Positions 1 through 64,000 of a stretch of DNA of 64,000 nucleotides are shown piece by piece. Both the position numbers and the translations under genes were made by a program. The DNA is taken from assembly GCA_018694835.1 (NCBI GenBank), contig JABHOG010000004.1, positions 17,216 through 81,215 of the forward strand, read 5' to 3'. Origin of the DNA: Planctomycetota bacterium (GTDB taxonomy: Bacteria; Planctomycetota; UBA8108; UBA1146). The notes under the pieces are model-generated. The model was given only the letters and a program-made list of their open reading frames with translations, made no database searches and was not told where the DNA came from. The first letter of the stretch is position 1. Each line of letters opens with the position of its first letter.

Positions 1-596
1 ATCCCCTGCAGGATCGGGTGCCCGCTGGCCTCCTCGACGATGATACCGCTGCTACTTTGCCAGCCATGGCCTCCATGATGATCGATCCAGGTCTCGCCCA
101 TCACCTGGCGTCCAAACCCGCCATCCCACTGACCATTTCGCCACGACCAGCGGTGGTATTCCCGGTCACCAGGGATATCAAAAGCGTGAGTGGATGTCCT
201 TAGTCCGATCACCGGTTTGCCCGATTGGACATGATCGACGAAGTGCTTCATCTGTGAGTCGGGTAGGTTTCGGAAGCGAGTGAAGAGCACCACCAGGTCT
301 GCCTCATCGATCGCTTCCATGCCGGGGATGTTGTCGTTGACCTGGGGATCGATGCAGCCGGTTTCAGGGTCGATCGAGAAGAGCACGGTGCAGCGAAAGC
401 CGTGGTGCTTGGCGAGGATCTGGGCCATCTGGGGCATCCCTTGTTCGGAGCGGTACTCCTCGTCCCCGGTGATGAATACGATGTGCTTTCCCACTCCCGG
501 TCCCTTGGCACCATCAAAGGTGAGCCAGGAATCTGAATCGTCCATGGTTGGGACAGAGGCGGCCAAAACGGTTGTCAATACCAGCAGGATATTCAT
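1..596 (-). CDS. ThuA-like domain protein, C-terminus truncated by window edge
   Basis: Manual reverse translation from ATG at 596: MNILLVLTTVLAASVPTMDDSDSWLTFDGAKGPGVGKHIVFITGDEEYRSEQGMPQMAQILAKHHGFRCTVLFSID...MKHFVDHVQSGKPVIGLRTSTHAF; open to the window start, so absent from the ORF track. Signal peptide plus ThuA/GATase1-like pattern. Confidence 0.75.
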   Translation of the reverse strand, partial: MNILLVLTTVLAASVPTMDDSDSWLTFDGAKGPGVGKHIVFITGDEEYRSEQGMPQMAQILAKHHGFRCTVLFSIDPETGCIDPQVNDNIPGMEAIDEADLVVLFTRFRNLPDSQMKHFVDHVQSGKPVIGLRTSTHAFDIPGDREYHRWSWRNGQWDGGFGRQVMGETWIDHHGGHGWQSSSGIIVEEASGHPILQG

Positions 597-828
597 CAGT
601 ACTCCTTTAACGAATGCTCGGTCGGTTCCAAGCAGCCAAGTTGATTTCACCGCACAGGATAGCCCATCCTCGGCTGGGAAGGGACATGGTTGATGTGATC
701 GATGTCCTCGATCAGACTGGCCGATCCTCGCTCCCGCCTGCGAGATTGGGTTCTTTTGTTTTGCCCCGTCATGTGATTGCCCGGATCTGCCGGGTTGGTT
801 TCCGGCATCGCCGATTCAGGAGGAAGAT

Positions 829-3800
829 ATGTCTCGTTTGTTCTTAGCACTTTTCTTGGTGCTCATTTTTCCCCAACTTTCAAGCGCTCAGGAGACCGGA
901 CAGAAGTGGTCCTATCCCTACGGAGAAGGAAGGGCTTCCCTGGTTCAGGTGGAGGGGATCATCGCCGTCAAGATGATCGACGGGCTCGAAGATGAACTGG
1001 CTTCTCTGCGGGCCGAACTGCGATCGATCCGAGGTGTCGGCAAGGTGAGTGAGAAGAACCTGCAGGAATACCCGGGTCTGTGGTATCTCCCTCTCGAGAA
1101 GCGTGTCGATGCGAGAATGCAGCAACAGATTCTCGCACAACTAGCGAGCGCCACTGTTGTGGAGTTTGCCGGCCCGGTTCTGGGCTACCAGGAAGCGGTC
1201 ATGATTCCGCGTCCGGAAGTCATCGTGACCTTCGATGGCTCCGCCGATGATGAAGAGATTCGAAATGTGATCCGCCAGTCTGGATTGCGATTTCTCAAGG
1301 AGTTTCCGGCCATCGACCCGACCTACATGCTCGGCTTCGAGGGGCCCACATCGATCGGTTTTGAAATCGCAGATGCCTTGACGGAACTGGAAGAAGTCTG
1401 GGTGGCAGAGCCCAATTTCATCCACGATTTGCCAGAGATGGCGACTCCCAACGATCCACTCTTTCCAGATCAGTGGGACATGCAGAATACCGGACAAACC
1501 GGCGGCACCATCGGAGCGGACATGAAAGCCGCAGCAGCATGGGACATCTCGACCGGTTCATCGAGCATAGTGGTGGCAGTCATCGACGAAGGGGTCGATG
1601 TGAATCATGCCGACCTGCAAGCCAACATGGTGGCTGGCTACGATGCGGTCACCGCTGATCCCACACCGGGAGGGATCCCCGGAAATGCCAATTCCACCGA
1701 CGGCCATGGAACCTGCTGCGCAGGGATCATTGCAGCGGTGGGGAACAACGGGATCGGCGTAGCGGGTGTCACATGGAACAGCAAGATCATGCCGGTGCGT
1801 ATCGGATTCGGAAATTACTGGACTCAAACCGATTGGCTCGTCGATGGACTGACCTGGCCGGTCGATCATGGAGCGGACGTGCTCTCCAACAGCTGGGGAG
1901 GAGGATCGGCCAGTTCCGCCATCCAGAATGCGATCGCCTACGGAAACACCAACGGAAGAGGCGGACTGGGGTGCCCGGTTTTCTTCGCTTCCGGTAATGA
2001 CAACTCAGCGGTTTCCTATCCTGCTCTCTATCCGGAGTCTATTGCCGTGGGTGCTTCCAGCCCCTGCGATGAACGCAAGAGTCCATCGTCGTGCGATGGA
2101 GAAACCTGGTGGGGGAGCAACTACGGATCGTCTCTCGACTTTGTTGCGCCGGGTCCGTTGACGACAACAGTCGACATCTCCGGCAGCGGTGGTTACTCCT
2201 CGACCGACTACACCTCCAGTTTCAACGGAACATCTTCGGCCACACCTCACGCTGCGGGTGCCGGAGCACTGTTGCTGGCGGTGGCTCCGGGCTTGACCCA
2301 CGATCAGGTTCGAACTTACATGCGACAGACCGCCGACGACCAGGTCGGGCCGCCCTCCGAAGATACGGCGGGTTTTGATAACTACATGGGATACGGACGG
2401 ATCAACTGCGAGACTTTGCTGCTGACGGTGGCGAGTTCGGTGGCGGCACCGACCAATCTCAGTTGCAGCAGCTCGGGTGCTGACGCCCTCCTCTCCTGGA
2501 CCAATGGCGAGAGTTATTCACAGGTGCAGGTGAGCCGGGGGGGAAGCGTGATCGCCACTCTGTCCGGTTCTGCCACCTCTTACACCGATTCCTCTGCGGG
2601 TGTCGGGAATGTCTCCTACGGTGTTCGTGGACTGGTCGGATCGGACCAGAGTCCTCAGGCCAGTTGCTCCATTTTCCTCACGGGAGGTGCCACTGATCTG
2701 GTCTGGGCGCCATCTGCTGCGGGTGGAGCGGTGGCGGGAGGCAGCGCCATCTCGGCGGCACTCACCGCCAATGGGCGTTCGCCGCTGGTGGTCACCACCC
2801 TCGATGCGGTCGCCAGCCTCGATGCTTTCGAGACGGTCTGGGTCAACCTGGGGATTTACCCCTCGGGGCATGTGCTCTCCGCTGCAGAAGGCACCACTCT
2901 CGATACCTACCTGACCAACGGTGTCGGGGGGTCCTTCCTTTACATGGAGGGAGGAGATACCTGGGCCTATGACTCGGCGACCTCGGTTCATTCTCGCTTT
3001 GGAATCAGCGGTCTGTCGGATGGAACCGGTGACCTCTCCACCGTCAACGGAGCCGCGGGTACCGGCTGTAGCCTTGCAGGTAGCAGCTGGAGTTACACCG
3101 GTGAGAACAGTTGGATCGACCACCTTGGAACCACCGGAAGTGCAGTGGTTACCCTGACCAATCCGACCGCTGCTTATGATGTCGGGGTCTTCAATGATGC
3201 GGGCGCCTATCGCACCTTTGGAACATCCTTTGAGATCGGTGGGCTGGTCGATGGCGCATCGACTCGGGCAGATCTGGTCGGCGCGATCCTCAATTGCTTC
3301 ACCGGGTCACCCCCGCCGCCTCCTCCAGCACCGGTGGCAGACTTCGTTGCATCGCCGACCAGTGGTGAAGCGCCGGTCGCGGTCTCCTTCAGCAATTCAT
3401 CGACCGGAAATATCACCGGGTACTCGTGGAACTTCGGCGATGGTGGTAGTTCGACGGCGCAAAATCCGTCTCACACCTACACCAGTGCCGGCACCTACTC
3501 CGTGACCTTGACGGCGACTGGACCGGGGGGCTCTGACACGGCGAGCTGTTCTTCATGCATCGTCGTCACCGATCCTCCACCGCCACCTCCAGTGGCTGGC
3601 TTCACCCCCGATTCAGCGGGTGGAGAAACGCCGATCGCGGTGTCCTTCAGCAATTCGTCGACCGGCGACATCACCGGTTACTCGTGGAACTTTGGCGATG
3701 GTGGCAGTTCGACGGCGGTGAATCCGTCCCACACCTACACCAGTGCAGGAACCTACACCGTGATCTTGACGGCGACCGGCCCGGGTGGCTCTGACACGGC

Positions 3801-5433
3801 GACTTGTACTTCATGCATCGTCGTCACCGACCCACCACCGCCACCACCAGTGGCTGGTTTCACGCCCGGTTCCGCCGGTGGTGAAGCCCCGGTGACCGTC
3901 TCCTTCAGTAATTCATCGACCGGCGACATCAGCGGATACGCATGGGACTTCGGTGATGGAGGCAACTCGACTGCACAGAATCCATCTCACACCTACACCA
4001 CTGCCGGCACGTACAGCGTGACGTTGACGGTGACTGGCCCGGGTGGCTCTGACACGGCCAGTTGTGGCTCTTGCATCGTGGTGACCGATCCACCGCCACC
4101 GCCCCCAACCGCTCCGGTGGCTGGTTTCACCGCCGATTCATCCGGTGGCGAGGCTCCGGTGACCGTCTCCTTCAGCAATTCTTCGACCGGAGATATCACC
4201 GGGTACTCGTGGAACTTCGGCGATGGCGGCAGTTCGACGGCACAAAACCCGTCTCACACCTACAACAGTGCCGGCACCTACTCCGTGAGCTTGACGGCGA
4301 CCGGTCCGGGGGGCTCCGACACGGCGGTTTGCAGCTCGTGCATCGTAGTGACCGATCCACCGCCACCGCCTCCACCAACGCCGGTGGCGGGTTTCATCCC
4401 GAATTCATCCGGTGGCGAGGCTCCGGTGACCGTCTCCTTCAGCAACTCGTCGATCGGCGACATCACCGGGTACTCGTGGAACTTCGGCGATGGCGGCAGT
4501 TCGACGGCACAGAACCCGTCCCACACCTACAGCAGTGCCGGTACCTACACCGTGACGTTGACGGCGACCGGCCCGGGAGGTTCTGATACGGCAACTTGTG
4601 GATCATGTATCGTCGTGACCGATCCGCCGCCGCCACCGCCACCGCCTCCATCCACCTCCCTCTACTACATCTCGTTCCTGTCGACCACCACGGTCCCTGG
4701 GCTGGGAAATGTCCGGGATGAAGATATCGTGACCTACGATCCGGCGACCGATTCCTGGGACTGGTATCTGGACGGCAGCGATGTGGGGATCGGTGGTACC
4801 GACATCAATGCTCTCAGTGTTCTTGCCGATGGCAGTGTGCTGGTTTCCTTCAACTCCGGTTCATTTTCATTGCCGGGTCTCACTGGTGGACCCTCCGGAA
4901 CCACGGTGGAAGACAGCGATCTGGTGCTGTTCACGCCGACCACCACCGGCTCCAGCAGTGCGGGCTCCTGGTCCTTCTATCTCGATGGATCGGACTGTGC
5001 GCTCACGACCAACGGCGAAGATATCGATGGGGTTTGTTATCTGGATGATGGCACCTTGCTGATATCGACGCTGGGAACGGCTCGTGGCGGTGGGCCGACC
5101 AACCGCGATGAAGATGTGATGTTATTCACCCCCACATCCGTCGGCTCTGCCAGCGGCGGATCCTGGACCACCTTCTTCGATGGAAGCGATGTCGGATTCT
5201 CCAACAGCGGTGGTGAAGATCTCAATGCCATCAGTCTCGATTTCGATGGGTCCGTGCTCTTCTCGACCCAGGGCACATACTCCGCCTCGGGATCATCCGG
5301 TGCCGACGAGGATGTTTCGCGCTTCACCGGTAGTTTTGGCAGTTCTACATCGGGAATCGCAGAACTGATTTTCGACATGAGTGCCCTCGGCATCTCAACC
5401 AGCGCAGATATCGACGGAATTTCGATCCGCTGA
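829..5433 (+). CDS. Secreted S8 (subtilisin-like) serine peptidase with five PKD domains and a C-terminal acidic repeat region
   Basis: 1534 aa; signal peptide; catalytic motifs VAVIDEGVDVNHADL, GHGTCCAGI, NGTSSATPHAAG; five PKD units (SFSNSSTGxITGYSWNFGDGGSSTAxNPSHTYxSAGTY) joined by poly-Pro linkers; RBS aggagg upstream. Confidence 0.93.
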   Translation: MSRLFLALFLVLIFPQLSSAQETGQKWSYPYGEGRASLVQVEGIIAVKMIDGLEDELASLRAELRSIRGVGKVSEKNLQEYPGLWYLPLEKRVDARMQQQILAQLASATVVEFAGPVLGYQEAVMIPRPEVIVTFDGSADDEEIRNVIRQSGLRFLKEFPAIDPTYMLGFEGPTSIGFEIADALTELEEVWVAEPNFIHDLPEMATPNDPLFPDQWDMQNTGQTGGTIGADMKAAAAWDISTGSSSIVVAVIDEGVDVNHADLQANMVAGYDAVTADPTPGGIPGNANSTDGHGTCCAGIIAAVGNNGIGVAGVTWNSKIMPVRIGFGNYWTQTDWLVDGLTWPVDHGADVLSNSWGGGSASSAIQNAIAYGNTNGRGGLGCPVFFASGNDNSAVSYPALYPESIAVGASSPCDERKSPSSCDGETWWGSNYGSSLDFVAPGPLTTTVDISGSGGYSSTDYTSSFNGTSSATPHAAGAGALLLAVAPGLTHDQVRTYMRQTADDQVGPPSEDTAGFDNYMGYGRINCETLLLTVASSVAAPTNLSCSSSGADALLSWTNGESYSQVQVSRGGSVIATLSGSATSYTDSSAGVGNVSYGVRGLVGSDQSPQASCSIFLTGGATDLVWAPSAAGGAVAGGSAISAALTANGRSPLVVTTLDAVASLDAFETVWVNLGIYPSGHVLSAAEGTTLDTYLTNGVGGSFLYMEGGDTWAYDSATSVHSRFGISGLSDGTGDLSTVNGAAGTGCSLAGSSWSYTGENSWIDHLGTTGSAVVTLTNPTAAYDVGVFNDAGAYRTFGTSFEIGGLVDGASTRADLVGAILNCFTGSPPPPPPAPVADFVASPTSGEAPVAVSFSNSSTGNITGYSWNFGDGGSSTAQNPSHTYTSAGTYSVTLTATGPGGSDTASCSSCIVVTDPPPPPPVAGFTPDSAGGETPIAVSFSNSSTGDITGYSWNFGDGGSSTAVNPSHTYTSAGTYTVILTATGPGGSDTATCTSCIVVTDPPPPPPVAGFTPGSAGGEAPVTVSFSNSSTGDISGYAWDFGDGGNSTAQNPSHTYTTAGTYSVTLTVTGPGGSDTASCGSCIVVTDPPPPPPTAPVAGFTADSSGGEAPVTVSFSNSSTGDITGYSWNFGDGGSSTAQNPSHTYNSAGTYSVSLTATGPGGSDTAVCSSCIVVTDPPPPPPPTPVAGFIPNSSGGEAPVTVSFSNSSIGDITGYSWNFGDGGSSTAQNPSHTYSSAGTYTVTLTATGPGGSDTATCGSCIVVTDPPPPPPPPPSTSLYYISFLSTTTVPGLGNVRDEDIVTYDPATDSWDWYLDGSDVGIGGTDINALSVLADGSVLVSFNSGSFSLPGLTGGPSGTTVEDSDLVLFTPTTTGSSSAGSWSFYLDGSDCALTTNGEDIDGVCYLDDGTLLISTLGTARGGGPTNRDEDVMLFTPTSVGSASGGSWTTFFDGSDVGFSNSGGEDLNAISLDFDGSVLFSTQGTYSASGSSGADEDVSRFTGSFGSSTSGIAELIFDMSALGISTSADIDGISIR
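3331..4650 (+). repeat. Five in-frame tandem PKD-domain repeats with poly-proline linkers
   Basis: About 255-bp units with high nucleotide identity within the subtilase gene. Confidence 0.9.
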
Positions 5434-5459
5434 TATCGACTCGACGGTAACGTTGGATT

Positions 5460-5494
5460 GCGGCCCCGCTGTGGACACAGCGGGGCCGCTTTTT
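5460..5494 (+). terminator. Rho-independent terminator after the subtilase gene
   Basis: GCGGCCCCGCTGTG-GA-CACAGCGGGGCCGC stem-loop followed by TTTTT. Confidence 0.93.
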
Positions 5495-5562
5495 CATCAT
5501 TGGGGGTTCTGTTTTTTGCTTAAACTGGTGTCGTTTTCATCGCGCGGGGATAGCCTCAGGGG

Positions 5563-6351
5563 GTGTGCTGGATGAGGAAATTGGCAGATAGGATGGGTCC
5601 GATGAAATCCGCTTCAAGTGAAGGTCAACTTTCCGATGATGGCGATGCTGATCTACTACTGAAGTGGTTCGAGAATCACGGTGAAGATCGAACTGAACTT
5701 GCGGGCGAGATCCTCATGTCTGCCGGAGAAACCCCGCGCTGGATGGCCAGGATCGACAGCGGAATCGCCGCTGTTCTCGATGGCGACGGAGCCGAATCGC
5801 ATACGCTCACCGTCGGTGACCTCTTCGGAGAACTGGGGCTGGTGGGGAAGCGAGTTCGTACGGCAACAGTCCAGGCAGTTTGTCAGGTCTCCTTGAAGGT
5901 GCTCTCCTATCCGACGATCGATCGCCTTCGTGGTGAGAGCCTGGAGCAGCGCAGTTCATTTGACCAAACTCTCTCGGAGTTGATCGCATCTCGGGTACCC
6001 GGTCCACTCGGGCCCGATGGTGGTTGGATCGCTCTGGTCGCACACGATCAGAAAAAGGACCAGCTGGAGAAGTTGGTCTGTCAATACCAGCAGACTCTCT
6101 CGAGTTACAAGATCGTCACCACCAGGACCACCGGTTCGAGGCTGTCGTCGCAGTGTCAGTTGCCGGTGCGGAAGTTGGTCTGTTCCGGACCTCTCGGGGG
6201 AGACCTGGAGATCGGTGCGATGGCCGCTCGTGGTCCACTGGAAGCGGTGATCTTTCTGCGCGACGGGCTCTTCAGTCATGCCCATGGATCGGACATCGAT
6301 GCTCTGGTCCGGGCTTGTGAGATCGCTGAAGTCCCCTGTGCGACCAACTGA
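5563..6351 (+). CDS. Cyclic-nucleotide-binding domain / methylglyoxal synthase fusion protein
   Basis: N-terminal CAP_ED-like GDLFGELGLVGKRVRTATVQA; C-terminal MgsA-like IALVAHDQKKDQLE...TTG...SGPLGGDLEIGAMAARGPLEAVIFLRDGLFSHAHGSDIDALVRACEIAEVPCATN. Exact start uncertain (GTG 5563 or a downstream ATG). Confidence 0.85.
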   Translation: MCWMRKLADRMGPMKSASSEGQLSDDGDADLLLKWFENHGEDRTELAGEILMSAGETPRWMARIDSGIAAVLDGDGAESHTLTVGDLFGELGLVGKRVRTATVQAVCQVSLKVLSYPTIDRLRGESLEQRSSFDQTLSELIASRVPGPLGPDGGWIALVAHDQKKDQLEKLVCQYQQTLSSYKIVTTRTTGSRLSSQCQLPVRKLVCSGPLGGDLEIGAMAARGPLEAVIFLRDGLFSHAHGSDIDALVRACEIAEVPCATN

Positions 6352-6501
6352 GCTACCGCCCAGATGGTCCTCCAGTCGCTGCCAAACGGCAACTCTGAGG
6401 GATCCTCGCCTTGTTGAAGTTACCGGTTCCAGATACCTTGGTGAAGGTTGCGGCTCCGGGTTCGGAGTCACCATGAGCCACTATCCTGGAAGAGGAGCCT
6501 G

Positions 6502-8262
6502 ATGAAGACGGGAATCGAGGTCAAGGATCCGATCACGACCGGAATTCTCGATCGCCTGATGGACCAGCCTGCTCCGTTCCTCGAGGTACTCCATGCGATC
6601 CAGGATCACCACGGATATCTGTCAGAACCCGCACTACGCCTGGTCGCCGAGCGATTCAAGATCCCCATCAGCGAGCTCTACGGCACCGTGACCTTCTACC
6701 ACTTCTTCCAGCTGGAGCCGAAACCACTGCCCGATATCCGCATCTGCGAGAACTCGGCTTGCTGTCTTCACGATCTGGATGCCATCTCCAAGGAGGTGGT
6801 CGATGCCGATCTGGGAGTCGCTCATTCGGGACAGATTGAGAAGATCTCCTGTCCGGGACGATGTGATATGCCGGTTCCAATCCTGATCGGGGAGAAGTTT
6901 TTCCATCATGCCCGGGCCGGTGCCATCGACAACATGACTGCAGCGACGATGCCTCTTCCGCCGGAAACAGGACTGGAAGAGTGCATCTTCAGAGACATCC
7001 GGGATGGAATCGGCTCCCTCGAAGGCGCGCGAGCTCACGGAGCCTGGCAGAGCCCCAAACTGGCGGCCTCCGATCCTCAAGAGGTGCTTTCGCAGTTGAA
7101 GGAGAGTGGCCTGACCGGCAGAGGCGGAGCAGGGTTTCCCACCGGAATCAAGTGGGAGGCGGTTCGTAACGAGAGCCGTGGACCCAAGTACATCGTATGC
7201 AATGCAGATGAGAGTGAGGTGGGTTGCTTCAAGGACCGCCTCCTGATGGCGCACAGTCCCCATGCCATGCTCGAGGGAATGGCCTGCGCAGGTCTGGTGA
7301 CCGGTGCCGAGATCGGCATCGTCTACCTCCGTTGGGAATACCCGGAGATCCTCGAATCGCTGCAGGTCGCTATCGATGAAGCGACCGAGGCGGGCTTACT
7401 CGGAGAAGATGCCTGTGGAACCGGCAGGCCCTTTCGGATTGTCATCCGACGGGGAGCCGGAGCCTACATCTGTGGTGAAGAGACCTCGCTGTTGAACTCG
7501 CTGGAGGGGAAGCATCCGTTCCCCAGGGAAAAACCACCTTTTCCCACCACTCATGGACTGTTCGATTTACCGACGGTGGTCAATAACGTCGAGACCTTCT
7601 GCGCAGTCCCGGCGATTCTTGAAAAGGGTGGAGCGTGGTTCAACGGCCTCGGGCTGGGGGATCATGCCGGAACCCGTGTCTTCAGCGTTTCAGGAGACAT
7701 TTCCCGCCCCGGAAATTACGAGGTTCCTATCGGCACCTCACTGCGACAACTGCTGGAAACTCATGCTGGGGGTACACCCGATGGAAAAACGATCCAGGGT
7801 GTGACGATGGCGGGAATCAGTGGTGGATTCGTTGGAGCCGTAGATCTTGATGTGGCCCTCGATCCAGCATCGCTCACCGATCTGGGAGCGATGCTCGGAG
7901 CGGGCGGAATCATCGTGCACGATGAGACACGATGCATGATCCAGGCCGCTCGCGAGAGTATGCACTTCCTCGCACAGGAATCTTGCGGGAAGTGTTTTCC
8001 CTGTCGGATCGGAACCGTACGAGTCACCGAGTTGCTCGACGAGTTGATCGCGCACTCCTCCGGGAGTTCGGAGATTCGGAGCCATCCACTCGAAGAACTG
8101 GCGGATCTGGAAGATGTTCTGGGAGAAACAAGCGCCTGCGGACTGGGGCTGGCTGCCCCCTTCATCACCAGAACGATGAAGAAGTACTGGCCGGATGTCG
8201 TGCAATCCTACATCGATGGACAGCGAGCCACTAAACCGGCAAAAGGAGATTCAATTGAGTGA
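6502..8262 (+). CDS. NuoE-NuoF-type fused diaphorase subunit of NAD-dependent formate dehydrogenase
   Basis: N-terminal NuoE thioredoxin-like 2Fe-2S region (LYGTVTFYHFF, CENSACCL, CPGRCDMPVP), then NuoF FMN/NAD region (GRGGAGFPTGIKWE, GAGAYICGEETSLLNSLEG, ESCGKCFPCRIG). ATG 6502 preceded by gaagaggagcc. Confidence 0.92.
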   Translation: MKTGIEVKDPITTGILDRLMDQPAPFLEVLHAIQDHHGYLSEPALRLVAERFKIPISELYGTVTFYHFFQLEPKPLPDIRICENSACCLHDLDAISKEVVDADLGVAHSGQIEKISCPGRCDMPVPILIGEKFFHHARAGAIDNMTAATMPLPPETGLEECIFRDIRDGIGSLEGARAHGAWQSPKLAASDPQEVLSQLKESGLTGRGGAGFPTGIKWEAVRNESRGPKYIVCNADESEVGCFKDRLLMAHSPHAMLEGMACAGLVTGAEIGIVYLRWEYPEILESLQVAIDEATEAGLLGEDACGTGRPFRIVIRRGAGAYICGEETSLLNSLEGKHPFPREKPPFPTTHGLFDLPTVVNNVETFCAVPAILEKGGAWFNGLGLGDHAGTRVFSVSGDISRPGNYEVPIGTSLRQLLETHAGGTPDGKTIQGVTMAGISGGFVGAVDLDVALDPASLTDLGAMLGAGGIIVHDETRCMIQAARESMHFLAQESCGKCFPCRIGTVRVTELLDELIAHSSGSSEIRSHPLEELADLEDVLGETSACGLGLAAPFITRTMKKYWPDVVQSYIDGQRATKPAKGDSIE

Positions 8263-11014
8263 GTTGATGATGAATCTCGATGGCCAAGAGGTCTCGTTCC
8301 AGAGGGATGAGACAGTACTCGAGGTGGCAAAGCGTCATGGAACATTTGTTCCGACCCTTTGCTGGGATGAGCGGCTCGATCCATTCGGATCGTGCAGACT
8401 CTGTGTAGTGGAGGTGGAAGGTCGGCGGATGCCCGCATCTTCCTGCACCCTCAAGGCGGCAGAGGGAATGGTGGTTCGCACCGGCAGTGAAAAACTGCGA
8501 AAGATGCAGAGCACCCTGGTAGAGATGGTCCTTTCAGAAAACCCTGACGATGAGTGTCCCCGGTGCAGGGATCTTGGAAGTTGTGAAGTCCACGACCTCG
8601 CTTCCGAGTTCAAGGTCGGTCGAGATCGCTTTCTTGGAGCGACCAGCAATGCCTCCAAAGACGACTCCAATCCCTTCCTGCTTCGTGATTACGACCGATG
8701 CATATCTTGCTATCGCTGTGTTCGAATCTGCGATGAGGTGGAAGCAGACCATGCCATCACCATGACAGGTCGTGGCTGGAACAAGGGCATCGCCACCGCG
8801 TTTGATGGCCTCCTGATGGGTAGCGAATGTACCTTGTGTGGCCAGTGTATCTACACCTGCCCAACGGGAGCTCTCGCCGACAAGAAGATGGTCGGTCAGG
8901 GAGCAGTCCCTGGCGAGATCGAGGTCACTCGAAGTGTCTGTCCATACTGTGGTACCGGTTGTTCCATCAACCTCCATTCAAGAGATGGAAAGATGATCGG
9001 AGTTACGCCGGTCCTCGACGGCCCGGTTAACGAGGGCGCTCTGTGTGTGAAGGGTCAGTTCGGGTTTGATTTCGTCAACTCCGAAGATCGGCTGACGATG
9101 CCGCTGATTCGAAAAGAGGGCGAGTTGACTCCCGTCTCCTGGGACGAAGCCCTCGACTACACCTCCGCACGTTTCAAGAGTATTCGCGCGGACCATGGCC
9201 CAAAGGCGTTCTACGCCATCGCCAGTGGCAGAGCTCCTGGCGAAGGGGCCTACATGTTACAGAAGTTCACTCGAGCAGTGATGAACTCGAATCAGGTCGA
9301 TAACTGTTCGCGTGGCTGACACAGTCCAACGGTCGCCGGTCTGGTGGCCTCGATTGGACGCGGAGCAATGTCGAACTCGATCCCCGAGATCGAGGATTGC
9401 CCGATGATGCTGTGCGTGGGAACCAACATGACCGAATGCCATCCGATCATCGCGGTACGAGTGAAGAAGGCGGTTCGTAAGGGCGCAAAGCTATATGTGG
9501 TCGACCCACGGAAGATTCCCCTGACCGAGTACGCTACCGGTCATCTTCCTCTGCAGTTGGGTTCCGATGTTGCGCTCTTCAACGCGATGGCCAACGTGAT
9601 CATCCAGGAAGGGCTCGCAGACCTGGACTACATCGAGAATCGCACGGAAGGCTTTGAGCAGTTGAAGACGCATCTCGAGTCTTTCACGCTCGAATACGCC
9701 GAGGGCGTGACCGGTGTTCCGGCAGAGTTGATTCGTGAATGCGCCATCGCATATGGATCAGCAGAGCGCGCTGGAATCTATTACACCCTTGGAATCACCG
9801 AACACATCTGCGGAGTTGCCAATGTCCAGAGCCTCTGCAATCTGGCACTGATCACCGGCAACCTGGGGAAAACTAGTGCAGGGATCAACCCGTTGCGTGG
9901 CCAGAACAACATCCAGGGTGCCGGAGATTGTGGCGCCTTGCCCAACAACTACCCGGGATTTCAGCCGGTCGAAGATCCGGCCAGTCAGGCCAAGTTCGAA
10001 AAGGCCTATGGCGTTCCGATGGACCCGGTCAAGGGGATCACCAAGATCGCAGCGCTCGATCATGCCGTCGATGGTCGAGTCAAAGCGATGTGGATCTGTG
10101 GTGAGAACACACTGGTCACCGATCCGGATGTCAAGCACACGACCAGAGCCCTCGAGTCGCTGGATTTCCTGGTGGTTCAGGACATGTTTCTCACCGACAC
10201 GGCGAAGAAAGCAGATGTGGTCTTTCCGGCAGCGGCATTCACCGAGGTCGATGGTTTCTTCACCAACTCCGATCGAAGAGTGCAACGCCTACGGCAGGCA
10301 TCCGTTGCGCCGGGAGAAGCAAAGCCGGACTGGTGGATCATCGCCGAAGTGGCCAAGAGGATGGATACCGAAGTCGATTTTGAATATGCCAGCAGTGAAG
10401 AGGTGTTTGACGAACTGGCTTCCCTGTCTCCCATCTATGAGGGACTCAACTACGATCGGATTGAAAGTGGAGATCTGATATGGCCAGTCCCTCACCTCGA
10501 GCACCCGGGAACTCCTGTACTGCACGAGGATGAGTTCCTCAATGGTAAGGGCAAGTTGCAGTTGCTGGAGTACAAGGCGCCCTCTGAGAATCCCGATGAA
10601 GAGTATCCATATTACCTGACCACGGGACGTCGATTGCCGACCTATCACAGCAACACCATGACAGGTAGGTCGGAAGGATTCAGGATCCTGGTACCCAATG
10701 AATGGCTCGAAGTTCATCCAGCGGATGCGGAGAAACTAGAACTCGAAGATGGCGACTGGGCAAAGGTTCGCTCGCGGCGGGGTGACGTGACGACTCGCGT
10801 GGCCATCACCAAGACATCTCCGCGCGGGACCATGTTCATGAGTTTCGCCTTCCCTGAGGATACGATGACCAACGACATCACCAATCCAGATGTGGACCCC
10901 ATCACGGAAACTCCCGAGTTCAAGGTGGCTGCGGTAGAGGTGACTCGTGTAGATGCTCCGGTAGGATTTGGCGCAGAGCCTGCATTGAGAGCTAGCCCCG
11001 GACGGGAGCACTAG
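8255..11014 (+). CDS. fdhA: Formate dehydrogenase catalytic (alpha) subunit, selenocysteine-containing; ORF track splits it at UGA 9317-9319
   Basis: Two in-frame ORFs (8195-9319 and 9344-11014) joined through TGA: ...NQVDNCSRG-U-HSPTVAGLVASIGRGAMSNSIPEI..., collinear with E. coli FdhF DCCARV-U-HGPSVAGLHQSVGNGAMSNAI. N-terminal 2Fe-2S/4Fe-4S region and SVCPYCGTGCS present. Start chosen at TTG 8255 after aaaaggag (ATG 8267 is the alternative). Confidence 0.9.
9317..9359 (+). promoter_or_regulatory. Bacterial SECIS element directing Sec at UGA 9317-9319
   Basis: TGA, 18 nt, then apical loop GGTCT closed by GGTCGCC/GGTGGCC (7 bp with two G-U pairs), lower stem GTCCAA/TTGGAC. Loop sequence and UGA-to-loop spacing match E. 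coli fdhF as remembered. Confidence 0.88.
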
Positions 11015-11017
11015 GCG

Positions 11018-12121
11018 ATGGTCGGCGAATCACTCGGTTTCTCGGTCACCGCCCATGGCGGTGGGTTCGGTGTCAGTGGCACTGCAAACCTCAGGATCCA
11101 GCAGAGCCAGGCGCTGTTGAGTGGTCCGGACGGCCAGCGTGGGACCATCGATCTTCATACTGCTCGTGCTGAAATCCTCGGCAGTTGTATCAGTGTTCGA
11201 TCTGCGCAGGGAGACCTCGCCTTTTCGATGAGGGATTCCGCTGTGTTTGCCGAGGTGCACTCTTGCGCCCCTCTGGAACTCTCCGATCAACTGGAAGAAA
11301 TGGCCAGGACTCTGAGAAAGCGACGGTGGGGACCGGGCAAGATCTTGTGGGTCTCTCTGGCGATCCTCTCCAGCATCGCCATCTTGTTGTATTTTGGTAT
11401 CGTTCTGGCGGTCGGACTGTTGATCCCTCTGGTTCCCATCTCCTTCGACCAGAGTCTCGGGAAAGCCGCACACCAATCGATGCTAGGCGATCAAATCGTC
11501 TGTAGCGACGAGGTGGTCAATTCTGCGATGACCCGGATCCTTGATTCCCTCAGCCCCCATCTCGCGATCGAAGGACTCGATCCAGAACTTGTGGTGGTGG
11601 AGAGCGAACTGGTCAATGCCTACTGTCTGCCGGGTGGATATGTCACGGTCTTCACCGGGCTACTGCTGGCCGCGGACAGCCCCGATGAGGTGGCGGGAGT
11701 GATCGCGCATGAACTCGCCCATGCCACCGGGCGCCACGGACTCCGTCAGTTGATCCAGTCGCTTTCGGTGGCAGCGTTGGTTCAGGCGGGCTTCGGGGAT
11801 TTGTCCGGGGCTGCGGCTCTGGGCGGAGGAATGGAGTATCTGATCGTGCAGGGATACAGCAGGGATCATGAAGCCGATGCAGATCAAGTAGGGCTCAAGA
11901 TGATTCAAGCGGCGGGCTGGGATGGCTTGGCGATGGCGTCCTTCTTTGACAAGTTGAGTGGGGAAGAGTTGCAATCATCGGTGCCGGCGTGGCTCTCGTC
12001 CCACCCCGACCCAGGAAGTCGCGCAGACTCGATCCGGGAGCGATTGGAGGGGGCCCCCTCGCTCTCCACAGATGCGCCGCAGATCGACTGGGATCAGGTT
12101 CGAGAAGCTCTCCAGCGATGA
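11018..12121 (+). CDS. M48-family membrane metalloprotease
   Basis: HELAHATGRHGLRQ (HExxH) and EADADQVGLKMI, preceded by a transmembrane segment. Confidence 0.87.
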   Translation: MVGESLGFSVTAHGGGFGVSGTANLRIQQSQALLSGPDGQRGTIDLHTARAEILGSCISVRSAQGDLAFSMRDSAVFAEVHSCAPLELSDQLEEMARTLRKRRWGPGKILWVSLAILSSIAILLYFGIVLAVGLLIPLVPISFDQSLGKAAHQSMLGDQIVCSDEVVNSAMTRILDSLSPHLAIEGLDPELVVVESELVNAYCLPGGYVTVFTGLLLAADSPDEVAGVIAHELAHATGRHGLRQLIQSLSVAALVQAGFGDLSGAAALGGGMEYLIVQGYSRDHEADADQVGLKMIQAAGWDGLAMASFFDKLSGEELQSSVPAWLSSHPDPGSRADSIRERLEGAPSLSTDAPQIDWDQVREALQR

Positions 12122-12146
12122 TGGTCTCCGTTGGGATGGATAGGAT

Positions 12147-13838
12147 TTGAAGTCGCAAGGCTTCCCCATCTCTCTATTGTTGATCGTGTTGTTTGTCAGC
12201 GGAATCCAGCTCGCGTCGTCGACCATGTTGTGGGATAGAGACGAACCTCGATTTGGTCGGGCGGCGGTGGAGATGCTCCGGACTGGAGATCTTCTGGTTC
12301 CAAGATTTGATGGCCAACTTCGCCCTGACAAGCCTCCCCTGGTGTACTGGTGGATGTTGCCATCCATCGGTTGGCTGGGTGCGACCGATCTGGCCGTACG
12401 AATTCCATCGATTCTGGTATCTCTCATCACTGCACTGGCGACCTTTCACATCGGTAGGAATCTCGGTGGTCGTGAAGTGGGTGTGAATGCGGCGGTAGTG
12501 GGGGCGTGGATGCCGTTGCCGTTGGTACTGGGAACCGCTGCCACTGCCGATGCCACGATGATGGCGGGGATCTCCGTGTCGCTGGCGATTCTCGTCGACC
12601 AGGCGATTCATGGAGCGCGTCGAAAACACCTCCCTTTGCTGACGCTGGCTCTCTCCTGGGCGTGGTTGGCCAAGGGGCCGGTGGGACCGCTCATCTTCTT
12701 GCTGGCATCGACCTGGGCATCGATCGCCGGCAGGCAAAGCCTGCAACTGGGTCGAAGATGGTGGCGGACGGTCGCCATCGCATCGCTGATCGCGGTGGTG
12801 GTTTTCCTCGGCTGGGCGATCCCTGCTAACGATGCCACCGGGGGACAACTGGCCGAGATCGGCATCCAGCATCACCTGATCGAACGGAGTACCTCGGCCA
12901 TCGAGAGCCATGGCGTGAGTGGTTGGATCGGTTGGATCCTCGGGTTGCCCTTCTACTTGCCGGTGATTCTGCTGGGCGCGGTACCGCTCTCGGCATTGCT
13001 GTTTCCCATCGTGGTACACCGGCACCAACTATTTGATGCGCAAGGAAAGGGAGTGCTCCTGTCCGCTCTGGTGCTTCCTGTTCTTCTGTTGATGACGCTG
13101 GTGGCGACCAAGCTACCTCATTACATCCTTGCGGCGTTCCCAGGAATCGCCGTGATGGTTGTGCTGGCCTCTTCTCGGCTGGAGAGGGGGGAAGTGGAGC
13201 CTCAACTTTTCGAAGGGGTCGCCGGAATAGTGGGTCGGTGGATCTCCGTCTTTTTGTTGCTAATTCTGTCGATCGCTTTCGCCATGGTGATGAACCATCA
13301 TGGAGGAAGTTCTTCGGTGATGATCACCGCCACCGCAACTCTCCTCTGTGCGGCGATGCTGGTGTTGAGGATGAAACCAGCGACGAACTTCTGGGGCTGG
13401 CGAGGTCCAGGGTTGTCGTTGATCACGACCTGGATCGGTTTTCAGCTGATATTCGTCGGTCTCGGAGAGATCCAGAGTCGATTGCAACTGGCTCCACAGA
13501 TCGTCAATGCCATCGCTGCGAGCGATGCTCCGGAGGCGCCGTTGGTGGTCCATGGTTTCAACGAGCCATCTCTGGTCTTCGATCTGGATCGCGACCCGAA
13601 ACAGGGGCAAAAAACTGTGCCATCGCTGAGCGATCAATTTCCGCAGGGGTATTCGCAGTGGCTCCAGACTGCCGGACCCGCCTGGTTGCTTCTTTCAAGT
13701 CAGGCGCGGGAGAGAGATGGAATTGATCCGCAAGGCTCGGGTTGCCTGAAGGTGTGGAGTAACGGAGATGCGGGAACCCTCAACTACTCGACAGGTAGGA
13801 CGGTTTCCCTGGAACTCTGGTATCTGCCAGCTTCTTGA
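12147..13838 (+). CDS. ArnT/PMT-like membrane glycosyltransferase
   Basis: LWDRDEPRFGRAAVEMLRTGDLLVPRFDGQLRPDKPPLVYWWM motif; many hydrophobic helices. Confidence 0.85.
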   Translation: MKSQGFPISLLLIVLFVSGIQLASSTMLWDRDEPRFGRAAVEMLRTGDLLVPRFDGQLRPDKPPLVYWWMLPSIGWLGATDLAVRIPSILVSLITALATFHIGRNLGGREVGVNAAVVGAWMPLPLVLGTAATADATMMAGISVSLAILVDQAIHGARRKHLPLLTLALSWAWLAKGPVGPLIFLLASTWASIAGRQSLQLGRRWWRTVAIASLIAVVVFLGWAIPANDATGGQLAEIGIQHHLIERSTSAIESHGVSGWIGWILGLPFYLPVILLGAVPLSALLFPIVVHRHQLFDAQGKGVLLSALVLPVLLLMTLVATKLPHYILAAFPGIAVMVVLASSRLERGEVEPQLFEGVAGIVGRWISVFLLLILSIAFAMVMNHHGGSSSVMITATATLLCAAMLVLRMKPATNFWGWRGPGLSLITTWIGFQLIFVGLGEIQSRLQLAPQIVNAIAASDAPEAPLVVHGFNEPSLVFDLDRDPKQGQKTVPSLSDQFPQGYSQWLQTAGPAWLLLSSQARERDGIDPQGSGCLKVWSNGDAGTLNYSTGRTVSLELWYLPAS

Positions 13839-14659
13839 GCGGGGAGTTCTCTTCGCGACTGTGTGATCGAACTGACCAGTGCAACGCTGAAGGCGCCGAT
13901 CAGCAAGCCCATCCAGGTATCTGTCGGCCAGTGATTGAGTGTCAGCACTCGAGTGGTACAGATCCACAGCGCTGCCGCGATCCACAAGAACCAGAGTCGC
14001 GAAAAGTTGAAGAGGAACACCATCATCAGTGCACCCGCTGCTGTGGCGTGCCCCGATGGAAAACTGTGATGAAGATTTTCCAGCGAGAAGGGGATCCAGT
14101 CGAGATCTTCACGATAGAACAGTCCATTGGGCCTGGCGCGACCGGCACCGATCTTGCTCAACCAGGTCAAGGTCGCCGCCAGTAGCATCCCGACCAGCCC
14201 CGTGTTGGCCCTCACTGCGATCTCCCCTGAGAGCCCCTTGAATCTGGAAAAGAGAGCCGCCAGTAGCATCAGTGCCAGTACCACCTCTCCCTTGGCAAGA
14301 TCGGTGGTGTACTTCGAGATCAGCATCAGTGTTCTACCCCACTCCTGTAGAGAGAAGTGTTGCACTGCGATGGCACGGGTACCTCGAAGTTGGTGGAGGT
14401 ATAGCATTGTCTGAACATCGTAGGAGAGATGCTGCTTCTCTCCAGTCGACTGAAGCCACGACAACTGAAGTCCAGGTTTCTCGACGAATTCTGGCTGGAG
14501 AAGTGATTCGAGAGTGGCGTTGTCGTGGACCGGATAGGCCGGCCAGAATGCACCGAGATAGATCATCAGCAGGGAGAGGAGCCAGATGGTCGCCCAGGTG
14601 GCTTGTCCCCGGGGTTGCCGAAGATCGAATCTCCGCGGAAGAATGGGGGTCGGGCTCAT
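13784..14659 (-). CDS. PAP2-superfamily phosphatase
   Basis: KIGAGRARPNG...HHSFPSGHATAAGAL...LNHWPTDTWMG signature motifs; hydrophobic helices. Confidence 0.85.
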   Translation of the reverse strand: MSPTPILPRRFDLRQPRGQATWATIWLLSLLMIYLGAFWPAYPVHDNATLESLLQPEFVEKPGLQLSWLQSTGEKQHLSYDVQTMLYLHQLRGTRAIAVQHFSLQEWGRTLMLISKYTTDLAKGEVVLALMLLAALFSRFKGLSGEIAVRANTGLVGMLLAATLTWLSKIGAGRARPNGLFYREDLDWIPFSLENLHHSFPSGHATAAGALMMVFLFNFSRLWFLWIAAALWICTTRVLTLNHWPTDTWMGLLIGAFSVALVSSITQSRRELPAQEAGRYQSSRETVLPVE

Positions 14660-16017
14660 TGGACGAACCTGGCCGCCAGCGTCTGGAGTTCTTCAGTCTC
14701 GTGGATTCGCATCCCTTCAGGACCTGAACCGTCGATGCTTCCGGGGGCGACGCACGCCGAATGAAAGCCGAGGCGACTCGCTTCCTCCAGTCGTTGACGA
14801 GTTCCAGGAACCGGCCGCACTTCCCCGAGTAGACCCACTTCGCCAGCAAAGATCACATCCTTGGGCAACGAGCGGTCGTGGAAGGATGACAGGATGGCGG
14901 CGGCCAGAGCCAGATCCGCGGCAGTCCCCTTCAGTTTCACGCCACCGACGACATTTGCGTGAATGTCGCAGTCACCGAGGGGAATCCCGAGACGTTTTTC
15001 GAGCACTGCGGCGAGCATCGACAATCGACCGGCATCGATACCCGATGGTTTTCGAGCCGGTGCGCCGTGAGCCGCCGGGGTGACTAGCGCCTGGATCTCC
15101 ACCAGTAGTGGTCTGGTTCCCTCGAGAATCGCAGCGGTCGCTGAACCGGGAGAAGAACCGTGACGGCTGGAGAGGAGGAGCCCCGACGGGTTGTCGACTT
15201 CATTCAATCCATCGGCACACATCTCGAAGATCCCGACCTCTTCGGTCGAGCCGAAGCGGTTCTTCAGGGCGCGCAGGATGCGCAGGCTGTGCCCACGCTC
15301 GCCCTCGAATTGAAGCACTGCATCGACCATGTGTTCGAGGGTTCGCGGCCCGGCAACGGTGCCGTCCTTGGTGACATGTCCGACCATCAAGATGGGGAAT
15401 CCGACATCGCGAGCCATGGCCAGCAGCCGGGAAGCCACTTCTCGTACCTGTGTCACCCCACCCGCACCGGCGGGGATCTGGTCCCAGCAGATGGTCTGGA
15501 TGCTGTCGATTCCCACCACCACCGGTTGATTCTGATCGATCAACTCCTCGATGGAGCTGAGATCACACCCGGAGTGGAGCCACAACTCAGATCCGGCGGC
15601 TCCGATTCGATCGGAGCGAAGCCGAACCTGCGCCGCGGATTCCTCACCGGTCACGTAGAGAAATCTCTTTCCCTGGCGAGAGACGGTCTGGGCAATCTGC
15701 AGCAGCAAGGTCGATTTTCCGATTCCCGGCTCGCCTGAGATCAATAATCCACAGCCGGGAACCAATCCACCTCCGAGAACTCGATCCACCTCCGAGAGAC
15801 CGGTGACGATTCGATCCCCTTCGTTCGCATCGACCTGTTCGATGGGTACCGCCACCGGCGGTGAACTTTGCCGTACAGATCGTGGCTGGCTCGGTTGCGG
15901 CGAGAGTCGGTGTTCTTTCAGTGAGTTGAAGGTCCCGCAATCGGGGCAGCGACCCATGTGACGTTCGTGGGCGGTGCCACATTCGAGGCACATGAATTGA
16001 GTTCGTGTTTTCGCCAA
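14656..16017 (-). CDS. radA: DNA repair protein RadA/Sms
   Basis: N-terminal CLECGTAHERHMGRCPDCGTFNS zinc motif; GEPGIGKSTLL Walker A; KNRFGSTEEVGIFEM; C-terminal Lon-like domain. TTG start at 16017 after ggaggattc. Confidence 0.95.
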   Translation of the reverse strand: MAKTRTQFMCLECGTAHERHMGRCPDCGTFNSLKEHRLSPQPSQPRSVRQSSPPVAVPIEQVDANEGDRIVTGLSEVDRVLGGGLVPGCGLLISGEPGIGKSTLLLQIAQTVSRQGKRFLYVTGEESAAQVRLRSDRIGAAGSELWLHSGCDLSSIEELIDQNQPVVVGIDSIQTICWDQIPAGAGGVTQVREVASRLLAMARDVGFPILMVGHVTKDGTVAGPRTLEHMVDAVLQFEGERGHSLRILRALKNRFGSTEEVGIFEMCADGLNEVDNPSGLLLSSRHGSSPGSATAAILEGTRPLLVEIQALVTPAAHGAPARKPSGIDAGRLSMLAAVLEKRLGIPLGDCDIHANVVGGVKLKGTAADLALAAAILSSFHDRSLPKDVIFAGEVGLLGEVRPVPGTRQRLEEASRLGFHSACVAPGSIDGSGPEGMRIHETEELQTLAARFVQ

Positions 16018-16132
16018 GAATCCTCCAGCACGAGTGGGCCCGATTGCAATGATCTTGGACCATCGTGACATCGCAGTATCGGGGATCCAGAGATTTCAGA
16101 AAAATATGACCCAGTCCAGGCGACCGGGAGCC

Positions 16133-17608
16133 TCAACTGGCTGCGGTGTTAAAATACTGCCGGATCAACTCTTGGAAGTGCATTCCTCGATCTTCTGCAG
16201 AATCAAAGTGATCAAAGGATGTGCCCCCAGGACTCAACAGCACCGTTTCCCCGGGGTGGGCACGGCTGACCGCGCTGGATACGGCATCTTCGAGCTTCGC
16301 GTGACCCTCGATCGGAGTGGTGACCAGTGAGGAGAGGGCATCTTGCCACAGTGAGGCATGAGCGCCGAAGCAATAGACATGGCACTGACGCTGTTGCAAC
16401 GGCGATTGTAGTGCGCTGGCATCGATGGGGTCGCTCTTCGGTTTACCACCACAGAGCCAGTGGACCGGGGATGGGCTGCGTCCGAGGGCCGAAGCCACCG
16501 CCTCCGGAGTGGTCGCCTTGGAATCGTCGATGAATTGAACCTGCTGGTACTCGCCGACTTGCTGGTACCTGTGAGGCAGGCCGCCGTACTGGCGGATCGC
16601 AGTGGCGATTCCGTCCTCGGTGGCTCCTAGCGCCGCCGCAAGGGTGGCGGATTGAAGTGCGTTGGCGAGCCCAGTGGGACCCTCCAGCGCAGCAGTGGGA
16701 CGATACGGAATCGTCAGCGTCTTCTCGTCTCGGGTTCGGATCTCCAACTGATCTCCGACGCTGCGAGAGTGCTGCTCGGTGCCATCGGCGCAGCAGCGAA
16801 TCACCATCCTCGCTTGGTTCGAAGTTACTTGCTGGAAGGGGCCATGGTCGGGCAGGATCGTTAGCGAATCTGGCCCACTAGTGCAGTCGAGCAGGCGCAA
16901 CTTGGCCTCGTGGTAGGCCTGGCGGCTGCCATGCCAGTCGAGGTGATCTTCGGTCAGATTGGTGATCATCACCACAGCCGCAGTGTCTTGTCGGAGGGCG
17001 AGTCTTTGCGCCTGGAAGGAAGAGACCTCGACCACCAGTCGTAGTTGTTCCAGGTCTTCATCGTCGAGGTGCGAGAGCAAACTTCCGCCGAGGTTTCCGC
17101 CGGCCACCGCTGTCAGGCCCGACTCTTTCAACATCTGGCTGGCGAGTTGACAGGTGGTGCTCTTGCCGTGAGTGCCGGTCACCAGAGCCAGTTGCCGGGT
17201 GGGCAACCAGCAGAGTGCCAATCCCAACTCGGTGACGGGCAAGATGTCCCTGCTGGCGATCTGTTCGAGGATCGGTGTTCCAGGAGGAATGGCAGGATTC
17301 ACCACCACCCAGTCGCATCGATCGAGATGGTCAGGGTGGTGGGGTTCACCGATGTGTGTCGGTCCTTTTACCCACGGCTGGACCATATCGAGCGACCGAC
17401 CCAGGGTCTCCCGGGATGCCGGATCCGAGATGGAGACCTCGGCCCCTCGCTTGGCGAGGAATTGAACCAGACCGGTGCCGCCACCATGCCTTCCGAGACC
17501 CAGTACCAGCACCTTCAACCCCTCGAGTTGATCCGGTTCCCGATCTGGTGGCTGAAAGGAAAGGTCCGACACCATTTCCGTGTTCACAGCAGGCTCATCT
17601 CTGATCAT
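16133..17608 (-). CDS. murD: UDP-N-acetylmuramoyl-L-alanine--D-glutamate ligase
   Basis: VLGLGRHGGGTG, VNPAIPPGTP, VTGTHGKSTT, EVSSFQAQRL, TNLTEDHLDWHG, DDSKATTPEA, CGGKPKS, LLSPGGTSFDHF. ATG 17608 overlaps the upstream stop; the longer ORF is spurious upstream. Confidence 0.92.
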   Translation of the reverse strand: MIRDEPAVNTEMVSDLSFQPPDREPDQLEGLKVLVLGLGRHGGGTGLVQFLAKRGAEVSISDPASRETLGRSLDMVQPWVKGPTHIGEPHHPDHLDRCDWVVVNPAIPPGTPILEQIASRDILPVTELGLALCWLPTRQLALVTGTHGKSTTCQLASQMLKESGLTAVAGGNLGGSLLSHLDDEDLEQLRLVVEVSSFQAQRLALRQDTAAVVMITNLTEDHLDWHGSRQAYHEAKLRLLDCTSGPDSLTILPDHGPFQQVTSNQARMVIRCCADGTEQHSRSVGDQLEIRTRDEKTLTIPYRPTAALEGPTGLANALQSATLAAALGATEDGIATAIRQYGGLPHRYQQVGEYQQVQFIDDSKATTPEAVASALGRSPSPVHWLCGGKPKSDPIDASALQSPLQQRQCHVYCFGAHASLWQDALSSLVTTPIEGHAKLEDAVSSAVSRAHPGETVLLSPGGTSFDHFDSAEDRGMHFQELIRQYFNTAAS

Positions 17609-18065
17609 CTTCCGGTGGATCGAGGGGGCCGATGACTCCGTGCTCACGGGCAGTGGCACGGAATTTCTCCGACAGTGCGTCGAGGTCCTGTGGCTGCAGT
17701 ACGAATCGCTCCTCGTAGGAAATCTTGATGGTCCCTGGCCACAGTAGTTCGGAAACGATGTCGATGGGGAATCTTTGATACCAGGGGGGAGAGAGGTGGA
17801 CCAGGCGATGCTGGGGAGCGAGTGATCTTTCCCCTCGTTGATCATCTTCTTCCATCCGGACCAGCACCTCTCTCGTTCCATAATGAGAGAAGGGCAGGGT
17901 GACCGGTGATTCTCCGACGTCGACGCCATCGATGAAGACTTGAGCACCGGTAGGATCGGTACGGATCGACAGCGATCGATCGACGCAGCCAGGCACGATG
18001 GATAGGGCCGAGAAGAGCAGAAGGATGGCGATTCGATCGATCGGCTTGGCGGATATCAGGGGCAT
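17595..18065 (-). CDS. PEGA-domain lipoprotein
   Basis: Lipobox LSIVPGC; SIRTDPTGAQVFIDGVDVGESPVTLPFSHYGTREV. Confidence 0.8.
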   Translation of the reverse strand: MPLISAKPIDRIAILLLFSALSIVPGCVDRSLSIRTDPTGAQVFIDGVDVGESPVTLPFSHYGTREVLVRMEEDDQRGERSLAPQHRLVHLSPPWYQRFPIDIVSELLWPGTIKISYEERFVLQPQDLDALSEKFRATAREHGVIGPLDPPEDDQR

Positions 18066-18112
18066 GTTTTCCTCCGGACGAATCGTAACCAGCCGGCGTC
18101 AGCACCGCCACG

Positions 18113-18193
18113 GGCACTGCCAGGAACATGGGTACAGCCATAAAGAGCAAAGGCACTGCCAGGAAGCGCAAGGGCACTGCCCAGAAGAGGAGG
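18113..18193. repeat. Degenerate 18-21-bp tandem repeat (GGCACTGCCAGGAAGCGCAAG-like), about four copies
   Basis: GGCACTGCCAGGAACATG / GGTACAGCCATAAAGAGCAAA / GGCACTGCCAGGAAGCGCAAG / GGCACTGCCCAGAAGAGGAGG between divergent genes. Confidence 0.75.
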
Positions 18194-18248
18194 TACCATT
18201 CCCTCCTGTCCGCTTCCAGGTTACGGTTTCTCGCAGAAAGGTCGTGTC

Positions 18249-18665
18249 ATGGATGGCAAGTGGTGGGATGCAGGATTGCCCTTCCAGTGCACCCAGTGTG
18301 GCAAATGCTGCCGGGTGGAAGGGTATGTATGGGTTCGAAGAGATGACATCCGCGAGATGGCAGCGTTTCTCGAGATCACTCCTACAGAGTTCGAGAAGAA
18401 GTATGTCAGGACCGTCGGTCGCCAGCTCAGTCTGATCGAGAAGCCGAACCGGGAGTGCATCTTCTGGGACAATGGCTGCACCGTCTATCCCGTCCGCCCG
18501 CCACAGTGCAAGACTTTCCCCTTCTGGCACCAAAATCTCTCGTCGATCGACGAGTGGCAGGAAGTGGTAGAGGATTGTCCAGGAACAGGAACTGGAGTGG
18601 TCTACTCGAAGGAAGAAATCGAGGAACTGCTCCGGGGTCACGGCGAGACCAACAAGAAGGAATGA
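18249..18665 (+). CDS. YkgJ-family cysteine cluster protein
   Basis: CTQCGKCCRVEGYV...CIFWDNGCTVYPVRPPQCKTFPFW. Confidence 0.87.
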   Translation: MDGKWWDAGLPFQCTQCGKCCRVEGYVWVRRDDIREMAAFLEITPTEFEKKYVRTVGRQLSLIEKPNRECIFWDNGCTVYPVRPPQCKTFPFWHQNLSSIDEWQEVVEDCPGTGTGVVYSKEEIEELLRGHGETNKKE

Positions 18666-20743
18666 GCCCGATGAAATTTGATTCGATGTTCTTCACCGCC
18701 CTGTTGATCTTGCCATGGCTACTGGGTTCTTGTCAGGGGCCAGGGGATCGCTCGGAGACATCTACGTCTGCAGAAACCGCCAGAGATAGAGTCGAGTCAT
18801 TGTCGATCGAACTCCTCGACAAGGCAGAGGATGAGCGCAGCCTCGAACGGGTGTTCCTGGAGCGGATGCTGAGAAAGAAATCGCCTGTAGTCCGCCAGAA
18901 AGCGGCGGACGTGGCGGGAAGATCGAGGTTCAAGGAGGGAGCTGCGGCATTGATCGCGGCGGGAAGAACCGAACAAGATCCGCGAGTGCTCTCTTCCATC
19001 GCATTTTCGCTGGGCCAGTTGGGTGACCCTCAGGCACTCGACTCATTGCTGCAATGGAGTGACTTGCCGTGGCCGGTCACCGTTCGCAAGGCGGCCATCA
19101 CTGCTCTCGGCAGGATCGTTTTTCACGAAGATGACCGGGCGAGTCGAGCCCCGGTTGCCGTGGCGAGATTGATCGAGATCCTCGACACCGAGACCGATGA
19201 TGCACTCAGCCAGGAGGCGGCGTTGGCATTGTGGCGCCATGGAATCGAAGCGGTGGCGGGGATCCCGCTGCTGACACGACGACTGGAGCAGGAGAGCCCA
19301 TCGGAGCACTGGCCTTACGCCTATGCCCTGATGAAGATCGATCATGCCGAGACATCGGCACCTCTTCGTCAGGCGCTGACTCATCCTTCGGGACTGGTGC
19401 GGACCTATGCGGCGTGGGGTTGTCGGCAGCCGCTCGACCCCCTGTGCGTGGATGGCATCGATGCACTGCTGCTCGATCGGGCCAGTCCCTGGACCGCCCG
19501 GGTCGAGGCGTTGCGTACCCTCGGCAAACTGCGTGAACTGGAGTGGGATCGAAGTGATCAGGTCAGAGACCTGTTGTTGAGGCACTTGATCCAGGAGCAG
19601 CATCCTCTGGTCGCTCCGGTGGTGGTGGAGAGTCTCGGCATCGGAGCGACTGCAGTGGAACTACCCTTCATCTTCGGAGCGCTCGATCCTGAGCGATCGG
19701 AATCGGTTCAATCGGCAGCGATCGGGGCACTCGCCTCTGCAGCGCTGCTCGGGCTGCTGACTCCGATTCGATGTGCGGAGATCCTGGCGGATTTCAGTCG
19801 GGATGACTCCGTTTCGATCCGAACTGCTTCGGCGACCGCCATCGCAAGCCTCGGAGCAGTGGGCCTCCCTTCGCTGGAGAAGTTTCTCAACGATCCCGAT
19901 CGGCGGGTTCGTGCGGCAGCGGTCTCGGCACTTGAATCGATCGAGGACCCGGCGGTCGAGCGGTTGATCCTGCGGGCCCTCAGAGATGTAGATGTGTCGG
20001 TGAAGATGCCCGCAGCGCAGTTGGCGGCGAGCAGGGAGATCGAAGACTGGCAGCAGCAGTTGAAGAGCCTGTGGGCGAGATCGCTCGATGTCGAGAGCTG
20101 GGAGTTGCGAGTGCAACTGCTCGGTCAACTCGCCGAGACCGATGTCGGGGAGTTGCTGGCTCGTCAGGCACTCAAGGATCCGTTTCGCACCGTCAGGAGT
20201 GCGGGAGCGAGGGTGCTGAAGGTGCCGACTCCTCCCCTTGCGGGGCGTTCTCCCGCCGAGATGATCACTTCTCGCCAGCTGACTGGAGAAGGTCCTCCGC
20301 GGGTCTTTCTCCAGCTGGAGTCGGGAACGATGGTGATCGAACTCGATCTGGCAGCGGCTCCGCGCCATGTCAGTGCCTTCATCGATGGGGTCCGCCGCCA
20401 CGCCTATGATGGTCGGATCTTTCACAGGGTCGTTCCTTCTTTTGTTGCCCAGGGTGGTGGTCCTCGCGGAGACGGATGGGGAGACGAGGGCTGGCACCTG
20501 ATCGACGAGATCCATCCCAGGATCTACCGGCGCGGTACTGTCGGCATGCCGAAGGCAGGGGATGACACCGGAGGTTCCCAGATCTTCATCACTCACCTCC
20601 CGACTCCCCATCTCGATGGTCGTTACACGGTGTTTGGTCAGGTGGTGGAAGGGTTGGACCTGCTCGACCAGATCGAGGTGGGCAGCCGGATCGTCAAGAT
20701 CACCGTCGATGAAAGTCGCTTCCGTAAGCGCGTCGCGTTCTGA
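18662..20743 (+). CDS. Lipoprotein with HEAT repeats fused to a C-terminal cyclophilin-type peptidyl-prolyl isomerase
   Basis: Lipobox LLGSC; repeated HEAT-like units; C-terminus VFLQLESGTMVIELDLAAAPRHVSAFI...FHRVVPSFVAQGG...GGSQIFITHLPTPHLDGRYTVFGQVVEG. Start set at ATG 18662, overlapping the upstream stop. Confidence 0.87.
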   Translation: MSPMKFDSMFFTALLILPWLLGSCQGPGDRSETSTSAETARDRVESLSIELLDKAEDERSLERVFLERMLRKKSPVVRQKAADVAGRSRFKEGAAALIAAGRTEQDPRVLSSIAFSLGQLGDPQALDSLLQWSDLPWPVTVRKAAITALGRIVFHEDDRASRAPVAVARLIEILDTETDDALSQEAALALWRHGIEAVAGIPLLTRRLEQESPSEHWPYAYALMKIDHAETSAPLRQALTHPSGLVRTYAAWGCRQPLDPLCVDGIDALLLDRASPWTARVEALRTLGKLRELEWDRSDQVRDLLLRHLIQEQHPLVAPVVVESLGIGATAVELPFIFGALDPERSESVQSAAIGALASAALLGLLTPIRCAEILADFSRDDSVSIRTASATAIASLGAVGLPSLEKFLNDPDRRVRAAAVSALESIEDPAVERLILRALRDVDVSVKMPAAQLAASREIEDWQQQLKSLWARSLDVESWELRVQLLGQLAETDVGELLARQALKDPFRTVRSAGARVLKVPTPPLAGRSPAEMITSRQLTGEGPPRVFLQLESGTMVIELDLAAAPRHVSAFIDGVRRHAYDGRIFHRVVPSFVAQGGGPRGDGWGDEGWHLIDEIHPRIYRRGTVGMPKAGDDTGGSQIFITHLPTPHLDGRYTVFGQVVEGLDLLDQIEVGSRIVKITVDESRFRKRVAF

Positions 20744-20813
20744 GACGGACGGATGGCTTCCTCGGAATCGTACTGTGGCCACACTCCTTTGCTGGTACAG
20801 GAAGGGGGATCCG

Positions 20814-22139
20814 ATGCTTCCACCGGATTATTCACTGTTGACTCGAACAGACCTCGAGATGACGGCCGTCGATGGTGTGGTGGATTCACTGGAGTCTTGT
20901 ATCCAGGTGAGCTCACCAGAAAACCCAGGTTATTACTGGGGCAATTACCTGCTACTGCCGGGGGCACCGGAAGCGGATCGCCTGCAGTCCTGGGTTGACC
21001 TGTTTCGTGATCGGTTCCAGTCCTATTGTGAGGTGGAACATATACTGCTGCGCTGGGACGGTGCGGCCCTGGCGCCGCAGGCGCAGGCGCGTGCCCGTGC
21101 CCTGGGTATGACTGAAGATTCAGGACCCGGGATGGTCGCGACTCAACTGATCGACCCCCAGCTGATCGAACCCGGGAATCAGCATGTAGAGATCCGACCA
21201 CTCGATTTCGAGCGTGAGTTCGATCAGATCGAGCAACTCAACCAGCAGTGTGATCCCAACGAAAGCAGTGGCTCTCCGGAGTACCGACTCTTCAAGGAAC
21301 GAATGCGTCAGTCGTGGCGCAAGCGACAGCGGGCGGGGATGGTTACCTGGTGGGGGGTATTCTTCGATGAGGTGCTGGTCGGACAGTGCGGCTTTGTCTT
21401 CTGCTCCGATCGACTGGGAAGATATCAGGCGGTCGAGACTCACCCTGATTTTCGTCGGCGCGGGGTTTGCTCGGCGCTGATTTCGACGGTGGGTCAGGAC
21501 GCACTGGGCCGCGGTGGATGCCGCGCGCTGTTGCTGGGGGCCGATGGGGAGGGACCGGCACTGGGGTTGTATCGGCGACTGGGATTCAAGACCGATACTA
21601 ACCAGAGGGCGCTACTGCTGGGCGGGGACTCGATGGTGGTTCGCCTGGAAGTGGCGGCGGATCATGCCGAGGTGCGATCGCTGGTACAGGCAGCATTCGA
21701 GGGAGTGGAGGAAGTACAACTGATCGATCAGATGAGGGATCAGCCGGGAGTGCTGTCGTTGGTGGCGGTCCGATCGGGTTCGATTCTCGGGCATGCACTC
21801 TTCACACCTGTCACCAGTGACGCCGCTGGATCGAACTTCCAGCCTGCGGTGGCCCTGGGACCGATCGCAGTGCGTCCATCGCAGCAGCGGCAAGGATGTG
21901 GCAGCGCATTGATCCGGGGCGGACTCGACCGATGCCGGGATCAGGGAATGGGTGCAGCTTTTGTGCTGGGCGACCCAGAGTACTACAGCCGTTTTGGTTG
22001 GCGGCCCGCCCAGCAGCGTCAACTTCATTGCCAGTGGCCCTTGGCGAGGGATGCTTTTCAGGTGCTCGAGTTGAGCGAGGGCGGCCTCGATGGCTGGCAA
22101 GGAAAGGTCAACTATGCCCCCGCCTTTGATCGATTCTGA
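20814..22139 (+). CDS. Tandem GNAT N-acetyltransferase (two GNAT domains)
   Basis: GNAT1: VETHPDFRRRGVCSALI...GLYRRLGF; GNAT2: LGPIAVRPSQQRQGCGSALIRGG...VLGDPEYYSRFGW (YhbS-like). Confidence 0.82.
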   Translation: MLPPDYSLLTRTDLEMTAVDGVVDSLESCIQVSSPENPGYYWGNYLLLPGAPEADRLQSWVDLFRDRFQSYCEVEHILLRWDGAALAPQAQARARALGMTEDSGPGMVATQLIDPQLIEPGNQHVEIRPLDFEREFDQIEQLNQQCDPNESSGSPEYRLFKERMRQSWRKRQRAGMVTWWGVFFDEVLVGQCGFVFCSDRLGRYQAVETHPDFRRRGVCSALISTVGQDALGRGGCRALLLGADGEGPALGLYRRLGFKTDTNQRALLLGGDSMVVRLEVAADHAEVRSLVQAAFEGVEEVQLIDQMRDQPGVLSLVAVRSGSILGHALFTPVTSDAAGSNFQPAVALGPIAVRPSQQRQGCGSALIRGGLDRCRDQGMGAAFVLGDPEYYSRFGWRPAQQRQLHCQWPLARDAFQVLELSEGGLDGWQGKVNYAPAFDRF

Positions 22140-22442
22140 TCGGTGCTGGGGAGGGCACGGCATAAACGGGTCGGAATTGGTTTCCCTGCGGTGGCCCAGC
22201 ACCCGCGTGGGCTCCGACGGAGGAGAGGGGAGAGGGTGGTCACGAAGAGGAGGATACGGGTGAATTGAGAAGCACCAGGGGAGCAGAAGTCCCGAATGGG
22301 TGTTCCCGGATGGGGGGCTGACAGCGGTCCTACGGGTGAAATCCTACAATTCCCTCAAGAGTCCACGCGTCAGATCCGATCAATTCCTCACGGAGATAGG
22401 TCACCCTCCACGGGAGCCGCTTCGTCGAGAGGATTAGAAAAC

Positions 22443-23114
22443 ATGAATCATCGCATCTTCGGGGCTCTCTTCATCTTGCCCCTGTTATTCCTGGTCTCGG
22501 GTTGTACGACCCAGACGATTCGCCCCATCTCCCAGCAAGTGGTCATCGAGGACGAGGAAAATCGTTCCACCATCATCGATGTGAAGCTGGAGAAATACAT
22601 CGAGTTGGCGAAGGACTTTCCCAAGGAAGCGAGATACCAGGAGAAACTGGCGAAGCTGTACTGGGAAAAAACAGACCACAAGAATGCACTGAAGGCATTG
22701 GCACGCGCCAAGAAACTGGACTCCGATAATCCGCGTTACAATTATCTGGAAGCTCAGATCTTGGAGGGCCTCGGCAGTTACTCTGCTGCAGAAAAAGCCT
22801 ACCTGGCAGTGATCGAGGGTACTGAAAACGGCAGAGAATATTCGGGACCTTTGATGCAACTGGGTAATCTCTACATGCAGATGGAACGAAGCGATAAGGC
22901 TCTCATTTGCTTCAAGGATGCTCTCGAAGCCGATCCGACATTTTCTGAACCCCATTACTGGATCGGCCGAGTGCAGTTAATGCACAAGAATCGCAAGGCA
23001 GCGATTCAGAGTTTCGAGCGTTACCTCCGAGTCGGAGGTCAGCAGCGCTACAAGGAAGTACTGCAAACCCTGCAAGCTTTGCAGCCCGATCTGCGGATTC
23101 ACGACATCCGCTGA
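22443..23114 (+). CDS. TPR-repeat lipoprotein
   Basis: Lipobox LFLVSGC; TPR-like units (NALKALARAKKLDSDNPRYNYLEAQI...). Confidence 0.8.
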   Translation: MNHRIFGALFILPLLFLVSGCTTQTIRPISQQVVIEDEENRSTIIDVKLEKYIELAKDFPKEARYQEKLAKLYWEKTDHKNALKALARAKKLDSDNPRYNYLEAQILEGLGSYSAAEKAYLAVIEGTENGREYSGPLMQLGNLYMQMERSDKALICFKDALEADPTFSEPHYWIGRVQLMHKNRKAAIQSFERYLRVGGQQRYKEVLQTLQALQPDLRIHDIR

Positions 23115-23133
23115 ACACTTGCCCTCTCTTCTT

Positions 23134-23170
23134 CGGCGGAGGTTCGGTTTCAAACACCGTGCCTCCGCCG
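23134..23170 (+). terminator. Stem-loop (probable terminator) after the TPR lipoprotein
   Basis: CGGCGGAGG ... CCTCCGCCG, with internal CGGT/ACCG; only a weak T-rich tail. Confidence 0.55.
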
Positions 23171-23395
23171 ATTCTAATTCCACATCTGCAAGATCAGTAT
23201 CCGTGCATGAGCGCGGATGTGATGCACGTTGCCCCGGTATTCACCGGGCATGAATGGGATCTGTGTGGGGGAGGGGCTTGGATCGGCTGAACTGAGCTGA
23301 CAAGATCGACGCCACCCTCTGGAATTGAAATAGAGCCGGAGGGAACGAATTCCCTCCGACCCGTGAGGAGGTGTGTCTGGTGAATTAACGGCTCA

Positions 23396-23413
23396 GGGGA
23401 CAGATCTGTTCCC
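23396..23413. repeat. 18-bp near-perfect palindrome GGGGACAGATCTGTTCCC, REP/RAYT-like
   Basis: Dyad symmetric with one G-T deviation, in a convergent intergenic region, followed by an A8 run. Confidence 0.5.
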
Positions 23414-23476
23414 GGGCACCCAAAAAAAACGTAACGGTCGTAAACTCTTTAATGCTAATGACTTGGGTAGGCAAGT

Positions 23477-24439
23477 TTAGGGATGGAAACCAGGTCCAGC
23501 AGGATTTCGCAGGTGGAGAAGCACCTTCCAGGCGCGTTCCACCTCTGCTGTTGGAAGTATGTATGGAGGGTTCTCGGAGCGTAAGAATTGTAATCGGATC
23601 GCTTCGTCGTCGTCATCAAAATAGCGACAGAACAGTGTCCTGGAGGTTTCATGTGGCTCTTCAGGATTTTCCCACAATGTTCTCACCAGCGCAAAGGAGC
23701 CGCTGGTGACGATTTCATCCAGCCCCAACACGATCACATCGCCTCGACGAAAGCAGTTCTCTCCCGGCCCGGTCATGGCATCTCCGTCGACTCGAACCGC
23801 GAAGGACCGATCCGGATCGATTCCCGGTAACTGCAGCCACTGCTCGACGACTCCCGCAGGCTGACCCTCTTCATCGAGTTCTTCCGGGTATGCGCTCATC
23901 TCTGCCACCAGTAGAGGAGTTCCATTGCCGTCGCTGGAGGTGGGAACTACGACCTGAAGCGATTCCGGCTCGGTGACGTCCAGTTTCTCTTCGGCAGCGG
24001 CCAGCAGGTCGATGGGAGTGAAGCCGAGTAGGCGGCACGCCTTCTTGATGAAATCGTTTTCGATGCCACTTCTTCGCCCTTCCTCAACCGACAGGCAAAA
24101 GGCGCGGGAGGTGAGGGTCTTCCGTGCCAGATCCTCGACGGTCCAGTGCTTCTGGCGGCGCGCAGAACGGATGATCTTCCCTATCGCCACCCGCAGGGGG
24201 GTCGCCGATGAGCTGGCAAGTGGCCGAACGGGAGCCACTTCTCCATCTTCAAAGAATTCGGATGGCGTTACCTGTAACGCTCTTGCGATCCGCGCCAGGA
24301 CCTCGCTATTGACCCGTCGCTGGCCACTTTCGAGCCGGCTCATCTGGGATGCGGAGAGCCCGATCTGTTCGGCCAGATCCTTGGCTGCGATTCCCTTCTC
24401 TTCCCGAAGGGTGCGAATCAGAGTTCCAATCTTGGCCAT
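23477..24439 (-). CDS. Tandem-HTH (XRE) regulator with degenerate S24/LexA-like C-terminal domain
   Basis: Two XRE HTH segments (LAEQIGLSASQMSRLESGQRRV; VEDLARKTLTSRAFCLSVEEGR) and an S24-like VRVDGDAMTGPGENCFRRGDVIVL. Confidence 0.85.
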   Translation of the reverse strand: MAKIGTLIRTLREEKGIAAKDLAEQIGLSASQMSRLESGQRRVNSEVLARIARALQVTPSEFFEDGEVAPVRPLASSSATPLRVAIGKIIRSARRQKHWTVEDLARKTLTSRAFCLSVEEGRRSGIENDFIKKACRLLGFTPIDLLAAAEEKLDVTEPESLQVVVPTSSDGNGTPLLVAEMSAYPEELDEEGQPAGVVEQWLQLPGIDPDRSFAVRVDGDAMTGPGENCFRRGDVIVLGLDEIVTSGSFALVRTLWENPEEPHETSRTLFCRYFDDDDEAIRLQFLRSENPPYILPTAEVERAWKVLLHLRNPAGPGFHP

Positions 24440-24440
24440 C

Positions 24441-25352
24441 TCAGTTGCTCCATCCGAAGAACTCGGTCAAGAACAGGAGGCTGATCATCATCGAATTGAA
24501 CATGGCATGAAGGAGGATGCTCAGCCACAGGTTGCCACTTCGTTGATAGAGCCATGCGAGCAGGAAGCCAAGTACTGCCACCGGGCCCGAGTTGGAATCA
24601 TGCATCAGGCCAAAGAGCATCGATGAAATCAGAGCCGCAGGAATGAAACCATTGCGATCACGAAGGTATCGAAAGAGCAATCCTCGAAATAGAACTTCCT
24701 CGGCGCAGGGAGCGATGACCATCGCCGTCACTGTCATCGCCAACAGGAATCCCCAGTTCTGCTGCTGGATCGCTTCCTGAATCAGCACGATTCCGTGCTG
24801 CAAATCATTGTCGAAATTGAGCATGCGTAAGAGTGAATCCCAGAGTGCGGAAACTCCGATGTGAGCCGGCACGTAGCACAGTAGAGCCAGCGAAGTGATT
24901 CCGATCGACTTTAGCGCGCTGCTACCGGTCCCGAAGAAGGACTCATCCGATCGATTCTGCTCGCGACATCGCTTTTGGTGCACCTGGATCGTCAGTTTCA
25001 TCGCCAAGAGGCTGATGGTGGCGGATCCGGCGATCTCCACCGCCGCATTGTCAAACAGGCTCCGCATCAAGCTGACGGCCCCTACGCTGGAGAAGATCAT
25101 CAAGCCGAAGATAATCAGCAAGTCTTCGATTCTGAAGAGGGGCTGGATCGTTGGCGGCGCAGGTTTGGCAAAGAAGTGAGATTCTATCTTTCGCAGGGTG
25201 ACCAGCGAGATGGTGATCAGCCCGAAGGCGAACAGCAAGACGGCCCAGAGCTCTGGTTCATAGGCCGCAGCATCTGCGGTGGCGGAGTCGATCAGATCGG
25301 ACCCGACCGGTGAGTCTGCGCTTCCGTTTCCCACCGCAGTCTGGAACATCAC
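24441..25352 (-). CDS. CPBP-family intramembrane glutamic endopeptidase
   Basis: [35 protein letters not shown] motifs; multiple TM helices. Confidence 0.88.
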
Positions 25353-26152
25353 TCTCCCAGCACGCCCTCGGTGGGACTGGATGCCTGGGCATATCGACGC
25401 TTCTGAATCCGTCCGGCACGAGCGGCGAACCAGCCGGCATCGAGAGCGTTTCGCATCGCATGGGCCATCGTCACTGGATCCCTGGCTCCGGCGATGCCGG
25501 TGTTGAGAAGCACCCCTTCGGCTCCCAGTTCCATTGCGATGGTGACATCGCTAGCAGTTCCCACTCCAGCATCGATGATCACAGGAACCTCGAGTTGCTC
25601 GAGGATGATGGAGAGATTGTTTCGATTGAGAATCCCCTGGCCGCTGCCGATGGGGGAGCCCGCAGGCATCACCGAGGTCGCTCCAGCATCCTGCAATCGA
25701 AGAGCCAGCACCGGATCATCGCTGGTGTAGACCATCACCTTGAAGCCTTCCGAGACGAGGGATTGGCAAGCTTCGAGGGTTCCGATCGGATCGGGCAGTA
25801 GCGTTTTTTTGTCGCCCAGAACCTCCAGTTTGACCCAGTCTCCCAGACCCAACTCACGAGACAGGTGGCAAACTCGGATGGCGTCCTCGGCATTGAAGCA
25901 CCCGGCGGTGTTGGGAAGCAGGAAGTAACGATCCCGGTCGAGGTGGGAGAGCAAGTTGTCGGAACTGGAGAGATCGACACGTCGAATCGCCACCGTGACC
26001 ATCTCACATCCGGAGGCTTCCAGCGCAGCATTCATTGTCTGGTGATCGGCGTACTTGCCGGTTCCCACCAGCAGCCGCGAGCGAAAAGTCTTGCCGCCCA
26101 GTTTGAGGGGTGTGGGCTTGGTTTCGGTGATACAGGTCGGTTCAATATTCAA
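25349..26152 (-). CDS. thiG: Thiazole synthase
   Basis: [91 protein letters not shown]. Confidence 0.95.
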
Positions 26153-26155
26153 CGA

Positions 26156-26392
26156 TCAACCTCCTCCGACGATGGTGACCACTTCTAATTCATCTCCGGC
26201 TTCAATGACGGTCGATGTGTGAAGTGAGCGAGGGACGATCTTACGATTGCGTTCGACTGCCACCGCCGTCGGTTCTATGGCGAGTCCCTCGATGAGTGTG
26301 GCTACCGTGGTTCCCGGTTGGACGGGGTGCGACTCGCCATTGAGTCGCACCTCGAACACCGATGTCGAATCGTTCATCTGGACCACGCCCAT
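26156..26392 (-). CDS. thiS: Sulfur carrier protein ThiS
   Basis: Small ubiquitin-like ORF ending VTIVGGG, directly upstream of thiG; start ATG 26392 (overlaps upstream stop) or 26377. Confidence 0.9.
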
Positions 26393-27957
26393 CAGTTTCC
26401 GGCCCTGGCGAAGCGGTAGTAGACTTCGAGGGTCATCGCTCCGATGGCGGTGTTGTAGACGCGGCCACCTGCGATACCCCATTCTCCGACAGGGTCCCAG
26501 GAACCATCCTCACAACCACCGACTCTCTGGTTGCGAACCAGTGCTTCGATCATTGCTTCGTTCCATTCGCGCCACTTGCTGCCGCCGATCTGGAACATCG
26601 CATAGGTTGCGTAATACCAGTAGTAGAGGTTGATCTTCGACTTGCGCTTGCCCTCTTGCGGGCGCCAGCGAGGAATCTCTTCCATCAATACCGCGGCTCC
26701 GGACTTGATCGCATTGGAGCTGGTTTTTTCGCCGGCGAAAATGCGACACAACACCGAAACGGCAGTCATGCAGGAGAGGTCCTTGGAGTACGGATAAGGT
26801 TCGGGGTAGCGACCTTGAAGACGGGAACCTTCGTCTCCTGGAGTCTCGTATCCGCAGATTCCACTGCGTTCAGAGGTACAGGATTCGAACCACTTGAGTG
26901 CACCGTCGAAGGCGGGCTGGAAGTCCTTGGACTTGATCTTGATGTAGCGTGACAGAGCGCACACCTTGGAGGTCTTCAACGCCAGCACCATCCACCCGGT
27001 GACCGAGGTATCGTTGCGGCCTGCCTGGTATCCATACTTCCAGCCGTAACCGGGATTTTGTGCCCGCAGGCACCACTTGGTCGAGTTCTCGACCGGCTTG
27101 GCCAGCTTGATCTTGTCGTGAGAGAGAAGCAGTAACTCACTCATCGCCATCGTTGCGATGGCATGGTTGTAGATCCACTCGTCGGAATCCTCGAGAGGCA
27201 ACCCATACAGGCCATTGAGCTTGGGGTCGGCATCCTTGATCTGCTGCTGGAGCATCCAGTCCATCGCCTTGCGCATCACCACCACGAACTCAGGGAATTC
27301 GCCACTCTCATGTGTGTGGCCAAATCCGAGATAGGCGAGCATCGCCATGGCGGTGCAGCCCACATCGTAGCCATCGAATCCATCCCCATCTTCCTTCTCG
27401 CACCCATCGGGGCGGAGGAAACCATTTGAGGACCAGTGGCCGTCGGGGTGTTGATGCCGTTCGAGCCACTTGAGTGCCGCGAGCACAGCACTTTCAGTGG
27501 CTTCGGAGCCGCCCTCACGAGAAAGGGAACCCTTGCCGAAACGATCTCCGTAGGCACCGGCTCCTGCGCCGGTCATTCCGAAGGCGTCATTGAGCTGGTT
27601 CTTGATGTTCTTGTTGGTCTTGTTGTTCTTGCTGGTTCCCTTGGGAGTTCGGCTGATCTTGTCGGGTTTGAGGATCTTCACCGGATCCTTCTTTTGCTTC
27701 TCCAGGATCTCTGGCTTGCGCTCGATGTCTCGCTTCTTCGTAGGGTCGTACTTGGGCGGCTTGATCTCCTTCTTGACCACCGTTCTGCGCTGCTCCTCCT
27801 CCTCGACAATCTCGAGGACGACGACGCTGCCGAGGACGAACAAGACGATCGCATGAAGAGCGATGGAGATGAGCCAGTACGGTGTATCGGTGAGCCAGCC
27901 ACCGGTATCACTTTCTTCCTCTTCGAAATCTTCTTCTTCTTCGTATTCTTGGTTCAA
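26392..27957 (-). CDS. Prenyltransferase/squalene-oxidase-fold repeat protein with N-terminal TM anchor and acidic N-tail
   Basis: Acidic N-terminus, [26 protein letters not shown], Lys/Pro linker, alpha/alpha-toroid repeats ([20 protein letters not shown]...[13 protein letters not shown]). Confidence 0.8.
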
Positions 27958-27993
27958 GGGTCTACCTCTCTGTACGACGAACTGAAACTCGAA

Positions 27994-28026
27994 CTGAACT
28001 AGATCTGAACTAGATCTGAACTCTAT
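27994..28026. repeat. 11-bp tandem repeat CTGAACTAGAT (two perfect copies plus one partial)
   Basis: CTGAACTAGAT CTGAACTAGAT CTGAACTCTAT upstream of the gene starting at 27957. Confidence 0.75.
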
Positions 28027-28165
28027 GGCACTTCAAAGGCCTCACTGACGAGAATATCCTCAGTTGTCAGAATGGCAAGTCCAGAGTTGCCGAAATGGCA
28101 ATTCGTGACCTGGGGACTCCGGTGTGGCAGTCTTAAACTGTTCTATAATTGTAACTTAGGGGAGA

Positions 28166-29080
28166 TTACTGGGATTCCAGCCAATCCCTGGGTTTCAGGA
28201 AACCAGACAACTGATCCTCATCGCTGCCCTTTTCAGGGCTCCAGCCGCTCTGCCAGCGAACCACCGGGGGGAGCGACATCAAGATCGCCTCGGTCCGCCC
28301 GCCACTCTGGATTCCGAACAGGGTTCCTCGATCGAACAACAGGTTGAACTCGACGTAACGGCCGCGCCGGTACAACTGGAACTGACGTTCTCGATCGCCG
28401 AAAGGATGTTGTCGACGCCGCTCGATGATGGGCAGGTATCCGTCGAGGAATGAATCTCCCACCGATTGGGTGATGGACATCGCCTCGCTGAATCCGCCGT
28501 CATCAAGATCGTCGAAAAAGATGCCTCCGACTCCGCGAGTTTCATCACGATGCGGAAGGAAGAAGTAGCGATCGCACCACTCCTTGAAGCGCGGGTAATA
28601 GTCGGCGCCATGCTTCTCCAGAGCGGTCCGGGCATTGCGATGCCAATGCTGTGCATCCTCGAGGAATGGGTAGTAGGGGGTCAGGTCGTAGCCGCCTCCA
28701 AACCACCAGATCGGTTCCTTGCCTGCGGCTTCCGCGTGAAACAATCGGACGTTCATATGAGTGGTGGGAATGAATGGATTGCGTGGATGGAGAACCAGTG
28801 AGAGTCCCATCGCGCGGAAGCTACGTCCTTCGAGTTGTGGTCTTGCGGCACTGGCACTGGCAGGAAGTGAATCCCCTTCGATGATCGAGATATTGACTCC
28901 CGCTTGTTCGAACAGTTCCCCGTCTCGAAGTAGTCGGCTTTCTCCTCCACCCCCTTCCGGCCGCTGCCAGGAAGTGGTCTGAAAGCGGGCAGTCGGCTCC
29001 AACTGTTCCAGGGTGGAACAGATCTGTTGTTGCAGATGAAGGAGCCAGTCCTGGAAGACCTGGGGGTGATTGTTGTTCAT
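28166..29080 (-). CDS. hemF: Oxygen-dependent coproporphyrinogen III oxidase
   Basis: [74 protein letters not shown]. Confidence 0.95.
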
Positions 29081-29189
29081 CGGGCCTCCGGAATGAGTTT
29101 CCAGCAGTGTTTGGTTCCAGGCAAGACCTGCTCTTGTGATTCTGTTGAGTTGTAATCTCTACACCAAGAGGGAGTTATGAAAGTAGTGA

Positions 29190-29208
29190 AAAATGTACTT
29201 TACATTTT
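29190..29208. promoter_or_regulatory. Perfect inverted repeat (operator candidate) AAAATGTA-CTT-TACATTTT
   Basis: 8-bp perfect arms overlapping the -35 hexamer of the promoter at 29199-29227. Confidence 0.6.
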
Positions 29209-29227
29209 ATATGGTGCAAAGTATGTT
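29199..29227 (+). promoter_or_regulatory. Sigma70-like promoter
   Basis: TTTACA - 17 nt - TATGTT; predicted TSS about 29234, where the structured region begins. Confidence 0.6.
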
Positions 29228-29233
29228 TGGCAG

Positions 29234-29414
29234 CGGTTCGACGGCCGGAGAGAGTTGGGGAGTTGTCGAACCCGTGGAGTGGTTTTTCCCCGAAGTTGAC
29301 GCGGCGTACCTCTCTCCGGCCCACCTTTTCTCTTTCCTGCCCCACGAGGGAAAGAGCAGCCGAATTGGCCTTCCAAATCGGCCCCCTCCGGGATCGACCC
29401 AATTTCGGAGGGGG
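29234..29414 (+). ncRNA. Candidate structured non-coding RNA or 5' leader
   Basis: Helices: GGTTCGAC/GTCGAACC (29235-42/29265-72); GGCCGGAGAGAG/CTCTCTCCGGCC (29243-54/29310-21, perfect 12 bp); CTCTTTCC/GGAAAGAG (29330-37/29349-56); CCGAATTGG/CCAAATCGG (29360-68/29373-81, one mismatch); CCCCCTCCG/CGGAGGGGG (29382-90/29406-14). No convincing protein. Confidence 0.55.
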
Positions 29415-29527
29415 TTCATGCCTTCTCCAGGGGACCCGCATTTTGATCCAGACTGCCTCAGATTCGCGTGAGGGGAAATCTCTCCAGATGTACAATAGTG
29501 GCCGTTTGCAGATCCTGAAGGGACCTC

Positions 29528-29860
29528 ATGAACCGATCCACCCAGATCCGAGCTGAAGTCGTGGAACTGTTGCAGCCTGCGACTCTGCTAATCGTTTGGG
29601 GTGACGGGCATGAGAGCCTCTTCCCTCATCGATCGCTGCGGGAAAGTTGTGAGTGCGCGGCCTGTGTCGATGAGTGGTCGAGGGAACCGATTCTCAACCC
29701 GAACGATCTTCCGGCGGGTCTCCACTGCACCGGATTTGAACGAACCGGAAGGTACGGGTTGAATCTGACTTTTTCTGACGGTCATGGCACAGGCATCTGG
29801 TCACTGGATCGACTGAGAGACTCTTGCCCATGCCCGGAATGTGAAGGAAGCCGCTCATGA
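29528..29860 (+). CDS. DUF971 (gamma-butyrobetaine hydroxylase N-terminal-like) protein
   Basis: LLIVWGDGHESLFPHRSLRESCECAACVDEW...YGLNLTFSDGHGTGIWSLDRLRDSCPCPEC. Confidence 0.85.
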   Translation: MNRSTQIRAEVVELLQPATLLIVWGDGHESLFPHRSLRESCECAACVDEWSREPILNPNDLPAGLHCTGFERTGRYGLNLTFSDGHGTGIWSLDRLRDSCPCPECEGSRS

Positions 29861-31278
29861 AACTCAGGATGCCGCAATTGATCATTTCGATCGCCCTGCT
29901 GTCCATCGGTTGGTTCTCTCATGGTGCTTTCCCGGGAGGGAGTGATGCTCCCGGATCCGGCCAGATGGGGCGACCGGGATCCTCGGGAGGACGAGGCTCC
30001 GGTGGCTATCAGTACGGAGCCCAGGGATCGAGCCAGCGCCAGGAAGAAGTGGTGCCGGTCGAGGTGACCTCCTCGATGCTGGCGGTGATCCGAGAGCGAG
30101 TTCGTGGCAGTGGAATCCTCGAACCAGAGCGTCAGGTCTCCTTACTCTCCAGGGTCGAAGGAAGTGTCGACGTCGTCCACGTGGTCGAGGGTCAGCAGGT
30201 CGGAGAGGGTTTGGTCCTCTGTACCATCGATCAGGAGGAACTGCGGATCTCTGAACAACTCGCTCGAATCGAGATGGAACAGGCCAGTGCAACTCTCCAA
30301 CGATTGCAGGGATTGTCTGAAATTCGAGGTGTCGCCACGCAGGAACTGGAAGATTCACGATTTTCCCTGCAGAAAGCTGAAGCGAACCACGCTCGTTCAC
30401 TGATCGACTTGGGACACTCGCAACCGGAAGCATTGTTCGACGGCATCATCATCCGCCGTCGGATAGAACCGGGGCAATATGTTCGAATCGGCGACGAACT
30501 GTTCGCTTTCGCTGACTTCGAGCCACTTCGGGTGCGGCTGTACCTGCCAGAGAGTGAAGTGGGAGAAGTCTCCCTGGGGCAGCGGTGTGTGTTGCGTGCA
30601 GAGAGCGACGGTCCGGTGCTGTCAGAAGGTATCGTGGAGCGAATCAATCCAGTGGTCGATCGCGAGAGCTTGACGGTAGAGGTGTTGACCACCTTTCCGG
30701 ATGCCGCTGTGACATTGAGACCCGGTTCCTTTGCCCACATCGATATCATCACCAGGACCTTGAAGAATCGCATCGTGATACCGCGCAAGGCGGTATTGAA
30801 AGGGGATGGTCGATCTCGCGTTTTTCGTCTCCTCGAAGATGGCGAAACGGTTCAGGAGATCGATGTGGTGACCGGATACGAGAACGAGACGATCATCGTC
30901 TGCGAGGAAGGACTGGGCCTGGGGGACCGGGTCGTGGTACAGGGACTGGATGATCTTGAGGATCGAGATCAGGTCAGTGTCTACAGGGAGATTCCTGTAC
31001 AGGTCGACTCACTCACCGTCGAGCGACAGGATGATGGTACCGCCACTCGGGAACCGCTGCAGAAGGAACCGAGAAGAGGTTTGGAACCCTCCGCAGGTGA
31101 GCGCGGTTCAAGGGGTGCGGGTAAGGCGCCCGGACGGCGCCCGGGAAAAGGTTCACCGCCGTCTGCGGCAGTGCTCCCCACCGGTGCGACTCCGGCCGAT
31201 CCTTCAGGATCACCACAGGTCGAGCCACAAACCAAGCCGACCAGTGACGCAAGCGGAGCCAACAACTCGGGAGGTTGA
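29857..31278 (+). CDS. RND efflux periplasmic adaptor (membrane fusion protein)
   Basis: VRGSGILEPERQVSLLSRVEGSVDVVHVVEGQQVGEGLVLCTID, hairpin region, beta-barrel, IVIPRKAVLKGDGRSRVFRL; overlaps the DUF971 stop. Confidence 0.88.
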   Translation: MKLRMPQLIISIALLSIGWFSHGAFPGGSDAPGSGQMGRPGSSGGRGSGGYQYGAQGSSQRQEEVVPVEVTSSMLAVIRERVRGSGILEPERQVSLLSRVEGSVDVVHVVEGQQVGEGLVLCTIDQEELRISEQLARIEMEQASATLQRLQGLSEIRGVATQELEDSRFSLQKAEANHARSLIDLGHSQPEALFDGIIIRRRIEPGQYVRIGDELFAFADFEPLRVRLYLPESEVGEVSLGQRCVLRAESDGPVLSEGIVERINPVVDRESLTVEVLTTFPDAAVTLRPGSFAHIDIITRTLKNRIVIPRKAVLKGDGRSRVFRLLEDGETVQEIDVVTGYENETIIVCEEGLGLGDRVVVQGLDDLEDRDQVSVYREIPVQVDSLTVERQDDGTATREPLQKEPRRGLEPSAGERGSRGAGKAPGRRPGKGSPPSAAVLPTGATPADPSGSPQVEPQTKPTSDASGANNSGG

Positions 31279-31302
31279 TCTACCGTAGTTGAGGAGGGAT
31301 CG

Positions 31303-34300
31303 ATGGAGAACTGGCTACAGGGAATCATCCGAAGACCGGTGACGGTGGGAATGATCACCATCGCTGCGTTTACCTTCGGAGTCCTTTCGCTCGGGCGTCT
31401 CCCCATCGAACTGCTTCCAGATATCACCTACCCGACCCTGACGGTTCAAACGGAACTGCCGGATGCATCACCTCAAGAGGTGGAGCAACTGGTCACCGAG
31501 CCGATCGAAGATGTGGTCGGAGTCGTGCAGGGCTTGCGCAGATACATCAGCGAATCTCGTGCCGGCGTCTCCGAAGTGGTGCTGGAGTTCAGCTGGGATA
31601 CTGACATGCAGCGAGCCAGCCTCGATGTGCGGGAGAAACTCGATCTCGTCAATCTCCCCGACGATGCGCGCGCACCGCTGGTGTTCCGCTTCGACCCTTC
31701 TCTCGATCCGATGATGCGATTGGCGCTGACCGGATCGCGTTCCGTTGCTGATCTTCGGAAGCTGGCAGAATTGAGGGTCAAGCGTTCGCTGGAAACCCTC
31801 GATGGAGTGGCAGCAGCGAGGGTCATCGGAGGTGCCGAGGACGAGGTGCTGGTCAATCTCGATTCGAAGAAACTCGACATACTCGGGATTTCGGTTCAGA
31901 ACGTCGCCCAGCGCCTGGCGCAGGAAAACGTCAATCGATCTGGCGGAGAGATCCGTGATCAGCAGACCGCCTACAGGCTGCGAACGGTGAATGAATTTCA
32001 GTCCCTCGAGGACATCGAAGATGTGATCGTCCGTCACGGTGAATCGGGCACTCTGCGGGTCCGGGATATCGGCACTGCGGCCATCGTTCCGAAAGATGAA
32101 GAGATCTTGGTACGCGTCAACGGGAAGCCTGCGGTTCAGATCGACCTCTACAAGGAGGGCGATGCCAATGCCGTTTCCGTGGCCAAGGGAGTTCGGGCAC
32201 GGCTGGAGACGATCGTGAAGGATCGAAGCCTTTCAGGTTGTGAGATGGAAATCCTCGCGGACCAGGCTCGCTTCATCGAGGATTCGATCGCCAGTGTCGA
32301 ATCCACCGCCATGGTGGGAGCGATGTTGGCGGCGCTGGTACTATTCTTGTTCCTGCGAAACATGATCAGCACTCTGACCATCGCACTCTCCATTCCGATC
32401 TCAGTGGCGGTCACTTTTCTGCTGATGGAATTGACTGGCGTCAGCATCAATGTGCTGTCTCTGGGAGGGCTGGCGCTGGGTATCGGAATGCTGGTCGACA
32501 ACAGTGTGGTGGTGTTGGAGTCGATTCAGCGCCTGCGAGACGATGGCGTGGAGATGCGCACTGCCGTGACCCAGGGAACCAGTCAGGTGATGGGGGGGAT
32601 CATCGCCTCGACCCTCACGACCATCGCGGTCTTCTTGCCGTTGATCTTTGTTCAGGGCATCGGTGGAGAGATCTTCCGCGATCAGGCGCTGACGGTGACC
32701 TATTCCCTGCTGGCGAGCTTATTCGTGGCCATCACAGTCATTCCAACCATCATCGCCAACGGCTCGAGTGGCGGCAAGATGTCAAAGGTATTCGAGTGGA
32801 TCGATCGCTGTTTGAGCCCCATCTCCAGCGTGTTTGCTGCTGGAATGAAAGCGGCTCAGAACAGTTACGCGAGGATGCTCGATCGGGTCCTCGAGGTTTC
32901 CTGGGTGCCGCCGGTTCTCGCACTTGGGCTGTGCTTTGCGATTCTTCCTCGGGCCACCGAACTGGGTTCGGAACTGGTGCCGGACCTGTTCCAGGGGCAG
33001 TTTTACTTCGATGTTGAACTGTCGGAAGGGACTCCACTGGAGGAGACCGATCGCAAGGTGGCGGCACTGGAGCATGCGATCGACAGGCTTCGCGAGGAGG
33101 GATTGCCGATTGGCATGACCACTTCCATCGTGGGAGACGCTCCTGTGCTGGGTGAAGTGCAAGCGGGAGATCGTAGAGAACATGTGGCGAGGGTCTCAGT
33201 TTCGCTGAATCCCGAGGCGACTCGTGTCGATGAGGAACAGGTGATCGCTCGCATCATCGGTGAGTTCAACAAGGTGCCCGATTGCCCTTATACCCTGGGG
33301 AGACCATCACTGTTCACCTTCAGGGATCCCATCGAGATCGAGGTCTTCGATGAAGATCTGGATCTACTGAGGTTCTCTGCCCTGGCCATCGAGGATCGTT
33401 TAGAACTGGTTCCCGGACTACTCGATGTACAGGCACAGGTTGCCGATCAGGTGCCAGAGGTTCACGTTCGACTCGATCCCGTGAAGATCTCTGCATATGG
33501 CCTCTCCCTGGAGCAGATTGCCAACGGCCTCAGGGCCAAGGGCATCGGAGAAGTCGCCACGCAGTATCGATTTGCCGAGAAGCCCATCGATATTCGGGTG
33601 CGAATGAGCGGCGCTCTGGACAAGACTCTATCCGATGTCGAGATGGACTCCGTGACCCTTGTTGGAGATGGAATCGCCGCGCCCCTGAGGGTCGCTTCTC
33701 TCGGTCGCCTGGAGCAAGCGCTGGGACCGGTGGAGATTCGCCGAATCGGTGGAGAGCGATCTGTTCTGGTCACCGCAAGAACCGATGGCATCGATCTGGG
33801 AACCGCGACCGAGAGAGCGGAGTCAGTGATCCACGGCAATTACTTGCCGCCCAGCTCGTCCGCTCAGATGTCGGGTCAAAATCAGGAGATGAAGGAGTCC
33901 CTCACCAGCCTGGCAGAGGCGCTGGCGCTGGCGGTGTTTGTGGTTTACCTGGTGCTCGCCAGCACTTTTGAATCGTTGCTCCTTCCCTTCATCGTCATCT
34001 TCACGGTGCCGCTAGGAATCTGCGGAGCGATCATTGCGATGTTCATCACCGGGATTCCTCTCGGAGTTCTTTCGATGATCGGGGTGATCTTGCTGTGCGG
34101 CATCGTGGTCAATAACGGAATCATCTTCGTCGCCCGGATTCAGCAGTTGCGTCAGCAGGGCCACGATCCGTCGATGGCAGCGAGGACAGCAGGAAGCGAG
34201 CGGTTACGTCCGATCCTCATCACCAGTGCCACCACGATTCTCGGATTAATGCCCTTGGCACTGGGTCTTGGTCCGGGGGCGGAACTCCGTAAGCCGCTCG

Positions 34301-34410
34301 CCATTACCGTCGTCTGGGGCCTGGCCATGGCCACCGTGATGACACTGGCGGTGATTCCAACCGGCTACCGATTACTCCAGAGATCGAACCGCTCGGGAGA
34401 TGTTTCATGA
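31303..34410 (+). CDS. RND-family efflux transporter permease (AcrB/HAE1-like)
   Basis: 1035 aa; RRPVTVGMITIAAFTFGVLSLGRLPIELLPDITYPTLTV; GLALGIGMLVDNSVVVLESIQR; GERLRPILITSATTILGLMPLALG-type motifs. Confidence 0.95.
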   Translation: MENWLQGIIRRPVTVGMITIAAFTFGVLSLGRLPIELLPDITYPTLTVQTELPDASPQEVEQLVTEPIEDVVGVVQGLRRYISESRAGVSEVVLEFSWDTDMQRASLDVREKLDLVNLPDDARAPLVFRFDPSLDPMMRLALTGSRSVADLRKLAELRVKRSLETLDGVAAARVIGGAEDEVLVNLDSKKLDILGISVQNVAQRLAQENVNRSGGEIRDQQTAYRLRTVNEFQSLEDIEDVIVRHGESGTLRVRDIGTAAIVPKDEEILVRVNGKPAVQIDLYKEGDANAVSVAKGVRARLETIVKDRSLSGCEMEILADQARFIEDSIASVESTAMVGAMLAALVLFLFLRNMISTLTIALSIPISVAVTFLLMELTGVSINVLSLGGLALGIGMLVDNSVVVLESIQRLRDDGVEMRTAVTQGTSQVMGGIIASTLTTIAVFLPLIFVQGIGGEIFRDQALTVTYSLLASLFVAITVIPTIIANGSSGGKMSKVFEWIDRCLSPISSVFAAGMKAAQNSYARMLDRVLEVSWVPPVLALGLCFAILPRATELGSELVPDLFQGQFYFDVELSEGTPLEETDRKVAALEHAIDRLREEGLPIGMTTSIVGDAPVLGEVQAGDRREHVARVSVSLNPEATRVDEEQVIARIIGEFNKVPDCPYTLGRPSLFTFRDPIEIEVFDEDLDLLRFSALAIEDRLELVPGLLDVQAQVADQVPEVHVRLDPVKISAYGLSLEQIANGLRAKGIGEVATQYRFAEKPIDIRVRMSGALDKTLSDVEMDSVTLVGDGIAAPLRVASLGRLEQALGPVEIRRIGGERSVLVTARTDGIDLGTATERAESVIHGNYLPPSSSAQMSGQNQEMKESLTSLAEALALAVFVVYLVLASTFESLLLPFIVIFTVPLGICGAIIAMFITGIPLGVLSMIGVILLCGIVVNNGIIFVARIQQLRQQGHDPSMAARTAGSERLRPILITSATTILGLMPLALGLGPGAELRKPLAITVVWGLAMATVMTLAVIPTGYRLLQRSNRSGDVS

Positions 34411-37400
34411 AGCCATTTGTACGCTTCTGCCTCAGTCGACCCATCACTACCTTGACCGTGCACATCCTGCTGGTGCTCGGCGGAATCCTGTCCATCGACA
34501 GGATTCCTCTCAGCGCCACACCGAACCTCGGCAGGATGAGCGTCAATATCAACATTCCCTATCCCAATGCGTCTCCGATACAGGTCGAAAACGAGGTGGT
34601 GAGACCACTGGAGGAAGCTCTGGCGACCCTCCGCAGGGTGCGCGGATTCAATAGCGAATCGCGAGAGGGAAATGGTCGAGTGACCCTTCGTTTTGATTAC
34701 GGAGAGGATCTTGATCAGGTCAAGGTCGAGATTCGAGAGCGACTGGCAAGGGCGATGGACCAGCTTCCGGTGGAAGATCTGGACCGGATCCGGTTGAGCA
34801 CCGGAGGCTGGGGGGCGGATGCAGATGCCATCATGGAGGCTCGCATCAGTGCGGTGGGTATCAACCTGTCGGAAAATTATGATCTTCTGGTCAATCGGAT
34901 CCAGCGGCCTCTCGAGCGACTCGATGGTGTTGGGCAGGTAAAGCTCGATGGTGTGACTCCCAAGGAGATTCGCATTTCCTTCACCAAGGGAGAGTTGGAA
35001 CGACATGGTCTGACCCTCGGCCGGGTCGCCCAGGAGATCCGAAACTCCAATGTCGATGCGACCATCGGAAGAGTCTGGAGCGATGGTAAGACTCGTCGGC
35101 TCCGTCTGATCAATGCACTTTCCGATGTGGAAGCGATGCGCCAGATGCCGATCAATCGCAATGGGTTGCGGCTGGGTCAGGTGGCGACCATCGAGAAAAA
35201 AGAGGGAGAACTGCGCTGGGGGCGTCATCTCAATGGCTCCTATGCGGTCTCCCTCGAGATCTCCCAGGAGGCTGGCGCCAATACGGTAGAGGTTTGCAAG
35301 AAGGTCAGGGAAGAGGTGGCCAGGATCGCCCTCGATCCTCAACTGGCCGGGATCAACTTGTTGGTCTGGCAGGATCAAGGCCAGATGATCGTCAGTTCGC
35401 TGGCGCGTCTTCGAGACGCTGGAATCATCGGCGGCGGCCTGGCCCTGATGATCCTGCTGATCTTCTTGCGAAGATTCTCGGCCACCTTGCTGGTGGGAAT
35501 GGCGATTCCGATCTCGGTGCTCGCTGCATTGTCGGTACTTCATTTCCTTGACCAGGAACTGAACATCATCACCATCATGGCTCTGATGCTCGGTGTCGGC
35601 ATGCTGGTCGATACTGCCGTCGTGGTGGTGGAGTCGATCGTCCGACGTGCAGGTCTCGGGGATGACCCGATGACAGCAGCCACCACCGGTACGCTGGAAG
35701 TCGCAACTCCGGTGTTCGCAGCCACCCTGACGACGATGGTGGTGTTCTTGCCGGTCTTCATCTCGGAACGTAACGGGTTCTCAGATGCTCTGGCCAGCGT
35801 CGGACTGGTGATCTCACTGACCATCGGGGCGAGTTTGTTCGTTTCCTTGACCCTCGTACCGATGGTGGCCGCCAGAATCTATAGCGGAGGTGATCCAGGG
35901 CTTTCCTCCTGGTTCATGAAGTTCAGGGATGGCTACGAGAATCTATTGAAATCGGCGATGGCCCATCGATCCGTGACCTTGACCGTCGCAGTGGCTGCAA
36001 CCCTGAGTGTCGTGATTCCATTCGAGAACGGATTCCGGATGGACTTGTCCGATGCGGACTGGAAATCCAATTATGCCAACATCTCATACCGACCGGTCGA
36101 GGGCCTCGACTACAGGGAGATGGAAAAGACGGTCACTGACATCGAGAACTTCCTCGCCAGCCATCGGGAAGTCATCGGGGAAGGCGACATCTATTCCTGG
36201 TACAAGGACGGCTACGCCCTGACGAGGATCTATCCACCGCCAGCGATGGCGACGGAGGATTACATCGCAGAGTTGAGAGGCCGGATCGATGAGGTACTTC
36301 CCAAGGTGCCTGGCTTCAGGATCCGGACCGACGAAGGATGGGGTTGGGGTGGTCGAGGCCACGGCGGCGGCTCGCGATCTTCCGCAGGCTCCTTTCGAAT
36401 TCGTCTCGCTGGCGACTCCAGCTCCTATCTGGATGATCTGGGAATCAAGGTAGCGTCCTACTTGAGCGGGATCGTTGGGATCATCGAAGCGGAAGTTGTT
36501 GGAGATGAAGAGGTCGATGAGCTGCGACTGGAACCGGACCAAGACCTGCTCGGTCGCTTGCAGGTTTCGGGAGATACAGTAGCTCGAAGCATCAGTTCAG
36601 CCTTTTCTGGAAATCGCCTTAGCCAACTGCGAACTCAATCGGGCGACCTCGACATCACTCTCGGGCTTGACGAGGAAGAGACTGATTCTGTCGAGGAACT
36701 GAACTTCATGAGATTCCCACTCACCGACACTCTGGAACTACCCATCGAGGAGATCGGAGTGGTGAAACAGGTCGAGGCTCCCAATCGACGCCGCCGTGAT
36801 CAGCGACTGGCCAACTTGACCGTGTCGGTGCAATACGATCCCAGCAGCAAGGAGCAGATCCAGCAGCGGCTGGAGACGGCACTGGAGAAATATCCCTGGC
36901 CAGTCGGGTATAGCTGGGATCTGGGAGAAGGTTGGTCCGGACGCTGGAGGAATCGAAGTTCCTTCGGAGAGGGCCTGTACCTTTCGGTGTTCCTGGTCTA
37001 CCTGGTTCTCGCCTGCCTGTTCGAGTCTCTGCGGACACCGTTGGTATTGATGGTCACCGTGTTGCTGGCGGTTCCCGGAGTGATCTGGACGCTGTGGCTC
37101 CAGGGAGATGCTCTCGATACACCCGCAGCGGTTGGCTTGATCTTGCTCTGTGGCATCGTCGTCAATAATGGCATCGTGTTGATCGATCAGGTGCGTCGAA
37201 GGCTCGAGGAGGGCCTGGATCCCATCACCGCGATCCGCAAGGGAGCCAGTGACCGACTACGGCCGATTCTGATCACGGCTCTGACGACGGTACTGGGGTT
37301 GATTCCGATGGCCTACGGCACCCAGATGTTGACCGGGCCGCAGTTCAATACCCTGGGGAAGGCGATTGTCGGTGGTCTGTCCGCCTCGACCCTGCTGACC

Positions 37401-37493
37401 CTGATCGTGTTACCGGTGGTGCTCTCCTTCATCCTGAAGGCGAAGAAGCCAGATCTCGCACCAGAAACGGGAGCCGAACAGGCTTCGATGTAG
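34407..37493 (+). CDS. Second RND-family efflux transporter permease
   Basis: 1028 aa; SRPITTLTVHILLVLGGILSIDRIPLSATPNLGRMSVNINIPYPNASPIQVENEVVRPLEE; LMLGVGMLVDTAVVVVESI; 4-nt overlap with the preceding gene. Confidence 0.95.
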   Translation: MKPFVRFCLSRPITTLTVHILLVLGGILSIDRIPLSATPNLGRMSVNINIPYPNASPIQVENEVVRPLEEALATLRRVRGFNSESREGNGRVTLRFDYGEDLDQVKVEIRERLARAMDQLPVEDLDRIRLSTGGWGADADAIMEARISAVGINLSENYDLLVNRIQRPLERLDGVGQVKLDGVTPKEIRISFTKGELERHGLTLGRVAQEIRNSNVDATIGRVWSDGKTRRLRLINALSDVEAMRQMPINRNGLRLGQVATIEKKEGELRWGRHLNGSYAVSLEISQEAGANTVEVCKKVREEVARIALDPQLAGINLLVWQDQGQMIVSSLARLRDAGIIGGGLALMILLIFLRRFSATLLVGMAIPISVLAALSVLHFLDQELNIITIMALMLGVGMLVDTAVVVVESIVRRAGLGDDPMTAATTGTLEVATPVFAATLTTMVVFLPVFISERNGFSDALASVGLVISLTIGASLFVSLTLVPMVAARIYSGGDPGLSSWFMKFRDGYENLLKSAMAHRSVTLTVAVAATLSVVIPFENGFRMDLSDADWKSNYANISYRPVEGLDYREMEKTVTDIENFLASHREVIGEGDIYSWYKDGYALTRIYPPPAMATEDYIAELRGRIDEVLPKVPGFRIRTDEGWGWGGRGHGGGSRSSAGSFRIRLAGDSSSYLDDLGIKVASYLSGIVGIIEAEVVGDEEVDELRLEPDQDLLGRLQVSGDTVARSISSAFSGNRLSQLRTQSGDLDITLGLDEEETDSVEELNFMRFPLTDTLELPIEEIGVVKQVEAPNRRRRDQRLANLTVSVQYDPSSKEQIQQRLETALEKYPWPVGYSWDLGEGWSGRWRNRSSFGEGLYLSVFLVYLVLACLFESLRTPLVLMVTVLLAVPGVIWTLWLQGDALDTPAAVGLILLCGIVVNNGIVLIDQVRRRLEEGLDPITAIRKGASDRLRPILITALTTVLGLIPMAYGTQMLTGPQFNTLGKAIVGGLSASTLLTLIVLPVVLSFILKAKKPDLAPETGAEQASM

Positions 37494-37638
37494 CGATTCC
37501 GAACACTCATTACCCGGAAACGGGTATTGTGCGAGGGGTCGCTCCTCATGATTTTCGGAGCATGGTCATAAACTATGTTCTTGAAGTGGCTTACAGGATC
37601 ACAGTAGATCTGAGTGGAAGCATCAAGAGCCTTTAGAA

Positions 37639-37654
37639 TGGCATGAGTTCTGCC
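37639..37654 (+). promoter_or_regulatory. Sigma54 (-24/-12) promoter candidate upstream of gspK
   Basis: TGGCATGAGTTCTGCC: GG-N10-GC with TGGCA at -24 and CTGC at -12; about 70 nt upstream of the gspK ATG. Confidence 0.6.
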
Positions 37655-37724
37655 GATCAATAGGCAGTGAGTCCTCACCGATGAGGGACCTCTTTGTCGA
37701 GCCGCCAGATGAGCCGGAGATCCG

Positions 37725-39239
37725 ATGAATCAGTTACCGCGAGCCCACGAGAATGCGCCACGATCCCCCGAGGGGGGAATTGCGCTGTTCGTCGTGTTGA
37801 TCCTGGTACTGGTCCTGACCGTCGTCATCACCCAGTTGATCTTCGTCACCAAGATCGAGGAGCGAATCTCGCGCAATCGACAGGGTCGAACCGCTCTCTC
37901 CTACGCCTTGCAGGCCTCTGGACGCCAGGTGCTGCTGAATCTCTCCTCTGATTTGATGGAAGATCTCGGCTATCTGGAAGATTTAGAGGAGGAAGATATG
38001 AACGGAATGGAGACCGGAGGGGAGGGGGTGGATACCCAGCTTCCCGGAGGTCTTCCAATTCCAGGATCGGGTGGAGGCGGGGGCGATGGCTCCAGAGGAT
38101 CGGAAGACGACCCGGTCGACACCCACCACGACCTGTGGGCACGCCCGATTCAGGATTCCATCAACGGTGTCGAGGTCGTTGGAATGGTCGTCGATGGAGA
38201 ATCCTGCATCGACCTCAATCACATCTTCTCGCTCGCTGCACTGCCCGAGGATGAGGAGAGTGAACTCGATGCTCTCGAAGAAGCGGCTGCTGGAAACGCT
38301 GCGATTGATGGGCTGCTACAAGAAACGGGACTACTGGAAGAATTCGTGCCTCCAGAGCAAGAAGAAGTCGAAGAAGCCCAGGTGATCCTTGAACGGTTGA
38401 TCGAGGGCGTCATCGATTTCAACACTGAAAATGGCTTCGATTACATCGAAACTCCGGATCCACGAGATACCGCAGAGGCGATCGTTTCGTTGGTTCACCA
38501 GCGTGTCCTCGATGAAAATCTGCGCAGAATCCGTAGCCTGGATTCGATCCGTCAGCTGGAAGAAGTCACCTGGGAGTTGTTCTACGGACCCATCGACCCG
38601 GCGACACTGGAAGAAGATGATGAGTTTGACCAGGAAGATACCGGCGGAATGATGGAGGACCTCCAGGCGCTGGCCCCCGGATCCTTCGACGATCTCGAGG
38701 CATCCGGGTTCGAACTTCTCGATGGGGGAGTGGATCAGATTCCGACTCCCATCGGGCTTCGACATGTCATGACCGCAAACTCGTCGGGCAAGATCAACCT
38801 CAACACCGCAAGGCCTGAGGTGCTGGTCGCCATGCTTCGATCCTTCGAGGATTTCGATGAGGCGAAGGAGATCGCATGGCAGATTCGAGACCATTGCAAT
38901 AGTTACCAGGAGGAGATCGACGAGGTGACCGGGGAGATCATCGACGATCTGCTCAGCGAATTTGGTGTCGAGGATGAGGAAATCCAGCAATTCGAGTACT
39001 TCACCAGTTTCGAGCAGTTGAAACAGGTCGATGAGGCCTGGGAAGACACCAGTGGCTCGGAGGGCTCCGTATTCGAACTCCTGCAGCAGGACCTCGAGGA
39101 TCATGTTGTTTTTTCTAGCAATTTTTTCACCACAACCATCGAAGGAACGAGCGAGGATCGCTCTCTCTCGGGTAGAATGGTTTGTGCCAGGAAAGGACAG
39201 CACGTGGTTGTAATTTCCTGGAAGGAAGTGCGCCGATGA
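37725..39239 (+). CDS. gspK: Type II secretion system minor pseudopilin, GspK-like
   Basis: GGIALFVVLILVLVLTVVITQLIFVTKIEERISRN N-terminal helix; helix-hairpin-like INLNTARPEVLVAMLRSF. Confidence 0.85.
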   Translation: MNQLPRAHENAPRSPEGGIALFVVLILVLVLTVVITQLIFVTKIEERISRNRQGRTALSYALQASGRQVLLNLSSDLMEDLGYLEDLEEEDMNGMETGGEGVDTQLPGGLPIPGSGGGGGDGSRGSEDDPVDTHHDLWARPIQDSINGVEVVGMVVDGESCIDLNHIFSLAALPEDEESELDALEEAAAGNAAIDGLLQETGLLEEFVPPEQEEVEEAQVILERLIEGVIDFNTENGFDYIETPDPRDTAEAIVSLVHQRVLDENLRRIRSLDSIRQLEEVTWELFYGPIDPATLEEDDEFDQEDTGGMMEDLQALAPGSFDDLEASGFELLDGGVDQIPTPIGLRHVMTANSSGKINLNTARPEVLVAMLRSFEDFDEAKEIAWQIRDHCNSYQEEIDEVTGEIIDDLLSEFGVEDEEIQQFEYFTSFEQLKQVDEAWEDTSGSEGSVFELLQQDLEDHVVFSSNFFTTTIEGTSEDRSLSGRMVCARKGQHVVVISWKEVRR

Positions 39240-39261
39240 AGGTTTCGTGGAGGATTAATCG

Positions 39262-40422
39262 ATGCCAAAAGTGAGCATCCAACTACTACGGAGCGGAATT
39301 CTGCTCTTCAATATTTCAGCGATGACCCTGCTCGGGTTCGTGATGTACGACCTGCTGCTCGAATCTCCGCAGGATGTGCCGGTTCGCCTGGTCGATCCGC
39401 AAGACTTCGAGTTGAAGGAGCAGGCTGCTCGTCCGGTTCCCAACCAGTACCGGGAGATCATCGGAGAACTTTACCGCACTGCGCCACAGGCTCCTGTCGC
39501 GCAGATCAAGCCGGTCGAATCGACGCTACCGTTGCTCGATTCGGGCCCCATCGGAGAATGGGAAATCGTTGGAGTCATCTACTCTCCTGAGGGACAGCGA
39601 TTTGCATCCATCCAGGAGAAGGGGCAGACCAATGTCCTCAAATCGTCGAGTCGTAGCGGGCGCCCCGTCAACACGAGCCGTGTTCGCGGTAGAAGCACCA
39701 GGGGTGGTGGAGCATCCGCCATCAATAGGGCGAGTTCCAGAACCTCGGGCCGTTCCCCGACCTCGAATCAACGGGTGCGATACCTGGAGCAGGGCAAAGA
39801 GTTCAGGATCGATGAGAACAGTTACATGGTGGTCGAGATCAAGGACCAACCCAAACAGGTGATCTACGAGCACAACGGACGCAGTTACACCCTTCGTCAG
39901 GAGTCGATCATCGATCCGGTGATCCATGAGGAAGGCGAGACGCTGGTACTGCGGGGATTCAGTCCGGAAGAACTGGAACTTCTCACAGGTGGCCAGACAG
40001 GAGCCAGTGCTGTAGGTCGGTTGTCCGCGATCCCTGAAGATGTGAGGGGCTCGATTCGCGGCAATGACGGCAAGCCGATGCGCGGAACCGAAGTTCCCAA
40101 GTCACCTACCACCCGTCCTACCGGAGTCGTTCCACCCAGAGGTGTTTCGCCGAGGACTCCCACGACCAAGCCCAATTCCAGAACCAATAGTCGTAGTTTT
40201 GGTGATCCCAGGTCAGACCAGAGAGGGAGAGTTGCACCTCCGAACAAGGCCAAGCCGAAACTTCGTGGCGGAACATCCACCCAGACACCCAGCTCAAGGG
40301 TGGGGCAGGCGACTCTTGAAGCGACGCTCGGAGTGGATGTCGAGTCAAACCCTCAGGAAGCGATTCGTCGTCTCGAAGAACTTCAGCGAGCCCGTCAACA
40401 AAACCAGCCAAATCAGACCTGA
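39262..40422 (+). CDS. T2SS inner-membrane protein, GspC-like (assigned by context)
   Basis: Single N-terminal TM, HR-like segment GPIGEWEIVGVIYSPEGQRFASIQ, position in T2SS cluster, low-complexity C-terminus. Confidence 0.55.
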   Translation: MPKVSIQLLRSGILLFNISAMTLLGFVMYDLLLESPQDVPVRLVDPQDFELKEQAARPVPNQYREIIGELYRTAPQAPVAQIKPVESTLPLLDSGPIGEWEIVGVIYSPEGQRFASIQEKGQTNVLKSSSRSGRPVNTSRVRGRSTRGGGASAINRASSRTSGRSPTSNQRVRYLEQGKEFRIDENSYMVVEIKDQPKQVIYEHNGRSYTLRQESIIDPVIHEEGETLVLRGFSPEELELLTGGQTGASAVGRLSAIPEDVRGSIRGNDGKPMRGTEVPKSPTTRPTGVVPPRGVSPRTPTTKPNSRTNSRSFGDPRSDQRGRVAPPNKAKPKLRGGTSTQTPSSRVGQATLEATLGVDVESNPQEAIRRLEELQRARQQNQPNQT

Positions 40423-40458
40423 TTCCCATCCCGAGGATGATTTGAGAGGAGCCCTGTC

Positions 40459-42201
40459 GTGGCCCTGCACGCAGGAATAGAAATCGATGGATCTGACGTC
40501 TCGATCGCAGTGGTGGATTCCACTGCGAAACAGACCGTCATCATCGACTACATCGAGGCCAAGATTATCGGAGAAAGTAGCGAGGAGCGCCTCGCGTCTC
40601 TGGAGTCCATCCTTCATGGAGCACTGGAAAATCACGGGAGCAAGACCATCGAGGTGGTCAGTTCCATTCCGACTCGGATGTCGACCTTGAGAGAGATCTC
40701 GGTTCCATTCACCAATGAAGATGTCATTTCCAAGACGATTCGGTATGAGAGCGAAGGGCATCTCCCATCCGCCTCCATCGATGATCTGATCATCGAGTTC
40801 ATCAAGTGTTCAGAAACTGAAGATTCGAGCCGGCTGCTGATCAGCGCAGTGCAAAAGAAAATCGTCGGTGCTCATCTGGAAATGCTTCGTGAAGGCGGGG
40901 TGGATCCAGTCCAGGTCGAGGTCGATGCCACCGCCCTGGCGACTTCACTCCATGTATCTCGACCAGATCTCAGGGGTGGACGCACTCTTCTCATCGGCAT
41001 GGAAGCGGGTCATACGACCTTCGTTCTGCTCGAGGAGGGAAGAGTCATGAGGATTCGATCGACCTCGAATCATCTCCAGCCATCCGCGATACCGTCGCTG
41101 GCGACCTCCGCGACCGGCAGCTCAAGTGGGGCCGTGGAAGGGTTCGAAACGACTCCTTCAGAATCTGCGGTGGAGTTTGCAGACCTGATGCAAGGAAGCG
41201 AATCGGATGAGGACCTTGGTGGTGAGGAAGAACTCGCCATCGCAGTGGTCTCGGATGAAGACTTCGAGCGATTGAACGCGGAAATGACATCGTCTCCAGC
41301 GCTGCCTCCAGCCGACCCGGAAGAGGTGATTGGGCGACTATTCACCGAGATCGAGCGGACTTTTGCCGGGATCTTGATGAGATCACCGCTGGACCGAATC
41401 GTTGTTTCCGGAAGCGCCGCTTGCGACCTGGGAATTTCGGATCGTCTGGCAGAAGAGTATGAGGTGCCCGCTCAGCAACTTCGTGTCTGCGACGGGGTCG
41501 AAACTGGAATGCCGATAGCCTTGATCGATCGCTGCAACAGATCGGGTGGTGTGTCCGTTGGGCTGGCGCTTCAGTCAGCAGGGCAAGGGCTGACTCGATT
41601 TGACTTCCGTAAGGAAGAATTTCGGTATGAGCGAAGATTTGCCAAGTTGTTGCCTGGACTGATGCTGATGGGATTAATCCTCTGCTTCATGTCCGTGACC
41701 TGGCTGGTCGAAAGCCACCGTGAGAAGCAATACCGCAAAGCAGAGTACGAGACGGTGAGATCCAACGAAGAAGCAGTGTACATGGCCAGGTTTGGCGAGA
41801 GTCCGAAGAGTTCCAAGCCCAATTATTTGAGAAGTGCAGAAAATAAGATCGCTGCATTGAAGGGGGTTGGATCCGGGTCGACCAGGCAGAAACTGGTGCA
41901 GTACTTGCCAGGAATGGATTTGATCAAGGATGTGACCGGAGGAGTCTCTTCAGCGAATCCAAAGGTCTATCCGATCTGGAAATCGATCGAGATCAACGGC
42001 GCCAAGAAAAAAAACGGGGTCTCGACGGTGATCTTCGAGGTGCCAGATGCCGCTTCAGGAGAGCGAGTGATTACAGCTCTGGAGCAGAGGTCCAAGTACT
42101 TTAATATCGAGGATGACATCAAGCCTGCTGGCGATCGGAAAAAGGTCACCCTGAAACTGAAGTTGAAGTCCTCAATTACAGAAACTGACGGGAGGAGGTA
42201 A
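40459..42201 (+). CDS. PilM/GspL-like actin-fold assembly protein
   Basis: HAGIEIDGSDVSIAVVDS, SSIPTRMSTLREISVPFTNEDVISKTIRYESEGHLP, then a TM near residue 400. Confidence 0.8.
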   Translation: MALHAGIEIDGSDVSIAVVDSTAKQTVIIDYIEAKIIGESSEERLASLESILHGALENHGSKTIEVVSSIPTRMSTLREISVPFTNEDVISKTIRYESEGHLPSASIDDLIIEFIKCSETEDSSRLLISAVQKKIVGAHLEMLREGGVDPVQVEVDATALATSLHVSRPDLRGGRTLLIGMEAGHTTFVLLEEGRVMRIRSTSNHLQPSAIPSLATSATGSSSGAVEGFETTPSESAVEFADLMQGSESDEDLGGEEELAIAVVSDEDFERLNAEMTSSPALPPADPEEVIGRLFTEIERTFAGILMRSPLDRIVVSGSAACDLGISDRLAEEYEVPAQQLRVCDGVETGMPIALIDRCNRSGGVSVGLALQSAGQGLTRFDFRKEEFRYERRFAKLLPGLMLMGLILCFMSVTWLVESHREKQYRKAEYETVRSNEEAVYMARFGESPKSSKPNYLRSAENKIAALKGVGSGSTRQKLVQYLPGMDLIKDVTGGVSSANPKVYPIWKSIEINGAKKKNGVSTVIFEVPDAASGERVITALEQRSKYFNIEDDIKPAGDRKKVTLKLKLKSSITETDGRR

Positions 42202-42203
42202 CG

Positions 42204-42752
42204 ATGGCGGATCATGGCAAAACCAGTGATTTGACACAGATCATTCTCCTGACCTTGTTCCTGTGCTCCGGGGTGTTCGGTGCCTGGGGATACTGGTTAC
42301 ACACCAGTGCTGAGGAGTATCGCGCTGCAACCGAAAGTGAGAGTCGCACGTTGACGAATCTCAAGGAACTGCTCAACTCTGCTGAGAGTAAAGAAGTGGT
42401 TCTGGATCATCTACGTCGCGAGGAAAGTAAGAAAAACTCTGGCAAGATCAGCACCACCATCGCCGAGATCATCGAGTCGATGAAAAACAGTGCTTCCAAG
42501 CCCGAGATCAAGAGTCAAAGTAATGATGCGGAACCAAAACAAGGGATCACCAAGCATAGTTATGCTGCGACTTTTGAGAACAGGCCTCTGCGCGAGCAGA
42601 TCACCTTCTTGGCTCATATTCAGACTCGTGCACCTCACCTTGGATTTGAAAAGGTGAAGCTCACCAACAGGGCCAAGAAAGATTCCGAGGCGGAGTTATG
42701 GGAGCTCTATCTGGTGCTGGTGAATTACAGTGGCGAATCGCCCACTCGGTAG
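42204..42752 (+). CDS. GspM/PilO-like T2SS assembly protein
   Basis: Short bitopic protein directly after the PilM/GspL-like gene; N-terminal TM plus coiled-coil. Confidence 0.55.
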   Translation: MADHGKTSDLTQIILLTLFLCSGVFGAWGYWLHTSAEEYRAATESESRTLTNLKELLNSAESKEVVLDHLRREESKKNSGKISTTIAEIIESMKNSASKPEIKSQSNDAEPKQGITKHSYAATFENRPLREQITFLAHIQTRAPHLGFEKVKLTNRAKKDSEAELWELYLVLVNYSGESPTR

Positions 42753-42798
42753 TAATCCAAACGCGGTAATCCAAACGTGGTTTGGCGAGGGCGGCGGA

Positions 42799-44934
42799 TC
42801 AGTTTCCTGACGTGAACAGTAGCGCTCGACAGGTTCGGCTCTCTGGCGAGGCGGCCACGATCAGCGCACCACCCCACAAAGCGACCGCCCGCGGGGCCAG
42901 CAGTAACTCTTCGCCATCGGCGGATGCCCTGCTGAGAGGCTTGCACACCCGCTCCACGACTCCTGAGAAGGGGTCGTAGATCGCCGCTTCCGATGTCGGA
43001 AGTCCACCACGGTCAAAGCCACCTGCGATGAGAATCCTACCACCGGGAAGTTCCACGATGCTGGGCTGATAGAGCTCGACGGGAAGTCTCCCTGCCGGGA
43101 TCCAGCGCAACTGGATGCGCCCGAATCTCGTATCCTGCTGCTCGAGCAGGAAACTAGTCCGGCATTCAGTCGGCTGGAAGGGGGTCAATGCATCCGGGTT
43201 CGGTTCCCGGCGAGTTCCGGCGACCAGCAAGGCTCGATTTCCCTGGGCAGTACTATCTCCGATCGATTGCAGTCGCAATCCGCGACGGGGTCCGGGTAAG
43301 TTCGATCCTGGTTTATCGATCAGCAATGTCCGGCTGGTCCTCGATTCTGCACGGATCCTGAACGCTTCCGGATGATCCAGTACTCGGCAGTGCTCGGTGT
43401 CGAACGGCACGTGAGGAGCACCCAGTGACCCTCCGTAGCCACCATAGAGCAGCAACAACGGTTGCTCAGAATCCTCGAACAGGATCGAGCCATGCTGGTG
43501 CCTCGGATGGCGCAACTCACCGATCTGGTAGGTCGTGCTGATCGCTTTCGGTCCACGATCCCCGTCGAGGATCTCGATCTCGATCTGTTCGATGAGTCCG
43601 TTCAGATGTCCATCGAGACGACCCGCCACCACGATCACTGTGTTTCTCTGGGCGATCGGATGGGCGGAATGCTCGAATCTAGCACTGGATGGTGACTCGC
43701 TCTCGACCGGAATGAAGCGGCTCATTTCAGCGGACAGAATCAGCACCTCGGCATCGTTACGGGCTCGGGAGCCATCCCAGCCTCCAGTGATCAGGACCAG
43801 ATCGTCTTCGGTTTCGAGCAAGCCGTCGACACCGGGGAGGAGCGTCGCGCAGTGATCAGCACGGGCCGCTTGCATCGGAATCGGGCCCTGGTGATTTCCC
43901 ATCGGGTCGATGATCCATGCGCTGGAGAGAACCCTTCCAGAAGATCCGACCATCATCGTCCTGCCACCAGCGATCAGAACCTTCCCCCCCGGCAATCGGG
44001 TCAGGGAGTGACCCGCAAGGGCGGGCAAGCCTGGAGGTAACTCGAGATCTTGCCAGGGGGCACAATCTCCTTCCAGGTCGACCACCAGCGGCGATGCCAC
44101 ACCACCGCCTTGATCGGTGATCAGTTCCTGTGAGGGCAAGATGGTGGTGCCGGCTACAGCGATGCCACTGGGGGACCCTTCAAATCGTGATCGGCTGTGC
44201 TCATGCATCCCATCGATGGTGAGGAAGGGGAGTTCTCCCAGGAGGATGCTGGTTTCACGCGAGGGGGGACCATCGAGAAATCGCGCAGGAACCTTGCTGG
44301 AACCGAGTTGATCCCCTTTCACCGAGAGCCGGATCAAGCTCGATGAAATCTGCAGTCTTCGATCGAGAAGGATCTGGGAGAAGTGGACCGGTCGATTCCA
44401 GCGAAGCACCACCAGGTCTTCCCGATTGACGGTGGAACTGCGATCTGAATCGACCCATCTGGCATCCTCGAGAATCGCCGGTTCAGGCGCCGGAAGTTCC
44501 AGCAACACCGGTCCGACCACACCCTCGATCGGCTGACCCAGGTCATCCTTGAGACCCATCAATCCCAGGTCGAGGGAAACCATAACCGAGTGTTCGGAAC
44601 CGATCTGGTCGAGATGGTCAAATCCCGATTCTAGTTCAGCGATGAGCACATTGAGATGGTCAGTACGTTGGAATGAGTACTGCTCCGCACCCGTGGCTCC
44701 CTCGATCATCAGGCCGACGCGAGGGTTCGAGGGCAGTTCCAGGGAGGCATCGAGGACCAAGATGATCTGGTCGCCCTCGCCCAGTCCATCTTCAAGGAGG
44801 CCTTCGATCCGGGCAGAGATCAATTCCGGGTGAGTCGTCGGTTGGCAGCCGATGCATCCGAGCAACAGCAATAGCAGGAGCAACAGTCCCGATCGAGACG
44901 GAGATGATTGTGGCTGCTGAACTGGCCAGATCAT
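42799..44934 (-). CDS. Kelch-repeat lipoprotein
   Basis: Lipobox LLLLLGCIGC; repeated Kelch-like LPGGKVLIAGG, LPGGRILIAGGFDRGG, VLITGGWDG. Start set at ATG 44934. Confidence 0.78.
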   Translation of the reverse strand: MIWPVQQPQSSPSRSGLLLLLLLLLGCIGCQPTTHPELISARIEGLLEDGLGEGDQIILVLDASLELPSNPRVGLMIEGATGAEQYSFQRTDHLNVLIAELESGFDHLDQIGSEHSVMVSLDLGLMGLKDDLGQPIEGVVGPVLLELPAPEPAILEDARWVDSDRSSTVNREDLVVLRWNRPVHFSQILLDRRLQISSSLIRLSVKGDQLGSSKVPARFLDGPPSRETSILLGELPFLTIDGMHEHSRSRFEGSPSGIAVAGTTILPSQELITDQGGGVASPLVVDLEGDCAPWQDLELPPGLPALAGHSLTRLPGGKVLIAGGRTMMVGSSGRVLSSAWIIDPMGNHQGPIPMQAARADHCATLLPGVDGLLETEDDLVLITGGWDGSRARNDAEVLILSAEMSRFIPVESESPSSARFEHSAHPIAQRNTVIVVAGRLDGHLNGLIEQIEIEILDGDRGPKAISTTYQIGELRHPRHQHGSILFEDSEQPLLLLYGGYGGSLGAPHVPFDTEHCRVLDHPEAFRIRAESRTSRTLLIDKPGSNLPGPRRGLRLQSIGDSTAQGNRALLVAGTRREPNPDALTPFQPTECRTSFLLEQQDTRFGRIQLRWIPAGRLPVELYQPSIVELPGGRILIAGGFDRGGLPTSEAAIYDPFSGVVERVCKPLSRASADGEELLLAPRAVALWGGALIVAASPESRTCRALLFTSGN

Positions 44935-45049
44935 CGAGCCTCTTCCTCTATCTTCTGTGGATGGGGTCCTGTACCGAAGGCAATGCTGTACTGCCCTGAG
45001 ATAGATCGTGACATCGCGGAGGCCCACTCTCAAGCGGGCCGCGGAACAG

Positions 45050-46195
45050 TTAGCCGGAGATTCCCAGAGAATCGAGTGCTCGGATCACTTCTTCGCGAAC
45101 CCTTAGGGGCTGAGAACTGTCATCGCGGGCTGTCCTCAAGGCCTCCACCACTGCATCGCCTTCGATACGTAGCAATGCCCTCACTGCAGAGATGCGTGTG
45201 GCTAGAACCTCGTCTTCTTGCAGGATGCGGGTGACCAGGGGAACCGAGCGTACATCGCGGATACCGCCCAGGGCCCCGAGGATCGATTGGCGTACATATG
45301 GATTCCTCTCCTCCACGAGAGCGGATTCCACCGGCTGAGCCTGTGCGATTCCTCCCGAGAGTTTCATCCCGTATGCCGCCCGCTGGCGAACTCTGAAGTG
45401 TGAGTTGTCGGTGAGCAATTCCTCGTAAATCCCCAGCGCATCGGCGGATCTCGAATGCTGGGTGAGAGCCCCGACAAAGCGATAGCGATGAGTTTGGGTG
45501 TCTTCTGCGAGGGCACATTCGCTCAAGATCTGGAACGATCGGTCATTGTCGGCTGCCGCGAGGGCCGCCACGGTGTGCTTCACTTCGCTTTCCTTGGAGT
45601 TTCCGGCAGCCCAGTCGTAATGATCGAGCAGTCCTGCGAGAGCTTCATCACTTCCGATCGTACCGAGTGCTCGAAGGAGGAAGCGGCGGTTGATGAAATC
45701 GGGTTCCTCCGCCAGCAAGCCCAGCAGCAGCGGGACATGTTCCTCTGCCAGAGAGTCGAGATAGGCTTCGAGGTCTTGACGAGCACGGTCGACCCTATGA
45801 GCGGTGGAAGCGTCGAGCGCTTGATCCCATTGTGTCTTGAGGAACAGGCTGTCCAGCTGCTCGCGAATGGCTCTCATCTGTGGCGTCAGGGAGTCGAGTG
45901 GGGAGACCGTTGCCGAAGCGGTGGCTTCGCCAGTGTTGGTGGGCAGTGGTCCCGATCGATTCTCGTCGATCTGTTCTGCCACTCTCGTCGGAGGATTTCC
46001 GATTTCCGGTGAGCGGGTCGGGATCCACAGGTATGCCAGCACCCAGCCGAGGGCCACAAGGGCGAGTACTGCGGGGATGGAACTGTGGATGCGACCGGAT
46101 TGCTCGCACCCTCGAATTCCCCGGGGGGATACTGCCGACAGGCGATGAAGCGAAGGATCTACAAGGTTCGAATTACGGAGTCGGATCTGGCGCAT
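45050..46195 (-). CDS. HEAT-repeat membrane-anchored protein
   Basis: TM SSIPAVLALVALGWVLAYLW; HEAT-like units (YVRQSILGALGGIRDVRSVPLVTRILQEDEVLATRISAVRALLRI). Confidence 0.7.
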   Translation of the reverse strand: MRQIRLRNSNLVDPSLHRLSAVSPRGIRGCEQSGRIHSSIPAVLALVALGWVLAYLWIPTRSPEIGNPPTRVAEQIDENRSGPLPTNTGEATASATVSPLDSLTPQMRAIREQLDSLFLKTQWDQALDASTAHRVDRARQDLEAYLDSLAEEHVPLLLGLLAEEPDFINRRFLLRALGTIGSDEALAGLLDHYDWAAGNSKESEVKHTVAALAAADNDRSFQILSECALAEDTQTHRYRFVGALTQHSRSADALGIYEELLTDNSHFRVRQRAAYGMKLSGGIAQAQPVESALVEERNPYVRQSILGALGGIRDVRSVPLVTRILQEDEVLATRISAVRALLRIEGDAVVEALRTARDDSSQPLRVREEVIRALDSLGISG

Positions 46196-48074
46196 TGGTT
46201 CCTGGCAGCATGATGACTTCGCAGTTGATGGTGGCAGGCTCATCGCCAAAGTTCGGGAAGTAACTGACTCCGCCGCCGATCGACACGACCCGGTCATCGA
46301 CACTATTGAGCACGCCATCTTCACCTGGAACAACACTCAAGGTGTGAAGCACCTTTGGCTGTGCCAGGGCTAGCAGAAGGCTACCGTCGGCAAACCCATC
46401 GAGGACGTCATCTGCGATCAATCCGTCGACATTGATGAAGGTGCCGAAGATTCCTGTCGGGTGAGTGATCGGATTGATGTCGCCGGTGGGATCCCAGGGG
46501 GGGTCATTCGCCGCATTGTAGAACGGATCGTAGATGCTCACGCCGACGATTCCATTGGCACAGGTGCCCTGCATCAACTCGACACAGCCAGTGGGCGTGG
46601 GAAGTTCGAAAGCTCCTCCTGCGGTTAATCCAACGGTCGTGGCGATCGTCACCCCGTTGTAAGTCCGACGAGTTTGCACTTGAACCAGGTCTGCCTCACT
46701 ACGAGAAAAGGATGCACAATTCATCGGATCGAAGACGACCAGTTCGATGTTGTTGAAGAGTGTCGCCTCACCTCCAAAGAGGGAGAAAGACAGTCCGTTG
46801 GAAGGTCCGAAACTGCTAAAGGTAGCGACCAGCAAATCGTTGGATCCACTACCGGTGGGGCAGGCAGGATCGTCATTGTCACCATTTGCAATCAGCACGA
46901 TATTGTTCAGCCCCGGGGTCGCGGGGATGTCGATGATCCCATCTTCCGTATCAAAATCGAACTCCAGGGTCGTATTGCGATGGATACCCAGGTTGATGAT
47001 CTGTGGCTCGTTGACACGTCCCGCTGCGACGATGCCTGCGGCGATTCGGTTGTCTCCAGTGGTGGCATCGAAGTACTCGAAGTTGGCCGAGTTACTGGTG
47101 TCCTGCTGCCATGGCATCTTGAACTGTGGCGCGAAGATGGTCGAGAGAGTTTGGAATCCTCCGGCGCTGAGGAGGAGGTCATCGGTGGTGCCTAGAAGCC
47201 CATCAAATCCAGCCAAACCGTTCATGCTGTGTCCCGCACGCCCACGCGCACTGAGGTACTCGGCATCGTCTCCGTTGGTCGTGATGGCGGGGATGAAGGC
47301 GAGGGCTCCGGGATCAAAGATTTCCATCGATTTGAGCGAAGGAAAGACGTTGATGTCGACCTGGAAGCCGGGCTGTCCCGGTGCGAAATTCGGATCGATG
47401 ATCGTCTCTGACCGCGATTCCTGGCCACCAGCGATCAGCACCCGGCCATTGGGCAGAAGTGTGGCGCTGTGGCGGAATCGAGGAGTGATCATGTCCTGGT
47501 TCAACTGCAGGAAATCGGGCGCGAATTCACGACTGCTGATGTCGTAGATCTCGGACACTTCCGTTGCCTGGGCGAACAGGGCATCGCCCGTTCCACCGCA
47601 GATGAAAACATTCCCATTGGGTAACAGCGTGGAGGTATGGAAGACTCGGCCGCCCTGGGTGAGCAGCATCAGATTGCCCTCGACATCGGTATCGATGAAA
47701 TCTCCGGAAACCGTGTCGGGAATCGGTTCGTTGAGGCCGACACTCGCTCCTTGGTCGAAGATCTCCGAAGCATCGAGGGAGGTGAGGAATCTTTCATCGC
47801 TGCCACCGACCACCAGTACGGTGCCGTCTTCAAGAGTGGTTGCGGTATGTCCATAGCGCGGAGAAACCATCGAAGGGCCGATGTAGGTCGCATTATCTTC
47901 GAGAAACTCAGCAGCATTGTTGATGTTAGGGACAGAACCGATGTCGCCGTGACATCCAACAAATCCCAGAAGAAATGGGAGGCCGATGATGAGAAGGCCC
48001 ATACACCTGAAGAGGGCGGATGGGAGATCTATCAATCGGTGAAACTCTGGCTGAGAATTGCAGTGGGGGCTCAT
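46173..48074 (-). CDS. Kelch-like lipoprotein
   Basis: Lipobox LLGFVGCHG; Kelch motifs (YGHTATTLEDGTVLVVGGSD, FRHSATLLPNGRVLIAGGQE, HTSTLLPNGNVFICGGTG). Start uncertain (48074 or 48002). Confidence 0.78.
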   Translation of the reverse strand: MSPHCNSQPEFHRLIDLPSALFRCMGLLIIGLPFLLGFVGCHGDIGSVPNINNAAEFLEDNATYIGPSMVSPRYGHTATTLEDGTVLVVGGSDERFLTSLDASEIFDQGASVGLNEPIPDTVSGDFIDTDVEGNLMLLTQGGRVFHTSTLLPNGNVFICGGTGDALFAQATEVSEIYDISSREFAPDFLQLNQDMITPRFRHSATLLPNGRVLIAGGQESRSETIIDPNFAPGQPGFQVDINVFPSLKSMEIFDPGALAFIPAITTNGDDAEYLSARGRAGHSMNGLAGFDGLLGTTDDLLLSAGGFQTLSTIFAPQFKMPWQQDTSNSANFEYFDATTGDNRIAAGIVAAGRVNEPQIINLGIHRNTTLEFDFDTEDGIIDIPATPGLNNIVLIANGDNDDPACPTGSGSNDLLVATFSSFGPSNGLSFSLFGGEATLFNNIELVVFDPMNCASFSRSEADLVQVQTRRTYNGVTIATTVGLTAGGAFELPTPTGCVELMQGTCANGIVGVSIYDPFYNAANDPPWDPTGDINPITHPTGIFGTFINVDGLIADDVLDGFADGSLLLALAQPKVLHTLSVVPGEDGVLNSVDDRVVSIGGGVSYFPNFGDEPATINCEVIMLPGTNAPDPTP

Positions 48075-48625
48075 TCGTTTCTGCTCTTTCCAAGCGGCGA
48101 CTGAAAGTGCAATTGACAGTCGCCAGGCTCTATTCGAAGTGGAGCTATAGCTGGCACCATCGTTTTCGATGCACACCAACCAAAGCGCAGTTTCCGATTC
48201 CGTCTCGTCCTGCTCATCGCCGCCAAGATTCTCGGGCAACGAGAGGGGCAGGAACCCCGCAGACGCAAATCAGACCGATGATCAAGGAACTGCCGGGGCT
48301 GTGAGCGCGGGGCCTGAGGGGCCGAGGCGCACGGATTCCAGAAGTACCTATTGCTCAAGTGGCGGATTGTAGATCGCCGACGGAACTCTGTCCACCAACG
48401 CCACCCGCTCCAGGAAAGTGGCCTGAAGTTGATTTCCAAACCGATCTCCCTGGATGTTCACTCCAGTATAGAGTGCATCATCAGTGCCAAAAGTGGGGGC
48501 CTGGAAAGCCCCGGAAAGGGGCTGAGAAGGGGGTTGTGTGCGATTTTGACACAGGAGCCAGATCCGCTGTCAAAGATATCTTACCGGGGGCAAATGGGTC
48601 GGGGAGGGGGCCGGAGAGTAAAAGT

Positions 48626-48693
48626 AGGGCCTCCGGGGCTCGAACCTGGGGATCACGCAATCCGAGTTCTCGCCATATCCTTCCGAAGGCCCC
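48626..48693 (-). pseudogene. tRNA-like remnant (degenerate)
   Basis: GGGGCCT (5') can pair with AGGCCCT (3'); T-arm-like CCAGGTTCGAGCCCCGG with one mismatch; no good D arm. Antisense reading gives GPPGLEPGDHAIRV, typical of tRNA-antisense false ORFs. Confidence 0.25.
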
Positions 48694-48717
48694 TCCATTG
48701 ATGATTTCGTCACGGGG

Positions 48718-49653
48718 TCAGAAACTGCTGTTGCTCCCCTCGAGAAGCACCGATTCTGGATCCTCGACGAGGATCTGATCCGATGCGAGCAAGGGGACGA
48801 TGGTCGAGAAGACCTCCTCGAAAGGGGTGCCATCGTCATTGAGGATCTGACCCTGTTCGTCACTGTAGTGCAGGAAAAGAACGATCCGGACCGCCCTCGG
48901 CAGAGGTCGGGGGAGTGGTTCCTCGACGATCACCTCGCCTGTCGCGGGGTCGATGTCGCCCGGCTGAAGGACCGATCCTGTCGCGCTGCCAGTCGCCGCA
49001 GGGGAGTTCCCTTCCCCTTCAGAGGCTGCCGTAGCGGATGTGGGGGAACTGGCTTCTTCCGCTTCCATCGCTGCGATGGCGGCTCTCTCATCGAGATAGG
49101 GAAAGTCGGTCAGGTTCTGTTCTGGCAGCAAGGTCGAGGCATCCCAGTCCTGGGTCCACTCTCCCTCTTCCCCGAGGTACTCGATGTCGAGGGCCAGCAC
49201 CCGATCATAGATGGGGCTTCGATCGCCGGAATCGAAAGGATCCTCGGTCAGATCCCACGAGACCCGGCGGAACAGCACGCTGTCGCCATCCTTCCCCGGC
49301 CGTAGCGCATAGCCGATGGAACTGAGCTCTCCAGTCCAGTTGGGTGTGTCTTCCGAGGGCTCACCCACCGGTGAGGTGGTGATGAAATCGATGGAGTCCT
49401 CGGCGTTCTCCTCCTGGCCACTATCTTCACCACGGAATACGTCGGTACCGAGTCCGCGCCAGGCCACTCCCTGAAGATCGCGTCTCATCTGGGAGAGGAT
49501 CGCCTCTCCGACCTTGCCGGTGAGAGTGGCCCTCTTGATCCTTCGATCCGCCTCAAGGGTGGTGTCGAGGATGGTGTAGCACATCGACATCACGATGGTG
49601 AAGATTCCCAGTACCACGATCAACTCGATGAGGGTGAATCCTTTTTGTGCCAT
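48718..49653 (-). CDS. gspJ: T2SS minor pseudopilin GspJ-like
   Basis: Prepilin motif KGFTLIELIVVLGIFTIVMSMCYTILDTTLEADRR; cluster position. Confidence 0.82.
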   Translation of the reverse strand: MAQKGFTLIELIVVLGIFTIVMSMCYTILDTTLEADRRIKRATLTGKVGEAILSQMRRDLQGVAWRGLGTDVFRGEDSGQEENAEDSIDFITTSPVGEPSEDTPNWTGELSSIGYALRPGKDGDSVLFRRVSWDLTEDPFDSGDRSPIYDRVLALDIEYLGEEGEWTQDWDASTLLPEQNLTDFPYLDERAAIAAMEAEEASSPTSATAASEGEGNSPAATGSATGSVLQPGDIDPATGEVIVEEPLPRPLPRAVRIVLFLHYSDEQGQILNDDGTPFEEVFSTIVPLLASDQILVEDPESVLLEGSNSSF

Positions 49654-50117
49654 CAGAATCCCGATCCGTCGGTAGAGGAGTTCTGAATCTGGGCATTGGT
49701 GGCGAGTGGATCATCGGCTTCGACCAGCACTCGAGTGGTCAACACGTACTCTTCAGTGTTGATCAGATCTGGTCCCGGATACTCGAGGGTCAAAGTGATC
49801 TCGAGTAGTCGTGGGCCAGTCTCCTCCGTGGAGAGATCGGTCACGCTGGCGGACCAGGGCCAGCCTTCCGAGGAGTTATCGCTGCCGGGTAGTTGTGCCA
49901 TTCCGTCCAACCCCTCCGAGAGGCCAAAAGCGACCTCGTCGAGCGATTCTCTGGCAACACGTTCGACCAGCCTTAGATGATTGTAGTTGAAGGCTCGATC
50001 CACGGCGTCGGTTCTCATGTACAGCAAGGTCAGGAAGGAACCGCCGATGATGGCCAGCGCCATCACCAGTTCGATGAGCGTGAAGCCATCTAGCCTCTTG
50101 GAGTCTTGGACTACCAT
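49653..50117 (-). CDS. gspI: T2SS minor pseudopilin GspI-like
   Basis: DGFTLIELVMALAIIGGSFLTLLYMRTDAVDRAFN. Confidence 0.8.
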   Translation of the reverse strand: MVVQDSKRLDGFTLIELVMALAIIGGSFLTLLYMRTDAVDRAFNYNHLRLVERVARESLDEVAFGLSEGLDGMAQLPGSDNSSEGWPWSASVTDLSTEETGPRLLEITLTLEYPGPDLINTEEYVLTTRVLVEADDPLATNAQIQNSSTDGSGF

Positions 50118-50641
50118 TGCGGAAACTCCGCTTCGTCCTCGGGCATGTACTGGATGCTGCCGATGATCGCCTCGAAGTAGACTGCGATCGAATTGTTTTC
50201 TTCATTGGTCAGCAACACGATGTGAGATCCTGTTGTGCCATACTCATCCAGCATGATATCGACGACCCCGGATTCCTCGGATCCACCATCGGGGTGCATG
50301 ATCCGTCTGATCTCGATCCCATCAGGAACCGTCATGGTTCCCATCGTTTGACGTGAGTCGATATCGAGATCAGGGTCTTCATCTTCTTGTGGAGGGAAGA
50401 CGATGGTGAAGGTGTTCTGGGACAGGTCGTACTGGATCACGTACTCCCCACCGACACCTCCGCCGAGACTCCGCGCCCAGCTGATATTCTGGCCGATAGT
50501 ACGGGCGCCAGATCGGAGGCGGTACTTGGGTGAAAGTCCGTCAAGATTCGGAGCCACAACGGATGCCAACAGGCCGAGGATCGTCACGACGACGATCAAC
50601 TCGATCATGGTGAATCCTCCAGTGGTGGCCTGCCGAGGCAT
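50111..50641 (-). CDS. gspH: T2SS minor pseudopilin GspH-like
   Basis: GGFTMIELIVVVTILGLLASVVAPNLDGLSPKYRLRSGARTIGQNISWARS; ATG 50641. Confidence 0.8.
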   Translation of the reverse strand: MPRQATTGGFTMIELIVVVTILGLLASVVAPNLDGLSPKYRLRSGARTIGQNISWARSLGGGVGGEYVIQYDLSQNTFTIVFPPQEDEDPDLDIDSRQTMGTMTVPDGIEIRRIMHPDGGSEESGVVDIMLDEYGTTGSHIVLLTNEENNSIAVYFEAIIGSIQYMPEDEAEFPQW

Positions 50642-50645
50642 GAGC

Positions 50646-51077
50646 TCAGCGTCCGCTCTCGTCGGAGTAGATGTCGGCGTTGTAGTCACCGTTGGCATTA
50701 TCGCCACCCTCGACTCCGTCGGCCCCGAAGGAGATGAGGAGCGGACCCCGATCACCCAGCTCGTAGTAGTAGTACTCGAGGGTCCATGGATCGAGAGGTT
50801 CTGACGACAGGTACTCGATATTGGTGCCGCTTTGAGTTGCTGGAGGAGAAATCAACTCCTCGATGTTGTCGGGCCAACGCTTGTGGTCTTCCCTGAAGAG
50901 TCGAGCAGCGGTCATGATGCTGCTGAAGTCTGCACGAACAGCGGCGACCCTCGCCTGGTCTGATCTGCCAAACACACTCACAACCACGGTACTGGCAAGG
51001 ATTCCAAGAATCGTGATGACCACGATCAGTTCGATCAGCGAGAAACCCGCCTCATGCTTTTGCTTTCGACGGTTCAT
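50646..51077 (-). CDS. gspG: T2SS major pseudopilin GspG
   Basis: AGFSLIELIVVITILGILASTVVVSVFGRSDQARVAAVRADFSSIMTAARLFREDHKRWP. Confidence 0.9.
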   Translation of the reverse strand: MNRRKQKHEAGFSLIELIVVITILGILASTVVVSVFGRSDQARVAAVRADFSSIMTAARLFREDHKRWPDNIEELISPPATQSGTNIEYLSSEPLDPWTLEYYYYELGDRGPLLISFGADGVEGGDNANGDYNADIYSDESGR

Positions 51078-51124
51078 GGCCGCCTCCTTATCTTCAGTTT
51101 CATCCCGAGTTCATCGGGAAGAGT

Positions 51125-52339
51125 TTACAGATTGTTGAACTGCAACAGTGGTAACAGTACGGCCATGACGATGAACCCCACGACCACAGCGAGTAGCACG
51201 ATGATGATGGGCTCGATCATAGCGGTCAGTCTCTGGATGGAGAGATCGATCTCTTCCTCGTAAGTCTGAGAGATTCGGTCGAGCACGCTTTCGAGTTCTC
51301 CGCTCTGCTCTCCAACGGCGATCATGTAGCCCACCATGGGAGGGAACATCTTGGACTTCTTGAGCGGAGTGGAGATGTCAGCACCCTCGACAATGCGATC
51401 TGCAACCTCGGAGAGGGTCTTGGCCATCAATGAGTTGTTGACGACCTTTCCAACGATGTTCAGGGCGTCGAGTGCTGGGAGTCCGCTCTTGAGCAAGATG
51501 GACAGGGTAACCGTGAATCTGGAGATTGCGGATCGTTGCAAGAGCGAACCGATGACGGGAATTTTTAACAGGAAAGTGTCGTATATCAATCGCCCCTTCT
51601 CGGTGGCGATCAGGCTCTTGAGGAAGATCATTATGAGCAGTGTACCGATCATTCCGGGTAGCCAGTATGACTTGAACATGTCACTGATGAAGATCAGGAT
51701 CTCGGTCGGGCGGGGCAAGACATTGCCCTTCTTCACCAGCATCTCGGTGATCTTTGGCACAACGAAGGTCATCAAGAAGGACACGACCATGATTCCGACC
51801 ATCACCATGATCGCAGGATAGGTCAGCGCTGCAGAAATCTTGCCGCGGAGGGACGCCTGTTTTTGCAGGTAGTCTGCAAGACTCAGCAGCACCTCGTCGA
51901 GATTTCCACTCGCCTCACCTGCGCGAACCATGTTGATGTAGAGATCACTGAAGTAGGCAGGGTGCAGAGAGAATGCATCTGCCAGTCCCGCTCCAGAGAC
52001 AATCTTCTCGCGAATGTCGCGGAAGATCACTTCCATCCTGCGATCTTCGATCTGTTCTACCAGCACGGCCAATGCTTCCGAGAGATGGACTCCGGAAGCG
52101 AGAAGTGTCGAAAACTGTCGAGTCAGGATGGCCAGGTCACGGATGTTTGCTTTGCGCTGCAATTGGAAACGGCCTACAGTCCCGCCACCACGTGCGATGG
52201 CATCGATCCGCTGCATCTGAGTGACACGCAGCTTTTTATGACGCAACTTGTCGCGCCCATCGCGTGCCGTATCGGCATCGATGGTGCCCTTCTTGTTGCG
52301 ACCACGGCTGTCGATGGCCTGGTAGGAGTAGATCGGCAT
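51125..52339 (-). CDS. gspF: T2SS inner-membrane platform protein GspF
   Basis: YQAIDSRGRNKKGTIDADTARDGRDKLR; LAILTRQFSTLLASGVHLSEALAVL; C-terminal IEPIIIVLLAVVVGFIVMAVLLPLLQFNNL. Confidence 0.95.
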   Translation of the reverse strand: MPIYSYQAIDSRGRNKKGTIDADTARDGRDKLRHKKLRVTQMQRIDAIARGGGTVGRFQLQRKANIRDLAILTRQFSTLLASGVHLSEALAVLVEQIEDRRMEVIFRDIREKIVSGAGLADAFSLHPAYFSDLYINMVRAGEASGNLDEVLLSLADYLQKQASLRGKISAALTYPAIMVMVGIMVVSFLMTFVVPKITEMLVKKGNVLPRPTEILIFISDMFKSYWLPGMIGTLLIMIFLKSLIATEKGRLIYDTFLLKIPVIGSLLQRSAISRFTVTLSILLKSGLPALDALNIVGKVVNNSLMAKTLSEVADRIVEGADISTPLKKSKMFPPMVGYMIAVGEQSGELESVLDRISQTYEEEIDLSIQRLTAMIEPIIIVLLAVVVGFIVMAVLLPLLQFNNL

Positions 52340-52358
52340 CTGGGCTCCTGGCTAACTT

Positions 52359-54062
52359 CTAGAAGACATCCATTTGGGTGACACGAAAGACTTCATCGGT
52401 AGTGGTGATTCCTTGTGCCACTTTCCTGGCACCGTCCATGCGCAAGGTCCTCAGGTGACCCGATTCGACGGCGACCTGCTTGATCACCGAGGCACTGGTG
52501 CGTGCGATGATCTGGTCGCGAATCGTTTCATTGACGGTGAGGATCTCGTAAATCGCAGTCCGGTCGTAGTAACCCCGGCCGAGGCAATTCTCACAGCCAC
52601 GACCGCGATAGAGTAGTCCCTCGAGCAGGTCGTCTCGGGTCAACCCAAGATTCACCAGTTCGCTGGACTCTGGCTCATAGGACTCCTTGCAGCGGTGACA
52701 GATCACTCTCACCAGTCGCTGGGCGACCACGCCGATCAGCGAAGAGGAAACGAGGTAGGGTTCGACCCCGAGATCGATCATTCGAGTCACCGCACCTGCA
52801 GAATCGTTGGTGTGAAGGGTGGAGAAGACCAGGTGACCGGTATTTGAGGCCTGTACGGCAATCCCGGCAGTTTCCTCGTCTCGAATCTCTCCTACCATCA
52901 TCACATCTGGATCCTGCCGCATCAGCGATCGGAGGCCTGAGGCGAAAGTGAGACCTTTCTTCGTCGAAACCTGGATCTGGCTGATGGTGTCGAGGTTGTA
53001 TTCGATGGGGTCCTCGATGGTGATGATGTTCAACTCTTGTGAGTCCATCTCGGACAGGCCGGCATAGAGGGTCGTGGTCTTTCCAGAACCGGTGGGCCCT
53101 GTGACCAGCAAGACGCCATGGGAAGAGTTGATCAACTTGTCGAGAATCTGGTAATTCTCGCTGTCGAGACCGATCTCTTCCAACTTGTAGAGGCGTGCGG
53201 TCTTGTCGAGAAGACGGAACACGATTCTTTCGCCATAACTGGTTGGGACCGAGGAGATCCTCACGTCCAGATCTCCGTCTCCAACCTTGAGCGAGGTTCG
53301 ACCATCCTGGGGGAGTCTACGCTCGGCGATATCCATCTTGCCCATCACTTTGACCCTCGAAACGAGTGCGTCCTGGATCTTCTTGGGAATGACCTTGGTA
53401 TCGTAAAGAATTCCATCGATGCGATACCTGACCTGCAGGCGATCGGCAAAAGGCTGCAGGTGAATGTCGGATGCTCGGTTCTTTTGCGCCTCGAACATGA
53501 TCGTGTTCATCAGCTTGATGATTGGAGCCTTGTTGGCGATGTCGAGTACGTCCTCGGTCTCGTCGATTTCAGCTGCGATTCCGATCAGATCGTCCTCATC
53601 GAGTCCTTCGAGGAGTTCGTCCACATCAGCACTCGATTTTTGAAACGCTCGGTTGATCAGAGCGGTGATCTCCGCACGAGGAGAGATCACGGGTTCGACG
53701 ACTCTATCGACCATCGCTGCGAGGTCATCCATCGGCTGTACGTCGAGCGGATCGCAGGTGGCGACATGAATAACTCCTGGGGTCTCACTGACGGCCACCA
53801 GGTTGTAGGTGCGCGCAAATTGTGGGGGCACCATATGAGTGAATTCTTCAGGAACACTGCAATCGGTGAGATCGGGGAAATACGGGATGCGAAGCCTCTT
53901 CGATAGCGCTTCCAGTAGAGCCACTTCGGTGACATAACCTTTCTCACGAAGGATCTTGTCGAGAGGCATGCCGGTGGAGTGTTCCTCCTGCTGGCACTCG
54001 TTCAACTGGTCTTCGTTGAGGAGTCCTTCTTCGATCAGATCGCTGAAGAGGGAGAGTCTCAT
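52359..54062 (-). CDS. gspE: T2SS ATPase GspE
   Basis: GPTGSGKTTTLYAGL, EDPIEYNLDTISQIQV, RQDPDVMMVGEIRDEETA, CHRCKE...CENCLGRGYYDRTAIYE. Confidence 0.96.
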   Translation of the reverse strand: MRLSLFSDLIEEGLLNEDQLNECQQEEHSTGMPLDKILREKGYVTEVALLEALSKRLRIPYFPDLTDCSVPEEFTHMVPPQFARTYNLVAVSETPGVIHVATCDPLDVQPMDDLAAMVDRVVEPVISPRAEITALINRAFQKSSADVDELLEGLDEDDLIGIAAEIDETEDVLDIANKAPIIKLMNTIMFEAQKNRASDIHLQPFADRLQVRYRIDGILYDTKVIPKKIQDALVSRVKVMGKMDIAERRLPQDGRTSLKVGDGDLDVRISSVPTSYGERIVFRLLDKTARLYKLEEIGLDSENYQILDKLINSSHGVLLVTGPTGSGKTTTLYAGLSEMDSQELNIITIEDPIEYNLDTISQIQVSTKKGLTFASGLRSLMRQDPDVMMVGEIRDEETAGIAVQASNTGHLVFSTLHTNDSAGAVTRMIDLGVEPYLVSSSLIGVVAQRLVRVICHRCKESYEPESSELVNLGLTRDDLLEGLLYRGRGCENCLGRGYYDRTAIYEILTVNETIRDQIIARTSASVIKQVAVESGHLRTLRMDGARKVAQGITTTDEVFRVTQMDVF

Positions 54063-56446
54063 GGTGTTTTCTCCGCCTCCGTGGCTGCAGTCCCTGGTCT
54101 GACCAGGGGAGCGAGCTCCTGATCTCGAACATTGTCTGGATCGGAGAATTGTTGAAGTTTCAGATCGTCCTGGAAGGACCGGACTCCGTGGATCGCATCC
54201 CTGGTGAAGTCGCCTAGATTGTTGAAGCGATCGTCGTTGAGGATGTGTGCGCTCAGGAACACATACAGGTTGTCGCGAGCAGTGTTGGAACCACTCGACT
54301 GGAACAGCTTTCCGATGATGGGAAGATCGCCCAGCAGTGGAACCTTGCTCTGGATCTTGCCTTCCGCCATCTGGGCCAGCCCGCCGATGATGAACATGCC
54401 TCCGTCTGGAATCGTCACCTTTGAACTGATGACATTGGTCGACCGGTCGGGGAGGGCACCGGTTCCGTCGGATACTCCCGAGAAGGAAGACACTTCCAGT
54501 TCCAGTTCCAGCAGTACGACTTCGCTGGAAATGGTAGGAATCAATGAAAGTGTGATTCCGGCACTTTCTGACTGCTGAGAAGTGGTGGTGTTGACATTGG
54601 TCGTATTGGAACTGGTGTAGAAGATCTCGTTCTGGACAGAAATCGAGTTCTCCTGATTGTCGTCCGCCAGGATGAACGGTGTGGCGAGGATGTTGGAGTC
54701 TTCATCTGATTTCAATGCACTCATGATCAATGGGAACTGGCCATCCTGCTGGATCACACCGCTGATTCCGGAGCCACCGATGCCCGGGATCCTGTTGACT
54801 CCCGTGATCACTCCATTGGGATCGACATTGGGAAGCACCTCACTGGCACCGAAGGAACTCAGAAGGATGCCTGTCAGTGCCTGGTCGTCGAGATTTCCGG
54901 CGAGGAACTCGAGAGTGTAGTTGAGACTGGAACTATCTTTCACTTGAACCAGCGCCACCTCGAGAAACACCTGGCTACGACGCTTGTCGATCTGTGTGAG
55001 GATCGCCTCGATCTGCTCGAACTCTTCCGGTTCGGCCTGGATGATCAACGAGTTGGTAGGCTCGTGGGGCACGATCCGTGTTGGAGTGAACTGTTGCTGT
55101 TGTTGCACTCCTCCGGTTCCGCCGGTGGTTCCTCGACTGTTTCGGCTGGTGGTGCCACGGCTAGTGGAGCCCCGGCGCAATGATCCTTCAGATCCTTCGA
55201 CCAGTTGCCGGATGTTATCTGCAAGTTCCTCCGCCTTGAGGTAATTGACCTTGTAGATCCAGGTCGTGTTGCGGATGTTTCGCACCTTGGTGTCGAGTTC
55301 GTCGATCAACTGGTGAACCAGATCGAGTTCTGCCGGATCTGACGACTGGATCAGAATCTTCTGGGTGCGATTGTCCGCGATCAAGCGGGTTGATTCACCC
55401 GCCTGTGTGCTACCGCGACCAAGGGTACCCCGGTTGGCGGTGCTGCCGCCTCGTGCCCCGGAGTTGCTGGGGGTCGGGGTCCTGCGGCCAGTGGAGCCAA
55501 AGGCGGATGTGTCACTCAGGGCTTCCTGGACGATGCTCACGATGTCCTGGGCGTCGGCGTAGAAAAGCTCGCGAATCACAAGTACCTCTTCAGGGCCACG
55601 GACCTCGACATCGATGTATTCGACGAGCCGTTGAATGTGATCGAGGACTCGCATCTTGGCCTTGATGATGAGGGTCTCATTGTTGGTCACGGTGACGATC
55701 TTGAGGCTGCCGCTCTGACTTCCGGCGCCCTGGATTCCGAGTAACTCCTGGAGCGCCTGGCGAACCACGGAGGTCTCGACATGTTGCAACTGCAAGACCA
55801 GCGTGGCCAGTTCATCCCCTGTCTCGAAGTCGGGTTCTGAACCCGCCTCGATGATGGGGCTGACCGGATCGGTGGGTGGTTGGGTCCGTGCGGTGGTCGC
55901 TCGGACGTTGATGACCACGGTGCCGTCGTCGAGGGTGCTCTCCCACAACTCGTAACCGTTGGTTTCGAGAATCGCCTGGACGATGGGATAGGTCAGGGGA
56001 TCGACATCGCCCACCACATCGACAAAAGTCTCCTCGGCAAATGCCGGGTCATTGCCAGTGGAAGGGTAATTCACGAACTTGCCAGAGGTGCGCTGGATGA
56101 AGCGCATCAGGCTCAGAACGGGAAACTTGCCCTCTTCCATCCGGTACATGTCTGGGTTTGAAGCCGCCGAGTCGTCTGCTTCTGCAGTGTTGTTGGCTTC
56201 TGCAGTATCGTTGGCTTCTGCAGTATCGTTGGCTTCTTTACGGGCCGCTTCTTCGGCCGCCTCCTCCGCGGAGGCAGGATCGGGAGGATCCTGAGCCAGC
56301 AGGGCACCTGGAAGTGCAATGCTGAGGGAGATGAACAGTACCAGGATGGCCACTGGGGCCATCGTGGAGGAAAAGATCAGAGTCTCTTCGGTGGAGACTT
56401 TCGAATTGCGGGCCATTGTGACACACCCTTCCGTCGTCGGGTTCAT
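54059..56446 (-). CDS. gspD: T2SS secretin GspD
   Basis: N domains, GT/S-rich insert, secretin motifs VTIPDGGMFIIGGLAQMAEGKIQSKVPLLGDLPIIGKLFQS; ATG 56446 with ggaagaaggaac RBS. The longer ORF start is unlikely. Confidence 0.93.
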   Translation of the reverse strand: MNPTTEGCVTMARNSKVSTEETLIFSSTMAPVAILVLFISLSIALPGALLAQDPPDPASAEEAAEEAARKEANDTAEANDTAEANNTAEADDSAASNPDMYRMEEGKFPVLSLMRFIQRTSGKFVNYPSTGNDPAFAEETFVDVVGDVDPLTYPIVQAILETNGYELWESTLDDGTVVINVRATTARTQPPTDPVSPIIEAGSEPDFETGDELATLVLQLQHVETSVVRQALQELLGIQGAGSQSGSLKIVTVTNNETLIIKAKMRVLDHIQRLVEYIDVEVRGPEEVLVIRELFYADAQDIVSIVQEALSDTSAFGSTGRRTPTPSNSGARGGSTANRGTLGRGSTQAGESTRLIADNRTQKILIQSSDPAELDLVHQLIDELDTKVRNIRNTTWIYKVNYLKAEELADNIRQLVEGSEGSLRRGSTSRGTTSRNSRGTTGGTGGVQQQQQFTPTRIVPHEPTNSLIIQAEPEEFEQIEAILTQIDKRRSQVFLEVALVQVKDSSSLNYTLEFLAGNLDDQALTGILLSSFGASEVLPNVDPNGVITGVNRIPGIGGSGISGVIQQDGQFPLIMSALKSDEDSNILATPFILADDNQENSISVQNEIFYTSSNTTNVNTTTSQQSESAGITLSLIPTISSEVVLLELELEVSSFSGVSDGTGALPDRSTNVISSKVTIPDGGMFIIGGLAQMAEGKIQSKVPLLGDLPIIGKLFQSSGSNTARDNLYVFLSAHILNDDRFNNLGDFTRDAIHGVRSFQDDLKLQQFSDPDNVRDQELAPLVRPGTAATEAEKTP
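56175..56246. repeat. 18-bp tandem repeat in gspD (TTGGCTTCTGCAGTATCG), encoding an (A/N)NDTAEA linker
   Basis: Two perfect units (56193-56210, 56211-56228) plus imperfect flanking units. Confidence 0.85.
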
Positions 56447-56594
56447 GGCTGTTCCTTCTTCCTTGATCGGCTGGATCGGGGATTCTCTTTCGGGGAGATT
56501 CCGGATTCTCCTGGCGGGATGGTTCCAACAGGGGCCCCGGCGTCGACCTCTCAGTTTCTCAATCAACGAGGAAACACGGGTCTGACCATCATTA

Positions 56595-56610
56595 CGCAAA
56601 TGAAATGCCC
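56595..56610 (-). promoter_or_regulatory. Sigma54 (-24/-12) promoter candidate upstream of gspD
   Basis: Minus strand GGGCATTTCATTTGCG: GG-N10-GC with GGCA at -24 and TTGC at -12; about 150 nt upstream of the gspD ATG. Confidence 0.6.
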
Positions 56611-56755
56611 GTCCATGCCAACCGGGCAAGTTCCACAACTTTATTTTCTAAAGGGAGTTATGGATATTCCGGTAACCATCAATAGGAGGAGCTTGGCTGA
56701 TCTGAGGTAGAGAGTGTAGTGAAATCGAACAGAATAAGGAGAGGGAGACGGTCTC

Positions 56756-57529
56756 TCAGGAAGGGCGATCCAGTTCGTCGAGGAGTTTCTCGACCGCCGG
56801 CCAGAGGTGTTTGGGGGTCCGGATCATCAGGCTGTTGGAGGCCTGATGCGTGATCACGTGAATCGGCTGCCCGCCACGCTCTTTCCAGGCTCGATCCAAC
56901 TCGAGGGCGAGTTCCTTGGCGCGGCCAAAGCGAGTGGCCCAATTGCGTAGCACCGGCCGGTGGGTTCCCGCCACCGGGGGGCAGTCCGCTGCCGAGAGCA
57001 ACTTCAGGTACTGTTCGAGACGGCGAGGGGAAGTACAGGAGATGACGACTGAGCCGGTTCTTGGATCGGGCACAAAACGGCTGTAACGGTCGAGGGCTCC
57101 GATCTCCTGCTCCCTCTTGCGTGCGTCTTCGCGTAGCAATTGGCAGATCGGTTCCGGATCCAGATGCTGCAGTGCGACCACCCGGATCTGGTAGCGCGCC
57201 AACGGCGGCTCGCTGTCGGGATCGGTGGTGGCCCAGTGGGGACCTCGCACCAACCCCTTGCGAATCGGCTTCAGCTCGATCCCTTTCGACTTCAACTGCG
57301 CTCTCAGAATCAGAGCGCTGGAAGAGGAGGAGAGGTTCAGCGGTCGCAGCAGCGGGATCGATCGGTGGCCGAGGATTGGACTCTCCAGGATGACCGACTG
57401 ATCGGTGGCCAGGCTCCAGCCCTGCAGAAGGAAGCCCGCTGGAATCTGACCGGCGGGAATCACCGATTGATTCGATTGTGGCAAAGGAACCAGCAATCCG
57501 ATCCAGCAGGAAAGTAGCACGGGAATCAT
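56756..57529 (-). CDS. Secretin N-domain-like protein lacking the secretin channel domain
   Basis: Signal peptide; two N1/KH-like units (YQIRVVALQHLDPEPICQLL...PDPRTGSVVISCTSPRRLEQYLKLLSAAD; RAKELALELDRAWKERGG...HQASNSLMIRTPKHLWPAVEKLLDELD); ends before any beta-barrel motif. Confidence 0.6.
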   Translation of the reverse strand: MIPVLLSCWIGLLVPLPQSNQSVIPAGQIPAGFLLQGWSLATDQSVILESPILGHRSIPLLRPLNLSSSSSALILRAQLKSKGIELKPIRKGLVRGPHWATTDPDSEPPLARYQIRVVALQHLDPEPICQLLREDARKREQEIGALDRYSRFVPDPRTGSVVISCTSPRRLEQYLKLLSAADCPPVAGTHRPVLRNWATRFGRAKELALELDRAWKERGGQPIHVITHQASNSLMIRTPKHLWPAVEKLLDELDRPS

Positions 57530-59418
57530 GAGGTACCGTCTCTCGGCTCCAGTTGCAGGTTTCGAATTCTGGAGTAGAGAGTGGAGCGTTCGATTCCGAG
57601 GATCTCAGCGGCTCGCTTCTTGTTCCAGTTCACATGATCGAGCACCCGGGAGATGTGCTCTTTCTCCAGTTCCTTCAACGAGATCGGTTGCCACTGAGCG
57701 GTGGAGTCTGCTCCTGGTTTCCGCGATGCGGTGTGATCTAGCCGAAGATCATCGACCTCCAGCAAGGTCGCTGGAGCCAGAATCACGGCACTTTCGATGA
57801 CATTTCTCAGTTGGCGAACATTTCCAGGCCAAGAATGCATTCGCAATGCCGTCATGGCATCCGGGGAGAGTTGCTTACGCTGGGGACTTCTCCCGCAGCA
57901 GAGATCGAGAAAGTGTTCCGCTAGCAAGTCGATGTCACTGGGTCGATCCCGCAGCGGTGGTACTACCACCTCGAGCACCGCAAGCCGGTAGTAGAGGTCT
58001 TCTCTGAAGCGCCCCTGTGCCACCTCCTCTTGTAGATCTCGGTGGGTGGCGGCGACGATTCTCACATCGATGTCGATGGAGTTGTTGCCCCCGACTCTCT
58101 CTAGCCTCTTCTCCTCGAGTAATCTGAGCATCTTGGACTGGGCAGAGGTGGGCAACTCACCGATCTCATCGAGGAAGACCGTACCTCCTGATCCCGCCTC
58201 GAACTTGCCGAGCTTCTGCTGGTCGGCACCGGTGAAGGCACCTTTCTCGTGGCCGAACAGTTCACTCTCGACCAGGTTTTCTGGAATGGCTGCACAGTTC
58301 ATGGCAATGAAGGGAGCCGCTGCTCGACTTCCTTGGTAGTGAATTGCCCTGGCGACCAGTTCCTTCCCGGTGCCGGTTTCTCCCCGGATCAGCACGGTCC
58401 CATCCGTAGGGGCTGTTTTGCGGATGAAGTTACGAACCTGTTCGATCTGAGATGAGCTACCGATGATGGGCATCGAGTCGATCACCGTTCGAACCAGCTC
58501 TTCACGATCGGTAGACAACTCGATCAGGTCTTTTCCGACCGAGAAACTGGCCCCGATGATGCCTGCAGCGATTCCCGCGCCCCACAATTCTTCATTACCG
58601 AAGGGCCGTTGGTCTCCATCCAAGCGGTCGAGGTAGAGGATCCCACCGATGCCGTCGTGGACCGGGATCGGAGCAGCGATCACCGAGCGAATCTCATCGC
58701 CGACGACGCTACGGCGATCTGCGAAGCGCAGGTCTTCCGTGGTATCCCGCGAAATCACGGCTCTTCGCGATTGCATCACTTCGCTATGAATCGTGTGACT
58801 CAGTACGAATCCATGCATGGGGGTTCCACCGCGAGACCATGCAGAGCGGCAGAGCCAGCCATCTTCTTCACTGATCAAGATGGCACCCCGGTCCGCATCG
58901 ATACCTTCAACCAGTAACCGTAGACCTTTTTCAAGGCGCGCCGAGTTCTCCTCGGCTGATCGGCCAAGCAGTGGAGCACAGGAGTGCAGAGCCCCGAGTA
59001 CCTGGCCCGATCGCTTTCCGTCCAGATCTTCGGGAGACACCTCGATTCGATGAACCACCTGGGTTCTGGAAACCGACTCCGATGCCGTCGTGACCGCTGC
59101 TTCAAGTCGAATCTCACAGTCTCCTATGGCGAGCAAGTCGCCCGGTGCCAGTTCAGATTCTCTTATCGGGTCATTGTTGAGATAGGTGCCGTTGGATGAC
59201 TCCAGGTCGACCACATACCAGCGTTGATCCCTGCAACTCAAACGGGCATGGAATCGGCTCGCCGCACCATCGTCGATGGTCACATCGGCTGCCGGATCAC
59301 GGCCGATGATGACTCCGCCTTCTTTGGCCTGTTCGGTCGAGATTTCGACCACAAGAAAGGCGCCGGCAGAGGTACAGATGTGGAGACTGGTGCTCAGGGT
59401 CCACCCCCCTGATTCCAA
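57526..59418 (-). CDS. Sigma54-dependent activator: FHA - GAF - AAA+ (GAFTGA) - Fis-type HTH
   Basis: FHA GRDPAADVTIDDGAASRFHARLSC...LESSNGTYLN; GETGTGKELVARAIHYQGSRAAAPFIAMNC; ELFGHEKGAFTGA; C-terminal HTH VNWNKKRAAEILGIERSTLYSRI. Confidence 0.95.
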   Translation of the reverse strand: MESGGWTLSTSLHICTSAGAFLVVEISTEQAKEGGVIIGRDPAADVTIDDGAASRFHARLSCRDQRWYVVDLESSNGTYLNNDPIRESELAPGDLLAIGDCEIRLEAAVTTASESVSRTQVVHRIEVSPEDLDGKRSGQVLGALHSCAPLLGRSAEENSARLEKGLRLLVEGIDADRGAILISEEDGWLCRSAWSRGGTPMHGFVLSHTIHSEVMQSRRAVISRDTTEDLRFADRRSVVGDEIRSVIAAPIPVHDGIGGILYLDRLDGDQRPFGNEELWGAGIAAGIIGASFSVGKDLIELSTDREELVRTVIDSMPIIGSSSQIEQVRNFIRKTAPTDGTVLIRGETGTGKELVARAIHYQGSRAAAPFIAMNCAAIPENLVESELFGHEKGAFTGADQQKLGKFEAGSGGTVFLDEIGELPTSAQSKMLRLLEEKRLERVGGNNSIDIDVRIVAATHRDLQEEVAQGRFREDLYYRLAVLEVVVPPLRDRPSDIDLLAEHFLDLCCGRSPQRKQLSPDAMTALRMHSWPGNVRQLRNVIESAVILAPATLLEVDDLRLDHTASRKPGADSTAQWQPISLKELEKEHISRVLDHVNWNKKRAAEILGIERSTLYSRIRNLQLEPRDGTS

Positions 59419-61169
59419 CTTCTCAGGATGCGGTCGCGGTCGAGGAGGCCGAGGATTTGCACCTGGCCGATGCGAGTGTTCCAGCGCGCCAGGTCTCCTT
59501 CACAGCGAATCGCCGGAGCCCCTCGTGGGATGGCATCGATGGGCAGAGTGAAGGTCACTGTGGAGACGAGATTCGCGGGGTCCTCCTGGCGTGAAATCTG
59601 GAGGCGGAACCTGGCACGCTTCGGATCTTCGGAAGGTCTTCGTTCCAGGGTGATGGAATGATCGATTCCTTCCTGGATGAATGCCGATTGCGACTGCTGT
59701 TCCACCTCGATAACAACCGGAACTCCGCTCCGAAGTGCCTCGATGCGGGGAGCGATTCCGCGACCCACCGCCAGGCCTATTCGTAGCCGGTCCCCAGGGC
59801 GTTCCGGATCTTGACCGGTTCTCAACTCGAGATCGGGAGTCCCGAGACAACGCAATCCATCGATGCGCCATCTGCGTAATTCCTTCAGATATGGGAAGGA
59901 AATGGCGCGCGGATCGTTGGCCCACAGTAATGATCCGTCGCGGACCACCGGCGCAATCTGGACATGTCCTCCCGCTGGCTCGGGGAGGGCTGGGTATCTG
60001 AAGAAGCGCTCGACCCGATCTCCGTCTTCTCCGAAATCGTAAGAGAGAAGTTCGTAGGGAGATGAACTGGAGAGGATTCCTCGCAGAAATCCATCGACCT
60101 GGATGCCAGTTTCTACCGCTCGACCGGGCCAATAGGTCCCCAGCAGGATGGCACAGAGAATCAGCGTCATGGCCATCGTGAGTTGTAGGACGGAGAGTCG
60201 AGTTTTGACGGGAGGGTCGATCTTCAGCTGCAATTGTTCCAGTTCCGAAAGCAATGCTCCATGGTCGTGTGGCCGATCTTCCGGACGCTTCTCCAGCATC
60301 CGAAGGACCAGCAGTGCCAGTTCAGGATGGATGCCTGAGCGAAGAGCGGCTGGAGACCTGGCTGGCTCGTTGACCTGGGCGACCATCAAGTCCACCCGAG
60401 AGTCTCTTTCGAAGGGAGGCTTGCCCGTGAGCAGGTGAAACAGCGTTGCGCCGAGACTATAGATGTCGGAGCGCTCGTCGAGAGCCCAGCCCTGGATCTG
60501 TTCGGGGGATCCATACTGAGGAGTGCAAAGAAACTCTGGTTCGTCCTGAGGATTTTCGCCGAGATTTCCCGCCAGGCCGAAGTCCACCAGTTTGACGACT
60601 CCGCGAGAGTCCTGTAGCAAGTTCGAGGGTTTCACATCTCGGTGGATGATGCCGCTTCTGACGGCAGCACGAAGTGCTCGCGCGGCAGAGATGGCGACGC
60701 GAATCGTTTCTGCAGATGACATGGGGCCGTGTTTCTCGACCTGGATCTCGAAACTGGGCCCCTCGAGAAACTCCATCACCAGGTAGGGAGGATCTTCGTC
60801 CTCATGGATGGCGTGAATTTGACCGATATTCGGGTGACTGACTGCAGCGATCGCGCGCGCCTCGGTGAGAAACCTCTCACGGATGTCGACGCTCTCCTGC
60901 AAGCGAGGGTGGATCCTCTTGATGGCAACGGTTCTCTGCAACCGTGGATCACGGGCACGGTAAACCACTCCCATTCCGCCCTCGCCGATTTTTTCTTCGA
61001 TGGAGAAGGAGCCGATCTGGTCGAGGCGAGGAGTTTTCAATGGCCGGGTCTCATCATGTGAACTTCCCGCGTCGGTGGTGTCGCCGGGGGAAAGCCTTCG
61101 ACTGGGAAGCAAGTGAGACCCCTTTCCTGAGAGAAGCGGTCGGGACTTCTCGCCTGAGCACGTGGCCAT
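59394..61169 (-). CDS. PknB-type Ser/Thr protein kinase with C-terminal TM and extracytoplasmic region
   Basis: IGEGGMGVVYRARDPRLQRTVAIKRI, IIHRDVKPSNLL, VDFGLAGN, YGSPEQIQGWALDERSDIYSLGATLFHLLTG; TM LTMAMTLILCAILLGTYW. Confidence 0.95.
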   Translation of the reverse strand: MATCSGEKSRPLLSGKGSHLLPSRRLSPGDTTDAGSSHDETRPLKTPRLDQIGSFSIEEKIGEGGMGVVYRARDPRLQRTVAIKRIHPRLQESVDIRERFLTEARAIAAVSHPNIGQIHAIHEDEDPPYLVMEFLEGPSFEIQVEKHGPMSSAETIRVAISAARALRAAVRSGIIHRDVKPSNLLQDSRGVVKLVDFGLAGNLGENPQDEPEFLCTPQYGSPEQIQGWALDERSDIYSLGATLFHLLTGKPPFERDSRVDLMVAQVNEPARSPAALRSGIHPELALLVLRMLEKRPEDRPHDHGALLSELEQLQLKIDPPVKTRLSVLQLTMAMTLILCAILLGTYWPGRAVETGIQVDGFLRGILSSSSPYELLSYDFGEDGDRVERFFRYPALPEPAGGHVQIAPVVRDGSLLWANDPRAISFPYLKELRRWRIDGLRCLGTPDLELRTGQDPERPGDRLRIGLAVGRGIAPRIEALRSGVPVVIEVEQQSQSAFIQEGIDHSITLERRPSEDPKRARFRLQISRQEDPANLVSTVTFTLPIDAIPRGAPAIRCEGDLARWNTRIGQVQILGLLDRDRILRSWNQGGGP

Positions 61170-61232
61170 GCTATCCTGCGGTCCCGACAGGGTGACGGGA
61201 CTCTGGCCGGAAGCACAGGAAATAGTCTCTTC

Positions 61233-62429
61233 ATGTCCGCTACTTTCGAAAAAAAACTGTCTGCTGCTGCGGGAGGGGACTTCCGCTCATTGCTGACTGC
61301 CGCATTTCATGCCGCAGGAAAGCACAGTGGCGAGGTCGAGGTGATTCGACTGACAGACGAGGATTTGCAAATCCTCGTCACTTCTGCGGATGAGGCTGCG
61401 GGGCAACGGCTGCTCGGTGCTCTGGTCTCACTTGGATTCGAGGATCCGCAGGAACTTCCGGTCCAGTGGCAGAAAGCCAGTGCCGCTGGAGTTGCCCCGG
61501 AGGGGTTCTACAGCACCACTCACCACCAGACCGAGGTACTGGACGGGGCGGTCTGGCAAGTCCTCCCTCAGCAGCGAATGGATGGTTGCATCACTCGTCG
61601 GGATGGAGCCCTTGCCTGCACCAAGTTGCGAGACGTGCAGGTCGGAGATGAAGTGGCGATCGGGCTGGACGGTGTGCGGTTGCTCGCCGAAAGCGCGACG
61701 GAGACGCGCCCTGCATTTGCCTTCATGTCCAACGATGTTTCCTCCGAGAGGCGAGCCGAGGTTCAGATCCGGGCGGTGGTCGACCTGGCCAGAGCCGCTC
61801 GGGAATCGGGCAAGAAGATCGTATGGGTGCCGGGACCCGTGGTCGTTCACACCGGTGCCGCCAACGACCTGGCTCAACTGACTACAGCAGGCTGGGTCGA
61901 TGCAGTATTGAGTGGAAATGCACTGGCAGTTCACGATATAGAAACACAATTGTACGGCACCAGCCTCGGTGTATCGGTCTCCGATGGAAGCGTGGTAGAG
62001 CATGGCCATTCTCACCACATGAGGGCCATCAACCGGATTCGAGAGCAGGGCTCGATCGAGGCTGCCGTCGCATCCGGGGTCCTCACAGCTGGCTTGATGC
62101 ATGCCCTGGTCGAGCGGAAGGTTCCATTCGTACTGGCGGGATCGATTCGAGATGACGGTCCCTTGCCGGAGACGGTGATGGATCTCATCGAAGCACAGGA
62201 TCGTTATGCGTCCCAGTTACAGGATGCGGGACTGGTCATCATCCTGGCCTCGATGCTCCATGGAATCGGAGTCGGCAACATGTTGCCGGGGAATGTGCCG
62301 TTGGTATGTGTCGATATCCATCCGGCGGTGGCCACCAAACTGGCCGATCGAGGATCGGCACAGGCGCTGGGGATCGTGACCGATGTGGGTCTCTTCGTCC
62401 GTACCCTGCGTGAGCAACTGGTCCGCTAG
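61233..62429 (+). CDS. TIGR00300-type LOR/SDH-domain protein (ornithine cyclodeaminase-like)
   Basis: WVPGPVVVHTGAANDLAQL, VLSGNALAVHDIETQLYGTSLGVS, GHSHHMRAINRIREQGSI, FVLAGSIRDDGPLPETVMD, LHGIGVGNMLPGNVPLVCVDIHPAVATKLADRGS. Confidence 0.82.
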   Translation: MSATFEKKLSAAAGGDFRSLLTAAFHAAGKHSGEVEVIRLTDEDLQILVTSADEAAGQRLLGALVSLGFEDPQELPVQWQKASAAGVAPEGFYSTTHHQTEVLDGAVWQVLPQQRMDGCITRRDGALACTKLRDVQVGDEVAIGLDGVRLLAESATETRPAFAFMSNDVSSERRAEVQIRAVVDLARAARESGKKIVWVPGPVVVHTGAANDLAQLTTAGWVDAVLSGNALAVHDIETQLYGTSLGVSVSDGSVVEHGHSHHMRAINRIREQGSIEAAVASGVLTAGLMHALVERKVPFVLAGSIRDDGPLPETVMDLIEAQDRYASQLQDAGLVIILASMLHGIGVGNMLPGNVPLVCVDIHPAVATKLADRGSAQALGIVTDVGLFVRTLREQLVR

Positions 62430-63718
62430 AGGGCCGTGCCGGAGCTGGGCTTCCGCTCCGCCGGGACCTCCTTTGAGGTCTCCTCAGGCTGCAGAATTTT
62501 TGGCTTCATCACCTTCGGTAGCGGACTCTCCTGCGCGCGAAAGGCGAGTATCGTCATCGCTGTCCCGTAGGAAGAACTGCGTGGGAAGACTCGATCATTC
62601 CACGAACCATCTTCACCCCTTACTTGCCACAATCGAGCGAGGATTCGCTGACGTAGTGGCTCCCGATCTTCTTCCGGGAGAGCCTGCAATGCCCTGGCAG
62701 CGTGGGTGTGGGCATAGAAGAAGTAGTAGGGAGCGATGTAGTACGGTGGATTGTGAGTGCCCGTTTGAGCGCGCCGCTTTTCGAGCCATTCCCAGTGTTC
62801 AAGGAATGCGTCGACCGCGGATCGGACTCTCTTTGCATCGGCACGGCCGGCCAACCACAGCGCAGTCTCACTCACGGCCATCCGCGCGCAGGCACCTTGA
62901 ACCGCCTCGAAGCCCTCTCCTGTGACCCGTGCAGGATTGGTCGAGTACTGAAAAGCGCCACTCTCGAGCCGAGCGGCTTCGAGTGTATCGAGGGCACGAT
63001 CGATCACAGCAAGGTCAAACTTGTATCCTCGATCTCTGGCTCTCATCAGTGCCATCACTGCTGGTGCTGTCATGAAGGGGGAAGCGGGACTCGATGCTCC
63101 CGACTGACGCCGGCGGGAGTAATTCCAACCACCGCCGGGGATCTCATTCTCGATCAGCGTGGAGATCAGTTTCTCGACCAGCTCATGACATGGTTTCTTC
63201 AGTTTTCCCGGGACCACCTTGAGTTCTTGCATCCGGAGAATCGTCTCCAGGCTTTCGATGTGCCCCCAGTCGCGAACATCGTAGCCACCGCTGAAGCCGC
63301 TACCCATTCGCGGTGCACGCAGTGATTCCTGTAGCAGGAACGAGAGTCCTCGCATCACGGAACCGACTCTTTGCGAATCCTTTTTCAGACCTGGAACTTC
63401 GATCAAGGAGCGCATCACGATGGCGGTTCCACCGACCCGATAGCCGGGAGGAATCTGCCCTCCTTCACGGTAAACACCTTCGTAGGGCCATTCCCGAAGT
63501 TGGACCTGCTTCTTTCCCCTGGATTCGGCAGGCTCCATCGACTCCTGATGAGAGACCAGCGTCGAGAGGGAGGCCTCGATCGCCTGGCCCCAGTCCGGTT
63601 CGCCAACGGGAAAAGCCATCTCGCCATCGAGTAAGGCCATCTCACCAACGGGTAAAGCCTTCGTGCTCGGCGCTCCGAGGGCGGAAATCAGTATGAAAAT
63701 CATCATCGAGTTCGTCAT
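62426..63718 (-). CDS. Prenyltransferase/squalene-oxidase-fold secreted protein
   Basis: Signal peptide; alpha/alpha-toroid-like repeats (GGWNYSRR..., SGAFQYSTNPARVTGEGFEAVQGACARMAV...GEDGSWNDRVFPRSSSYGTAMTILAF). Confidence 0.72.
   Translation of the reverse strand: MTNSMMIFILISALGAPSTKALPVGEMALLDGEMAFPVGEPDWGQAIEASLSTLVSHQESMEPAESRGKKQVQLREWPYEGVYREGGQIPPGYRVGGTAIVMRSLIEVPGLKKDSQRVGSVMRGLSFLLQESLRAPRMGSGFSGGYDVRDWGHIESLETILRMQELKVVPGKLKKPCHELVEKLISTLIENEIPGGGWNYSRRRQSGASSPASPFMTAPAVMALMRARDRGYKFDLAVIDRALDTLEAARLESGAFQYSTNPARVTGEGFEAVQGACARMAVSETALWLAGRADAKRVRSAVDAFLEHWEWLEKRRAQTGTHNPPYYIAPYYFFYAHTHAARALQALPEEDREPLRQRILARLWQVRGEDGSWNDRVFPRSSSYGTAMTILAFRAQESPLPKVMKPKILQPEETSKEVPAERKPSSGTAL
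63603..63665. repeat. Three degenerate 21-bp tandem repeats (CCAACGGGAAAAGCCATCTCG-like) at the N-terminus of the 62426-63718 gene
   Basis: Encodes LPVGEMALLDGEMAFPVGE; units 63603-23, 63624-44, 63645-65. Confidence 0.75.
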
Positions 63719-63916
63719 GGGACTCCTCTTACATCTGTGCAGTGGCCGGGATCATCGCACGGAGAGGGGAACTTGGGAAAGCCTTAGGGAACTGTAGAAG
63801 CCCACATCTGAGTGGTCAATAATGCTACACTATTACCCGAAATGAGCACCCCATCTGGGGAATGCGCTCGAGAGCCTGATCCGTGAGGAACTTCGAGATC
63901 GATGCAAATCCTTGTT

Positions 63917-63944
63917 TTGAAAGTACTTGTGTAGATTTTATAGG
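63917..63944 (+). promoter_or_regulatory. Sigma70-like promoter candidate reading out of the window
   Basis: TTGAAA - 16 nt - TATAGG in an AT-rich patch downstream of the divergent gene. Confidence 0.4.
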
Positions 63945-64000
63945 ATTGCTGTCGCTCGGACCCGGTGGAGTTCGAGTCGGGAACATGGTTTGCATGTCTC

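Follow-up and report, generated by a model that had tools for sequence, protein, structure and literature searches.

Enhancer-dependent sigma54 transcription requires sigma54, an AAA+ activator carrying the GAFTGA motif and, usually, an enhancer; the NifA site is TGT-N10-ACA. Studholme and Dixon reportedly described, in 2004, the sigma54 activators of Pirellula sp. strain 1 in silico. A 2025 survey found that COGs of the type II secretion system (T2SS) are over-represented among the predicted targets of sigma54, chiefly in Myxococcia, with COG2165 in Planctomycetia, and stated that a direct action of sigma54 on all T2SS genes is not fully established (PMC12316311). Sigma54 control of T2SS has already been proposed statistically, and the case described here, from a window of 64,000 nucleotides (the whole stretch of DNA that was analysed) of a Planctomycetota bacterium, is a well-defined instance of it. 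Our literature search did not return a description of the exact combination of features found here.

The window carries two T2SS clusters. On the minus strand, the secretin gene gspD (54059-56446; Pfam Secretin and Secretin_N) heads gspD-E-F-G-H-I-J, with gspE (52359-54062) encoding an ATPase with an MshEN domain, gspF at 51125-52339 and the pseudopilin genes gspG, H, I and J at 48718-51077 (T2SSG and N_methyl domains). GspE and GspF score over the cut-offs of TIGR02533 and TIGR02120, respectively, and the GspD (NCBIfam) and GspG models are the closest for their proteins yet score under cut-off; the secretin, ATPase, inner membrane protein and major pseudopilin are grouped, as in a T2SS operon. 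On the plus strand, a gspK-like gene and its downstream genes, a PilM-like gspL and a gspM-like gene (37725-42752), were assigned by a weak GspK match (NF037980, below cut-off), a PilM_2 domain and conserved order. The clusters had been described as divergently placed, which is wrong: they converge, with kelch-HEAT-kelch genes between them, and this convergent order is conserved in the family. A motif model for c-di-GMP binding also gives the GspE protein a score just short of its cut-off, which together with the MshEN domain hints at an additional, second-messenger input besides transcription.

The site of interest lies at 56595-56610 on the minus strand (GGGCATTTCATTTGCG), in the 309-bp gap between the gene for a Secretin_N-domain protein (56756-57529, minus; PF03958), whose position between the activator gene and gspD is conserved in the family, and the likely gspD start, an ATG at 56446 with AAGGAAGAAGGA just upstream. 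It contains GG-N10-GC, GGCA and TTGC, all as originally reported, and with the -12 C at 56596 transcription is predicted to start near 56584. As a match to the consensus it is weak, with G for T at position 1, T for C at position 6 and T for G at position 7; the consensus TGGCA/TTGC context is partial in the window genome and full in relatives.

Scored with an approximate sigma54 position weight matrix (PWM) whose weights we set ourselves, the gspD site ranks only 39th among all positions of the window and 6th among the non-coding ones, and 56 of 1500 dinucleotide shuffles of the gspD intergenic region score as well, whereas shuffles equal the gspK site in 6/1500 cases and the site ahead of a kelch-repeat gene in 7/1500. 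One PWM match, at 18146-18161, falls within a local GGCAGTGCC repeat. The original prediction had proposed such a scan as a check on whether its sites rank at the top, and had named many equal or better matches as the outcome that would speak against it; because such matches are found in this one genome, the support first offered for it is insufficient, and we discarded PWM ranking by itself as evidence. Using element patterns that we likewise set ourselves, here and below, and chose after inspecting the alignments, GGCATNNNATTTGC occurs once in the genome, or 25 times with at most one mismatch versus 6 in the control, and TGGCAY-N5-YTGC occurs 35 times versus 11; the latter excess shows that the genome holds sigma54-type sites beyond chance. 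With its rank of 39 and its shuffle score the gspD motif is thus near chance in a single genome, but conservation lifts it above chance.

Indeed, GG-N10-GC is kept upstream of gspD in 16/16 family genomes (the window genome and 15 others, with gspD identities of 56-97%). The sites in genera g2 and g4 read TGGGCATCCAGTTTGC, TTGGCGGCTGATTTGC and TTGGCTCCCCATTTGC, the more diverged members approaching the consensus (TTGGCGGCTGATTTGC in G007 and TTGGCTCCCCATTTGC in G009). Elsewhere in the class, the gspD upstream region holds TTGGCACGGCCCTTGC in another family (G020, G022, G028) and TCGGTCCATTTTTTGC or a near variant in a third (G017, G019); no convincing sigma54 site was found upstream of gspD in phylum-level relatives. 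When seven widely diverged representatives were aligned on the -12 base, 13 columns were identical in at least six of the seven, against a mean of 1.15 and a maximum of 6 in a shuffle null; eight of these columns fall inside the -24/-12 element, GG and TTGC being invariant, and pairs of representatives are 44-75% identical within the site versus 22-37% in the rest of the region. Among the 40 best PWM matches in 37.1-57.4 kb, which served as a control, only the intergenic sites of gspD, gspK and the kelch gene kept GG/GC as well as a high score wherever alignable; a few coding matches keep GG/GC, presumably reflecting protein conservation, but their scores wander. Conservation in the family and among the seven representatives points to purifying selection on the gspD site, which on this comparative evidence very probably represents a genuine sigma54 promoter.

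Two dyads accompany it. The candidate enhancer (UAS), TGTTCGATTTCACTACA at 56715-56731 on the minus strand, is a TGT-N11-ACA dyad centred 127 bp upstream of the -12 C; it is kept in 16/16 family genomes as well as in G020/G022/G028 and G017/G019, with its centre 127-128 bp from the -12 base, or 136-137 bp in G005, G007 and G009. A second dyad, TAAC-N17-GTTG (56636-56660, minus; consensus TAAS-N17-STTA), is centred 52 bp upstream of the -12 C, and the consensus with at most two mismatches is found at gspD in 16/16 genomes, centred 51-52 bp from the -12 base. The alignment also reveals a further inverted repeat, GTTACCGGAATATCCATAAC at 56657-56676 (minus), which is unique in the window, occurs at the gspD promoter only and is kept in genera g1, g3 and g5.

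The same elements precede the gspK cluster. Its companion sigma54 promoter, TGGCATGAGTTCTGCC at 37639-37654 on the plus strand, has a predicted start near 37665, and the site, TGGC..TGC, is present in 16/16 family genomes. The gspK UAS dyad (TGTAGCGATTCCGAACA, 37489-37505, plus) is centred 156 bp and the second dyad, TAAA-N17-CTTA (37569-37593, plus), 72 bp upstream of the -12 C; gspK regions of the family combine the sigma54 site with the second dyad at 71-72 bp and with TGT-N11-ACA (at most one mismatch) at 154-157 bp, the sequence covered in G001 starting within its UAS. A search of class-level gspK genes for this architecture gave nothing convincing. The gspD and gspK UAS are the same palindrome in opposite directions, the reverse complement of the former closely matching the latter, and the second-dyad distances at gspD (52 bp) and gspK (72 bp) differ by about two helical turns. 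When one mismatch at most is allowed, the UAS pattern has seven matches genome-wide, those at gspD and gspK among them, and none in the control. This rarity, together with two shared dyads at near-fixed spacing, supports the earlier proposal that both T2SS clusters belong to one regulon. In the aligned genomes the putative promoter, enhancer dyad and second dyad recur at near-fixed spacing in a conserved gene order, and the promoter, the enhancer dyad and the architecture common to gspD and gspK are strongly supported; since the same set of sites precedes the gspD operon and the gspK cluster, the secretion machine as a whole is probably under a single switch.

Between the clusters, a third sigma54-like promoter, TTGGCACTGATGATGCAC (48474-48489, minus), lies ahead of the kelch-repeat gene and reads TTGGCAC..TTGC in relatives; it has an enhancer-like dyad of its own, TGTGTCAAAATCGCACA, at 48537-48553. 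Neither TAAS-N17-STTA nor a gspD-type enhancer was seen at this promoter, and we did not place it in the T2SS regulon; because the half-sites of TGTGTCAAAATCGCACA differ, it may use another activator. Just after gspJ there is also a compact structured element (48620-48694, minus), whose outer stem is about 11 bp long and whose inner stems and loop sequence are conserved; a T-run follows. It is single copy, is conserved across three genera of the family (g1, g3 and g5), has no convincing Rfam or tRNA match and is possibly a terminator-borne small RNA.

The presumed activator, an enhancer-binding protein with FHA, GAF, AAA+ and Fis HTH domains (57526-59418, minus; Pfam), is indeed adjacent to the gspD region, as first claimed, and is intact, with GAFTGA in its translation and a DNA-binding domain. 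Its gene is overlapped by that of a Ser/Thr protein kinase (59394-61169, minus; PF00069), so that kinase, activator and Secretin_N protein precede gspD, all in the same direction. In the family as in the class the kinase gene keeps its place upstream of the activator gene, and the activator adjoins gspD with the kinase ahead in six genomes of the class (G017, G019, G020, G021, G022 and G027). The genome encodes two intact, divergent RpoN paralogs with AID, CBD and DBD (G000:C114:342 and G000:C63:29864; L001 and L002), and of the 24 genomes of the class that were searched, 21 have two RpoN copies. From the domains of the activator, the kept kinase-activator-gspD order and the intact RpoN we therefore infer that kinase-dependent signals reach the activator via its FHA domain and turn it on, and that it would then drive both T2SS promoters.

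The reading that we favour, with a probability of about 0.88, is that 56595-56610 is the -24/-12 element driving gspD-E-F-G-H-I-J. The FHA-GAF-AAA+-Fis activator would bind TGT-N11-ACA ~127 bp upstream as well as the matching gspK dyad, loop to RNAP-sigma54 and open the promoter, so that both convergent T2SS clusters would be expressed together. The Ser/Thr kinase ahead of the activator would probably give the signal through the FHA domain, and a further protein, which could be a co-regulator or one that bends DNA, would bind TAAS-N17-STTA. A bolder version, to which we give slightly less than an even chance, makes TAAS-N17-STTA the site of a separate sequence-specific regulator acting with the Ser/Thr-kinase-controlled FHA activator; T2SS expression in the class would then be a two-input sigma54 switch of an undescribed kind.

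The activator is matched to the UAS purely by its neighbourhood, and a different enhancer-binding protein may act at a genuine gspD promoter while the adjacent FHA activator serves other promoters. The genome encodes about 13 full-length sigma54 activators, the kelch promoter nearby has a different enhancer-like dyad, and relatives carry, on the strand opposite to the T2SS activator and some 7-8 kb upstream of it, a further sigma54 activator gene (L033:2062-3012, L036:2225-3178), a position before which the contig of the window genome ends. (L036 comes from a genome of the same Planctomycetota genus deposited as a Bacillota bacterium.) Against this, the kinase-activator-gspD order and TGT-N11-ACA are kept together across families of the class, and we regard a different activator as unlikely, if the most plausible of the alternatives.

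We consider it less plausible still that gspD is expressed mainly from a sigma70 promoter or by readthrough of the operon for kinase, activator and Secretin_N protein, the conserved block having a minor or other role. The upstream genes, all in the same direction, overlap or nearly so, and no minus-strand terminator was found in the gap ahead of gspD. However, no sigma70-like promoter was found in the gspD upstream region, the conservation of GG-N10-GC and TTGC is a sigma54 signature, and the same companion elements stand at gspK, where the upstream genes are unrelated. The original assignment of a sigma54 promoter to gspD is thus supported by the 16/16 family genomes, the other families of the class, the adjacent intact activator and the lack of a sigma70-like site in this region. 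Finally, a chance match within a block conserved for another factor's site or for an N-terminal extension of gspD would fit the marginal single-genome score and the gspD frame, which in the window genome has no stop codon upstream as far as a TTG at 56638, but is very improbable, as the length from site to gspD ATG varies through indels in the family alignment with conservation falling in discrete blocks, the invariant positions are sigma54 contacts, and distant relatives have better consensus sites at the same place, the class-level sites largely refuting this reading.

Taken as a sigma54 promoter under the control of the adjacent activator, the gspD site and its gspK companion would form a concrete regulon open to testing, in a phylum where few promoters are known: the elements of both promoters are named, and there are candidates for the activator and the kinase. 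Such a regulon would also tie Ser/Thr phosphorylation to secretion in Planctomycetota. The locus shares with NtrC/NifA-class promoters the -24/-12 element, an upstream dyad at enhancer distance (100-200 bp) and a GAFTGA AAA+ activator with a Fis-type HTH. Its candidate enhancer differs from the NifA site in having a spacer of N11 rather than N10, its activator would sense through FHA and GAF domains instead of a receiver domain, and it has an extra dyad, TAAS-N17-STTA, at near-fixed spacing, which is the part without a known counterpart that our analysis could name. As is reported for Pirellula sp. strain 1, which belongs to the same phylum, activators are paired with nearby promoters. Whereas the 2025 survey linked T2SS COGs to predicted sigma54 targets (PMC12316311), footprinting here yields a specific promoter pair, an enhancer and a candidate activator in Planctomycetota. 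With these, the control of type II secretion by sigma54, at which statistics had hinted, would become a defined case.
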